In this document: piece by piece, positions 1-64,000 of the stretch
How the letters are laid out: the number at the start of each line of letters is the position of its first letter
How positions within the stretch are numbered: position 1 is the first letter of the stretch
DNA from: Bolinopsis microptera
Taxonomy: Eukaryota > Ctenophora > Tentaculata > Lobata > Bolinopsidae
Direction: 5' to 3'
NCBI RefSeq assembly: GCF_026151205.1
Contig: NC_087083.1
Span: 3,114,536 to 3,178,535 of the forward strand
Length of the DNA stretch: 64,000 nucleotides
Made by a program: the position numbers and the translations under genes
The notes under the pieces: generated by a model
What the model was told of the DNA's origin: nothing
The model's input: only the letters and a program-made list of their open reading frames with translations
The model's database searches: none

Positions 1-373
1 TAAGACTTTCAGAAGCGGAGATACAAATTTGATGAAATTTGTGCCTACGCCTGAACTTAAAATTAGTTTTTTGCAGATATCTCGGAAACAAACAATTTTA
101 GACCATATATTGATTAGTAAGTTGTATATAAATGTGGCCATTGCGGTGATTTTAAGCTAAAAGTTAAGTCTCTATGACCTTCAGGAGCCGAAATACGAAA
201 ATCCCGTATACGCGACTGAGGGTAATTTAGAAAATTTGCCCTGTAGGGTTGTCTCTAGCGAAACAAATTGTCCACCTAAACGATTTTGGTTTAGAACGAC
301 CTAACAAACAACCCTGTGTTGTCAGAAATAGTACACATCGAAGTGCACACTCAACTACACCCTGCTACTAGAG
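1..373. mobile_element. Right terminal arm of a TA-flanked foldback element
   Basis: This stretch is homologous to the right arm of the foldback element at 48195-51224. Both end in the block catcgaagtgcacactcaac followed by ctgctact(a/g)gag, and both are followed by TA. The rest carries the same modules, with sentence-like matches such as the 'cttcagaagc(g/t)gagatacaaatt' and 'gaacgacctaacaaacaaccctg' motifs. The left part lies outside the window. The TA at 374-375 is shared with the satellite that follows, so the element probably inserted into the array and more satellite may lie to the left. Confidence 0.7.
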
Positions 374-3300
374 TATGGACACTGTATCAGTTTGTTATTT
401 TGACATTACTTTTTATAATGAGCTAAACTCTCCAGAATATACCGGTGGGGAGTATGTATCAGTTTGTTATTTTAACATTACTTTTTATAATGACCTGAAC
501 TCTCCAGAATATACCGGTGGGGAGTATGTATTAGTTTGTTATTTTAACATTACTTTTTATAATGACCTGAACTCTCCAGAATATACCGGTGGGGGGTATG
601 GACACTGTATCAGTTTGTTATTTTGACATTACTTTTTATAATGACCTGAACTCTCCAGAATATACCGGTGGGGGGTATGGACACTGTATCAGTTTGTTAT
701 TTTGACATTACTTTTTATAATGACCTAAACTCTCCAGAATATACCGGTGGGGAGTACACTGTATTAGTTTGTTATTTTAACATTGCTTTTTATAATGACC
801 TGAACTCTCCAGAATATACCGGTGGGGGGTATGGACACTGTATCAGTTTGTTATTTTAACATTACTTTTTATAATGACCTAAACTCTCCAGAATATACCG
901 GTGGGGAGTACACTGTATTAGTTTGTTATTTTAACATTACTTTTTATAATGACCTAAACTCTCCAGAATATACCGGTGGGGAGTATGTATTAGTTTGTTA
1001 TTTTGACATTACTTTTTATAATGACCTGAACTCTCCAGAATATACCGGTGGGGGGTATGGACACTGTATCAGTTTGTTATTTTGACATTACTTTTTATAA
1101 TGACCTGAACTCTCCAGAATATACCGGTGGGGGGTATGGACACTGTATCAGTTTGTTATTTTAACATTACTTTTTATAATGAGCTAAACTCTCCAGAATA
1201 TACCGGTGGGGAGTACACTGTATTAGTTTGTTATTTTAACATTACTTTTTATAATGACCTGAACTCTCCAGAATATACCGGTGGGGGGTATGGACACTGT
1301 ATCAGTTTGTTATTTTGACATTACTTTTTATAATGACCTGAACTCTCCAGAATATACCGGTGGGGGGTATGGACACTGTATCAGTTTGTTATTTTAACAT
1401 TAGTTTTTATAATGACCTAAACTCTCCAGAATATACCGGTGGGGAGTACACTGTATTAGTTTGTTATTTTAACATTACTTTTTATGATGACCTAAACTCT
1501 CCAGAATATACCGGTGGGGGGTATGTATCAGTTTGTTATTTTAACATTACTTTTTATAATGACCTAAACTCTCCAGAATATACCGGTGGGGAGTATGTAT
1601 TAGTTTGTTATTTTGACATTACTTTTTATAATGACCTAAACTCTCCAGAATATACCGGTGGGGAGTTTGTTATTTTAACATTACTTTTTATAATGACCTA
1701 AACTCTCCAGAATATACCGGTGGGGAGTACACTGTATCAGTTTGTTATTTTAACATTACTTTTTATAATGACCTAAATCTCCAGAATATACCGGTGGGGG
1801 GTATGTATCAGTTTGTTATTTTAACATTACTTTTTATAATGACCTAAACTCTCCAGAATATACCGGTGGGGAGTACACTGTATTAGTTTGTTATTTTAAC
1901 ATTACTTTTTATAATGACCTAAACTCTCCAGAATATACCGGTGGGGGGTATGTATCAGTTTGTTATTTTAACATTACTTTTTATAATGACCTAAACTCTC
2001 CAGAATATACCGGTGGGGGGTATGTATTAGTTTGTTATTTTGACATTACTTTTTATAATGACCTAAACTCTCCAGAATATACCGGTGGGGAGTTTGTTAT
2101 TTTAACATTACTTTTTATAATGACCTAAATCTCCAGAATATACCGGTGGGGGGTATGTATCAGTTTGTTATTTTAACATTACTTTTTATAATGACCTAAA
2201 CTCTCCAGAATATACCGGTGGGGAGTATGTATTAGTTTGTTATTTTGACATTACTTTTTATAATGACCTAAACTCTCCAGAATATACCGGTGGGGAGTTT
2301 GTTATTTTAACATTACTTTTTATAATGACCTAAATCTCCAGAATATACCGGTGGGGGGTATGTATCAGTTTGTTATTTTAACATTACTTTTTATAATGAC
2401 CTAAACTCTCCAGAATATACCGGTGGGGGGTATGGACACTGTATCAGTTTGTTATTTTAACATTACTTTTTATAATGAGCTAAACTCTCCAGAATATACC
2501 GGTGGGGAGTACACTGTATTAGTTTGTTATTTTGACATTACTTTTTATAATGACCTGAACTCTCCAGAATATACCGGTGGGGGGTATGGACACTGTATCA
2601 GTTTGTTATTTTGACATTACTTTTTATAATGACCTGAACTCTCCAGAATATACCGGTGGGGGGTATGGACACTGTATCAGTTTGTTATTTTAACATTACT
2701 TTTTATAATGACCTAAACTCTCCAGAATATACCGGTGGGGAGTATGTATTAGTTTGTTATTTTGACATTACTTTTTATAATGACCTAAACTCTCCAGAAT
2801 ATACCGGTGGGGAGTTTGTTATTTTAACATTACTTTTTATAATGACCTAAACTCTCCAGAATATACCGGTGGGGAGTACACTGTATCAGTTTGTTATTTT
2901 AACATTACTTTTTATAATGACCTAAATCTCCAGAATATACCGGTGGGGGGTATGTATCAGTTTGTTATTTTAACATTACTTTTTATAATGACCTAAACTC
3001 TCCAGAATATACCGGTGGGGAGTACACTGTATTAGTTTGTTATTTTAACATTACTTTTTATAATGACCTAAACTCTCCAGAATATACCGGTGGGGGGTAT
3101 GGACACTGTATTAGTTTGTTATTTTAACATTACTTTTTATAATGACCTAAACTCTCCAGAATATACCGGTGGGGAGTACACTGTATCAGTTTGTTATTTT
3201 AACATTACTTTTTATAATGACCTAAACTCTCCAGAATATACCGGTGGGGAGTACACTGTATCAGTTTGTTATTTTAACATTACTTTTTATAATGACCTAA

Positions 3301-6300
3301 ACTCTCCAGAATATACCGGTGGGGGGTACACTGTATCAGTTTGTTATTTTAACATTACTTTTTATAATGACCTAAACTCTCCAGAATATACCGGTGGGGA
3401 GTACACTGTATTAGTTTGTTATTTTAACATTACTTTTTATAATGACCTAAACTCTCCAGAATATACCGGTGGGGAGTACACTGTATCAGTTTGTTATTTT
3501 AACATTACTTTTTATAATGACCTAAACTCTCCAGAATATACCGGTGGGGAGTACACTGTATCAGTTTGTTATTTTAACATTACTTTTTATAATGACCTAA
3601 ACTCTCCAGAATATACCGGTGGGGAGTACACTGTATTAGTTTGTTATTTTAACATTACTTTTTATAATAACCTAAACTCTCCAGAATATACCGGTGGGGA
3701 GTATGTATTAGTTTGTTATTTTAACATTACTTTTTATAATGACCTAAACTCTCCAGAATATACCGGTGGGGAGTACACTGTATCAGTTTGTTATTTTAAC
3801 ATTAGTTTTTATAATGACCTAAACTCTCCAGAATATACCGGTGGGGGGTACACTGTATCAGTTTGTTATTTTAACATTACTTTTTATAATGACCTAAACT
3901 CTCCAGAATATACCGGTGGGGGGTACACTGTATCAGTTTGTTATTTTAACATTACTTTTTATAATGACCTAAACTCTCCAGAATATACCGGTGGGGGGTA
4001 CACTGTATCAGTTTGTTATTTTAACATTACTTTTTATAATGACCTAAACTCTCCAGAATATACCGGTGGGGAGTACACTGTATTAGTTTGTTATTTTAAC
4101 ATTACTTTTTATAATGACCTAAACTCTCCAGAATATACCGGTGGGGAGTACACTGTATCAGTTTGTTATTTTAACATTACTTTTTATAATGACCTAAACT
4201 CTCCAGAATATACCGGTGGGGAGTACACTGTATCAGTTTGTTATTTTAACATTACTTTTTATAATGACCTAAACTCTCCAGAATATACCGGTGGGGAGTA
4301 TACTGTATCAGTTTGTTATTTTAACATTACTTTTTATAATGACCTAAACTCTCCAGAATATACCGGTGGGGAGTACACTGTATCAGTTTGTTATTTTAAC
4401 ATTACTTTTTATAATGACCTAAACTCTCCAGAATATACCGGTGGGGAGTATGTATTAGTTTGTTATTTTAACATTACTTTTTATAATGAGCTAAACTCTC
4501 CAGAATATACCGGTGGGGAGTACACTGTATCAGTTTGTTATTTTAACATTACTTTTTATAATGAGCTAAACTCTCCAGAATATACCGGTGGGGAGTACAC
4601 TGTATTAGTTTGTTATTTTAACATTACTTTTTATAATGACCTAAACTCTCCAGAATATACCGGTGGGGAGTACACTGTATTAGTTTGTTATTTTAACATT
4701 ACTTTTTATAATGACCTAAACTCTCCAGAATATACCGGTGGGGAGTATGTATTAGTTTGTTATTTTAACATTACTTTTTATAATGACCTAAACTCTCCAG
4801 AATATACCGGTGGGGAGTACACTGTATCAGTTTGTTATTTTAACATTACTTTTTATAATGACCTAAACTCTCCAGAATATACCGGTGGGGAGTACACTGT
4901 ATCAGTTTGTTATTTTAACATTACTTTTTATAATGACCTAAACTCTCCAGAATATACCGGTGGGGAGTATGTATTAGTTTGTTATTTTAACATTACTTTT
5001 TATAATGACCTGAACTCTCCAGAATATACCGGTGGGGAGTACACTGTATCAGTTTGTTATTTTAACATTACTTTTTATAATGACCTAAACTCTCCAGAAT
5101 ATACCGGTGGGGAGTACACTGTATTAGTTTGTTATTTTAACATTACTTTTTATAATGACCTAAACTCTCCAGAATATACCGGTGGGGAGTACACTGTATC
5201 AGTTTGTTATTTTAACATTACTTTTTATAATGACCTAAACTCTCCAGAATATACCGGTGGGGAGTACACTGTATTAGTTTGTTATTTTAACATTACTTTT
5301 TATAATGACCTAAACTCTCCAGAATATACCGGTGGGGAGTATGTATTAGTTTGTTATTTTAACATTACTTTTTATAATGACCTAAACTCTCCAGAATATA
5401 CCGGTGGGGAGTACACTGTATCAGTTTGTTATTTTAACATTACTTTTTATAATGACCTAAACTCTCCAGAATATACCGGTGGGGAGTACACTGTATCAGT
5501 TTGTTATTTTAACATTACTTTTTATAATGACCTAAACTCTCCAGAATATACCGGTGGGGAGTACACTGTATCAGATTGTTATTTTAACATTACTTTTTAT
5601 AATGACCTAAACTCTCCAGAATATACCGGTGGGGAGTACACTGTATCAGTTTGTTATTTTAACATTACTTTTTATAATGACCTAAACTCTCCAGAATATA
5701 CCGGTGGGGGGTACACTGTATTAGTTTGTTATTTTAACATTACTTTTTATAATGACCTAAACTCTCCAGAATATACCGGTGGGGAGTACACTGTATCAGT
5801 TTGTTATTTTAACATTACTTTTTATAATGACCTGAACTCTCCAGAATATACCGGTGGGGAGTATGGACACTGTATCAGATTGTTATTTTAACATTACTTT
5901 TTATAATGACCTAAACTTTCCAGAATATACCGGTGGGGAGTACACTGTATTAGTTTGTTATTTTAACATTACTTTTTATAATGACCTAAACTCTCCAGAA
6001 TATACCGGTGGGGAGTACACTGTATTAGTTTGTTATTTTAACATTACTTTTTATAATGACCTAAACTCTCCAGAATATACCGGTGGGGAGTACACTGTAT
6101 CAGTTTGTTATTTTAACATTACTTTTTATAATGACCTAAACTCTCCAGAATATACCGGTGGGGAGTACACTGTATTAGTTTGTTATTTTAACATTACTTT
6201 TTATAATGACCTAAACTCTCCAGAATATACCGGTGCGGAGTACACTGTATCAGTTTGTTATTTTAACATTACTTTTTATAATGACCTAAACTCTCCAGAA

Positions 6301-9300
6301 TATACCGGTGGGGAATACACTGTATTAGTTTGTTATTTTAACATTACTTTTTATAATGACCTAAACTCTCCAGAATATACCGGTGGGGAGTATGTATTAG
6401 TTTGTTATTTTAACATTACTTTTTATAATGACCTAAACTCTCCAGAATATACCGGTGGGGAGTACACTGTATCAGTTTGTTATTTTAACATTACTTTTTA
6501 TAATGACCTAAACTCTCCAGAATATACCGGTGGGGAGTATGTATCAGTTTGTTATTTTAACATTGCTTTTTATAATGACCTAAACTCTCCAGAATATACC
6601 GGTGGGGAGTACACTGTATCAGTTTGTTATTTTAACATTGCTTTTTATAATGACCTAAACTCTCCAGAATATACCGGTGGGGAGTACACTGTATCAGTTT
6701 GTTATTTTAACATTGCTTTTTATAATGACCTAAACTCTCCAGAATATACCGGTGGGGAGTACACTGTATCAGTTTGTTATTTTAACATTACTTTTTATAA
6801 TGACCTGAACTCTCCAGAATATACCGGTGGGGAGTACACTGTATCAGTTTGTTATTTTAACATTACTTTTTATAATGACCTGAACTCTCCAGAATATACC
6901 AGTGGGGAGTACACTGTATCAGTTTGTTATTTTAACATTACTTTTTATAATGACCTAAACTCTCCAGAATATACCGGTGGGGAGTACACTGTATCAGTTT
7001 GTTATTTTAACATTACTTTTTATAATGACCTGAACTCTCCAGAATATACCGGTGGGGAGTACACTGTATCAGTTTGTTATTTTAACATTACTTTTTATAA
7101 TGACCTAAACTCTCCAGAATATACCGGTGGGGAGTACACTGTATCAGTTTGTTATTTTAACATTACTTTTTATAATGACCTAAACTCTCCAGAATATACC
7201 GGTGGGGAGTACACTGTATTAGTTTGTTATTTTAACATTACTTTATATAATGACCTAAACTCTCCAGAATATACCGGTGGGGAGTACACTGTATTAGTTT
7301 GTTATTTTAACATTACTTTTTATAATGACCTAAACTCTCCAGAATATACCGGTGGGGAGTACACTGTATTAGTTTGTTATTTTAACATTACTTTTTATAA
7401 TGACCTAAACTCTCCAGAATATACCGGTGGGGGGTATGTATTAGTTTGTTATTTTAACATTACTTTTTATAATGACCTAAACTCTCCAGAATATACCGGT
7501 GGGGAGTACACTGTATCAGATTGTTATTTTAACATTACTTTTTATAATGACCTAAACTCTCCAGAATATACCGGTGGGGGGTATGTATTAGTTTGTTATT
7601 TTAACATTACTTTTTATAATGACCTAAACTCTCCAGAATATACCGGTGGGGAGTACACTGTATTAGTTTGTTATTTTAACATTACTTTTTATAATGACCT
7701 AAACTCTCCAGAATATACCGGTGGGGAGTACACTGTATCAGTTTGTTATTTTAACATTACTTTTTATAATGAGCTAAACTCTCCAGAATATACCGGTGGG
7801 GAGTACACTGTATTAGTTTGTTATTTTAACATTACTTTTTATAATGACCTAAACTCTCCAGAATATACCGGTGGGGAGTATGGACACTGTATCAGTTTGT
7901 TATTTTAACATTACTTTTTATAATGACCTAAACTCTCCAGAATATACCGGTGGGGAGTACACTGTATCAGTTTGTTATTTTAACATTACTTTTTATAATG
8001 ACCTAAACTCTCCAGAATATACCGGTGGGGAGTATTAGTTTGTTATTTTAACATTACTTTTTATAATGACCTAAACTCTCCAGAATATACCGGTGGGGAG
8101 TACACTGTATTAGTTTGTTATTTTAACATTACTTTTTATAATGACCTAAACTCTCCAGAATATACCGGTGGGGAGTACACTGTATCAGTTTGTTATTTTA
8201 ACATTACTTTTTATAATGACCTAAACTCTCCAGAATATACCGGTGGGGAGTATGGACACTGTATTAGATTGTTATTTTAACATTACTTTTTATAATGACC
8301 TAAACTCTCCAGAATATACCGGTGGGGAGTACACTGTATCAGTTTGTTATTTTAACATTACTTTTTATAATGACCTAAACTCTCCAGAATATACCGGTGG
8401 GGAGTACACTGTATTAGTTTGTTATTTTAACATTACTTTTTATAATGACCTAAACTCTCCAGAATATACCGGTGGGGAGTACACTGTATTAGTTTGTTAT
8501 TTTAACATTACTTTTTATAATGACCTAAACTCTCCAGAATATACCGGTGGGGAGTACACTGTATCAGTTTGTTATTTTAACATTACTTTTTATAATGAGC
8601 TAAACTCTCCAGAATATACCGGTGGGGAGTACACTGTATCAGTTTGTTATTTTAACATTACTTTTTATAATGACCTACACTCTCCAGAATATACCGGTGG
8701 GGAGTATGGACACTGTATCAGTTTGTTATTTTAACATTACTTTTTATAATGACCTAAACTCTCCAGAATATACCGGTGGGGAGTATGTATTAGTTTGTTA
8801 TTTTAACATTACTTTTTATAATGACCTAAACTCTCCAGAATATACCGGTGGGGAGTATGTATTAGTTTGTTATTTTAACATTACTTTTTATAATGACCTA
8901 AACTCTCCAGAATATACCGGTGGGGAGTACACTGTATTAGTTTGTTATTTTAACATTACTTTTTATAATGACCTAAACTCTCCAGAATATACCGGTGGGG
9001 AGTACATTGTATCAGTTTGTTATTTTAACCTTACTTTTTATAATGATCTAAACTCTCCAGAATATACCGGTGGGGAGTACACTGTATCAGTTTGTTATTT
9101 TAACATTACTTTTTATAATGAGCTAAACTCTCCAGAATATACCGGTGGGGAGTACACTGTATTAGTTTGTTATTTTAACATTACTTTTTATAATGACCTG
9201 AATCTCCAGAATATACCGGTGGGGAGTACACTGTATCAGATTGTTATTTTAACATTACTTTTTATAATGACCTAAACTCTCCAGAATATACCGGTGGGGA

Positions 9301-9453
9301 GTACACTGTATCAGATTGTTATTTTAACATTACTTTTTATAATGACCTAAACTCTCCAGAATATACCGGTGGGGAGTACACTGTATCAGATTGTTATTTT
9401 AACATTACTTTTTATAATGACCTAAACTCTCCAGAATATACCGGTGGGGAGTA
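374..9453. repeat. Tandem satellite array, ~75-bp unit, ~120 copies
   Basis: Head-to-tail units start with ctccagaatataccggtggg and run through an AT-rich stretch. The main unit is 75 bp. A 72-bp variant lacks three bases (gagtatgta in place of gagtacactgta). A 79-bp variant carries gagtatggacactg, a 62-bp variant jumps from ggag to tttgttat, and a 74-bp variant has aaatctcc in place of aaactctcc. The 79-, 74- and 62-bp variants cluster in 374-3090 and recur in blocks that suggest higher-order repeats. From 3090 on, 75- and 72-bp units dominate. One frame is open through the main unit (VCYFNITFYNDLNSPEYTGG plus five residues), giving open runs at 3090-5891 and 5854-7908. I read these as a by-product of repeats whose length is divisible by three. 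Confidence 0.95.
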
Positions 9454-9462
9454 TGGACCCCC

Positions 9463-9645
9463 ATGATCCCCTCGGCTGCAATCCTCCTCGCATGTGTGAC
9501 TGTGATCTACAACTGGTACTGGGGAGGCATCATCTCTGCGGTGACCCTACTGGTCACCGCTAACATATTCGCTTTTGATAAGGTATCGGGGAGATTCTGC
9601 TGCGCTAGTGCCCCACAAACTGCAGACGATGTTTCACAAAACTAA
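9463..9645 (+). CDS. Putative terminal exon fragment, hydrophobic protein of unknown function
   Basis: This 60-codon frame starts 10 bases after the satellite ends and closes with TAA. It is GC-richer than its surroundings, with a G/C bias at third positions that looks like true coding sequence. It contains two hydrophobic stretches, PSAAILLACVTVIYNWYW and GIISAVTLLVTANIFAF, so it may be membrane-associated. A polyadenylation-type AATAAA follows near 9991. No family was recognised. The frame runs upstream into the satellite without a clear splice acceptor, so it may be the 3' exon of a gene cut by the array. Confidence 0.35.
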   Translation: MIPSAAILLACVTVIYNWYWGGIISAVTLLVTANIFAFDKVSGRFCCASAPQTADDVSQN

Positions 9646-10893
9646 AGTGTTGAAAATTTTAACAGATTTTTAAAATGTTATTAGTTCCATAATGATATAC
9701 AGGCTTGTGTTTATACAAAAGCAATTATATTTATTGGATCCACCCGCTCGGAACAAATGGACCAAGTTTTACTTGCGCTACGTAGGTTATGTGTGTTACC
9801 GGCGCTATCTGTCTTGTATCAATTTCGGTTTTCCTTTTATCTGTAGCTTTTTAGTTTTTGAACTATCAGAGTATCAGTATCATTTTAGTTTTTTTTGGCA
9901 TGGCAAAAAATTTAAGATTTAATTTTGTAAGCTTCAATTTTCATAGTTTTTAGTTGCATTATGGGTTTTATTTCAGATTCTTTATAAATTGAAATAAAAA
10001 GTTATTTTTCTTTAAAAATTTTAAAACTTTATTTTTGATGATATTGTTGTACAAAAAAAAAGAAACTAAAATTTATGCTCATCGACATTTCATTAAAATA
10101 TACATATGTATTTGAATTTCTGGGCGTTGTTTTTGTAACCATGCTTCATGCATGTAATGTGTACGTTAAATTATCAAATATCTTGTTCAATAAATATATT
10201 TATTCTCGACCTGTCGACCAATTTAATTTGAATTTACAAATCTTCAGTAGGTATTGATTATCATTAAGTGTGCATTGTTATGTATACTACTATAATAGTG
10301 TCATTTGATGATTTTTCTAGAAAATGTTTAGATTTTTAATAGTCATAAATTTAGCATATTGTCATACTCATAACTATTCTGCATTCAGACAAAAATAGAT
10401 GTTAATACAGGAAAACATCAATATAGTATAGCATATTGAAATAAGCATTACTCAGCAACCTCAAAAGATGTTATAATCAGAAAAATAGCAATGTATTATA
10501 GTGTGTATCATATTGAATTAAGCATTACTCAGCAACCTCAAAAGATGTTATAATCAGAAAAATAGCAATGTATTATAGTGTGTATAGTGTATAGTGTGTA
10601 TCATATTGAAATAAGCATTACAGTAAGTTGTTATCTCAGGTTCAGTCAGCAACTTCAAAAGACAAAAAGTACAATAGAATAATATGATATAGTGCTAATC
10701 GAGCCGTGTTTTATAACATTTTGAGAAGACAATATTAGTCCTGATTGCTCATATCTACTCTATATTATATATAGTAAGCGCTAAACATATCACAAATAAC
10801 CAACGTGCATATATAGAAGGTAGGAGACGCGTAAAAGTTGTTACTATAGTCATCATGATTTGGGCGAGTGATTTAGCTATTTAGCAAGAGCCC
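9646..10893. other. AT-rich sequence without a gene; likely 3' regions of two converging genes
   Basis: No credible coding frame was seen. The right part (about 10430-10890) resembles 54810-55410 downstream of the locus B tail exon: both contain caaaagacaaaaagtacaat and related blocks. It is therefore probably the 3' UTR or 3' flank of locus A on the minus strand. Confidence 0.5.
10432..10600. repeat. Tandem duplication, about 77 bp, two copies plus a partial
   Basis: Two adjacent copies run from attgaa(a/t)taagcattactc to gtattatagtgtgtat. The second is followed by extra gtgtatagtgtat and the start of a third copy. It lies in the presumed 3' region of locus A. Confidence 0.8.
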
Positions 10894-11226
10894 TCAGACC
10901 ACGGCCGCAGGATAACCCATCAAAACTTCATAATTTGGAACATATTGCTTATTATTCACAACAACATTAGACAGAGTTGGATTTAGAGACAACGGCTCCT
11001 CTCGCACATTTATAGCTTGCTGCAGTTGCACTGGAACAAGAATTGGTGGGGGTGAATTGGTCATGATGGGACATTCTGTGGGTTGTTCCATCTCATGCTG
11101 TCTTGATCCTTTTTTACAAAGACAAACAAGCAGAGTGACGACTGACGAGAGTGACGAATAATAGAGCCGCTATTACAATGCCAACGGTCGTCAAAGCAGT
11201 CTGTGTCTTAGCTGAGCTATCAGTAT
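10894..11226 (-). pseudogene. Locus A last exon: transmembrane segment and cytoplasmic tail, frame disrupted
   Basis: On the minus strand a strong acceptor (ctttttttgcag) precedes the exon at 11226, in phase 1. It first encodes TDSSAKTQTALTTVGIVIAA, the start of a membrane segment. A near-duplication (tcgtcactct repeated with a 16-bp net gain, about 11131-11157) then shifts the frame. The other frame continues LLVCLCKKGSRQHEMEQPTE and the tail VPVQLQQAINVREEPLSLN...YVPNYEVLMGYPAAVV, ending at 10894. The paralogous exon at 55420-55834 reads through the membrane segment without this insertion. It is a type I receptor tail with no recognised enzymatic domain. Either the copy is a pseudogene or the 16 bp is an assembly or allelic change. 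Confidence 0.65.
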
Positions 11227-11868
11227 CTGCAAAAAAAGACCAGTTAGTATTTAAACCGCGTAACCTTCTACAATTTGTAAAAAAACATAATATGATAGAG
11301 GAAGTTTATAAACAAAATCTTCCAGGCTATCCCCAAGTTCAATAATTAGTCTCCGTACATGCTGTATTAATATATTTTTCGCTTGGCCCAGTTCCCTTCA
11401 CATATACAAGAACTTCGAAAAATAGTAGCGAGCCTAGTAAATGGTGAACTTAAACGCACAGGCAAAATAATTATATACGATACCAAGGCAAAAATTCTGA
11501 AAAAAAACATGTGGCTAAAAGTAAAAGTACCTTTTTTGGCCTAAATTTTATTAAGATAAAAAATGTTTTTTAACACAATGGCAATATAGTCATTGCACAA
11601 TTACAAGGTAAAAATTGTGCTATAAACAATTATTTACAATTAATTGTTTATAAAGCGTTTGGAATTGGCGGAAATAACTTTTTTAAAGCACAAGTACTTA
11701 TCCTTAATAAACAAATAAGTTTGGCTTAAAGAATTCAGAATTTCCAAAATGGTCTTTGCTTTCAGCAAATTTGTCAAAAAACAACAGTGCTCGCACACTT
11801 GCACATGACAGTGGCCGCGCCATGAAATGCTTAATCAATAATCAGTTTATCATAATGCGCCTGTCGTG
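11227..11868. other. AT-rich intronic sequence, nothing recognised
   Basis: This lies between the locus A tail exon and the foldback element. It holds no coding frame or repeat that I recognise. Confidence 0.5.
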
Positions 11869-12576
11869 TATGGCGGCCGAGATGGCTCACCAAAATTTTC
11901 ACTGAAAATTTTGAATTAAAAAATTAATCATACAATTAATCGCAAAATAAAAACGATTTTGAATTTGTTTTGTAAAATGATTTTAAAATTTAAATAAAAA
12001 ACGATTTTCATATTGAAATTGAAAACGATTCTCATTTTTAAAACGATTTTTTTTTGTTTTATTGAAAATCTTTTCAAAATAGTACATACATCAATGTAAT
12101 TGCATGAAAATAACACGGTCAAAAAGTGATTTCTATGTACTATAATGACGGGAAACCAGAACGTAGTTCGTGCAAAAATTACACCTACAAAATATGGTCC
12201 CTGACAAAACATTTCATACAATCAACACATATAAATGTAAGATATATAGTAATAGAGATGATTGTGCATTAATAAAATACAGCGTGCATAAAATATCATA
12301 ATGTTAATAATTTGTTAACTTTTTAATGAAATAGATTATATCATACAATACTTTTAAAAACCCAACCCACAACCCAACCCACCCCTAACCCCTTAAATAG
12401 TTTGGATCGGTTATTTTAGATTAGAGAATTGGCATTGGGAGAAATGAGATGCATCTAATCATTATCAGACAGGTAGAATTCAGCGTGACTATCGTTTGGA
12501 TCTGTGGGTAGCATTTCCGACCATAGGTGATCCTTAAGTTTGGCCTTGAAGATATCAGGACAGCTATGGTCTCTTA

Positions 12577-15500
12577 TTAACTTATTTCGAGAGGAAGTTT
12601 ATTCCAGAGCAGATGTGTCCGATAAAAGAATGATTTCTTAAGGAGACTGCTATTACACTGTGTTTGAACAAGAGTCGTTACATAACTTAGGCTGTCATGG
12701 TGACATGATCTTAAGCGTGTGCTTCCTTTGTATAGTTGTAAGTAATTAGGAAGCTCTTGTGTGCATACACCATTGACTATTTTGTGAAACAAGGTCAGGT
12801 CATTCAATTCAAACCTCTTGCTGAGAGGAAGGATTTTCAATTGATGACATTTGTAAGTATAGTTTTCAAAGGACTGATAGCTTGTGAATTCCTCATCAAA
12901 AATCCACTTAATACACCTTTTTTGAAAAGCATCCATCTTATCTAGTTGTGTTTTATTAAATGGACGCCAGATTTGGGAACAGTGTTCAAATTGACTTCTA
13001 ACAAGTGCAAGGTATAAATTTCTTCTTCGTCTCTCATCTTGGACAAATGAGCAAGTGCGTTTCAGCAGCCCAAATTTTTGGTTAGCTTTGGACAATATTT
13101 TAGTTATGTGTTCTTCAAAACGAAAGCCCTGATTTATAACGACTCCAAGATCTGTTTCCGTACTGGTGTAATCTAAGGGAGTATTACCGAGCAAATATTG
13201 AAATCTGATAAATGGAATAGGTAATATCCTACTGCTGAATTTCTTTCCAGGAATAGAGAGGACTTTACACTTTGATGGATGGAATCGCATTTTATTTTCT
13301 ATGCTCCAAGAATTAAGTTCATTTATGTTATTCTGAAGTGTGCAATAATCGTTGTATGATTTAATAGGACTCCATATTTTCGTGTCATCAGCATAAAGTA
13401 CCAAATTTGTGCCTGAACTTAATCTCATGGGAAGATCGTTTATGAATAAGACAAATAGAATGGGACCTAGGACGGAGCCTTGAGGAACTCCAGACAAAAC
13501 AGGTTTGATCTCTGAATGTCTACCATCAACTAAAACACATTGTTCCCGTTCACTAAGATAGTTGGTTAGGAATTTGAGTAGCCTTCCTTCAATATTAAAG
13601 ACGAGTTTAAGTTTCTTAAGAATAAGATCATGATTTACAGAATCAAAGGCTTTAGCAAAATCAAAGCAAATGATGTCTACACTTATAGTCGAACAGTCAT
13701 TGAGGGATAGCGTGACACTGTCAATAAAGTTAATCATATTTGTGGTACAAGATCTGTCTCCAAGAAATCCATGCTGTCTATCATCAAGAAGATGCATTGT
13801 TTTATTCAAGAGTTCCTGTTTAATAAGGCGTTCAAATGTTTTCATTATAAGACTAGTTAGGGAAATCGGCCGATAATTCTCAATGTCCTCCTTACTACCC
13901 TTCTTGTGAACCGGAACTACGTGAGCCAGCTTCCATTCAGTTGGAATAATACCGGAGTTATATGATATCTCAAATAAAATTGAAAGTGGGCAAGCGAGAC
14001 TACCAGCACAGTTCTTCAGTATCTTACCATGGATACCGTCAGGGCCGCAAGCTTTGTTAGAATTAATGTTCCTTAAGAGATGTTTTATATTCTCTGCACA
14101 GAAAGTTAAGTCGAATTCAGTATCACTTCTCCAATCAATATCAATATCATACTTAGATTCGTCAGAAAATTGTTCTGAGAAATACTGATTGAACATATTT
14201 GCTTTGTCTAATGGAGATTCTCTGTATGTTTCTCTAAGGTACATCCTATCCGGTATTCTTGAATTCTTTGAAGAGGATTTTACATGCGACCAGAATTTCT
14301 TTGAGATCAATGCAGGGTCATCATCGTTATATAGATTATCGTTCATCTTCTGATCAGATAGATTTTTGAACTGTGTTCTTAGTGAGCAAAACTTAAAATA
14401 ATCCTTTTGTTGGCCGGTTAGTTTCCACTTTTCATGAGCTCTTTTTTTCTTCAAGTATGCCTCATGGGCCTCTGAGTCAAACCAGGGATTTCTATATGCT
14501 AACTTTAAAGTAATAGTTGGGATATGCTTTGAGATACTTTTCGATATTACAGACTTTAAGGCAAGCCAACAATATTCAGGATCTCCTAGCTTTAAAAACA
14601 TAGCATTCCAGTCAATAGAATTCAAGTCTTCGTTAATGGCCGTCCAGTTTGCCTTCTTAAAGTTGAGAATCTTTCTTTTAGGACATTTAGAATAAGTGAT
14701 TTTTGTAGCAACTTTAAAAGCTATTGGATAATGGTCAGATTTGCAAGCACCGTGACCCTTCAATACCGTAAGATCTCTTACTAAATTTTTACAATTACTC
14801 AAAAGAAGGTCTAGTATGTTACCCTTAACATGTGTAGGACTACTTATACATTGATCTAGATCAAAGTTATGGAATGTTGTAATGAAGTCCTCTTCAATTA
14901 AACTAGAAGGTGTAACAATTCCGTCCTCAGAAAACCAATCTACTCCATTGAGATTAAAATCACCAACGATGAAAAGTTTTTTAGGGCGTTTGCTTGAGTA
15001 GAAAGACTTGATTGTACTGGCAATACTTTCATGGTTTACTGTTCCTAAAGTTCCGACTCTGTAAACCACACAAAAAATGTATTTACTTTCACCTATGTTT
15101 ATTTCAATAGCGGCCATTTCGGACCCCTTACGTACAGACAGTCTTTTGATTTCAGCTTGAATATCAGATCTGATTGCTATCAAGACTCCTCCACCATTTT
15201 TCCTATATTTTTTCGGATTGTTATCATCAGGTGGATGTGATACTTTTGAGCGATCATTTCTAAATACTTCATAGTTAGAGCTTTGAATGACCTCTCTATC
15301 CATTACAGAGTTTTTAAGCCAAGTCTCTGTAAGCAGAATAACGTCAGGATGTGAATCTTCAATATGTGCATTAAGTTCATATATTTTGGATTTATCAAGA
15401 TGAGGTTGCTTACTGTTAAGTTGAGAAAACGGTATCAAGCCTTGAACATTCTGATAATAGACTGATATGTGATTAGGGCCGGGATTAAGCATACTAGGGT

Positions 15501-16038
15501 TTGATATTGCAATAAGCAAGAAGTTTAAGGTCAATAGAAGTAAAATCGACATACACAGAACTTGCCTAGATGTGCTAGTTACTGCACCAAACACTATATT
15601 AGTGGCAGTCAGCCTTTCAACTCGGTATCTCCGACTGAGTCTTTGGTACTGAGTAAAGATGAAGTTCTTAATTGCAAAACCAAAGATATACAGGTATGCA
15701 CAATTAATATGAGACACAAGTGGGAAGGCCTTACTGGTATTAAAGTAGAATCTACTGGGATGAATAAACCTATCAATCTCATTGGACTCTTTCGAGCTTG
15801 TTAAAATCATTCCAATTAGACAAAACATGATGAACAAGTGCAGAACATAGATACCAATGTTAGATGGTCTAGAATTGAAGATAAGTGCATCTTCAAATAT
15901 CCTAGTCCTGATATCCGATCCAAACCTAACCCCCCTACCCCAAGCAGAACTATCCACTTGACAGGAATTCTTTGGTGCTCTAGAATTACAAAAGCAGCCG
16001 ATTCGCATCCTGTAAAGTGTTAGATCGATCATTGTCAA
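12577..16038 (-). CDS. LINE ORF2: AP endonuclease and reverse transcriptase
   Basis: The protein has 1153 residues and nicks target DNA and reverse-transcribes the LINE RNA. An endonuclease of the exonuclease/endonuclease/phosphatase fold covers about 190-445: YYQNVQGL with the Asn near 196, LLTETWL with Glu near 238, GDFNLNGVDW near 359-368, and SDHYP near 435. Reverse transcriptase covers about 655-930: YRPISLTS near 722, DFAKAFDSVNHD near 793, SGVPQGSVLGP near 849, and the catalytic YADD near 882-885. A C-terminal thumb-like region follows. The first ~185 residues are unusual, with two hydrophobic stretches (about 61-80 and 159-178). The true start may lie downstream, because LNPGPN just before the endonuclease is a common CR1-type boundary. 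There is no internal stop. Confidence 0.9.
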   Translation of the reverse strand: MTMIDLTLYRMRIGCFCNSRAPKNSCQVDSSAWGRGVRFGSDIRTRIFEDALIFNSRPSNIGIYVLHLFIMFCLIGMILTSSKESNEIDRFIHPSRFYFNTSKAFPLVSHINCAYLYIFGFAIKNFIFTQYQRLSRRYRVERLTATNIVFGAVTSTSRQVLCMSILLLLTLNFLLIAISNPSMLNPGPNHISVYYQNVQGLIPFSQLNSKQPHLDKSKIYELNAHIEDSHPDVILLTETWLKNSVMDREVIQSSNYEVFRNDRSKVSHPPDDNNPKKYRKNGGGVLIAIRSDIQAEIKRLSVRKGSEMAAIEINIGESKYIFCVVYRVGTLGTVNHESIASTIKSFYSSKRPKKLFIVGDFNLNGVDWFSEDGIVTPSSLIEEDFITTFHNFDLDQCISSPTHVKGNILDLLLSNCKNLVRDLTVLKGHGACKSDHYPIAFKVATKITYSKCPKRKILNFKKANWTAINEDLNSIDWNAMFLKLGDPEYCWLALKSVISKSISKHIPTITLKLAYRNPWFDSEAHEAYLKKKRAHEKWKLTGQQKDYFKFCSLRTQFKNLSDQKMNDNLYNDDDPALISKKFWSHVKSSSKNSRIPDRMYLRETYRESPLDKANMFNQYFSEQFSDESKYDIDIDWRSDTEFDLTFCAENIKHLLRNINSNKACGPDGIHGKILKNCAGSLACPLSILFEISYNSGIIPTEWKLAHVVPVHKKGSKEDIENYRPISLTSLIMKTFERLIKQELLNKTMHLLDDRQHGFLGDRSCTTNMINFIDSVTLSLNDCSTISVDIICFDFAKAFDSVNHDLILKKLKLVFNIEGRLLKFLTNYLSEREQCVLVDGRHSEIKPVLSGVPQGSVLGPILFVLFINDLPMRLSSGTNLVLYADDTKIWSPIKSYNDYCTLQNNINELNSWSIENKMRFHPSKCKVLSIPGKKFSSRILPIPFIRFQYLLGNTPLDYTSTETDLGVVINQGFRFEEHITKILSKANQKFGLLKRTCSFVQDERRRRNLYLALVRSQFEHCSQIWRPFNKTQLDKMDAFQKRCIKWIFDEEFTSYQSFENYTYKCHQLKILPLSKRFELNDLTLFHKIVNGVCTQELPNYLQLYKGSTRLRSCHHDSLSYVTTLVQTQCNSSLLKKSFFYRTHLLWNKLPLEIS

Positions 16039-16217
16039 AAATTTAATTCAAATGTAATTTAAAATATGCATACAGCCTACCAGTGTGAACCATTGGGTTG
16101 CACCCTGGCAATTAAAAATCATTTGTGTTAATGAAAACATATTTCAAAATTGTTCAACCCTGAATTGACTCCATTACCGCAGCACAGTAGGTATCAAATT
16201 TTTAATAGAATTGCGGT

Positions 16218-17555
16218 TTAGAAACCAAGAGGATTGAACCATTTTGAATGAATAATAAATATGTAGAATCTTGCAAGAACACCCATGCCTTTATTATTTG
16301 GGTGAATATCAAAACGCTGTTTCTTAGTGTCAAAATGCGGGAAAAGTCTCGTGTTGATGCAGCCCCTAGCATCCAAGAAAGCAGGAAAGATATCTAAGAA
16401 ATAATGCCTATACCGGGAGCACATATTGTAAATCAGATTATTCATTCGAATAACATTTCTCTCAGTAAATTTACAACCATTAGGATTAATTGGAGGAACA
16501 GATTGAAACCATACTTTTGCAGTTGGAAGTATCAACTTTATGGAACTCATTAAACTAGATACCGCACTTTTAAGATGTGCTATTCCATTATCACAGTACC
16601 GTATATCATTAGTACCAACAGACACAAATAATTTAACAACTTCTAAATTAGGGTTATCTTTCACGAATTTCTCGATATCTCTCTTGACCTTATCAAGTTT
16701 ACTGCCTCCAACGGCGATGTTCTTAACTACTTGCTTATTCTTTCCTAACAATTTTTCATCTAATCTAGCAGCAAAAGAGTCCCCAGCAACAAGAACAATC
16801 TTCTGCTTTTTCGTGACTTGTTCATTGACTTGGGATAAATCCACTTGATCCTCTTCAGGAGGTTTAATCTTACGGAACGAGAGACTAAAACGTACTTGTT
16901 CATTTTCACCGACTTTACCAGAATAAACTGCATGTCTCATTTTAGATTGAGCACCAGGTTTCATAATGTTCATGGTTTTATCAGTGGCTGGTAGCACATG
17001 ATCAGGACTATCGCTGTTTTTATTACTATCAAGAACGATTGAAAGTTCTCGTGGTGCACCTAGTGAAACAGTACAAATTGAGCTAGTCTGAGATATGAGT
17101 GGCTCGTTATCACGATGGAGTCGGAGAGTAGACTTGCTCGATGCATAACGAGTTATCAGGCAGGAGTCCATATCACCAGATGTTGAAGGGTGATTGTTAA
17201 CCACTTCCATGAGCTTGCAAAAATTGGGGTAATCGTTTATAGGAATTGGTTTGTTCATAACATGACCATAGTTATAAGAATGAGTGGTCGGACTAAGCCA
17301 CTGAGTAGTGACTGGACGACCCCTCTGTTTTAAGTTAAGAGAGTCAAGCTCTTTTCGGAGGTCATCACAAAGGGTTTTGTCCAAGTTAAGGTCGTTAACA
17401 TGTTCAACAAGGGATACAATGTCATCAGACGAGGCAGTAGATTCTGCAGCAGATTCAGAAGCAACGTCGAGGGTTAGGGCTTCCAACATTGCACGTTTTT
17501 CAGCTAGAGTGGCTGTTTTGAGAAGATCGACGAACACTTTGGGTAATTCTTGCAT
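16218..17555 (-). CDS. LINE ORF1: AlkB-like 2OG-Fe(II) dioxygenase domain fused to SGNH hydrolase
   Basis: The protein has 445 residues and three parts. Residues 1-85 are acidic and helical. Residues ~95-230 carry the pattern of AlkB-family 2-oxoglutarate/Fe(II) dioxygenases: LRLHRDNE (His147, Asp149 as the HxD pair), MRHAVYSG (His208 as the third iron ligand), and RFSLSFR (Arg222-x5-Arg228, the AlkB signature for 2-oxoglutarate binding). Residues ~252-435 are an SGNH/GDSL hydrolase: VAGDSF (Ser260), AVGGSK, VGTNDI (Asn316), and DIHP (Asp416, His418). SGNH esterases are known in CR1-type ORF1 proteins; the dioxygenase next to it is what stands out. A plausible role is RNA or nucleic-acid dealkylation in the RNP, but this is inference. 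All catalytic positions appear intact. Confidence 0.8.
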   Translation of the reverse strand: MQELPKVFVDLLKTATLAEKRAMLEALTLDVASESAAESTASSDDIVSLVEHVNDLNLDKTLCDDLRKELDSLNLKQRGRPVTTQWLSPTTHSYNYGHVMNKPIPINDYPNFCKLMEVVNNHPSTSGDMDSCLITRYASSKSTLRLHRDNEPLISQTSSICTVSLGAPRELSIVLDSNKNSDSPDHVLPATDKTMNIMKPGAQSKMRHAVYSGKVGENEQVRFSLSFRKIKPPEEDQVDLSQVNEQVTKKQKIVLVAGDSFAARLDEKLLGKNKQVVKNIAVGGSKLDKVKRDIEKFVKDNPNLEVVKLFVSVGTNDIRYCDNGIAHLKSAVSSLMSSIKLILPTAKVWFQSVPPINPNGCKFTERNVIRMNNLIYNMCSRYRHYFLDIFPAFLDARGCINTRLFPHFDTKKQRFDIHPNNKGMGVLARFYIFIIHSKWFNPLGF

Positions 17556-18844
17556 TGTTTGTCGAAGTAGGACGCCAGGTGATCAAGGGGCAGATCAGGA
17601 GTACAGCAGTGTCGGCAGGACAACTATCAGTGATCAAAGACCTGGGAAATAAAAGGGCCGAGCAGATCATGTAAATAAAAGGATCAATGACAAAAGAATG
17701 AGAGTGAAGGGAGATCTATGTAGAGTAATAGTTAGTAATGAAAACTATCAATCAAAATGTAAGTGAGCTAGAAAATTGGAAATTGAATAAATGAAGTTAG
17801 AAAACTGACCTTGTTAAGATTTCAGAGATGTCCCAGCCAAGCTGGGACAGAGAATAAAAGACTGCCGTACACCGCTACACTGCCTCACTACCCCCGTCTC
17901 AACCCGGGACACCGGCTGACTTTACTCCAGCGACATTCTGTCCACGAGTGGACCCATCGTCTTAGCCATAATCAATTGAAATCTCAAATTATTTGTTATA
18001 TAGTAGTGTTGAAAGTATTAAAACTTTTGAGTTTGATTTTGAAAACGATATTGATTTTGATTTTGATTTTGATAACGATATTGGTTTTGATTTTAAAAAC
18101 GATATTGATTTTGATTTTAAAAACACCCATCCCAAAATAGCTGAAATCCAGATAGTTAGATGGGCGTGGCCCCTGTGAGTAGCCTGAGTGGGTTGGGAGG
18201 TCGAAACTTGATTTTTCTGATGGTTTGGGACAGGTACTAACTATTTAAACCACTAAACTTGTTCCAAATACCCCGGAACATAAATCCCATACGGCTAATT
18301 AGCTAGCTGAGCCATCTCGGCCGCCACCAAAAAAAAAAAATTTCAAAATCAAAATGGTTTTCAAAATCAAAATCAATATCGTTTTCGAAATCAAAATCAA
18401 TATCGTTTTCGAAATCAAAATCAATATCGTTTTTAAAATCAAAATCAATATCGTTTTTAAAATCAAAATCAATATCGTTTTAAAAATCAAAACCAATATC
18501 GTTATCAAAATCAAAATCAAAATCGTTTTCAAAATCAAACTCAAAATCGTTTTAAAAATGAGAATCGTTTTCAATTTCAATATGAAAATCGTTTTTTATT
18601 TAAATTTTAAAATCATTTTACAAATCAAATTCAAAATCGTTTTTATTTTGCGATTAATTGTATGATTAATTTTTTAATTCAAAATTTTCAGTGAAAATTT
18701 TGGTGAGCCATCTCGGCCGCCATAGTCGTGGTCCAAATGCATGCCTTACCTAGCTGGCACTCCAATCCTTGTGTGCGGCGCTCTTTTAAGCTTCCTGCAC
18801 GTACGTGAGAGTAGCAAACAATAAACTAGCAAACTAGGTAAATA

Positions 18845-19309
18845 CAGGGTGTACCACATAAAGTGTGACTTTTTTCCACTTCAATAGTATTTGTATCACG
18901 TGGTGACCCCCACGGTCGCTTCACTACACCACTACGCTACAGGGGGAGCCGCGCACTTCGTGCGCGGCGGGTCATACAACGTATGACAAAATAGTATTTG
19001 ACAAAATTAAAATTCACTGTTAATTTTAACTAAATTTTGTCAGAAATATAGTTAAATTGATAAAAATAATAAAAAATATGATTAATAGTTAAGCATCTTC
19101 TCAAAAAAAGCCACCCTTCCCAAAAATTAAATATTTTAGTCTGAAATTGACCTTATTTATGGCTGAGGTCCAAGATTTTCAAAATCGAATAAAAACGTTT
19201 TAAAGGCCTTCCTCAAAATTCACAATGTGACGAAGAGTTTTTAGCAACTGCTCCTTCATAATATTTTGTATCATTTCACAAAAAGTTACACTTTTTGTGG
19301 TACACCCTG
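18845..19309. mobile_element. MITE, Tc1/mariner-like, 465 bp
   Basis: The ends are inverted copies of cagggtgtaccacataaagt (left) and the complement of actttttgtggtacaccctg (right), each flanked by TA at 18843-18844 and 19310-19311. The interior contains the short hairpin gcgcacttcgtgcgc. There is no coding capacity. Confidence 0.8.
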
Positions 19310-19701
19310 TACATGCCCAAAAGTCAAAACCATGAAGCTTAATGTTCATGTTAATTATTTCATTTCATATGTACCTTTGCAAGTCAAAATAACTTTTTCC
19401 CTCTGTACACAATTATAAACTTATAAATAAATAAACTTATAGTTATATATAATAATAAAATAATAAAACTCGACTTTTGACTTATTTGACGAGCTATATT
19501 TCCCATAATCGCACCGATTTTTTTTGGTTATTTTCCAGGGTTTGCGATTACAAAACTAATCGCTCTGACTTTCTGAAAGATACCGTGATATATTAATTAT
19601 TAATACAAGTTCCAGTTTATCTTATAACCGTTTCATTTGTTTGCGAGTAATATATTCTACGCGGCGTTGTTTTATCTTAGAAATTACAGAAGTACTATTA
19701 C
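19310..19701. other. Left remnant of an interrupted receptor segment
   Basis: The first 300 bp show nothing recognisable. About 19635-19701 (tttatcttagaaattacaga and flanks) match 32905-32960, where the sequence is uninterrupted. This is therefore the left half of a locus A segment cut by the palindromic element that starts at 19702. Confidence 0.7.
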
Positions 19702-19957
19702 AGCCCCCTCCCGGGTTGCAACATTGCCATGTTACGCAAATAATTGCCGCGCTAACGAAATATTTGCCATCTTAGCAAAATATGCGCCGTGTTATGATGT
19801 ATTTGCCAGGCTGCGCGTGATGATGCAAATATTTCATAAGGAGGCGAATTTTACGTTAGGAAAATGCGCATTCTTAGCAAAATATTTGCCAAACGGTCTG
19901 ACGCGCGCTGCACGCTCCTTTTTAGTTTGTTTACGCGAGAATGAAATCTTTGCATTC

Positions 19958-20275
19958 TTAGCAAAATATTCGCCTCCTTATAATTTATTTGCGCGAGAGT
20001 TAAATCTACGCTTTCTTAGCAAAATATTCGCCACCTTATAATTTATTTGCGCGAGAGTTAAATCTACGCTTTCTTAGCAAAATATTCGCCACCTTATAAT
20101 TTATTTGCGCGAGAGTTAAATCTACGCTTTCTTAGCAAAATATTCGCCACCTTATAATTTATTTGCGGGAGAGTTAAATCTACGCTTTCTTAGCATAATA
20201 TTTGCCGCCTTATAATTTATTTGCGGGAGAGTTAAATCTAGCTACGCTTTCTTAGAAAAATCTTTGCCACCTTAT
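19958..20275. repeat. 58-bp tandem repeat inside the left arm, about five copies
   Basis: The unit contains ttatttgcgcgagagttaaa and tacgctttcttagcaaaata. The mirrored block in the right arm (about 28680-28870) has roughly three units, so copy number has changed since the arms formed. Confidence 0.8.
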
Positions 20276-21331
20276 ATTTTACATAACTTCATTTGTGATA
20301 GGAATTAGGATCATATGCTGCTTACGACTCTGCAGTGGATCACATACTGTATACGTGGATTGAACTGACCCGAAGGGATTATGATCAGTGGATCGAAATA
20401 CATAACGTGACCGACGAATCGCGTCCACAAGATCACTTCGAAATAAGTAACGTGAACCGGCCTGACGAATCACTTGATGAGTTTATAATCCAAAAGAAGG
20501 ATAGGATCTGACCTGAACTTGGAAATAAGATAGGATATTGTGTCGCACTGAATATAATAGAGTTCGCTACCTGGATTGTAGTGCGACACATACTGTAGTC
20601 AGTGTAGTGCGAAAGATTACTTTTATAGTGTTAGCAGTTAAAAATCTAAACTTCATCAAATATCAAACCACAGTACGAATTATTGCACTAATGCCGGTTA
20701 TAATGAGGTCTAAAACACACGCTCAAAGTTAAAGTGTGTTTATATTTACCAATTAAACTTTAGTTGATGTTAACTTGTTAATTATAACTGTGTACGAGTA
20801 CGACTACCTACCTAACAGTAACCGCTTCGATTTGTTTAACAAAACATCATTTTCCGAACTAGAGTGCGGTACCTATGACAGATGACTTAGACTTTACTCC
20901 GCTAGAAACAACAAAATTTAAACAATTGGACAGTAGCGAATCTACCTAGCGAACTTTAGTGTTAGAACTTAGCGGTGACCGACAACTAGGAACCTCTCAT
21001 TCCGGCCTCCCACAGCTAGGTATCACATGACATGGCCCAATCAGTGACGTATCATTTGTGATGTGATCCATATTATTCACATGACAGTTTAGTAAGTAGT
21101 TGTGTTTGAGAAGTGTTTGAGCTCTCGGCATGTGTTCACATAACGGACGTGAGCCAGGTCCAAAAGGGGCTGGTTCTCGTATCCAAGGATGTGAGCCGAG
21201 CATGCACTGAAGCGGAAAGCTGCTGAACAGCCCAAGGCAGTAGAGCCAAGGCGTCCGGATCTGCACAGCACTCTGAAGCGAAGACCTCAGAAGAATTCCT
21301 CCTTCCTTCTACATGCACCTCCACGAGACGG

Positions 21332-21524
21332 GACGAGCCCTTTGTTATCTTCGGCGGGAAGACAGATCGGAATGTACGAGTCGTTGCCTTCTCTACAGCC
21401 CGGAACCTTGCTACGCTGGCATGGTAGCAACTGGATTGCAGACGGCACGTTTTACGTCGCCCCGAATATATTCACCCAGAGCTATACGATTCATGCTGTT
21501 ATTGACCAGAAATTTTTGCTGTGA
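21332..21524 (+). pseudogene. MULE-type transposase fragment, left arm
   Basis: Two neighbouring frames together give the conserved block in front of the first catalytic Asp of Mutator-like transposases. DEPFVIFGGKTDRNVRVVAF then STARNLATLAW (21332-21424) is followed, after a frame change, by WIADGTFYVAPNIFTQSYTI (from 21432) ending at a stop at 21524. The pattern 'DGTF..aP..F.Q.Y.IHa' is characteristic of MULE/FLYWCH-type proteins. The fragment covers under 70 residues and lacks the other catalytic residues. It is a captured or decayed remnant, mirrored in the right arm. Confidence 0.65.
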
Positions 21525-21790
21525 AATCAGTGGATACCTGAAGATTGAGAGATGGACGCCTCGAGATTGTTCTACAAGGGCCCCCGACTGTTTAAACCAA
21601 CTTCAATCGATGTATTTTCGAACGCTGATTCCGAATAACCCCTCATGACATCGATCACGTGATATGACCGTAAGTTGACCCAAACTAAAGTCAACTACCT
21701 TCAGATCACGCACTGAAGTCCACCAGGGAAATATATTGAAAAATCTATTTTGTCAAATTCGAAGAAAACTTTTTGTGAATTACCTAAGTT

Positions 21791-22386
21791 TAGGGGGTGC
21801 ACCATAAAAATAAACATGCTCGGATTTTAAAAATTTTTGTACTATTGTTTTCTAGAGACTGTGAGGATTGTCACAATACCAAATTTGTCATACCTTTTTG
21901 GAAAGATCAGTGAGTTTCGCCTAGGTGCCATATTTGATGGTGCGCGGCTTTTGGAGCAAAATTAGCTGTAAAAGTCGCGTAATTTGACCAAATTTGACCA
22001 AATTCGTTGATTTTTGTCGTATTATTTGGATATATCTTCAGTTCCTTAAATGAGATCGTTCTGAAAATTGGCGACGACCTTCCAATAGGGCTTTCACAAC
22101 TGTCCGAAAAATTTGGTGGATATCGGAGTTGATATAGTGATCAAAATGGGGCAAAATACGCTGCTTTTAGCTGTAACATAATGTCTGACGATTGGATATG
22201 CTTTAAACTTTTCGGACACCTTCCTTGTAAGTCTGTGAGTATGCTTACCAATTTTTGTTGCAATCGGACGTCGGGAAGGATACTAAATATCTATTTGTGT
22301 GAAGAAAATTGTGCTGGCCGAAATTAACGCTAAAAAACCATCCTACAGTCGGCACGCGCGGCTTACTGTCGAAGGCGCACTACCGA
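21791..22386. mobile_element. 596-bp insertion in the left arm
   Basis: It is flanked by ctaagtt on both sides (21784-21790 and 22387-22393). The right arm at the matching place reads straight through (tacctaagttatgtttg in complement), so it is an empty site. The ends are imperfect inverted copies (tagggggtgcacc and complement of ggcgcactaccga). No coding frame was seen. Confidence 0.75.
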
Positions 22387-24172
22387 CTAAGTTATGTTTG
22401 TAAACAGTAAAATAACTAATTCGTCAATCATGGATATGCAGATGATCCAGTTTCTCTCTAAACTTAAACTCCGTAATATTTTAAATCGATTTACTCGCGC
22501 ATTCTTGGAAAAATAATTGCCAAACAGTTTGACGCGCGTTGCACGCCCCTGTTTGGTTTGTTTACGCGAGAATGCAATCTTCGCATTATTAGCAAAATAT
22601 TCGCATCCTTATAATTATTTGCGCGACGCAAATAAATTTTCGCTTCCTTAGGGAAATATTCGCCACCTTATAATTTATTTGCGAGAGGATTCAATTTGTG
22701 TTTTTTATGTTCGTGCAGTTCTTAGCAAAATATTTATCTGAACAAAAGCTCAAAATTTACCGAGAAATTGACCGTCTAATTAATCTATTTTGATGACTGT
22801 TTCTGACCTAAAATTGCACAAAAAATCGATTTAACTAGGTTTCAGAACCTATAAACAAATCCTTATTCCTCAAAATTTATGTTTTATAGGTAGTTAATAC
22901 GAGCAACAAACAACGCCAACATGTAGGTACCTATATTGTATTGATCCTTCGGTTCTACAGCTCTTGACCTAGGGCTGAAACCGTAAGATCGAGGCAATCC
23001 TCACCTCAACTGATCGAACTTGATCGGAGAGCAGAGTACGACAAAACACAGCAGGTAAGCAATTCATTTTTGTGACTGTTCCTCACCTGTACAACGTTGC
23101 ACGAGAAATCGATTTAAATTGGTTTTACAGCCCTAATCATGACCTACGGAGTTGAACTTAAGCTGAGACCGAAAGATCGAGGCAATCCTCACCTTCAATG
23201 ATCGAACAGGTACTACTAACATCGATCACGTGATATGACCGTAAGTTGACCCGAACTAAAGTCAACTACCTTCTGAACACGCACTGAAGTCCACCAGGGA
23301 AATATATTGAAAAATATATTTTGTCAAACTCGAAGAAAACTTCTTGTGAATTACCTAAGTTATGTTTGTAAACAGTAAAATAACTAATTCGTCAATCATG
23401 GATATGCAGATGATCCAGTTTCTCTCTAAACTTAAAACTTCGTGATATTTCAATCGATTTTACTCGAATTCTTTAAAAAATATTTGCCTAATAACGGTCT
23501 GACGCGCGTTGCACGCTCCTTTTTAGTTTGTTTACACGAGAATGAAATCTTTGCATTGTTAGCAAAATATTCGCCTCCTTATAATTTATTTGCGCGAGAG
23601 TTAAATCTACGCTTTCTTAGCAAAATATTCGCCTCCTTATGATTTATTCGCGCGAGGATTGAATATGCGCGTTTTTAAGTTCTTACTTCTTAGTAAAATA
23701 TTTATTTGAACGAAAACTCAAAATTTACCGAGAAATCGACCTTTTTATTAGCTCATTTTGATGACTGTTTCTGATCAGAAATTGCACGAAAAATCGATTT
23801 AACTAGGTTTCAGAACCTATAAACAATTCTTTATCCGTCAAAATTGATTTTTTATAGTTAATACGAGCAACAAGCAACATATATTTTGATCCTATTATAT
23901 GGTTCTACTCATGGTATGACCTAGGGAGTTTAGCTGAAACCGAAAGATCGAGGCGATCGAACAAGTAGGTACTAACACAATTTTCAGATAGAAATGTTCG
24001 TTGCAATATTATTTTTATTGCAGCTTTGCAACTTGAGCGAAGTAAAGAGCAAAGTACGAAAAAACACAGCAGGCAAGCAACTCATTTTGGTGACTATTCC
24101 TCATTTAACTGCTAACGTTGCACGAGAAATCGATTTTAGTTGGTTTTAAAGCCCAATAACGCTTTTACGCTT

Positions 24173-25947
<1,775 letters not shown>

Positions 25948-27432
25948 AAGCGTAAAAGCGTTATTGGGCTGTAAAACCAACTATAATCGATATCTCGTGC
26001 AACGTTAGCAGTTAAATGAGGAATAGTCACCAAAATGAGTTGCTTGCCTGCTGTGTTTTTTCGTACTTTGCTCTTTACGCTCAAGTTGCATAGCTGCAAT
26101 AAACATAATATTGCAACGAACATTTCTATCTGAAAATTGTGTTAGTACCTACTTGTTCGATTGCCTCGATCTTTCGGTTTCAGCTTAACTCCCTAGGTCA
26201 TATCATGAGTAGAACCATAGGATCAAAATATATGTTGCTTGTTGCTCGTATTAACTATAAAATATCAATTTTGAGGGATAAGGAATTGTTTATATGTTCT
26301 GAAACCTAGTTAAATCGATTTTTCGTGCAATTTCTGATCAGAAACAGTCATCAAAATGAGTTAATAAAAAGGTCGATTTCTCGGTAAATTTTGAGTTTTC
26401 GTTCAAATAAATATTTTGCTAAGAAGTAAGAACTTAAAAACGCGCATATTCAATCCTCGCGCGAATAAATCATAAGGAGGCGAATATATTGCTAAGAAAG
26501 CGTAGATTTAACTCTCGCGCAAATAAATTATTATTTGATCAAGTTCGATCAGTTGAGGTGAGGATTGCCTCGATCTTACGGTTTCAGCCCTAGGTCAAGA
26601 GCTGTACTTGTAGAACCGAAGGATCAATACAATATACCTACATGTTGGCGTTGCTTGTTGCTCGTATTAACTATAAAACATAAATTTTGAGGAATAAGGA
26701 TTTGTTTATAGGTTCTGAAACCTAGTTAAATCGATTTTTTGTGCAATTTTAGGTCAGAAACAGTCATCAAAATAGATTAATTAGACGGTCAATTTCTCGG
26801 TAAATTTTGAGCTTTCGTTCAGATAAATATTTTGCTAAGAACTGCACGAACATAAAAAACACAAATTGAATCCTCTCGCAAATAAATTATAAGGTGGCGA
26901 ATATTTCCCTAAGGAAGCGAAGATTTATTTGCGTCGCGCAAATAATTATAAGGATGCGAATATTTTGCTAATAATGCGAAGATTGCATTCTCGCGTAAAC
27001 AAACCAAACAGGGGCGTGCAACGCGCGTCAAACTGTTTGGCAATTATTTTTCCAAGAATGCGCGAGTAAATCGATTTAAAATATTACGGAGTTTAAGTTT
27101 AGAGAGAAACTGGATCATCTGCATATCCATGATTGACGAATTAGTTATTTTACTGTTTACAAACATAACTTAGGTAATTCACAAAAAGTTTTCTTCGAAT
27201 TTGACAAAATAGATTTTTCAATATATTTCCCTGGTGGACTTCAGTGCGTGATCTGAAGGTAGTTGACTTTAGTTCGGGTCAACTTACGGTCATATCACGT
27301 GATCGATGTCATGAGGGGTTATTCGGAATCAGCGTTCGAAAATACACCGATTGAAGTTGGTTTAAACAGTCGGGGGCCCTTGTAGAACAATCTCGAGGCG
27401 TCCATCTCTCAATCTTCAGGTATCCACTGATT

Positions 27433-27625
27433 TCACAGCAAAAATTTCTGGTCAATAACAGCATGAATCGTATAGCTCTGGGTGAATATATTCGGGGCGA
27501 CGTAAAACGTGCCGTCTGCAATCCAGTTGCTACCATGCCAGCGTAGCAAGGTTCCGGGCTGTAGAGAAGGCAACGACTCGTACATTCCGATCTGTCTTCC
27601 CGCCGAAGATAACAAAGGGCTCGTC
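27433..27625 (-). pseudogene. MULE-type transposase fragment, right arm
   Basis: This is the mirror copy of 21332-21524 with the same frame break and the same WIADGTFYVAP motif. Identical lesions in both arms mean the palindrome formed after the gene had already decayed, or that the arms are kept alike by gene conversion. Confidence 0.65.
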
Positions 27626-29159
27626 CCGTCTCGTGGAGGTGCATGTAGAAGGAAGGAGGAATTCTTCTGAGGTCTTCGCTTCAGAGTGCTGTGCAGATCC
27701 GGACGCCTTGGCTCTACTGCCTTGGGCTGTTCAGCAGCTTTCCGCTTCAGTGCATGCTCGGCTCACATCCTTGGATACGAGAACCAGCCCCTTTTGGACC
27801 TGGCTCACGTCCGTTATGTGAACACATGCCGAGAGCTCAAACACTTCTCAAACACAACTACTTACTAAACTGTCATGTGAATAATATGGATCACATCACA
27901 AATGATACGTCACTGATTGGGCCATGTCATGTGACCTAGCTGTGGGAGGCCGGAATGAGAGGTTCCTAGTTGTCGGTCACCGCTAAGTTCTAACACTAAA
28001 GTTCGCTAGGTAGATTCGCTACTGTCCAATTGTTTAAATTTTGTTGTTTCTAGCGGAGTAAAGTATAAGTCATCTGTCATAGGTACCGCACTCTAGTTCG
28101 GAAAATGATGTTTTGTTAAACAAATCGAAGCGGTTACTGTTAGGTAGGTAGTCGTACTCGTACACAGTTATAATTAACAAGTTAACATCAACTAAAGTTT
28201 AATTGGTAAATATAAACACACTTTAACTTTGAGCGTGTGTTTTAGACCTCATTATAACCGGCATTAGTGCAATAATTCGTACTGTGGTTTGATATTTGAT
28301 GAAGTTTAGATTTTTAACTGCTAACACTATAAAAGTAATCTTTCGCACTACACTGACTACAGTATGTGTCGCACTACAATCCAGGTAGCGAACTCTATTA
28401 TATTCAGTGCGACACAATATCCTATCTTATTTCCAAGTTCAGGTCAGATCCTATCCTTCTTTTGGATTATAAACTCATCAAGTGATTCGTCAGGCCGGTT
28501 CACGTTACTTATTTCGAAGTGATCTTGTGGACGCGATTCGTCGGTCACGTTATGTATTTCGATCCACTGATCATAATTCGGGTCAGTTCAATCCACGTAT
28601 ACAGTATGTGATCCACTGCAGAGTCGTAAGCAGCATATGATCCTAATTCCTATCACAAATGAAGTTATGTAAAATATAAGGTGGCAAAGATTTTTCTAAG
28701 AAAGCGTAGATTTAACTCTCCCGCAAATAAATTATAAGGTGGCGAATATTTTGCTAAGAAAGCGTAGATTTAACTCTCGCGCAAATAAATTATAAGGTGG
28801 CGAATATTTTGCTAAGAAAGCGTAGATTTAACTCTCGCGCAAATAAATTATAAGGAGGCGAATATTTTGCTAAGAATGCGAAGATTTCATTCTCGTGTAA
28901 ACAAACTAAAAAGGAGCGTGCAGCGCGCGTCAGACCGTTTGGCAAATATTTTGCTAAGAATGCGCATTTTCCTAACGTAAAATTCGCCTCCTTATGAAAT
29001 ATTTGCATCATCACGCGCAGCCTGGCAAATACATCATAACACGGCGCATATTTTGCTAAGATGGCAAATATTTCGTTAGCGCGGCAATTATTTGCGTAAT
29101 ATGGCAATGTTGCAACCCGGGAGGGGGCTTATTACTCAATTAGTAATATAGTATGTGTA

Positions 29160-29313
29160 TAGCTCTCATCTATTGATGTGAAACGCTCAGTCGTCCATTA
29201 TCAATATCAGGTTGATTTGCATGTTGCTTCTTTGGACGATATGTCCACGCAACTGTCAAATCTGTAAATTATATACCACTACCACAACTTGGCAACAAAC
29301 AATCAACTTCCAT
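29160..29313 (-). pseudogene. Ig-like exon remnant, locus A copy 1
   Basis: The reading MEVDCLLPSCGSG is broken by a stop, then DLTVAWTYRPKKQHANQPDI and DNGRLSVSHQ follow before another stop. The Cys, the Trp in LTVAW and the GRLSV strand resemble a V-type Ig domain. The resemblance is weak and rests on comparison with the cleaner copy at 32964-33125. Confidence 0.3.
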
Positions 29314-29887
29314 ATCGGGCTCGTAACAAAATAAAAACAGCAGCTGGTCACACTAAACCTCATAAGGTCTCAGAGCAGAGCAGTGAATACGTTGGTACGT
29401 GATCTGCACAGCTGTCAAGATGATTTGTCACACGAACCTAACATTTCGACGGATAACGGTTATGAGGGCAGCCGGGATGACAGTTATCTGAAACTGAAAG
29501 TGGAATAATTGTCACCCCGCCCACGTTATTTAGATATATATACTTATATAGCGTGTGGCTCCTTATTGCGGAACACGATATTATAGTACCTTTCAGATAA
29601 TCAATGCGATTAGTTTTTTAATCGCATCGACTATGTTTTTGGTTGCTCTCAAAACAGTGCGATTAGTTTCGTAATCGCACTCCCTGTCCGGTCACAAGTT
29701 TCATTTAACTTGGAGGAGGAAAAACGGACCAAAAATCGTGAATGTATAAAATACGATTACACCAGTTTACCAGTTATTGCACATGGCTGCGCCTCGTGAA
29801 ATATCCGCAATAATCAAACTCAGCTGCACCTCCTGCAAATGCAATTAATAATGTAATCGCATTATACGCAGTTAGATTAGAGTAATA

Positions 29888-30170
29888 GTATACAATTAAA
29901 ACTATCCTTTTCGTACGTGCAGCTCAACCAAGTATTGGCCTCATATTTTACATCTTTCATTTAAAATTACAAGTATAGTTAAACTGGATCTTACATTTGT
30001 ATCTTAAGGTCCATGCTGTTTTACTATTTGTGTTATACCCCGAGCAATGCAAAAATATTTTGGTCAAAGTTGACATCGCAAACTGTGCCTCCTTTGTAAA
30101 GGAGTAATCCAGAACTACCACTATTTGGCCCCCCGAAAACCTCGCCGAACCTCCACGCGGTGTGGTGTGG
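29888..30170 (-). pseudogene. SRCR domain remnant, locus A copy 1
   Basis: The N-terminal half (about 30040-30170) reads RFGEVFGGPNSGSSGLLLY then KGGTVCDVNFDQN, close to the scavenger-receptor cysteine-rich pattern 'GG.n...G.L.y..GTVCDd.Fd.n'. The C-terminal half (about 29888-29963) reads MKDVKYEANTWLSCTYEK then DSFNC, matching 'l.DV.C....W.SC.......C'. The two halves are separated by about 80 bp, plausibly an intron. The residues after FDQN do not continue the domain and the final strand is lost, so it is decayed. Confidence 0.55.
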
Positions 30171-30351
30171 GTGGCTCATACGGGAGGTGCATGGGTTTAA
30201 CTTAAAACCGTCTATACAACAAAGAAAAGAATATAATAGCCTTCACAGACACTAACTTAGAACCGCAGCATAACCGCTCTTTCCCACAGGTAAATAACTA
30301 ACATGACCCATCATTAATATTGCATACTCATAGTCAAACGATTTGCAAATA

Positions 30352-31979
30352 ATTTGAATTGTAGTTGACGAAGTGAGAGTCTCCACTCAGTGTGTTAAAA
30401 CATAATTCTTTGTCGACGTTTCGGCTACATGCCTTTGTCATAGACAGGACGTATTGATAACTTACATAGCTGCAAAGTTACAATGTTAAAATAATCTATT
30501 AATATTACGAAATATTACAACAACAAATACCATCTTGAAACCCATACAATTAACAAGTGACAACGCGAATCAACCACGTACTCATCACATAAAACCACAT
30601 ACCCCAAATACAATCGGAAAAAATCGCGAAACAACGATCACAGAGGTTAGATTTTTCCTTATTTGTTAAACCAACCAGCCAGGACATATTCCTAAATTAT
30701 GCCTCTGCTCACCCTCGTAGAACGATTCTGAACTCAGCCAAAAATGATATCAGAAGGGCTATCAATAATAGCTCCACACCTGAACTACAAGATCTCAGTA
30801 TCAACAGAATAGCAGATATGCTAAAGAAGAATAGTTTCCCTCCTAATATTGTCAAGAAACTTATTCAAGAAACACAGAATTCACTGGATAAACAAGATAC
30901 GCCTAAAAAGAACTCAAAAATAGCTTACTTATCATTACCTTATATAAATGAACAGACGTGTCGAAAAGTCTACTATACTCTAAGGAATCAAAACCTCTTG
31001 GATTCCACCAGGGTAACATTCACATCAGGACAACGTCTCATGGAAGCATTAACAAGATCTAGCCTACAGCAAACAAAATATAAAAAACAAAGTGACAGCA
31101 AATGCTACCAGTGCGATAAATCCTGCATGATCAAAAATATTTGCTACCAATTAATATGCCAGATATGTAATAAGTCCTACATTGGGGAAACTCGTAGGTT
31201 TAAAAGAAGTAGAGCCTGGGAACATTACAAATCAGTAAGGGATGGCAACAAATCTACGGCCATGGGAAAGCACTACCTAGAGGAGCATGCAGACATTTCA
31301 TTGCCAAACATACCGTTTCGGTTTATAGTTCGCAAAAGATGCAAAGATTATGTGGACCGTCAATTGTGGCAGTCGGTTCTAATAAAACGTGAAAACCCAG
31401 AAATAAACACTCATTTGTCTGAGTCCGTAAATGAAGGTGATTGGACAAAATATACTTGGAAGTTAATGTAATATTGAACTTATTAACCTAAATAATTTTT
31501 GATTACTCAGTTTTATGAAGTCCGAGCTATCTTGGTAAAATGTTTGTAGTACTATGAGGTTGTTCACGGCTTGATGCGGTGTGGATTCTTTTAGCCGTTA
31601 TATAATGTTTCTTTTGAAAAAAAACAAAAAAAAACAAAAAACAAATTTGTGATCGTTTGTTTCGCGATTTTTTCCGATTGTATTTGGGTATGTGGTTTTA
31701 TGTGATGAGTACGTGGTTGATTCGCGTTGTCACTTGTTAATTGTATGGGATTCAAGATGTTATTTGTTGTTGTAATATTTCGTAATATTAATAGATTATT
31801 TTAACATTGTAACTTTGCAGCTATGTAAGTTATCAATACGTCCTGTCTATGACAAAGGCATGTAGCCGAAAAGTCGACAAAGAATTATGTTTTAACACAC
31901 TGAGTGGAGACTCTCACTTCGTCAACTACAATTCAAATTAAATGATTGACCCACTCATAAGAGCAAAAAAAGATTACCA
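30352..31979 (+). mobile_element. Penelope-like element 1, truncated, with inverted terminal repeats
   Basis: It is flanked by 12-bp target duplications gatttgcaaata (30340-30351 and 31980-31991). The locus B paralogue at 55915-55950 lacks it. About 290 bp at each end are inverted copies, including the block ttgtcgacgtttcggctaca. The core encodes the C-terminal part of the Penelope polyprotein. Confidence 0.85.
30644..31471 (+). CDS. Penelope-like polyprotein, C-terminal part with GIY-YIG endonuclease
   Basis: The open frame is 5'-truncated and enters at RLDFSLFVKPTSQDIFLNYA inside the end of the reverse transcriptase region. The rest matches residues 50-324 of the copy at 37254-38228. A Cys-rich segment (KCYQCDKSC) precedes the GIY-YIG-type nuclease: YQLICQICNKSYIGET with RRFKRSR and WEH after it. 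Penelope-like enzymes normally couple RT to this nuclease. Here the RT catalytic core is absent, so this copy is not autonomous. It has an Arg in place of Gly in GETRRF. Confidence 0.85.
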   Translation, partial: RLDFSLFVKPTSQDIFLNYASAHPRRTILNSAKNDIRRAINNSSTPELQDLSINRIADMLKKNSFPPNIVKKLIQETQNSLDKQDTPKKNSKIAYLSLPYINEQTCRKVYYTLRNQNLLDSTRVTFTSGQRLMEALTRSSLQQTKYKKQSDSKCYQCDKSCMIKNICYQLICQICNKSYIGETRRFKRSRAWEHYKSVRDGNKSTAMGKHYLEEHADISLPNIPFRFIVRKRCKDYVDRQLWQSVLIKRENPEINTHLSESVNEGDWTKYTWKLM

Positions 31980-32153
31980 GATTTGCAAATAAGCAAATAC
32001 TAGTAGGCCACGACCGCTCCTGGAAATCCCTGTCTCTCCGTCCTTAACCGATGGAGTTGCACCAGGTGCGGTGGTAACACTAACAGAGCTTCAAGACTCC
32101 TCATGGAGTCTGTTGCCGATATCTATCGTGACTAATATGAATATGGTATTTAC

Positions 32154-32219
32154 CTTGGGAGTCTTTCTCCACAGCAGCACGAGTTGGAGAAGTTAGAGGG
32201 ACGCGCTGAGAAGCAGGTC
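32154..32219 (-). CDS. Locus A linker exon (Ser/Pro-rich), phase 1-1
   Basis: This 66-bp exon lies between an acceptor (ttttcaaaatgcag) and a donor (gtaaatacc). It reads PASQRVPLTSPTRAAVEKDS with a final Gln. Both ends are phase 1. The intron border (aaaataagtatt before, gtaaatac after) is shared with the linker exons at 35469 and 56189. It is likely an extracellular stalk segment. Confidence 0.6.
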
Positions 32220-32438
32220 CTGCATTTTGAAAAATAAGTATTGTTTAAAAGTAGTTGAGTTATAAAACTAAAAGTAATAAATTCAGAAAACTTTCTTTGT
32301 GGGAGTAGTTGATCATCATTTGTTGAAAGTCATAACACTATAAAATTTTCGCGACAATTATAAAGTTGTTAGCTATCATACAAAATATTTAGATATGATT
32401 TGATAGAAACTTTACAAATAAGTTTGTAGACACTCAAC

Positions 32439-32573
32439 CTGACACTGGGCAGTTTGTTTCATCTGATCCATCGATACAACTCGTATAACCATCACATCGC
32501 CAGCTATCCTTAATACATTGCACGCCGTTCGAGCACCCCCAATATCCATATCTGCACTCTGATCCGTCTATAG
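32439..32573 (-). CDS. Locus A LDL-receptor class A exon (LDLa-8, nearest the membrane)
   Basis: It encodes one complete LDLa module with six Cys: [20 protein letters not shown] then [17 protein letters not shown]. The calcium-binding SDE motif is intact. The exon is phase 1 at both ends, with acceptor ...tatag or an in-frame alternative cccacag 6 bp upstream, and donor gttgag. LDLa modules bind ligands through calcium-dependent acidic sites. Confidence 0.8.
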
Positions 32574-32712
32574 CTGTGGGAATAGTTGATCATCATTTGT
32601 TGAAAATCATAACACTATAACATTTTCGCGACAATTATAAAGTTATAAGCTATCATAAAAATTTAAATATGATTTGATAGAAACTTTACAAATAAGTTTG
32701 TAGACACTCAAC

Positions 32713-32844
32713 CTGGCTCTGGGCAGTTTGTTTCATCTGATCCATCGTAACAATGGGTATAAACATCACATCTCCAGCTATCCTTAATACATTGCCAACC
32801 GTTCGAGCACTTCCAATATCCTTTTGGGCAGTACACTGATCCAT
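32713..32844 (-). CDS. Locus A LDLa exon (LDLa-7)
   Basis: A complete six-Cys module reads YCPKGYWKCSNGWQCIKDSW then [17 protein letters not shown]. It is a close tandem relative of 32439-32573, including flanking intron sequence (taaagttataagctatcata), so the two arose by a recent exon duplication. Phase 1-1, acceptor cccacag, donor gttgag. Confidence 0.8.
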
Positions 32845-32963
32845 CTGTGGGAGTAGTTGATCATCATTCATTGAAAGGCATAACACTATAACATTTTTTT
32901 TGCGAGTAATATACTCCTCGCAGCGTTATTTTATCTTAGAAATTACAGAAGAACTATTAGTAT

Positions 32964-33125
32964 TTAGTATGTAATAGCTCTCATTAATTGGTGTGAAACG
33001 CTCAGTCGTCCATTATCAATATCAGGTTGATTTGCATGTTGATTCTTGGGACGATTTGTCCACGCAACTGTTAAATCTTTAAATGTACCACTACCACAAC
33101 TTGGCAACAAACAATGAACTTCCAT
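32964..33125 (-). pseudogene. Ig-like exon candidate, locus A copy 2
   Basis: A 53-codon open frame reads MEVHCLLPSCGSGTFKDLTV, AWTNRPKNQHANQPDIDNGR, LSVSHQL. Cys, the core Trp and the GRLSV strand suggest a V-type Ig fold. In another frame downstream, RFTPINESYYILNTNSSSVI and RCEEY look like the missing C-terminal strands, so an indel probably separates the halves. No convincing splice borders were found. Confidence 0.3.
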
Positions 33126-33469
33126 ATCGGGCCCGTAACAAAATAAAAACAGCGACTGGTCACACTAAGGCTAGACATAGGGTCTCAGCTCAGAGCAGTG
33201 AACACTAAAAAGGGAATACGTTGGTACGTGATCTGTGTCTGTCAAGATGATTCTTTCTTGTGATTTGCTCGCGGTGCAATCACTCGAACCTAACATTTTG
33301 ACGGATAACGGGTACGAGGGCGGTTATCCGAGATAATTGTCACCCCGCCCCCGTAGCCCTAGCGTGTGTCTACTTTATATTGACACTATAAGACTATATT
33401 ATTGAGCTATATCATTACACTGATCTTGCAACTAAATCGCATTATGCGCAGTTAGATTAGCGTATAGAA

Positions 33470-33760
33470 CTATCCTTTTCGTACGCGTGCAGTTCGGCCA
33501 AGGTTTGCCCTCACATTTTACATTTTTCATTTTGATAATGTAGTTAGTCTTAATCTGTTATTAGCTTATTTGTATCCTGAGGTCCATGCTGTTTTACTAT
33601 CTGTATACACGAGCAATGCACAAATAGCGTCCGCAGCATTTTTCTTCATATTTGTCATCGCAAACTCATGTGCCTCCTTGGCTCCTTTGTAAAGGAGTCG
33701 AGTAATCGGAATCCAGAACTACCACTATAAAGTCCATTTTCGCCACCCCGAACCTCCACG
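33470..33760 (-). pseudogene. SRCR domain remnant, locus A copy 2
   Basis: Pieces in different frames give GLYSGSSG, VCDDKYEE and NAADAICALLVY in the N-terminal half and KMKNVKCEGKPWPNCT in the C-terminal half. VCDD and NAADAIC are diagnostic of SRCR domains and are better preserved here than in copy 1. At least two 1-bp indels and a stop break the frame. Confidence 0.5.
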
Positions 33761-33949
33761 CGGTGTGGGGTGGGTGGCTCAAACGGGAGGTGCATGGGTT
33801 TAACTTAACCGTCTATACAACAAAGAAAAGAATCTAATAGACACTAACTTAGAACCGCAGCATAACCTCTCTTTCCCACAGGTAAATAACTAGCACCCAC
33901 CCGGAACATTGCATGTACTCATACCAGTTGCAAATAGCAAGATATAATA

Positions 33950-34312
33950 GATATAACAGATATATATATATATATATATACTAGTGTAACCCGGCCTACG
34001 GCCGGGATTTCACTGCCGCAGTTAAAAAGAGTAGGAGTAATTACCCGCTGAGTCAAAACCCGCATTAGGTGACCCAATAATTTCTTAAACAATAATCTCA
34101 TAATCAGTTATTTCTTGTGGATAATTAAGTCATTATTAGCCATGAGGCACCACACTCCATGATCATAAGGTCTGAACACCGAGTATTACACCTCATCACT
34201 CCCGTCTTGAACCGCTTTCTATTTTTATTTAAATCGTTATAGAAATTAACCCTTGTTAACTCCGCACCACACCCGCATATTATATTTGAAAACACGCATA
34301 ACATTGTCGTAT

Positions 34313-34348
<36 letters not shown>

Positions 34349-34860
34349 GTCCAAACAGACCCCAAACACTAACAGTCCCCCCTCCCCTAATAAGCTTAAG
34401 GTATAACATTACAGCGAATCTTCCGGGCTAATCCAATTATGACGCTACTTAAATGCAGCTATAACATATTACACAGTAATGAGAGAGAGAGAGAGCAAGC
34501 CCCGTAACTCTTGCCGTTCTGCTCAAGCAATTTTATGTAACATTTGTGGTACAAAACCATCAATTGAACCACTTACCACCGGCCGATTTAAAAAAAATTT
34601 CTTATGGGCTTCATCAGAGTTTTGTCGACACTATACCGAAAAAATCAGTCCCGTAACTCTTACCGTTTTTTTTGTATAACCGACCGGAAATTACACACGG
34701 ACAGACAGACAGACAGACAGACACACAGACACACACACATTCTGGTGTTATTAAGGTGATATATATATCAGAAGAGACAACTGTTATATCTGTTATATCT
34801 GTTATTTCTGTTATATCTGTTATATCTGTTATAACAGATATAATAATATGGTATATAGTA
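33950..34860. mobile_element. Short non-autonomous retroelement-like insertion
   Basis: It starts after an (AT)n tract with ctagtgtaacccggcctacg followed by gccggg, and ends with cagacagacagacagacaga and a gttatatct repeat tract. This layout (GC hairpin at the head, cagacaga block near the tail, microsatellite end) resembles short non-LTR-derived elements seen in many invertebrates. A (CT)n tract lies at 34316-34343. No coding frame. It separates the SRCR remnant from the linker exon at 34866. Confidence 0.4.
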
Positions 34861-34865
34861 TATAC

Positions 34866-34955
34866 CTCGGGAGTAACTCTCACTAGAATAAGTTATTGAC
34901 CATGTCGTATAACTCGGAGAAGTTGTCGTCAAATAAGGTAAAGTAACACCCGGAT
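34866..34955 (-). CDS. Locus A linker exon (Ser/Thr-rich), phase 1-1
   Basis: This 90-bp exon (acceptor tatttttcag, donor gtatatac) reads PGVTLPYLTTTSPSYTTWSI then TYSSESYSR. It is dense in Ser/Thr and probably an O-glycosylated stalk. PGxTL at the start is shared with the linkers at 45527 (PGFTL) and 56189 (PGFTSTL). Confidence 0.6.
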
Positions 34956-35468
34956 CTGAAAAATAAGTATTATTTTAAAAGTAGTTAAGTTATAAAAGTA
35001 ATAAATTTAGAACACTTTCTCTGTGGGAGCAGTTGATCACCATTAATTGAAAATCATAACACTATAAAATTTTGGCGACGATTATAAGTTATCATAAAAA
35101 TACGATTTGATAGAAAATTTACAAATAAGTTTGTAGAACTTGTTTAATTCAAATTATCGTGCAAAATAACTTTGCGCAGGTATGAACGTGGGCGATAACA
35201 GTGCGCTCGCTCGCAGGCACGACGGTTGCAAAACTACCATATATACAACAACAAAAAACCTCGTTTGCTAACCATTTTCCTTGACTCTTTTGTGCCTTCT
35301 GCACTTTGAGTCATGGATCGGGAAAAAATGTAAATATGATTTGATAGAAAATTTACAAATAAGTTTGTAGACACTCAACCTGCAGCGTGTGTCAAGGTAA
35401 CAGAGCTCTAAGACTCCAGAAGTCTGTTGCCGATATCTATGATTAATATGAATATATATGGTATTTAC

Positions 35469-35528
35469 CTTGGGGGTCGTCCAAGAAAGAGGTCGTCCAA
35501 GAAGGAGAAAAAGGGAAAGAAGATGATC
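35469..35528 (-). CDS. Locus A linker exon, phase 1-1
   Basis: This 60-bp exon (acceptor aaaatgcag, donor gtaaatac) reads SSSFPFSPSWTTSFLDDPQ. Its intron borders match the linker at 32154, so it is a duplicated stalk module. Confidence 0.55.
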
Positions 35529-35729
35529 CTGCATTTTGAAAAATAAGTATTATTATAAAAGTAGTTGAGTTGTAAAAGTAATAAATTCAGGAAACTTTCT
35601 TTGTGGGAGTAGTTGATCATCATTTGTTGAAAATCGACATTTTCGCGACAATTATAAAGCTATAAGCTATTATACAAATTGTAATACGATTTGATAGCAA
35701 ATTTACAAATAAGTTTGTAGACACTCAAC

Positions 35730-35858
35730 CTAGCTCTGAGCAGTTTGTTTCATCTGATCCATCGTAACAATCCGTATCACCATCACATCTGCCATCCACA
35801 TGTATACATTGCTCACCGTCCGCGCACTTCTCCGTATCATTTCCTTGGCATTCTCTCT
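35730..35858 (-). CDS. Locus A LDLa exon (LDLa-6)
   Basis: A complete module reads RECQGNDTEKCADGEQCIHV then [17 protein letters not shown]. Six Cys and a canonical acidic calcium site. Phase 1-1, acceptor ctgacacag, donor gttgag. Confidence 0.8.
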   Translation of the reverse strand, partial: RENAKEMIRRSARTVSNVYMWMADVMVIRIVTMDQMKQTAQS

Positions 35859-35986
35859 CTGTGTCAGTAGTTGATAATTATTCGTTGAATAAAGGCATAA
35901 CACTATAGAATTTTTGTAACAATAATATGTTATTATAAAAATACAATTTCATAGAAAATTCACAAATATGATTGTAAATACTCAAC

Positions 35987-36109
35987 CTGAGCAGTTTGTT
36001 TGATCTGACCCATCGTTACATTTTGTATCTCCAGAACATACAAAGGAGGCGTGGAAACATTGCTCACCGTCCGCGCACTTCTCCATGCCATTTCCTTGGC
36101 ATTCTCTCT
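35987..36109 (-). CDS. Locus A LDLa exon (LDLa-5)
   Basis: It reads RECQGNGMEKCADGEQCFHA then VCSGDTKCNDGSDQTNC. All six Cys are present but SDE is SDQ, losing one acidic calcium ligand. The flanks are nearly identical to LDLa-3 at 38510, so the pair arose by duplication, later separated by the Penelope-like insertion at 36201. Confidence 0.8.
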
Positions 36110-36440
36110 CTGTGTGAGTAGTTGATAATTATTCGTTGAATAAAGGCATAACACTATAGAATTTTTGTAACAATAATAAGTTATAATAAAAATACAATTT
36201 GGTAATCTTGTTTTGCTCTTATGAGTGGGTCAATCATTTATTTTAAATTGTAGTTGACGAAATGAGAGTCTCCACTCAGTGTGTTAAAACATAATTCTTT
36301 GTCAACGTTTCGGCTACATGCCTTTGTCATAAACAGGACGTACTGAAAACTTACATAGCTGCAAAAATACAATGTTAAAATAATCTATTAATACTACGAA
36401 ATATAACAACAACAAATAACATTTTAAAACACAACAACGA

Positions 36441-37245
36441 TCACATTTCTGGGTTTTCACGTTTTATTAGAACCGACTGCCACAATTGACGGTCCACATA
36501 GTCTTTACATCTTTTTCGAACTATAAACCGAAACGGTATGTTTGGCATTGAAATGTCTGCATGCTCCTCTAGGTAGTGCTTCCCCATGGCCGTAGATTTG
36601 TTGCCATCCCTTACTGATTTGTAGTGTTCCCAGGCTCTACTTCTTTTAAACCTACCAGTTTCCCCAATGTAGGACTTATTATATATTTGGCATATTAATT
36701 GGTAGCAAATGTTTTTGATCATGCAGGATTTATCGCACTGATAGCATTTGCTGTCACTTTGTTTATTGCATTTTGTTTGCTGTAGGCTAGATCTTGTTAA
36801 AGCTTCCATGAGACGTTGTCCTGATGTGAATGTTACCCTGGTGGAATCCAAGAGGTTTTGATTTCTTAGGGTATAGTAGACTTTTCGACACGTCTGTTCA
36901 TTTATATAAGGTAATGACTAATGATAAGTAAGCTATTTTTGAGTTCTTTTTAGGCGCATTTTGTTTTTCCAGTGTATTCTGTGTTTCTCGAATAAGTTTC
37001 TTGACAATATTAGGAGGGAAACTATTCTTCTTTAGCATATCTGCTATTCTGTTGATACTGAGATCTTGTAGTTCAGGTGTGGAGCTGTTATTGATAGCCC
37101 TTCTGATCTCATTTTTGGCTGAGTTCAGAATCGTTCTACGAGGGTGAGCAGAGGCATAATTTAGGAATATGTCCTGGCTGGTTGGTTTAACAAATTATAA
37201 GGAAAAATCTAACCTCTTGTCCACTGTATTCATAAAGATGTTCAG
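36441..37245 (-). pseudogene. Penelope-like polyprotein fragment, minus-strand half
   Basis: The minus strand repeats the coding sequence of 37254-38228. It is open from 36851 to 36441 (GIY-YIG region, with YNKSYIGET) but is interrupted upstream near 36915, where the reading passes from INEQTCRKVYYTL to a disrupted stretch. It lacks the final ~20 codons found in the plus-strand half. Confidence 0.75.
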
Positions 37246-37253
37246 GTCCAAAA

Positions 37254-38228
37254 ATGCAACACAAGGGAGATGAAGACACAGTACTATTGCTGTTTAACTA
37301 CATTAACTCGTTGAACAGGGATATACAGTTCACATATGAGTGCTCCAAAGATTGTGTTGCATTTTTGGACCTGAACATCTTTATGAATACAGTGGACAAG
37401 AGGTTAGATTTTTCCTTATTTGTTAAACCAACCAGCCAGGACATATTCCTAAATTATGCCTCTGCTCACCCTCGTAGAACGATTCTGAACTCAGCCAAAA
37501 ATGAGATCAGAAGGGCTATCAATAACAGCTCCACACCTGAACTACAAGATCTCAGTATCAACAGAATAGCAGATATGCTAAAGAAGAATAGTTTCCCTCC
37601 TAATATTGTCAAGAAACTTATTCGAGAAACACAGAATACACTGGAAAAACAAAATGCGCCTAAAAAGAACTCAAAAATAGCTTACTTATCATTACCTTAT
37701 ATAAATGAACAGACGTGTCGAAAAGTCTACTATACCCTAAGAAATCAAAACCTCTTGGATTCCACCAGGGTAACATTCACATCAGGACAACGTCTCATGG
37801 AAGCTTTAACAAGATCTAGCCTACAGCAAACAAAATGCAATAAACAAAGTGACAGCAAATGCTATCAGTGCGATAAATCCTGCATGATCAAAAACATTTG
37901 CTACCAATTAATATGCCAAATATGTAATAAGTCCTACATTGGGGAAACTGGTAGGTTTAAAAGAAGTAGAGCCTGGGAACACTACAAATCAGTAAGGGAT
38001 GGCAACAAATCTACGGCCATGGGGAAGCACTACCTAGAGGATTATGCAGACATTTCAATGCCAAACATACCGTTTCGGTTTATAGTTCGAAAAAGATGTA
38101 AAGACTATGTGGACCGTCAATTGTGGCAGTCGGTTCTAATAAAACGTGAAAACCCAGAAATAAATACTCAATTGTCTGAGCCCGTAAATGAAGGTGATTG
38201 GATAAAATATACTTGGAAGTTAATGTAA
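37254..38228 (+). CDS. Penelope-like polyprotein, 5'-truncated, GIY-YIG endonuclease intact
   Basis: Open for 324 codons. Residues 1-60 are the end of the reverse transcriptase (CVAFLDLNIFM then LDFSLFVKPT). Residues 100-190 are the linker. Residues 202-300 hold the Cys-rich segment (KCYQCDKSC) and the GIY-YIG nuclease: YQLICQICNKSYIGETGRF, KRSRAWEH, NKSTAMGKHYLE. The RT catalytic YxDD region is missing, so the copy cannot move by itself. The first Met is only where the frame opens inside the dimer junction and is not a natural start. Confidence 0.85.
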   Translation: MQHKGDEDTVLLLFNYINSLNRDIQFTYECSKDCVAFLDLNIFMNTVDKRLDFSLFVKPTSQDIFLNYASAHPRRTILNSAKNEIRRAINNSSTPELQDLSINRIADMLKKNSFPPNIVKKLIRETQNTLEKQNAPKKNSKIAYLSLPYINEQTCRKVYYTLRNQNLLDSTRVTFTSGQRLMEALTRSSLQQTKCNKQSDSKCYQCDKSCMIKNICYQLICQICNKSYIGETGRFKRSRAWEHYKSVRDGNKSTAMGKHYLEDYADISMPNIPFRFIVRKRCKDYVDRQLWQSVLIKRENPEINTQLSEPVNEGDWIKYTWKLM

Positions 38229-38361
38229 TATTGAACTTATAAACCTAGAAAAATTTGTGATCGTTGTTGTGTTTTAAAATGTTATTTGTTGTTGTTATAT
38301 TTCGTAGTATTAATAGATTATTTTAACATTGTATTTTTGCAGCTATGTAAGTTTTCAGTAC

Positions 38362-38403
38362 GTCCTGTTTATGACAAAGGCATGTAGCCGAAACGTCGAC
38401 AAA
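38362..38403 (+). other. Degenerate hammerhead-ribozyme-like motif in the Penelope terminus
   Basis: The stretch ctgtttatgacaaaggc, loop atgta, gccgaaacgtcgac has the layout of a minimal hammerhead: a CUGAUGA-like strand, helix II (ggc/gcc), GAAAC and GUC. The first strand is imperfect (the G of CUGAUGA is missing and bases are inserted). Similar copies are near 31840-31880 (plus), 30415-30452 and 36300-36335 (minus). Penelope-like elements are known to carry hammerheads in their terminal repeats. Activity here is doubtful. Confidence 0.25.
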
Positions 38404-38509
38404 GAATTATGTTTTAACACACTGAGTGGAGACTCTCATTTCGTCAACTACAATCTTAAAAAAATACAATTTCATAGAAAATTCACAAATATGATTGTAA
38501 ATACTCAAC

Positions 38510-38635
38510 CTGATCAGCAGTCTGTTTGAGCTGACCCATCGTTACATTGCGTATCTCCAGAACATACAAAGGAGGCGTGGAAACATTGCTCACCGTCCGC
38601 GCACTTCTCCATGTCATTTCCTTGGCATTCTCTCT
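38510..38635 (-). pseudogene. Locus A LDLa exon (LDLa-3/4 type) with in-frame stop
   Basis: It reads RECQGNDMEKCADGEQCFHA then VCSGDTQCNDGSAQTDC and then TGA, caused by three extra bases before the donor (tgctgatcag against tgctcag in its sister exon at 35987). SDQ has also become SAQ, removing a calcium ligand. The exon is phase 1-1, so skipping it would keep the frame. Confidence 0.7.
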
Positions 38636-38763
38636 CTGTGTCAGTAGTTGATAATTATTTGTTGAATAAAGGCATAACACTATAGAATTTTTGTAACAAT
38701 AATAAGTTATTATAAAAATACAATTTGATAGAAAATTCACAAATATGATTGTAGATACTCAAC

Positions 38764-38883
38764 CTGAGCAGTCTGTTTGATCTGACCTATCGTTACAGCG
38801 CGTAAATCCAGTACATACCCAGGAAGGGTGGAAACATTGCTCACCGTCCGAGCACTTCTCACTATCTTCATGGCATTCTCTTT
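38764..38883 (-). CDS. Locus A LDLa exon (LDLa-3)
   Basis: A six-Cys module reads RECHEDSEKCSDGEQCFHP then VCTGFTRCNDRSDQTDC. Phase 1-1. It has SDQ instead of SDE and Arg in place of the usual Gly before it. Confidence 0.75.
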
Positions 38884-39433
38884 CTGTGTGAGTAGTTGAT
38901 AATTATTTGTTGAATAAAGGCATAACACTATAGAATTAGAATTTTTGTAACAATAATAAGTTATTATTATAAGTATCATATAATATCTTTATCATACAAA
39001 CCATACTTCATAAAATGCTAAGTTCTCATGTACATGTTCATGAGTCGCTTTAGATGGCTTAAACTGAATCTTTGGATTTTGAGTTCTTTTTGGCTATAAA
39101 TGATAAAGCGATGTATAAATTTTTAGTTATTATTATTATAAAGGGTCTCAATAAGAGGTCTCGACTGCCTAGGCGTCAAACCTTGGCAGTCGGTAGTTTT
39201 CCTCTGGCCCGGGATCAGCTGACCCTAGGGACCAGAGGGTAAAGGTGTAGAGACTATGTGTATCTACAAATCTTTCGAGGTTGTTTTTACAAGAGACAGG
39301 GCTTGCTACGCAAGAGAAGAAAACCGGGAGAAACAATCACAAATTATACAAATAAATTATTATTATTATTATTATTTTTATTCAAAAATACAACTTGATA
39401 GAAAATTCACAAATATGATTGTAGATACTCAAC

Positions 39434-39556
39434 CTGAGCAGTCTGTTTGATCTGACCCATCGTAACATTGTGTAAATCCAGTACATACCCAGCCAGCATC
39501 TATACATTGCTCACCGTCCGCGCACTTCTCCATTTGATTTCCTTGGCATTCTCTCT
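39434..39556 (-). CDS. Locus A LDLa exon (LDLa-2)
   Basis: A complete module reads RECQGNQMEKCADGEQCIDA then VCTGFTQCYDGSDQTDC. Phase 1-1 with acceptor ctgacacag and donor gttgag. SDQ variant of the calcium site. Confidence 0.8.
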
Positions 39557-39699
39557 CTGTGTCAGTAGTTGATAATTATTCGTTGAATAAAGACATAACA
39601 CTATAGAATTTTTGTAACAATAATAAGTTATTATAAAAATAAAACTTGATAGAAAATCACAATGCTGGCAAGCATGACCGTGCCTCTTATATTAACAAT

Positions 39700-39840
39700 A
39701 CTATTTACCCCCTTTACTATTTACCCCCTTTACTATTTACCCCTTTTACTATTTAACCCCTTTACTATTTACCCCCTTCACTATTTACCCCCTTGACTTT
39801 TATACCCCCTTTACTATTATAATACCCCTTTATTGTTTTT
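39700..39840. repeat. Short minisatellite, ~19-bp unit tttactatttaccccc
   Basis: Six to seven degenerate copies of actatttaccccctt lie at the left edge of the host repeat that contains the RTE-type LINE. A related, shorter form is near 45115-45135. Confidence 0.8.
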
Positions 39841-40346
39841 CAGGCATTAAGACTCATCGAAAGTAGTTCAGCAGGTATATTTATGTTCAAAACATTCTAA
39901 TTTAATGTTAAATATGACAGGAATAAGAAATAGTTATGTGAAGGTTTTTAAGAAATTTGCGCAAAATACGCGCCAGCATGTTGTACGAAATTCGGTAAAA
40001 AACCCAAAATCGCCATATTCAGGTGCCTTAAAAACCGTGTTAAAATTGTGTTAGAGATCTGAAAATTTGCAGGGCGTCTAGACGTTGACCAAATCGACTG
40101 CAAAAAATGTTTCAAGTTTCAGGAGCATCGGGAAATGGGTTTTCTAGAACCCCTGTTTTACGACAGATTGTCGGGACATATACAGATATACAGATATACA
40201 TATATATTCAGGGATAGACGCTTTGCCAGTAAATTATAGGCTATATTCAGGTGTCAGTAGATTCAGAAGCTTTAAAGATACAGCCATCTCGGACCACAGG
40301 TCTTGAAGATAATTGTTTAGAATTTAGTTTACATTATATTAAAAAG

Positions 40347-43300
40347 CCCAAAATCAAGATGGGATCAACACTGTGTGCTGTGCTATTTGTTTTCGCTGTT
40401 TGTTCTTGGAATGTTAGGGGCTTGGGTAGTCCAGACACTGCGGTTAATGATAAAACTCGGTCTGAACGACTTTTGAAGAGGGAGTTACTGGGTAATGACT
40501 GCAAAAGGTACGGTATGGACATTGTGGGACTACAAGAAACTAAGTGCACTAATCAGGTTGATATCATACTTCACAACAACTACAGACTGTTAATTTTTGA
40601 TCAGAAAGAACAATGTCATGGGGGTATTGGATTTGTTATTAGCCCTAAACTGCAACCTTTCATCACAACTTTCAAACAGATCTCTGATAGAGTTGGGTAT
40701 ATTGATTTTTGTTTTACTCTCAAGGGTGGTAGTAATAAGAATTTCAGAATCATCAACAGTTATGGTCTCACATCTCTTCGTGCTCAACAACACCCTGACA
40801 AACTGTCTCAGTTCTATAGAGATTTACACAATGTATCCTCTACTCCATCAAAATGGGAAATGTTCCACTGCGGAGATTTCAACTCAAAGCTGGGTAAACG
40901 AACTAGGGTTGATGAACAATTAGGTCTGGAAGGTTTGATAGGTAGACATGGTATTGGGACTAGAAATGAAAATGGGGAGCATTTGCTTGAATTTATGGTT
41001 AAAGAAGACCTAACAGCATGCAATACTTTGTTTGATCATCCAAGTAGGCACAAACTAACTTGGACTGGTGAACACAGGACTAAGAGAAATACTCCTATAT
41101 ACGCTCAACTTGACTATGTGCTTTGCAGGAGGAGGTCTACGGTTTTAATAAAGGACAGCAGATCATACGGAGGCGCTGAGTTACGATCTGATCACAAACC
41201 TGTTGTAACTCGATTAACGCTGAAAAATCATGTTCTCATTCACAAAACCAAAAAATCAGATAGCACTCAGTTTGACTGTTCAACTCTCTACAGTGATAAA
41301 GAACTCAGACAGAAATATCAAAGTGCGATTGCTGAAAGATTATCGGGTAAAACTTATCCAGATGACCCAAATGAGAAAATGAATGAACTTTTTAGTGACA
41401 TACGTGCGTGTGCTGAAGAAACTATACCACTGAAAGGGAAATCCTCTAAACAAAATTTCTCCAGTGATCTAACAGTAGCTTCATTAGTTGCTAAAAAGCG
41501 TGATCAGACTCTGAAGATCAAATCAGCCCCAAATGGTAGTGATGTTAGTGGAGATAGGAGAGAAGTTAGAAAGATTCAGAATAGCATTTCTAAGAGACTT
41601 GTGCAAATAAATAACATGAAGGCTGACGCTCTAGCGGAAGAAATAAATAACACTGACGATGCTAGAAAGATGTTTGAAGCTTCAAGATCTTTAGCTGGAA
41701 TAAGAAAGTCGGGTAACATAGTGGTCAATGATATCAACAACAACCCTATTGGTACTGATTTAGGGAAAGCAAACACAGCGAAATCTTTCTTCGAAAAACA
41801 ACTAACAGAAGGAGTTGAAGCTGGCCTGCAACCTTTTACCTGCGATCCAAAACCACTTGATAACCCCATCACACCAGTTGAAGTTAAACTTGCTGCAAGT
41901 AAACTCAAATCAAACCGTGCCAGTGGTCCAGATAATCTCCAGAATGAGCTGATAAAGTACGCCCATCCAATCACTTTTGAGAAGTATGCTGAGGCAATTA
42001 ACGAGTCATTTAGTGGGAACAAATACATAAGTTCGAAAGGACAAGGTATTGTGACTCCTCTACAGAAGCCCGGTAAACCTAAGGGTCCCCTCACAAGCCT
42101 TAGACCACTTACACTGTTAAACGGATCGAGGAAGATGCTCACTCAAATTGCCTTAAAACGGGTTGAGAGTAGAATTGACAACTACACCATGCCATGGCAG
42201 AGTGCTTACAAGAGAGGTAGGAGCTGCTCTGACATTGTGTGGGCTCAGAGAATGCTCATATCTGTTGTAATGAGGAAGAAATGGACATTTAGCAAAATGG
42301 GTATTGATATGAGTAGAGCTTTTGATACCGTGAAAAGGGACACTATCATCAATGTTTTGAAAGATGCTGGTTGTTCGGAGGACGACATTCGTTTAGTTCA
42401 ATACCTTCTATCGAATACTCTCCTTAGAGTTCGTGTTAACTCCTCACTGTCGGAAGAGTTTGAAAGTTTACTCGGAGCCTTTCAAGGTGACAGTTTATCT
42501 GGAAAGCTATTCACACTTATTCTTGCAGCAGCCTTACACCACCTCAGAGCTGTATCTGGGAGACCAAACCCACCAGTATCAGAACTAGGTTTTCCAACTG
42601 AGTGGGAATATTCAGACGATTGTGACTTTGCTGACGAGGACATCGAGAAACTGAGAATTTTCCTTCCTACAGTGAAGGAGATTCTCAAAGACTGGAACCT
42701 CCAAGTAAATGAAAGTAAAACTGAATTCAGTACCTTCTACCTAGCGACAAAATCTGATAAAGATACAAACGGTCAGCCATTAGCTAATAACGAACCATGG
42801 AGAAGTAACAAGTCACTAGGTTCCTTACTGTGTACTGAGAAGGACATTCAAAGAAGAAGAATCCTAGCTGAGATTGCTTTTAAGAACTTTGAAAAAGTTT
42901 GGCTGTCTGGTAAGAAAATATCCCTTGAAAGAAAGCTGAGGTTATACGATGCTCAAGTTGTATCTGTATTGATTTACAACTCAAATAGTTGGAGTCCTAA
43001 GAAAGCAACCATGGAGAAAATGGACACACTCCATCGTAGACACCTCAGGTCCATTTTAAACATCAAATGGCCTAAAGGTATGATAAGCAACAAAGCATTG
43101 TATGAAAGGTGCAAAGTTGAAAAGTTATCCAAGCGTATTGAACACCAGCGGTGGAAAATGTTTGGACACATTCTCAGGAGTATGGAGAACACCCCAGCCC
43201 AAACGGCTCTCTCATTTGCTATTGAATCAGATAATTTATTCATTGGAAGATTGGGGAGACCTAGAATGAACTTGTTATCGGTTTTAAGAAGTGATTTAAA

Positions 43301-43469
43301 TAGTAGAAGTTTGCAAATGGACAACTTGTATGAATTGAACGAAATTAAAGATATAGCTGCATGCAACAGATGTTGGGAAAATCTTTTTCAAGGGTACAGT
43401 TTACCGCATTAAGGTATTTTTAAGAATCATTTTTGTCGGTAAGATCCTGTTTTATAATAATAATAATAA
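40347..43469 (+). mobile_element. Full-length RTE-type LINE, 3.1 kb
   Basis: It is bounded by 12-bp target duplications tatattaaaaag (40335-40346 and 43470-43481) and ends in an (aat)n tract. The inverted partner of the surrounding repeat (near 58790-58860) lacks it, giving an empty site. A single intact ORF, a 12-bp 5' leader and the short length fit the RTE group. Confidence 0.9.
40359..43412 (+). CDS. RTE-type LINE polyprotein: endonuclease and reverse transcriptase
   Basis: The start at 40359 was chosen because it is the first ATG inside the element; the frame's upstream extension lies in host sequence before the target duplication. The protein has 1017 residues. An endonuclease of the exonuclease III-like fold covers ~13-290: CSWNVRGLG (Asn18), GLQETK (Glu60), CGDFNSKLG (Asp173, Asn175), RSDHKPV (277-282). 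Reverse transcriptase covers ~510-790: SGPDNLQNELIKY, DMSRAFDTV (650-658), FQGDSLSG (708-715), and YSDD at 751-754, where most relatives have YADD. The C-terminal region has the WxxxGHILR-like motif (MFGHILRS). There are no internal stops, so it may be active or recently active. Confidence 0.92.
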   Translation: MGSTLCAVLFVFAVCSWNVRGLGSPDTAVNDKTRSERLLKRELLGNDCKRYGMDIVGLQETKCTNQVDIILHNNYRLLIFDQKEQCHGGIGFVISPKLQPFITTFKQISDRVGYIDFCFTLKGGSNKNFRIINSYGLTSLRAQQHPDKLSQFYRDLHNVSSTPSKWEMFHCGDFNSKLGKRTRVDEQLGLEGLIGRHGIGTRNENGEHLLEFMVKEDLTACNTLFDHPSRHKLTWTGEHRTKRNTPIYAQLDYVLCRRRSTVLIKDSRSYGGAELRSDHKPVVTRLTLKNHVLIHKTKKSDSTQFDCSTLYSDKELRQKYQSAIAERLSGKTYPDDPNEKMNELFSDIRACAEETIPLKGKSSKQNFSSDLTVASLVAKKRDQTLKIKSAPNGSDVSGDRREVRKIQNSISKRLVQINNMKADALAEEINNTDDARKMFEASRSLAGIRKSGNIVVNDINNNPIGTDLGKANTAKSFFEKQLTEGVEAGLQPFTCDPKPLDNPITPVEVKLAASKLKSNRASGPDNLQNELIKYAHPITFEKYAEAINESFSGNKYISSKGQGIVTPLQKPGKPKGPLTSLRPLTLLNGSRKMLTQIALKRVESRIDNYTMPWQSAYKRGRSCSDIVWAQRMLISVVMRKKWTFSKMGIDMSRAFDTVKRDTIINVLKDAGCSEDDIRLVQYLLSNTLLRVRVNSSLSEEFESLLGAFQGDSLSGKLFTLILAAALHHLRAVSGRPNPPVSELGFPTEWEYSDDCDFADEDIEKLRIFLPTVKEILKDWNLQVNESKTEFSTFYLATKSDKDTNGQPLANNEPWRSNKSLGSLLCTEKDIQRRRILAEIAFKNFEKVWLSGKKISLERKLRLYDAQVVSVLIYNSNSWSPKKATMEKMDTLHRRHLRSILNIKWPKGMISNKALYERCKVEKLSKRIEHQRWKMFGHILRSMENTPAQTALSFAIESDNLFIGRLGRPRMNLLSVLRSDLNSRSLQMDNLYELNEIKDIAACNRCWENLFQGYSLPH

Positions 43470-44363
43470 TATATTAAAAAGTAATTTAACGTCATCATTA
43501 CCACTTGATGACGTCATCAAGTTAACCATTTAAAAAACCTGTTTTTTTACAAAGTAATCACTTTTAAAATCGATTTTACGCCATTAAAGAGTAATTTTAT
43601 TCAAAATTTGAGGGCACATTAAAGTTAGATAATTGTTTAAGCATTCTGAAAATCTACCGGAAAGTTTCCCTACCTTGCTCCTTCATAAAGATATTTGCCA
43701 TTGAAGTTAGTGCTTTTTTGAAGAATTATTTTATAAAAACTTCAATTTTGCGATTTAGTATTCTCTGGTGTTGGGCTATCCCTTGGGTTTTGGAGCTCAG
43801 TTCTGCTTTTTACAGGTATAAATTGTGCATTAGGCTAGGTTTGAAGTTAAAAATCGAAAAGATGCACACGTGGGGACACGCCCAAATTGATTAAAAATTA
43901 CTAAAATCACTAAAAATTGCTGTTTTTACCATTTTCTGTAAACTTTGGTGTGCCGTGGTGATTACAGTTCTTCTTGAAATACTTTGAAACTTTGCATGCT
44001 TATCAAACTATATATAAAACACCAACACGCAAAAACTTACGGCGATTCAATATTGGATGCGCACGCAACGTCCGCTCATAGTTTGCACGTGCGAAAGGTG
44101 ATAATTTTGCTCATTCGTGATTTCGAACAAATTCTGCTTTACCACGACAGTTCAATGTCATTATATATAAATTTAATGCCAACTTGAATGAGTATAAAGT
44201 GGCAAATTCAGTCAGTGATCGACCGATATGCTTACCCAAACACAAGGAAATGTTTTCAAAGGAAAAATTTCGAAATCGTTGAAACTTCCTCCTTATTAAT
44301 GAAGATATCAGTTTATATTTCGACTTTATAAAGTACCCTGACATTAATAAAAAAGAGATGATA

Positions 44364-44882
44364 TTTGACGAAAACCCATAATCATGGGTAGAGTGGACCG
44401 CTGCCAGTGTCTCTCTTTCCCAAACAAAAGGAAATGATATTAATTTGATTGACCGTTTTCAAATGCAAAATGATACCGAGAATGAAATCGGTCGCTCGCT
44501 TTTCCCATTCATTTACAATTACAAATGTAATAGATTAAGAAGAACTACCATACCCGAAGACAGCTGTACTTGGCAATAAAGATTCAATAAACTTCAGCTA
44601 ATTCACTAACTACCACCCTTATCCCGAAATACTAGGTATCGACCCGAACGCAACCCAAAGAGATTATTACAGCATACAGTGATCGATGTAATTTATCGAA
44701 ACCTATTACAATTCGTATAACTATAAGCCGTGAATGAATGGGAAAAGCGAGCGACCGATTTCATTCTCGGTATCATTTTGCATTTGAAAACGGTCAATCA
44801 AATTAATATCATTTCCTTTTGTTTGGGAAAGAGAGACACTGGCAGCGGTCCACTCTACCCATGATTATGGGTTTTGGTCAAA
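44364..44882. mobile_element. MITE with ~145-bp inverted ends, copy 1
   Basis: The ends are inverted copies of aaaacccataatcatgggta followed by gagtggaccgctg and about 100 bp more. Copy 2 is at 57421-57934, and a half copy is near 45385-45480. No coding frame. Confidence 0.85.
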
Positions 44883-44910
44883 TTCACAAATATGATTGTA
44901 GATACTCAAC

Positions 44911-45036
44911 CTGAGCAGTCTGTTTGATCTGACCCATCGTAACATTTTGTAACTCCAGAACATACAAAGCGCTCATCAATACACTTCTCACCGTCCGAGC
45001 ACTTCCACTATCCTTCTTCGCATGCAGTTCCGATAT
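44911..45036 (-). pseudogene. Locus A LDLa exon (LDLa-1) with nonsense codon
   Basis: It reads IGTACEEG, stop (TAG), WKCSDGEKCIDERFVCSGVT, KCYDGSDQTDC. At the stop, the sisters have a Tyr codon (GYW), so a single T-to-G change explains it. The Cys pattern and splice borders (cccacag, gttgag) are otherwise intact. The symmetric phase 1-1 exon could be skipped. Confidence 0.7.
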
Positions 45037-45526
45037 CTGTGGGAATAGTTGATAATTATTCATTGAAAGGTATCACAGTACTGGCAAGCACGACGGACGA
45101 CCGTCAGCCAATATACCCCTTTTACTATTATACCCACGTACGTACATGACTATTTTTTCGTTCACTTAGACTCATCAGATGTCATTCAGCAGGTTTATGG
45201 TGTAGTTTTAGTTCAAAATACTCTAATTCAATCTTAAAGATGACAATAAATATAATAAAGAATAGCTATATAATTTGGCAAAACCCCAAATGCCAAAATT
45301 GCCATATCCAGGGGCATTAATACATTTGAGTTGGTTCGTTATAATTTTAATGTTTTACAATTTCATAATCGATATCGTTTTGCATTTGAGGACGGTATAA
45401 TTATTCAATTTGATATCATTTCGTTTTGTTTGGGAAGGGAGACACTGGCAACAGTCCACTCTACCCAATAGTATTAATGGGTTTTTGGTAAAATTATTAA
45501 TATGAATATGGTAAGATGGTATATAC

Positions 45527-45631
45527 CTTGATATCGCTTTACAGCAGCAGGAGGTGGAGGCTTACTCTTAGGAACGCGCTGTGGAAGCCGCCGTTCAAGT
45601 CCATTTTTGTTGCGTAAAGTAAAACCTGGAT
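45527..45631 (-). CDS. Locus A linker exon (basic and Pro-rich)
   Basis: This 105-bp exon (acceptor tatttttcag, donor gtatatac), phase 1-1, reads PGFTLRNKNGLERRLPQRVP then KSKPPPPAAVKRYQ. It follows the PAN domain and corresponds in position to the locus B linker at 56189-56336, which starts with the same PGFT. Confidence 0.65.
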
Positions 45632-46067
45632 CTGAAAAATAAATATGATTTTAAAAGTAGTTAAGTTATAAAAGTAATAAATCCAGAAAACTTTAATTAT
45701 GGAATTAAGAATATACGTCTGCACGGCGCATGGTAACAAAAGTAATTTTGATATTTTGTACCATATATCCTAGAAACCCTACCACCTACGAACTGAGAGT
45801 TTTATTAGTTAAAGTGGTAATTTCTTCACAGCGAGTTTAAATTCCCGCGCGTCAAAGTACTGACTCATTGCACGCGTGATACATATAAATAATTCCTGTC
45901 CACTAATTGGTTGAAATAAACAGTGCAGCGTCATAGATTTTTGGAACTTTCCAAAGTTAAATTTCTGCGAAATTGTAATCGGCAGAAATTTATTATCCCT
46001 ATATTGTTTTCTTATATCATATATGTTAGAGCAGAGCAAGTTTATTTATTATTAAATATTTCATTAC

Positions 46068-46231
46068 TATGATCAGGGGTAGTAGCTGTATTAGTAGCTG
46101 TATTGGTTTCCAAGCATCGTCTTTCTGCAGTGTACCAAGCATAGGCATTATCATCGGACAGAGTGTACTCACCAATAACATAACAAATTGCCACATCCAA
46201 ATGCTTTGGACTAATAACCGCCGCCATACAG
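46068..46231 (-). CDS. Locus A PAN-like domain, second exon
   Basis: The acceptor tttctccag precedes CMAAVISPKHLDVAICYVIG, EYTLSDDNAYAWYTAERRCL, ETNT..., ending at donor gtaatg (phase 1). If the donor is not used, the frame stops at 46042. Joined to 46511-46625 it completes a PAN/apple-like fold with Cys spaced C-x3-C...C...C...C. PAN modules bind proteins or glycans extracellularly. Confidence 0.65.
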
Positions 46232-46510
46232 CTGGAGAAATTAATACTGATTGTTAGGTTTTTATAGCAGTTTTATAATCAGTTTTATAAGCACTCCTGT
46301 GGTACTACTGCATGTGAGTCTTCTACATGTAACGCTCGTTGCACGTGTGTAATATGGCTCAAAAATGGTCAAGTCACCATTGTCAACCTGCAACAAAAAG
46401 GCAAGGCTTGGTTATAAGTGGCACTATGCCACTAATGATGAAAAAGAAGTCAAAGAGTAACAAATCATATACTTTGATGTTATAAAGTACTTAAAATTAT
46501 CAAAACTTAC

Positions 46511-46625
46511 CTCGATGTAGCGATACAGATATTCATACATGCTTTATCTGAAGAGTATTCAACTTCTTTTAAGACAGGTCCAAATGCCCTTAAGTCGGCT
46601 TTAAAGCAGCTCGGGTCAAGCCTCG
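46511..46625 (-). CDS. Locus A PAN-like domain, first exon
   Basis: It starts in phase 1 after acceptor ttttacag and ends in phase 2 before gtaagt. It reads RLDPSCFKADLRAFGPVLKE then VEYSSDKACMNICIATS. The C-x3-C helix (ACMNIC) is typical of PAN/apple domains. The phase matches the signal-peptide exon upstream (47755) and the second PAN exon downstream. Confidence 0.7.
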
Positions 46626-46656
46626 CTGTAAAATGTTGATAGATATAGAAGAACTA

Positions 46657-47556
46657 CCTTATCGGACCTTATTTGGACGGACATTACATGAACGGACATA
46701 ATTATGAACGGACATTAATATGAACGCTCGAAGGCATTCAAAACCATCAAAAATCCGAATTTTTCAATTTTGTTGACGTTTTTTAAATTTCAGCAAATGA
46801 TTTTTAAATCCATTTTTTATACAGTAAGTAAGAAAAGCAGTCATTGAGCAGTAAAAATGTTAAAATATGTGTACTTGATCAGTGTCTAATATCACATATC
46901 ATCTTCATCAAATGAGTTTTCGTGCATGAAATAGTCCATGTTTAAAGCATCAGTGATTTCCAGCTTTAAGTTTATGGAAACCTTTTTTATCAAACTACCC
47001 CGGTCCTGCATTTCAGTGTTAACTTTTACAAGCCATTCGGCGTGAAGTGGTTTTATCTTAGACAACTTAAGGTTAACCTTAACATCACGTGGAGCTTTCC
47101 TAGCACTGTTTCATTAACGCCCCCGAGTAATATGAACTATAACAACGTCGGGCAATGTCCTTGGAAACATGATTTACCGTAATACTAATATCTAGAGGCT
47201 GGAACAAGTTTGTCATGTTGGCGGGGACTAGTTCATGAACTATGTTGTTGAGTGCCATAATTTCGTTGACTTTTTTCCGCCAAGAGACCCTTGAAAATAT
47301 CATATACTAGCAGAGTTTTCTGTGCCTCCGGCAGACCAAAGAGAACCTTTCCATCGTTAACTTACGGCACAATAAAGTTCTCAAAGTTGTCATATTCTGG
47401 ACAAAAAGTTCGAAATGAAAAAATTTTTGAAAAAATTTCAACGGACTTTAACTTGGACGGACATTAATTGAACGGACTTTATTTGAACGGACATTAAGAT
47501 GAACGCTAGGGCCTCCAGCGTTCAAGTAATGTCCGTCCAAATAAGGTCCGATAAGG
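46657..47556. mobile_element. pogo/Tigger-like DNA transposon remnant
   Basis: The ends are inverted copies of ccttatcggaccttatttgg followed by acggacattac, flanked by TA (46655-46656 and 47557-47558). The paralogous intron near 59413 reads gaactagatatcacg, an empty site with one TA. It lies in intron 1 of locus A. At 900 bp it is deleted compared with an autonomous copy. Confidence 0.85.
47100..47345 (-). pseudogene. DDE transposase fragment of pogo/Tigger type
   Basis: The minus strand reads LPEAQKTLLVYDIFKG, then after a frame change VNEIMALNNIVHELVPANMT and NLFQPLDISITVNHVSKD. 'VPaNMTxLFQPLD' is the conserved block around the last catalytic Asp of DDE_1 enzymes. The N-terminal DNA-binding part and earlier catalytic residues are missing. 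Confidence 0.7.
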
Positions 47557-47754
47557 TAGATATCACGTTTCAGAAGGTTGAATATTTATTATGTCTTGCT
47601 AAGTTTAATCTAAGTCATTGAATGTGGCATATGATATGAAAAGACTATGTCATCTACTATTTTGTTAATCTTGTGCAATCTATGTGGAATATCTTATAGT
47701 TATTCATCATGTCATCATTAACCTGCAAAAATTTATTGATTCACTCTGACTCAC

Positions 47755-47800
47755 CTTCAAAAGTATCTGGGCAGAGAAGAAGTATCGTCAATCCTATCAT
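47755..47800 (-). CDS. Locus A signal-peptide exon
   Basis: It reads MIGLTILLLCPDTFE and ends in phase 1 at donor gtgagt. A further upstream in-frame ATG (47830) adds MERRTILHNK, but the paralogous exon at 59611-59656 has a stop in that extension, so I take the internal Met as the start. Short, with a hydrophobic core. Joined to 46625 it gives ...DTFEARLDPSC. Confidence 0.6.
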
Positions 47801-48194
47801 CTTGTTATGTAATATTGTTCGCCGTTCCATTTACACGAAGCTAGATAACGGATTGATTATAAAACAAGGGTCAAAATAAAATTATAAAAATGTGTTGTTA
47901 TCACCTCGTTCAACAATTTTGTATTTTTCTTGATTCATTACCACCATGCTCCCATCCCCATCAACCCCATAACGGAATAACCATGCAACCCATCAAATAA
48001 AAAATTGACAGTATTAATTTGAACAAGCATAATCATATATTTATAAATTCAGTCAAAATTTATATAAGTATAATTATATTTTAAAAAGCGTGGGTCAGTA
48101 ATGCAAGCACAAAAGACAACTTTCAAAACAAAAGTTTTATGATGGCCGCACAAAGTCACAATAACATCATTTCCACCTAGGAATAAAATAACTA
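47801..48194. other. Upstream region of locus A
   Basis: AT-rich, without a coding frame. The first ~70 bp (47870-47960) are shared with 59710-59830 upstream of the second signal-peptide exon, so promoter or 5' UTR sequence may be conserved there (gtgttgttatcacctcgttc). No core promoter motif could be assigned. Confidence 0.45.
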
Positions 48195-51100
48195 CTCCAG
48201 TAGCAGGGAGGAGTTGAGTGTGCACTTCGATGTATAGAGTTTTTTGCTGCTGAATCGGGTTAAATAGGTCATTGGTAACTCAAAAAATCGAGGGCCGCAT
48301 GTTGTGTCGCTAGTCCCAACCCTGTGGAGCCACGCCCATATTTCATATCAGGTGCGTATATGGGAAATATGTATCTCAGCTTCTGAAGGTCTTAGAGACT
48401 CAAACTTGAGTTTAAAATGACCGCAATGCACATGTTTATATTGGTACTATGAAGGTCATGAAAGCCCAAAATGCTTATTTTTGGAAAAAATTCAGAAAAA
48501 CCAATTTTCACTTGGGCGCGAGTAAAAAAATCTACACTAGAAATTGAGTGAAAATCGAGTAAGCAGTTCAGTGTCTACAACATTTCTAAACACAGGGTCC
48601 TCTGTTAGGTCATTCTAAATCAGAATTGATAAAGTAATCAAATTCTATTAGTAGTTTTAACCCTGTGGAGCCACGCCCATATTTCATGTTATGTGCGAAT
48701 ATGGGAAATTTGTATCTCAGCTTCTGAAGGTCTTAGAGACTCAAAGGTGGGCTTAAAATGACAGCAATGTACATGTTTATATTGGCACTATGAGGGTCAT
48801 GAAGGCCCAGAATGCTTATTTTTTGAAAAAATTCAGTAAAACCGATTTTCACTTGGGCGTGAGTAAAAATCGACTCTTAGAAGTTAAGTGAAATCGAGTA
48901 TGAAGTTCAGTGTCTGCAACGTTTCTAAACACAGGATCCTTTGTAAGATAATTCTGAATCAGAATTGATAAGGTACGCAAATTCTATTAGTAGTTTCAAC
49001 TCGGCTTCTGAAGTTCTGAACGTTGTAGGGGCCTCTTTTTGAGCTCAAACTAACTACGATGGCCACATTTATATACCAACTGTAAAGAACCGTAGGGTCT
49101 ATACTCTATAGTGCTTAGTTTTTAAAAACTCATTAAAAACTGTTTTAACCTTCATGCATCATAAAGTAGTAACATCAAACATGTAATTAATTATGGTATC
49201 TCGGGCTAAAAAAGTCTTATAGACATTTGCAGCACAGTAAAACGTTCAACATGAACACATTCGGATAACATTTATGGAGCAGCACATACCACCTAACTCT
49301 AATTTTGGTATAACTGCGAAAATAATCAGTTTCAGAAGCTCCTTCCAGCTATCTTAGGCTGCCTTCAGCTCCCTCTCTGGGGCTCTCTCCAGTACTGCTT
49401 GGCTATTATGACTAATCAACTTGAATCCAACCTCATGTAGCAGAATCTACTTCTAGCTACCTTCTGCTAACTCCATGTCAACTCTACCCAGCTACCACCA
49501 CCAGTACGTTATAATTTTCGATCTTTCTAGCAACCTCTGATATGAGTGCTTTCTCTGCTGCATCCAACAATTTCCAGCTCATTAAGGAAGAGGAAATTTG
49601 CTGTTTCTAGCAACCTCTAAACGCCAGAATAAAATGTACTGATGGTTGCTAGACAGGGCAAGAAGTAGCCCACTAGCTTAAGCTAAGGTTGCTAGAAATA
49701 GCAGAAGTTGGAGGAACCTTGGTGGTAGCTAAATAGAGGTAGCCGAAGTAGGTGAAAACAGCTGGAATTGGTGGTTTCTGCCATCTGGTGGTATAGTAGC
49801 TGGATAGAGGAAGAGGTAGCACTCATATCAGAGGTTGCTAGAAAGATCTAAAATTATAACGTACTGGTGGTGGTAGCTGGGTAGAGTTGACATGGAGTTA
49901 GCAGAAGGTAGCTAGAAGTAGATTCTGCTACATGAGGTTCGATTCAAGTTGATTAGCCATAATAGCCAAGCAGTACTGGAGAGAACCCCAGAGAGGGAGC
50001 TGAAGGCAGCCTAAGATAGCTGGAAGGAGCTTCTGAAACTGATTATTTTCGCAGTTATACCAAAATTAGAGTTAGGTGGTATGTGCTGCTCCATAAATGT
50101 TATCCGAATGTGTTCATGTTGAACGTTTTACTGTGCTGCAAATGTCTATAAGACTTTTTTAGCCCGAGATACCATAATTAAGTACATGTTTGATGTTACG
50201 ACTTTATGATGCATGAAGGTTAAAACAGTTTTTAATGAGTTTTTAAAAACTAAGCACTATAAAGTATAGACCCTATGTTGCTTTACAGTTGGTATATAAA
50301 TGTGGCCATCGTAGTTAGTTTGAGTTCAAAGAGAGGCCCCTACAACGTTCAGAAGCCGAGATAGAAAAGTCATTATATATTTGCGCCTGGGGGTAATTTA
50401 GGAGTTTTGCACCCTAGGGTTGAAACTAGTAATAGAATTTGATTACTTTATCAATTCTGATTTAGAATGACCTAACAGAGGACCCTGTGTTTAGAAACGT
50501 TGCAGACACTGAACTTCATACTCGATTTCACTTAACTTCTAAGAGTCGATTTTTACTCACGCCCAAGTGAAAATCGGTTTTACTGAATTTTTCCAAAAAA
50601 TAAGCATTCTGGGCCTTCATGACCCTCATAGTGCCAATATAAACATGTACATTGCGGTCATTTTAAGCCCACCTTTGAGTCTCTAAGACCTTCAGAAGCT
50701 GAGATACAAATTTCCCATATTCGCACATAACATGAAATATGGGCGTGGCTCCACAGGGTTAAAACTACTAATAGAATTTGATTACTTTATCAATTCTGAT
50801 TTAGAATGACCTAACAGAGGACCCTGTGTTTAGAAATGTTGTAGACACTGAACTGCTTACTCGATTTTCACTCAATTTCTAGTGTAGATTTTTTTACTCG
50901 CGCCCAAGTGAAAATTGGTTTTTCTGAATTTTCTCCAAAAATGAGCATTTTGGGCTTTCATGACCTTCATAGTACCAATATAAACATGTGCATTGCGGTC
51001 ATTTTAAACTCAAGTTTGAGTCTCTAAGACCTTCAGAAGCTGAGATACATATTTCCCATATACGCACCTGATATGAAATATGGGCGTGGCTCCACAGGGT

Positions 51101-51224
51101 TGGGACTAGCGACACAACATGCGGCCCTCGATTTTTTGAGTTACCAATGACCTATTTAACCCGATTAAGCAGCAAAAAACTCTATACATCGAAGTGCACA
51201 CTCAACTCCTCCCTGCTACTGGAG
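48195..51224. mobile_element. 3.0-kb foldback element with TA target duplication
   Basis: The arms 48195-49550 and 49818-51224 are near-perfect inverted copies starting ctccagtagcagggaggagt. TA flanks both ends (48193-48194 and 51225-51226). The loop (49551-49817) contains scattered short gttgctaga-type repeats. Each arm has two ~341-bp modules in tandem (starts near 48321 and 48662), marked by gccacgcccatatttcat and ccctgtgtttagaaa. No coding frame, so it is non-autonomous. Confidence 0.9.
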
Positions 51225-51379
51225 TAAACGAATTGTGACAAGTGTGAAAACAATCGAAATGTATTGAATGTAGATATGAGTGTCTTTAAAATACAGATAA
51301 CGTCAGAAAACGTCCTAAGATACTTACATATGCAACAAGACAACCGCCATCTTATAGCTTAGGACGCGAGGAAATTGAG

Positions 51380-51860
51380 GACTCTTACGAATAAATAATA
51401 AAACATTTTACAACAAATTACTGAACAAAAACAAATATCAAAACAACGAGAAATCATTTAAAATATCATGAAAGCACAAATGACTATAAATTAGAACAAA
51501 TATCAACATAAAATTCAGCCCTCCTCTTCTTCAGGTCAGTAACCCGATGCTTCCTTGAATCCTTGCTGCACACTCTTCGTTTGATTTATCAGGATCATAT
51601 CCGTACATCTTTGTGAATTTCAACTAGCCTCAGTCCCCCTTTTTTCATCACAATCTGACGAACTGCTGTTCAGCTGGGACGGTGATCTTGACTGGTTGGA
51701 TAGCCGTACCTGGCCTCTTCCAGCGGATTCTTGTCGCTTCGAAATAAAGTTTCATCCCGATCTCTTCCAAAACTGCGGTTTCCAGAGCTGGAAGCTGTTC
51801 TTCCTCTTCTTCTTTTAACCCAAACACAATCAGGTTTCTGCTACTGTCCTCCTCTGCAGT
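51380..51860 (-). pseudogene. LINE ORF1-like fragment
   Basis: The minus strand reads NLIVFGLKEEEEEQLPALET then AVLEEIGMKLYFEATRI (about 51845-51730) and, after gaps, KPxxVKITVP and a PDKSNEECAAR tail (about 51610-51560). This is the layout of the RNA-binding and C-terminal parts of many LINE ORF1 proteins. Several stops interrupt it. The segment following (51380-51500) is shared with 59900-60000. Confidence 0.5.
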
Positions 51861-52424
51861 CGTTTGTTACGTTTTACTATTGCAGATCATACCATAGTTG
51901 GTTCATGCGTTACTTTTCCAGGAAGAGTGCAATTAGTTCGTGAAGATTTGTTCGTGCGTTTAACTTTAAGTGCGGTTTTTTCGGAAACAATTAAAAATCT
52001 TTTATGACTGTTAATTAATGTCAGTTATCACATAGTCACATTGTCGGCAGTTGCAATAAATTCGTAGTTGCAGTATAGAGACATCTTGCTTTGTCCTGTT
52101 GATTCCCTTTCCCTTTCTGAACAATAATAACAGCATTCCACTCCTTTCCTTTGGTGGCATGCATTATAGCAGAAAGACGAGCAGGTAACGAGAGATCAAA
52201 CGCAAACGCAGGAGCTCGCCAGACAGTGCGTAAAAAAGAAACAGTCAAAGAGAAGTGATCAGCTCAACACGATCCATTGTTATCGCCACGTTCAAAGTAT
52301 ACCTGCGCAAAGTTATTTTGCGCGATCATCTGAATTAAACAATTTTCGGCGCGCGGTGCTGAACAGGAACTGACCAAGTACATTGTTAATTTCACCATGT
52401 TGATGTATTGTACGTATCCCACTA

Positions 52425-52929
52425 CCTTACAAGACATATTTATGGCGGCCTAATTTGCGACGACCGAAATTTTGGCGGTCTGAAAATATGGCGAAATTGA
52501 ACAAAAACCGTCAAATTTCGGACGTCACCGAAAATAAGGGTATTTTTCATCATTTTTTGTGACAATAAGCAGTAAGGAAATTTCTGAAATTCGGTAAAAT
52601 CATGTTCAAACTTAGTCTGTATTAAGACTGTAAGACTTTCATGTTAGCACATACATGTATTTTAATGCAAATTTAAACTGTATTGCTTGACATTCAATTC
52701 GTCATTGGTGTGGTGATATTTGTCCCAAGATGCCAGAATTTATTTATTTATTTTACTTGATATTACTTTTTAGAAACAAAATAAAGCAGTGAAGGCACAG
52801 TCATTGAAATAAGCTAAAAGATAATGCGACGGATTCTATTACGACGACCGAAATTTTGGCGGTCCGAAAATATGGCGAAATCTTCGGAAAACCGCCACAT
52901 TTCGTACGTTATAAATATGTCTTGTAAGG
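52425..52929. mobile_element. MITE, 505 bp, TA target duplication
   Basis: The ends are inverted copies of ccttacaagacatatttat, flanked by TA (52423-52424 and 52930-52931). A direct internal repeat (cgaccgaaattttggcggtc) lies near both ends. No coding frame. Confidence 0.85.
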
Positions 52930-53249
52930 TAGGCACTAATTGATAGCATCTCTACTATAATTTTGAGTTAGTATTACTATTTTGCACAGATCCGTGTCAG
53001 GTAGCATAAACAATAAACATATGGTTACATAGATGATAGAAATATACACGATTTTCAAATTCAATATGGAATTATATATTAACTGGGCGGCGCTCGGCCT
53101 GTCACTCCGCCATATCTGCATGCTGTGATGCTGCGTTTATAAACAGTAAAGACTGGGGTCCCAAGCTGTTGTATGGAATATAATAAAAAACGCCATCGCG
53201 GATCGGGAAATTGAGCGGCCATCCACAAAGGATCAGTGTTCGTGAGTAA

Positions 53250-53489
53250 TTAAGTGTGTTCGGTTTTAAAATTGCATTTAGTGCGCACGAACCAACTATG
53301 GATCATATTACTTGCATTGTTTTTTTGTACACCTGCACTGAAGCTGTGAATTCTTGACTCTATAACCGCTGTTTCAGTTTGCACTGTCCCCTCAACCGTA
53401 ATCTTATGCAAAACCAGCAGCAGTCCTTTTGCCTTGTCTATTAGCGCTTCCGTCTTGAAGCTCTCAATTGTCTCCATCATGATGCTCAT
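53250..53489 (-). other. Weak open frame, possible ORF1 N-terminal coiled region
   Basis: A 79-codon frame, METIESFKTEALIDKAKGLL then LVLHKITVEGTVQTE, lies upstream on the same strand of the ORF1-like fragment at 51380-51860, and part of it (catagttggttc) recurs inverted at 51890. It could be a decayed ORF1 N-terminus; the evidence is thin. Confidence 0.25.
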
Positions 53490-53770
53490 TTCATGCGTCC
53501 TAGTCTGCTGTCAGACGAAGTCTACCGCTGAGTCTGTTTATTTTATTACCATATTAACCATTATATTTTCATGGATAGAGAAATGTATGTCCCGGTCGTC
53601 CATATTCAGTCCTTTTCTCAAATTAATGCACCATCTAGCAACACAGCCCTCCACATCTTCTTGGTCATAATAATCGAAATCCTGAATTTTTTATAGCAAT
53701 TGACCGATAAACTAGGACCAGTGACCGAACTTTAGAGGGGGTCCCGGACCCCAACCGCCAAACATTGCCT

Positions 53771-54190
53771 GCGGGGCAGCCACGCCTATATTTGGTCCAA
53801 TGCCCGGCCGCCAATTTTTTTGTTCTTTTTTGTGGTATTTTTGCCTTAGTATTCACATTTGAACAGATATTAAGCTAAAACTTACAGAGAATATGCAGTT
53901 TAGGCTTACCTTTCATATAAAGTAAGTCTCATTCAAAAATATTGATATTTGACCAATTTATGGGACGAATTCTACCAAATTTGGTGCGTATGCCCAAATA
54001 TGGGCATATGGTTTTTGGCTCATAACTCAGTCATTTTTGTCCAATCTTGATGAAATTTCATATATACGAGTTCAATTAAGAGACCATTAGCTACACGTAG
54101 AGCACCATAAACCTGGGGTTTGGGTATGTTCAGGGTATTTGGCTAAATCGGGCCTAATTTGGACCAAATATGGGCGTGGCTGCCCTGCGC
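53771..54190. mobile_element. MITE-like element, ~420 bp
   Basis: Inverted ends ggggcagccacgcctatatt then tggtcc (left) match the complement of ggaccaaatatgggcgtggc then tgccctg (right). The gccacgccyatattt block also occurs in the foldback arms at 48195-51224, so the families may be related. Confidence 0.6.
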
Positions 54191-55404
54191 GCACCGTTAT
54201 CTCGAAATCAAGTTTCACAAAACAATACCTAAGCTGTAAAACTAAAAGCTTATTTTAATTTATATTGCTATTTTATAAAATTATAGTTTTTCCATAGCAT
54301 ATTGATACATTTACAATTACAATCCAGGCTTTCGGAGTTGACAAATGTGGATATAACTGTAGCTGTTCTGTGTTCGATCATCAAAACGGGATAAGTTGTC
54401 AATGAATTCTCGGGGGGAGAAACGAACGGACTTTGCGGCTTCGCTTAACTTTCAAAGCGTGCGAGGGAAAAATTAAATTAAATTCACAGAAAGGAAACCA
54501 AATTGTGGGTTTTAATTCGAGAATGGCACATAATTTGGTTTCCTTCCGGCGAATTTGATAAAACTTTGGCCATTTTAGTTCGACTTTTATTTTATTTTAT
54601 TGCTTGACTTATTATTTGATTAATTTGTTTCTTTCTTACAAAGTACGTTATTTTTATTTGAATCCGATATAATTATAATAAAGAGAACTAAACGAGAATT
54701 ACATAACTTGATTGACTGTTTTACGTAATATAAAACTCATGATGTGTGCTAAATCTGATCTGTTAATTGTGGTCAATAACATGAACTGGTTAGTGGTTAC
54801 ACTGTTATAGATGATAATATTGTAATCACAAAAATAGCAATGCATAGTGAATAAATAAGCATTATAGCAAGTTATTATCTCGGCAACCTCAAAAGACAAA
54901 AAGTACAATAGAATATGATATTGTCGAGTTTTATAATATTCCTACGAGGGAGTTAATTACCGGCAAGAAATTAAATGAACACACGACTTACTTTAAGTAA
55001 TTGTTACATGCTATCAACATAATAATATAGAAAAATGTAATACTCTGTTCTTCAATAAACAATAATTATAAAGAAGTACTGACTACTGCTGCTAAAACAT
55101 TAAAATTATAACGAACCATGATACTGATCAATAAAATTTCGATATTCAGACTTATCAAGTAGACAAATCGACCTTTTCATAATCCAAAATGGCAATCTGG
55201 TCCACTAGAACTCTAGAAGCCTCCAATGTTGTGTTCTCTGCGGGTGCGAAATTTTTTGACTATGGAATATTAGCCCTAATTGCTCACATCCAATCTATTT
55301 GGTCGGCGCTAGAAATATCAGAAATAACTAACGCGTATTTTGATTTAAGAAAATGCAAAAGTTTGTACTGTAGGCATGATTCGGGCGAGCGATTTAACGA
55401 GAGC
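54191..55404. other. 3' flank of locus B
   Basis: AT-rich, no coding frame supported. It contains a small hairpin (ggaaaccaaatt / aatttggtttcc, 54495-54545). About 54810-55400 resembles the region downstream of the locus A tail exon. Confidence 0.5.
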
Positions 55405-55419
55405 CGGCTGGATAACCCA

Positions 55420-55834
55420 TTACTTCTCATAACTTGGAACGTATTGATCATTATCCACAGCAACATCAGACAAAGTTGGATCTGAAGACAGCGGCTCCTC
55501 TCGCACATTTATAGCTGGCTGCAGTTGTACTGGAATAACAATTGGTGGGCCCACCGGATAACCCATTAATTCTTCATAACTTGGAACGTATTGATCATTA
55601 TCCACAGCAACATTAGGCAGAGTTGGATCTGAAGACAGCGGCTCCTCTCGCATATTATAGCTGGCTGCAGTTGCACTGGAACAACAATTGGTAGGTTGGT
55701 GGGACGTACTGTGTGTTGTTCCATCACATGCCGTCTTGATACTTTTTTACAAATACACAAAACCACGGCGACTAATAATATAGCCGCTATTAGTATTACA
55801 ATGCCAACGATCGTCGAAGAAGTATGTGTCTTAT
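55420..55834 (-). pseudogene. Locus B last exon: transmembrane segment and repeated cytoplasmic tail, frameshifted
   Basis: Acceptor ttactcttttgcag, phase 1. It reads KTHTSSTIVGIVILIAAILL, VAVVLCICKKVSRRHVMEQH, TVRPTNLPIVVPVQLQPAI: a clean single-pass membrane helix with a basic stop-transfer. The tail holds two tandem ~43-residue units (VPVQLQPAINVREEPLSSDP, TLSDVAVDNDQYVPSYEELM, GYP). A 1-bp deletion (ccagctataatatgcgag against ccagctataaatgtgcgag) shifts the frame inside the first unit, and a second 1-bp loss ends the last unit early (VPSYEK, stop). Either a pseudogene or homopolymer-type assembly errors. Confidence 0.7.
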
Positions 55835-56188
55835 CTGCAAAAGAGTAACAGTCAAATATTTAAACCGCAAAACCTTCTACAATCACTCTCAATGAATATT
55901 ATATACTCATAGTCATATGAGTTGCAAATAAGCAAATATCAGTAGGCCACGACCGCTCCTGGAAATCCCTGTCTCTCCGTCCTTAACCGATGGAGTTGCA
56001 CCAGGTGCGGTGGTAACAGTTGCTACACGTTGTATACCTCTTTCGTGCACGCGAAGCGTGCACTCAGGCCAGCCAGCCGCCACGCGCGATCAAAAGGGGT
56101 TGCAGCGTACGTGTCAAGGTAACAGAGCTCTAAGACTCCAGAAGTCTGTTGTCGATATCTATGATTAATATGAATATGTAGTATTTAC

Positions 56189-56336
56189 CTTGGGAGTCTC
56201 CCCCCCCATATTGATATAACTGCAGGAGCTGCAGTTGTACTCGAACAATACCAACAATAATAGGAAGTAGAAGAAGGAGAAGTAAGTTCAGCTCCATGAT
56301 CACCTCCGTAAGGTAAAGTGCTAGTAAAACCTGGAT
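56189..56336 (-). pseudogene. Locus B linker exon, frameshift in a G run
   Basis: It has the same borders as other linkers (acceptor tatttttcag, donor gtaaatac). It reads PGFTSTLPYGGDHGAELTSP, SSTSYYCWYCSSTTAAPAV, ISIW. An eight-G run then makes it 148 bp, which leaves phase 2. With seven G it would be 147 bp and end GDSQ in phase 1 like its relatives. This could be a sequencing or strand-slippage error. Confidence 0.6.
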
Positions 56337-56730
56337 CTGAAAAATAAGTATTATTTTAAAAGTAGTTGAGTTGTAAAAGTAATAAATTCAGAAAAATTTC
56401 TTTATGGGAGTCTATGGGAGTTTAACTAGTTGATCATCATTCATTTTTTCATCAAGAAACTTATTTTACTTCGGTTTTTTCCAACAGCCACATTGTTACA
56501 CAAGTGCAACCAGCATTCTTATGTATTTCTCTAGAACATTGACTACGTCGTATTTTGAGCCGAGTTTTTGACGTACGCGTATTTAACAACGATGTTTTAT
56601 AGTGCCGAAACCTTTTTGGCTGGGTCGAATGTTTTTATTGCCTTTCGACCAGTATGACGAAATACAAGTGGTGCCAAAGCTTTTTCACAAAAGAGTTAGA
56701 GCAGAGTAAGTTTATCAAATATTTCATTAC

Positions 56731-56894
56731 TAGGATCAGGAGTATAAGAAGGATCGAAGCATAGTCTCTCAGCACTGTACCAACTGGAAGAGGAACTAGC
56801 GTAATCTATATTTACGTCGATCAAATCGTACTCTCCAATAGCGTAAACAACTTGTCACAGCCAATACTTTGGATCAGTAACCGCCGCCATACAG
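56731..56894 (-). pseudogene. Locus B PAN-like second exon with in-frame stop
   Basis: It has the same 164-bp length, acceptor and putative gtaatg donor as 46068-46231. It reads CMAAVTDPKYWL, stop, QVVYAIGEYDLIDVNIDYAS, SSSWYSAERLCFDPS. Compared with locus A, a lost T followed by a compensating gain moves a short stretch out of frame, creating TGA near 56855 and losing a Cys. Confidence 0.65.
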
Positions 56895-57059
56895 CTGGAG
56901 AAATTAATACTTATTGTTAGGTTTTTGAAAGACTACTGTCAGTTTCATGAGCATGTGAGTCTTTGGCAAAAATTGGTAAGTGGCACTAATGATGAAAAAG
57001 AAGTCATACGTACTTTGATTTTATAGTATAAGAATATATGTAAAATTATCAAAACATAC

Positions 57060-57174
57060 TCCGGTGTAGCGATGCAGGTATTCAAACATGCCTCATCTGA
57101 AGAGTATCCAACTCCTTTTAAAACAGGTCCAATTGCTCTTTTGTCGGCTCTGAAGCAGCTCACGTCAAGCGTCG
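57060..57174 (-). CDS. Locus B PAN-like first exon
   Basis: 115 bp, phase 1 to phase 2 as in locus A. It reads TLDVSCFRADKRAIGPVLKG then VGYSSDEACLNTCIATP. Acceptor ttcacag, donor gtatgt. No lesion in this exon. Intron 1 to its right is cut at 57421 by a MITE. Confidence 0.7.
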
Positions 57175-57420
57175 CTGTGAAAGTTTATATGGCGATAGGT
57201 ATAGAAGAACTATATTTCACTTGCTACACGTTGTATACCAGCTCTCGTCATGCACGCCGGCCGCGCTCGATCAAAAGGGGTTGCAGCGTGTGTCAAGATT
57301 TTACGTTTTACTGATTTAGAAGGTTGAATATTTAGAACGTCATGCTGAGTTTTCCTCATGTCATTGAATGTGGCATATGATACGAAAAAACTATGTCATC
57401 TATTATTTTGTTTATATATA

Positions 57421-57934
57421 TTTTACCAAAACCCATAATCATGGGTAGAGTGGACCGCTGTCAGTGTCTCTCTTTCCCAAACAAAAGGAAATGATATTAA
57501 TTTGATTGACCGTTCTCAAATGCAAAATGATACCGAGAATGAAATCGGTCGCTCGCTTTTCCCATTCATTCACGGCTTACGAATTGTATAATTAAGTTTC
57601 GATTGATTACATCAATCAGATGCTGTAAAAATCTCTTTGGGTTGCGTTCGGGTCGATACCTAGTATTTCGGGGTAAGGGACAAGGGTGGTAGTTATTACT
57701 TATTGAACAAGCTGAAGTTTATTGAATCTTCATTGCCGAGTACAGCTGTCTTTGGATAGTTCTTCTTAATCTATTACAATTGTAAATGAATGGGAAAAGC
57801 GAGCGACCGATTTCATTCTCGGTATCATTTTGCATTTGAGAACGGTCAATCAAATTAATATCATTTCCTTTTGTTTGGGAAAGAGAGACACTGACAGCGG
57901 TCCACTCTACCCATGATTATGGGTTTTGGTAAAA
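57421..57934. mobile_element. MITE with long inverted ends, copy 2
   Basis: Inverted ends ttttaccaaaacccataatc then atgggtagagtgg, flanked by TA (57419-57420, 57935-57936). Its interior resembles copy 1 at 44364-44882. It lies next to the same intronic repeat as copy 1, so both moved or were duplicated together. Confidence 0.85.
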
Positions 57935-57944
57935 TATCATCTCT

Positions 57945-59320
57945 TTTTGATTATAATGTCAGGGTACTTTATAAAGTCAAAATATAAACTGATATCTTCA
58001 TTAATAAGGAGGAAGTTTCAACGATTTCGAAATTTTTCCTTTAAAAACATTTCCTTGTGTTTAGGGAAGCATATCGGTCGATCACTGACTGAATATGCCA
58101 CTTAATACTCATTCAAGTAGGCATTAAATTCATATATAATGACATTAAACTGTCGTGGCAAAGCAGAATTTGTTGGAAATCACGAATGAGCAAAATTCTC
58201 ACCTTTCGCACGTGCAAACTTTGAGCGGACGTTGCGTGCGCATCCAATATTGAATCGCCGTAAATTTTTGCATGTAATTGTTTTATATATAGCCTAATAA
58301 GCATGTAAAGTTTCAAAGTATTTCAAGAAGAACTGTAATCACAACGGCACTCTAAAGTTGACAGAAAATGACGAAAACAGCAATTTTCAGTGATTTTAGC
58401 GATTTTCTATCAATTTGGGCGTGTCCCCACGTGTGCAACTTTTCGATTTTCAACTTTAAAACTAGCCTAATACACAATTTATACCTATAGGAAGCAGAAC
58501 TGAGCTCCACAACCCAAGGCATGGCCCAACACCAGAGAATACTAAATCGCAAAATTGACGTTTTTATAAAATAATTTTTCAAAAAAGCACAAACTTCAAT
58601 GACGAATATCTTTATGAAGGAGCAAGCTAGAAAAACTTTCCGGTAGATTTTCAGAATGCTTGAACAATTATCTAAGGTAAAAATTTCCTCAGATTTTGAA
58701 TAAAATTACTCCTTAATGGTTTAAAATTAATTTTAAAAGTTAATACTTTGTCAAAAATCAAGTTTTAAAAACGGTTAACTTGATGACGTCATCAAGGGGT
58801 GTTTATGACGTCAAATAATTTTTTTACACAATGTAAACTAAAGTATAAACAATTATTTGCAAGACCTGTGGTCGGAAATGGCTGTATCTTTTATACTTTT
58901 GAATCTATGGACACTTAAATACAGACTACAATTGACTGGCAAAGCGTCTATCCCTGAATATATCACGACAATCTATCGTAAAACAGGGGTTCTAGAAAAC
59001 CCATTTCCCGATGCTCCTGAAACCTGAAACTTTTTTTGCAGTCGATTTGGTCAACGTTTAGACGCCCTGAAAAATTTCAGATCTCTAACTCAATTTTAAC
59101 ATGGTTTTTAAGGCACCTGAATATGGCGATTTTGGGTTTTTTACCGAATTTCGTATAACAGTGCTGGTGAGTATTTTATGCAAATTTAAAATTTCTTAAA
59201 AATCTCAACATAACTATTTTTTATTCCTGTCATCTTTGACATCAAATTAGAATGTTTTGAACTAAAAATAAATCTGCTGAACGACTTCCGATGAGTCTTA
59301 ATGCCTGAAAAACTCCTGCC
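57945..59320. repeat. Inverted copy of the 39845-44345 repeat, without the LINE
   Basis: Reverse complement of the non-LINE parts of 39845-44345. It is continuous where the RTE-type LINE sits in the other copy (near 58790-58870), giving the empty site. Confidence 0.8.
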
Positions 59321-59333
59321 GGAGGACCTGTCT

Positions 59334-59391
59334 TTTAAGACAGGTCCAATTGCCCTTAAGTCGGCTTTGAAGCAGCTCGGGTCAAGCCTCG
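59334..59391 (-). pseudogene. Truncated PAN first exon
   Basis: It starts at the usual acceptor (ttttacag) and reads RLDPSCFKADLRAIGPVLKD, then departs from the family at a break next to the inverted repeat. The break is a perfect palindrome (ggacctgtctt / aagacaggtcc). The C-x3-C helix is lost, so this exon cannot make a PAN domain. Confidence 0.7.
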
Positions 59392-59610
59392 CTGTAAAAT
59401 GATGATAGATAGAAGAACTAGATATCACGTTTTAGAATGTTGAATGTTTATTATGTCATGCTAAGTTTTACTTAGGTCATTAAATGTGGCATATGATACA
59501 AAAAGACTGTGTCATCTACTATTTCATTTATCTTGTGCAATCTATGTGGAATATTTTATTCATCATGTCATCATTAACCTGCGAAAATTTATTGATTCAC
59601 TCTGACTCAC

Positions 59611-59656
59611 CTTCAAAAGTATCTGGGCAGAGAAGAAGTATCGCCAATCCTATCAT
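59611..59656 (-). CDS. Locus B signal-peptide exon
   Basis: It reads MIGLAILLLCPDTFE with donor gtgagt, phase 1. It is nearly identical to 47755-47800. The upstream in-frame extension contains a stop, which fixes the start at 59656. It could splice over the broken exon at 59334-59391 to the intact PAN exon at 57174. Confidence 0.6.
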
Positions 59657-60189
59657 CTTGTTATGTAATATATTGTTGTTATCGCCGTTCCATTTACACA
59701 AAACTAGATAACGGATTGATTATAAAACAAGGGTCAAAATAAAAACATAAAAATGTGTTGTTATCACCTCGTTCAACAATTTCGTATTTTTCTTATTCAT
59801 CACCACCATGCTCCCAACCCCATAACGGAATAACCATGTAACCCATCAAATAAAAAATGTACAACAAATATGTAACGGATAAATAATAAAACATTGTACA
59901 AAAAATTACTGTACACCAAAAAATATCAAAACAACGAGAAATCATCTAAAATATCATAAAAGCACAAATGATAATAAATTAGAACAAATATCAACATAAT
60001 ATTACATAATAACAAAATAACAACAAAATAACAACAAAATATACGATATTTCAAGGGATGAATCAAAATCGTAAAATATCAAATTTGCTCCTTCATCAAA
60101 ATAAATTTTCAAACATTGTAATTTACAGAAAAAGGCGATTAAATGAAAATAGAAGGTGTTAAAACCTCGTAAAACTTATAAGTACACGG

Positions 60190-60720
60190 ATGTTTAGCTT
60201 TTATAAATTTTTTAACGTATTTACGCAACCGATTAATATTCAAATTCCGATACAATAATTTACTCTTAAGAGATTTCACATCTCTAATAAATCTTTTAAA
60301 TTTGGTATTTGCATTACCAGTCTAAATTATTGCGAATAACGTAGTCTAAATGATTGCAATCTTCTAGTTCTATCAGGGGATTTCAAATTAGGCATGCTAA
60401 TATCTTTAAACTGAAAGTTATAAGCATGCATATTGTCTAATTTGTACTGAAAGTGAATTCATTATTTTCAATAAAAATATCCAAATCCAAAAATGCTCCA
60501 AGTTTATTACTTTCATTAATTTTTCCTAATATTAAACAAGCTGGATATGTTGATCAGTGTCATAGAGACAAGAATTACGTCATGGTATCTCCTTATCACG
60601 GCTGCACTCGCCTCTTGTTCAGTCCTCTTCTTCTTCAGGTCAGTGACCCGATGCTTCCTTGCTGAACGCTCTTCATTCGGTTTATCAGGATGGATCCTTA
60701 CATCTTTGTGGGTGAGGACA
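60190..60720 (-). pseudogene. Retroelement debris: ORF1-like C-terminus next to RT-like fragment
   Basis: About 60720-60560 (minus) reads KDVRIHPDKPNEERSARKHR then VTDLKKKRTEQEAS, like the end of LINE ORF1 proteins. About 60500-60200 reads GAFLDLDIFIENNEFTFST and, in pieces, IRDVKSLKSKLLYRNLNINR, resembling the C-terminal part of Penelope-type RTs. Stops occur in between. The juxtaposition suggests a deletion derivative. Confidence 0.4.
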
Positions 60721-60939
60721 CCTTATTATAGTGAAAGCTGGGATGTTAAATAGAGGGATAAACACTTTGTCCCCGGAATTCGATAAGAAAGGTATAATCA
60801 ATTGACATAATACTAGTAGTCTGCCCATGAAAACCCCATGTTGACTGTTAATCGAAAAACAATTGAGTTTATTTCTTAATGTAAATTTACAAAATTTGAC
60901 AATAACTGTTACCTCTAAATTTCTAAATTCACATAACTA

Positions 60940-61205
60940 CTACTACTACTACTATGTCGGAACTAAGTCCGATCTACGCCAGATAACCCCTCCATATATC
61001 CCTGTCCCGCATCAGGGTTCACAGTTCCTCTTTAGAGTTTGTCCCAACTTCCTCCAGTAACATAGACAAGTAGCTTTGTCTTGGTCGGCCTTGCTGTGCT
61101 CTACCATGCATAGGTTCCCATAAGACTAAATCACTGGCAAGTAGCTCAGGATGTCTGATGCAGTGTCCACTGTCCCGCCAATACACATAAAACTCCAGCC
61201 TTTTT
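60940..61205 (-). pseudogene. 5'-truncated LINE 3' end
   Basis: The minus strand reads HPELLASDLVLWEPMHGRAQ, QGRPRQSYLSMLLEEVGTNS, KEEL, stop, TLMRDRDIWRGYLA: the 'lW.p.HG...GRP..sY...L..d.g...eeL...M.DR..W' pattern of LINE C-termini. It ends in a (tag)n tract at about 60940-60957. It is a dead-on-arrival insertion of a different family from the intact LINEs here. Confidence 0.65.
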
Positions 61206-61979
61206 GATTTGTATCATTAGTTCTGGACCTGGCAAAACCTTCTAGACCACATAACTAAAAATACAAAATTAATAGCATAAAACGCAGTGCCTGGTTTCCA
61301 AGTAAATAATAGTGGTCCATTTCCTATATCCATAATCTCTGCAGCGCTCACGCGTGACCAATTTCCATGGTAACGTGTTAAGTATCCATGGTCACGTGTT
61401 AAGTATCCGCCAATATGAATCAAGAGTTAAACCCGGAAAATAAGGTCAGTGCTGGAAAAACTAAAACTAAAAGAAGATCTCAGAACTCTCGGTACTGCCA
61501 CTGGCTTACTGAGCACTTGGATATAAGTGTATTTAATTTCAGTAATAAGGTAATACTACAACGTGTGCATACTTTCTATCATTAATTTGTTGGCTTGAAA
61601 CCTTTCCAACTGAACGAGCCTGGCGTTAACATTCTTAATATCAGTCACAACACAGCCTACGTGTAATTCTGTTAATAGATTGTATAATGTATATATGTTT
61701 TTTTATTTTAAGAGATAACTGTCCTCCCATGTGCAAATTAAAGAATTAAGTAAAGACTAAGAAGTTGCATAGCAACGGAGTTGGAATTGCGCACGTGCGC
61801 ACGTGCACCACACTTCTTGCCAACCCATCGTCTTTTAGTATGCAAAAGTTTTGCAAATTACTGTGGCTTGGTGTAATTAAAATGTCCATTCTGGCATTAT
61901 ATTAGAGTATTAGAGTATTAGTTAGGTTTGGGATAAAATCATTAAGCGCGATGTTTATGTTTCTTAACTGCCGGATAAC
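61206..61979. other. No gene seen
   Basis: AT-rich sequence with the short direct repeat catggt(a/c)acgtgttaagta at 61367-61405 and the palindromic gcgcacgtgcgcacgtgc near 61791. Nothing coding is supported. Confidence 0.5.
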
Positions 61980-62150
61980 CTAGTTTATCCACATTTCTTC
62001 TAGTTCGGTTGGTTTTAATGATTTTCTCGTAATTAATTCGCTAATTACACTATTGTTTTTGATAGCACTAAGTATAAATAATGACAGAGAATTCAGAAAA
62101 ATTTGTAAAACAAGATATGCAGTAACTACAATAACAATGATTACACCTAT
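61980..62150 (-). CDS. Possible terminal transmembrane exon, unknown gene
   Basis: After a candidate acceptor (cgcttttatag) the minus strand reads GVIIVIVVTAYLVLQIFLNS, LSLFILSAIKNNSVISELIT, RKSLKPTELEEMWIN, stop. The hydrophobic helix followed by a short charged tail resembles the last exon of a single-pass protein, but there is no sequence match to loci A or B. Confidence 0.3.
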   Translation of the reverse strand: MGVIIVIVVTAYLVLQIFLNSLSLFILSAIKNNSVISELITRKSLKPTELEEMWIN

Positions 62151-62450
62151 AAAAGCGTGAAATATTAACTTATTAATAAAAAAGAAAAGAAAGTCCCTGG
62201 GTAAAGAAAAAAGTAAAAGTCTCAATATAGTAATATGACAGACAATATAAATATTACTTATAGATGTGGATTCTGGTGGGGAGGTGAGGCATATTTTGTT
62301 GACAGCAACTACCTTATCATAGGACGTTATTTGAAGACAATTAAAACCCTAGCCAGACCTAACAAAGCTCATCTAACCACCAGGATCCGTATCTATTTAC
62401 CTGCGGGGACCTCAGGCTTAAGTGTTATAAACGATCCAAGATATGGCGGA

Positions 62451-63056
62451 GTGACAGGCAGAGTACCGCCTAGTGACAGGCAGAGTACCGCCTAGTGACA
62501 GGCAGAGTACCGCCTAGTGACAGGCAGAGTACCGACTAGTGACAGGCAGAGTACCGCCAAGTGACAGGCAGAGTACCGCCTAGTGACAGGCAGAGTGCCG
62601 CCAAGTGACAGGCAGAGTACCGCCTAGTGACAGGCAGAGTACCGCCTAGTGACAGGCAGAGTGCCGCCTAGTGACAGGCAGAGTGCCGCCTAGTGACAGG
62701 CAGAGTACCGCCTAGTGACAGGCAGAGTACCGCCTAGTGACAGGCAGAGTACCGCCTAGTGACAGGCAGAGTACCGCCTAGTGACAGGCAGAGTACCGCC
62801 TAGTGACAGGCAGAGTACCGCCTAGTAACAGGCAGAGTGCCGCCTAGTGACAGGCAGAGTGCCGCCTAGTGACAGGCAGAGTGCCGCCTAGTGACAGGCA
62901 GAGTGCCGCCTAGTGACAGGCAGAGTGCCGCCTAGTGACAGGCAGAGTGCCGCCTAGTGACAGGCAGAGTGCCGCCTAGTGACAGGCAGAGTGCCGCCTA
63001 GTGACAGGCAGAGTGCCGCCTAGTGACAGGCAGAGTGCCGCCTAGTGACAGGCAGA
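62451..63056. repeat. 22-bp minisatellite, 27 units plus a partial
   Basis: Unit gtgacaggcagagt(a/g)ccgccta. From 62451 to 63044 there are exactly 27 units with no length change, then 12 bases of a 28th. The a/g variant is grouped: mostly a in the left two thirds, all g from about 62836 on. It begins inside the sequence atatggcggagtgacaggc, which also occurs once, inverted, at about 53090-53118. Confidence 0.97.
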
Positions 63057-63204
63057 ACTTATAAGTTTAACCAAAAGCGCTAAACTGTCTTGGCATCTAA
63101 TAGCTTAATAGTAATATACAACATATATAAAACACATAATAACAAATGATTTACAGCTCCTGTTTGAGCTCCTTCAATTGTTCCTTTTTCAGCTTCTTCT
63201 CCTT

Positions 63205-63320
63205 TTACAGCTCCTCTTTCATTTCTTCATGCTGAAATGCGTGATCAAGAGGAGCAGGTTTGTTCTCGTAGCTGCTCTTCAGGTAGGTCAGCACACTGTG
63301 TAGGTCCTTCTCGGAGTGGC
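63205..63320 (-). CDS. Possible terminal exon, unknown gene
   Basis: After acceptor aaactgtttccag the minus strand reads HSEKDLHSVLTYLKSSYENK, PAPLDHAFQHEEMKEEL, stop. Past the stop the same frame continues KEKKLKKEQLKELKQEL, so a longer coiled-coil tail may have been truncated. Third positions look coding. It starts in phase 1. No family recognised. Confidence 0.35.
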
Positions 63321-64000
63321 CTGGAAACAGTTTGGTAATTCATGCGTCTTGCATTAATTATTAATAAATAAATAAAATTATTTATTAATTAATTGCGTCT
63401 TGAACGAAAAGGAAGATTGAATTTATAAGTTAAAGTCTGTTAAAAAAGCATGTAGTTTGAGCAAAATTTAGTAAAACTATAAGTTTGATTTCTTGATCTT
63501 GTCAAAATCATATAATGAGCAAACTTAATCTGAGCAACCACATATTAGCTGCGTGATTTTGCAAGTTTGCAATACTACTAATAAGTGCTATAGTTAGGCC
63601 TGTGAAAATGTTCAGGTTTTCAGACACTGATTGGCTTGATAAGGTTTCGTACGTCATCTCGAGATCAGGTAACAGCATGCAAGGCGGGTGATCGAATAAC
63701 ACTTGCAGTTTCTGGCTACCAAACTGCATTATTTGCTCACTTTAAAATTGCAGAATAGTTTTATATCGATCTTGTAATATACGATATGAGCAGACGAAAG
63801 GAAAAGTTTAATGGCTTGATTTGACGTTTAATGATTGACTCGCAAAAATCATTTAGCCACGGAGAAAGCACCCAATTTCATTCGCAAATCTGTCGAATTA
63901 ATTATTATTAGTTAATTAATAATAATTAATCATTATAATGTGCTTCAGCTGTAGGAGTCGAATTAATCATGTGCTAATTAATGTGCTAATTAATGTGCTA
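63321..64000. other. AT-rich sequence, no gene seen
   Basis: It contains a taattaattaa-rich imperfect palindrome (63897-63935) and three copies of the 12-bp atgtgctaatta at the window edge (from about 63968), which may continue outside. Confidence 0.5.

Follow-up and report, generated by a model that had tools for sequence, protein, structure and literature searches.

ORF1 of a LINE retrotransposon in the ctenophore Bolinopsis microptera encodes an AlkB-like dioxygenase domain fused to an SGNH hydrolase-like domain, as profile matches confirm and as conservation in relatives bears out, and the same pairing is found again in other LINE ORF1s of this genome and, in reverse order, in a Helitron. 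The element lies in the window, by which we mean the whole stretch of DNA that was analysed (64,000 nucleotides, NC_087083.1, positions 3,114,536 to 3,178,535), and its fused ORF1 had been put forward in an initial annotation made from the letters of the DNA. We regard it as about an even bet (a probability of roughly 0.5) that the AlkB domain of the ORF1 protein demethylates the RNA of its own element in the ribonucleoprotein, before or during target-primed reverse transcription, and that the SGNH domain has a role at membranes or on an ester. The coordinates of the features are collected in Table 1.

Table 1. Features of the LINE and its surroundings (window positions) and of the Helitron
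Feature	Position	Strand	Basis
Full-length LINE (~5.97 kb)	~12057-18022	minus	alignment to copy L059
ORF1, 445 aa, AlkB-SGNH fusion	16218-17555	minus	ORF translation and alignment
AlkB (2OG-Fe(II) oxygenase) domain, residues ~80-230	16866-17318	minus	PF13532, ALKBH3 profile, conservation
H147/D149	17117-17109	minus	
H208	16934-16932	minus	
R222	16892-16890	minus	
R228	16874-16872	minus	
SGNH/GDSL hydrolase-like domain, residues ~250-445	16221-16808	minus	PF13472, 4c1b_A
ORF2	12577-16038	minus	open frame counted from TTG; endonuclease and reverse transcriptase
ORF2 AP-type endonuclease region, residues 222-440	14719-15375	minus	Pfam
ORF2 reverse transcriptase region, residues 712-928	13255-13905	minus	Pfam
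182-nt inverted repeat around the LINE	arms 18543-18724 and 11869-12050	.	99% complementary
Helitron L071/L072	C10:16874300-16885300; 3388-aa frame at C10:16875843		Pfam scan

All residues that had been assigned to the two domains (H147, D149, H208, R222, R228, S260, G284, N316, D416 and H418) are found at the claimed positions in the ORF1 translation, and the plus strand of the same interval contains many stops. At the level of sequence the five-residue AlkB pattern is by itself weak evidence and it is homology that decides; the bare pattern H.D, H, R.....R with loose spacings arises in 230 of 5000 shuffles of the ORF1 protein. As a single sequence, ORF1 finds ALKBH3 among PDB sequences at E 0.0011-0.026 (phmmer), and the window AlkB domain, submitted by itself, reaches 43.6 bits for PF13532, the cut-off being 31.2. 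A profile built from 14 ORF1s, that of the window and 13 others which are 30-48% identical to it and several of which are near-identical among themselves, matches ALKBH3 at 2.8e-13, ALKBH2 at 2.3e-9 and the LINE ORF1 esterase 4c1b at 1.1e-9, and with a domain-only profile from nine of those ORF1s the values are 5.9e-14 for ALKBH3 and about 1e-4 for E. coli AlkB; the profile alignment spans ALKBH3 residues 92-231. The comparison with AlkB models that the annotation had proposed as a check thus gave matches to both PF13532 and ALKBH3, and by profile the closest solved proteins are ALKBH3, then ALKBH2 and then E. coli AlkB. One might nonetheless suppose that an esterase-type ORF1 of the ordinary kind shows the AlkB residues by chance, since the pattern is not rare and since PF13532 is absent from the Pfam scan of the full-length window ORF1 even at E 10 and is listed for five of the 14 whole ORF1s, leaving nine without it overall. 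When six whole relatives were scanned apart, L039, L041 and L043 matched PF13532 at 57-63 bits and L017, L046 and L044 were without a match. We would ascribe these misses to the speed filters of HMMER acting on long proteins of a diverged clade, because the window domain given alone clears the PF13532 cut-off. Indeed the profile matches rule out the chance arrangement, to which we assign next to no probability, and the purifying selection on the domain and the AlkB scores of other LINE ORF1s of the genome (both below) likewise stand against it.

The Fe(II)/2-oxoglutarate (2OG) residues H147, D149, H208, R222 and R228 occur without exception in all 14 ORF1s, and relatives therefore retain HxD, H and RxxxxxR, the loss of which the annotation had named as an argument against its proposal. 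A wider set of 54 rows consists of 53 ORFs or fragments and the window protein (the same copy as row L009), L001-L008 having been dropped as duplicates, and many of its rows are near-identical copies and hence not independent. Among the rows with a letter at the position concerned, H147 is kept in 47 of 48, D149 in 48 of 48, H208 in 50 of 50, R222 in 49 of 49 and R228 in 50 of 50, the exceptions in the set being fragment L056, where H147 is replaced by Y, and copy L031, where a small deletion removes R222. The Asn of the AlkB NxY motif is a 2OG contact. This motif reads TRY in the window, its Asn is replaced by T, S, I or L in the window's clade and its Tyr is Met in L046; Asn is retained in L065, L066, L068, L069, L070 and L077 as well as in the Helitron-type L071, L076 and L078. 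We treat NxY as a frequent rather than a defining feature of AlkB proteins, and the replaced Asn is what most cautions against assuming a textbook active site in the window's clade. Within RxxxxxR, all 21 aligned transposon AlkB domains have RxS, whereas three of three host domains have RxN. The host AlkB-type exons L073, L074 and L075, which we take from family features to be ALKBH2-like, ALKBH3-like and a third type, have NxY and carry RxNLTFR. Given the replaced Asn together with RxS, the 2OG pocket is not a textbook one, and the substrate could differ from that of ALKBH3. The common RxS hints at a shared transposon pool, and could also have arisen by convergence.

Counts of synonymous and nonsynonymous changes by the method of Nei and Gojobori indicate that the AlkB domain is under purifying selection. 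For the pair L039/L041 the dN/dS is 0.17 in AlkB (dS 0.77) and 0.10 in SGNH (dS 0.95), and for L017/L019 and L017/L021 it is 0.22 and 0.25 in AlkB and 0.07 and 0.09 in SGNH, with a laxer N-terminal region (0.70 and 0.39). The SGNH value for L044/L049 is 0.54. Between the window protein and L017 or L046 the changes are saturated, and very young pairs differ too little to be informative.

The window SGNH domain scores 48 bits against PF13472 (cut-off 32.9), and the SGNH profile matches the ZfL2-1 ORF1 esterase 4c1b_A at 1e-8. It resembles the esterase-type (type IV) ORF1 of ZfL2-1 (4c1b; PMC3905857, PMC4120745) in standing at the C-terminus of a LINE ORF1 and in being basic, with a pI of 9.3-10.0 across the 14-ORF1 alignment compared with the 10.8 given for ZfL2-1 in the available text of PMC3905857. 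The complete set of SGNH residues that had been claimed holds in part: Ser, Gly, Asn and His are kept, S260, G284, N316 and H418 (blocks I, II, III and V) being invariant in the 14-ORF1 alignment, but D416 stands two residues before the His (F-D-I-H) and thus off the canonical DxxH place, the usual catalytic Asp standing three residues before it, as D279/H282 of ZfL2-1 (described in the same text, PMC3905857). The Asp is also displaced in L017, L043 and L046, there is G-I-H and no Asp at the DxxH site in L039, L041 and L042, and DxxH is in place only in the L044/L049 family of this alignment. With the DxxH Asp out of place, hydrolase activity of the window SGNH domain is doubtful, and we do not claim it to be an active enzyme. 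Furthermore, H191 and S228 of ZfL2-1, which Schneider et al. regard as transposon-specific, are not kept and align, in a correspondence counted by hand on the printed alignment, with S312 (nearly invariant here) and Q351 (invariant here). The SGNH part of L043 also resembles the OSK domain of Oskar, at a score below the cut-off (20.8 bits vs 27).

A search of the genome (264.65 Mb in 232 contigs) with the ORF1 protein gave at least 103 matching stretches (95 of 791 candidates scored), and one with PF13532 gave at least 151 matches, host exons included (150 of 587 candidates scored), those listed all exceeding the cut-off. From the latter we chose eight multi-copy ORFs of different length (L063-L070). 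AlkB is present in all eight at 69-83 bits and is followed in all eight by a region that looks SGNH-like by eye; PF13472 is found in six at E up to 0.1, always under the cut-off (17-27 bits), and was not listed for L067 and L068 in that Pfam scan. The 14-ORF1 profile matches a profile of L063, L065 and L069 at E 5e-23 over 347 columns that cover both domains colinearly, and an SGNH profile (A3) matches that of L066 and L067 at 1.2e-9. A downstream LINE endonuclease is counted for seven of the eight: six of seven downstream ORFs tested have a Pfam endonuclease (over the cut-off in five and under it in L066), and the seventh, that of L068, has 88% identity with the one downstream of L070; no endonuclease was found in the 0.9 kb downstream of L064. 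Related LINEs with the same fusion, for which the annotation had suggested a search, are thus found in this genome. In L066 and L067 a zinc finger of PHD-like type lies close to the N-terminus, ahead of AlkB-SGNH (15-20 bits, below the cut-offs), and in L067 ORF2 begins with another zinc-finger-like stretch, likewise below Pfam cut-offs. Two scans of viral contigs and one of genome contigs confirmed no relative, and as these collections hold viruses and prokaryotes they have little bearing on animals; distant AlkB proteins turned up in ten records when phages were searched with the L041 AlkB domain.

Both domains also occur in the Helitron, the long frame of which has a PF13472 match of 27 bits (under the cut-off) at the start of the stretch read, continues with PF13532 (76.6 bits) and DUF6570 (52.7 bits), has Helitron_like_N (70.3 bits) and a PIF1 helicase (79.5 bits) further on, and contains proline-rich and repeat regions. 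The order is SGNH-like, then AlkB, then Rep and helicase, which is the reverse of the LINE ORF1 order. Two other long frames, L076 and L078, have AlkB domains closely similar to that of the Helitron, a likeness established over the AlkB domain. At least six PF13532 matches have open frames of more than 2,000 residues, and Helitron content is established for one of them.

A tree of 20 AlkB sequences, with a host ALKBH2-like domain as its root, unites the window's clade in one group (96.2/96) and places the Helitron copies weakly as sister to it (70.2/53), several deeper branches being poorly supported; with support of 70.2/53, the tree does not resolve whether LINEs and Helitron would go back to a single capture of AlkB. 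Trees of ORF1 and of the ORF2 endonuclease reject each other (AU p 6e-5 and 4e-70) in a test of seven families with short alignments in which a rate artefact is possible. ORF1 seems to have moved between LINE lineages, and exchange of ORF1 between lineages has been described for other ORF1 types by Metcalfe and Casane (PMC4120745, available text).

In the mechanism that we consider here, the ALKBH3-like Fe(II)/2-oxoglutarate dioxygenase domain would act on the RNA of the element within the ribonucleoprotein, and perhaps on first-strand cDNA as well, and would remove marks such as 1-methyladenine and 3-methylcytosine, which stall the reverse transcriptase in target-primed reverse transcription; the SGNH domain would tether or release the particle at membranes, or act on another ester. 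Catalysis, substrate, action in cis and the step at which AlkB matters are the parts that we infer. Most likely, as judged from sequence with regard to both activity and substrate, the ORF1 protein would demethylate single-stranded intermediates so that copying goes unblocked. ABH3 is described in a review as preferring ssDNA and mRNA and as acting on m1A and m3C (PMC11431407, in part), and the available text on OTTR states that m1A impedes the R2 LINE reverse transcriptase used there and that AlkB treatment removes m1A and m3C and raises the capture of most 3' tRNA halves (PMC12140624). It should also be mentioned that the AlkB effect on intact tRNAs is modest in that text, which counts against template cleaning, that a potyvirus given a plant AlkB domain gained no fitness from it and lost the domain, according to the portion available of PMC9249622, and that the demethylase ALKBH5 lowers retrotransposition of human L1 (PMC7873242, in part), both of which likewise count against the mechanism. 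A membrane or lipid function has been proposed for the esterase ORF1 (PMC3905857, available text), and the SGNH Asp, out of place in all families of the 14-ORF1 alignment but L044/L049, counts against a mechanism with two enzymes. The Helitron moves through DNA yet has both domains, which makes single-stranded nucleic acid the common denominator. From the recurrence of AlkB-SGNH it would seem that the nucleic acids of mobile elements may be protected by the elements themselves. We would go only tentatively, and at less than even odds, as far as to see AlkB and SGNH as a standard two-enzyme transposon cassette of the lineage that would serve one shared step, the demethylation of single strands and the placing of the particle; if so, eukaryotic transposons would have in it a protective kit of a general kind.

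The AlkB domain might on the other hand serve to escape silencing rather than to repair lesions, by erasing m6A from RNA or 6mA from DNA as regulatory marks of the host, a notion that we find unlikely though far from negligible. It is in agreement with the available account of an orchid Ty3/Gypsy AlkB that binds RNA, demethylates in vitro and was proposed to act against surveillance (PMC9289625), and evasion of a general control at the mRNA level would be consistent with the occurrence of AlkB in a Helitron as well as in LINEs. It is in poor agreement with the profile relatives, which are ALKBH3, ALKBH2 and AlkB with no ALKBH5 or FTO chain among the matches listed, and with the description, in the text available, that m6A promotes the mobility of human L1 and ALKBH5 suppresses it (PMC7873242). 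The annotation had left repair and countering of host methylation side by side; both are interpretations, and we favour the repair form.

Nor is catalysis the only use to which the domain could be put. Esterase-type ORF1 proteins are without a structured RNA-binding domain according to the available text of Schneider et al. (PMC3905857), and AlkB could fill that gap, even as a non-catalytic module for binding single strands in place of the missing domain. The replaced NxY Asn of the window's clade speaks for such a module, but mere binding would not need the iron and 2OG residues that are kept in all 14 ORF1s and nearly so in the wider set, and five of the eight other LINE ORF1s keep the NxY Asn (L065, L066, L068, L069 and L070); the conserved H147, D149, H208, R222 and R228 would favour catalysis over binding alone, and we hold the non-catalytic module to be rather improbable. 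Repair of alkylated DNA intermediates and not of RNA, be it first-strand cDNA, the displaced target strand or the Helitron single strand, appears similarly improbable to us, as the position of AlkB in ORF1 favours RNA and the ORF1 protein of LINEs normally acts with RNA, although DNA repair would account for the Helitron without invoking RNA and although the preference of ABH3 includes ssDNA as well as mRNA (PMC11431407, in part).

An esterase in LINE ORF1 and AlkB in an LTR retrotransposon are already known. The esterase is preceded here by AlkB, whereas in the esterase-type ORF1s of Schneider et al. that place is taken by coiled coils and, in many cases, an arginine-rich motif (PMC3905857, available text). 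Metcalfe and Casane, who treat five ORF1 types, do not use the word oxygenase in their main text (PMC4120745), and it is likewise absent from the main text on bdelloid LTR and Penelope-like elements with a GDSL ORF3 (PMC5408684), elements which, as partly available, resemble the present case in that GDSL/SGNH domains are shared between retroelement classes. The Phalaenopsis orchid Ty3/Gypsy element is alike in being a retrotransposon that encodes an AlkB-type 2OG dioxygenase, but it is an LTR element with an additional ORF in a plant host, no SGNH fusion is mentioned in the available part of that paper, and its AlkB is called a recent acquisition in the title (PMC9289625), whereas the domain is here spread over diverged LINE ORF1s and a Helitron. 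AlkB of plant RNA viruses likewise belongs to a mobile RNA replicon and lies within a larger protein, and RNA demethylation in vitro is reported for that of blackberry virus Y; these are not retroelements, however, and the portion available mentions no SGNH domain (PMC9249622), the comparison being one of descriptions and not of sequences. Three further papers treat AlkB, in their available parts, as host genes only (PMC11294593, PMC3750612, PMC10161547). In the open-access literature, as far as its texts were available, AlkB was thus found in the orchid Gypsy element and none was found in a LINE or Helitron, subscription journals, Repbase Reports and preprints lying outside this scope. Within these bounds we found no precedent for the AlkB-SGNH LINE ORF1, its recurrence, its PHD-like form or the Helitron with both domains, which is not to claim that they are unpublished.

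LINE ORF1 proteins are poorly understood. The esterase type has been called unique among them for its enzymatic function, and puzzling as it is without an RNA-binding domain (PMC3905857, available text), and a second enzyme-like domain, directed at nucleic acids and fused to the esterase, alters the picture of this type. It raises the question whether a LINE repairs or unmarks its own template: m1A-type marks impede reverse transcriptases, and AlkB beside a reverse transcriptase makes for a simple hypothesis. It may also be asked why the two domains, which occur together in a DNA transposon of the same genome as well, are needed together. Natural pairs of AlkB and reverse transcriptase could serve RNA sequencing, in which it is recommended to treat with AlkB ahead of cloning by an R2-type reverse transcriptase (PMC12140624, available text).

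The window LINE itself is 99.2% identical to copy L059 over 5,977 alignment columns. It shares its 5' start with L059 (the same copy as L002), L005 and L006, where the match is exact, and with L004, where the alignment shows it, L003 being broken there, and its 3' end, a boundary supported by L059 alone, is followed by an A-rich tail; the common ends and the identity to L059 make it a full-length and recent insertion. It thus has several copies, common ends and an A-rich tail, with no target-site duplication demonstrated, and its ORF2 contains an AP-type endonuclease and a reverse transcriptase with Pfam scores above the cut-offs (PF00078 107 bits, PF14529 39 bits, PF03372 32 bits). The element had been called intact, and both ends are indeed present, but an 8-nt insertion relative to L059 makes ORF2 stop early; in L059 the reverse transcriptase frame is itself interrupted. 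Between the two ORFs, at 16039-16217, RNA folding is unremarkable (z -1.21). The LINE seems to have landed inside a foldback or TIR-type repeat, the inverted arms of which flank it and have a short AT-rich unit repeated near them. Elsewhere in the window, a 1053-residue LINE-type frame at 40251-43412 has endonuclease and reverse transcriptase features by eye and gave no tblastn match to the window ORF2 at E 0.1, and the long open frames at 3090-9275 are built of a tandem repeat unit (CYFNITFYNDLNSPEYTGGEYTVSV...) and are probably satellite rather than genes. ORFs at 30818-31471 and 37254-38228 contain a GIY-YIG-like stretch and by eye resemble parts of Penelope-like elements.
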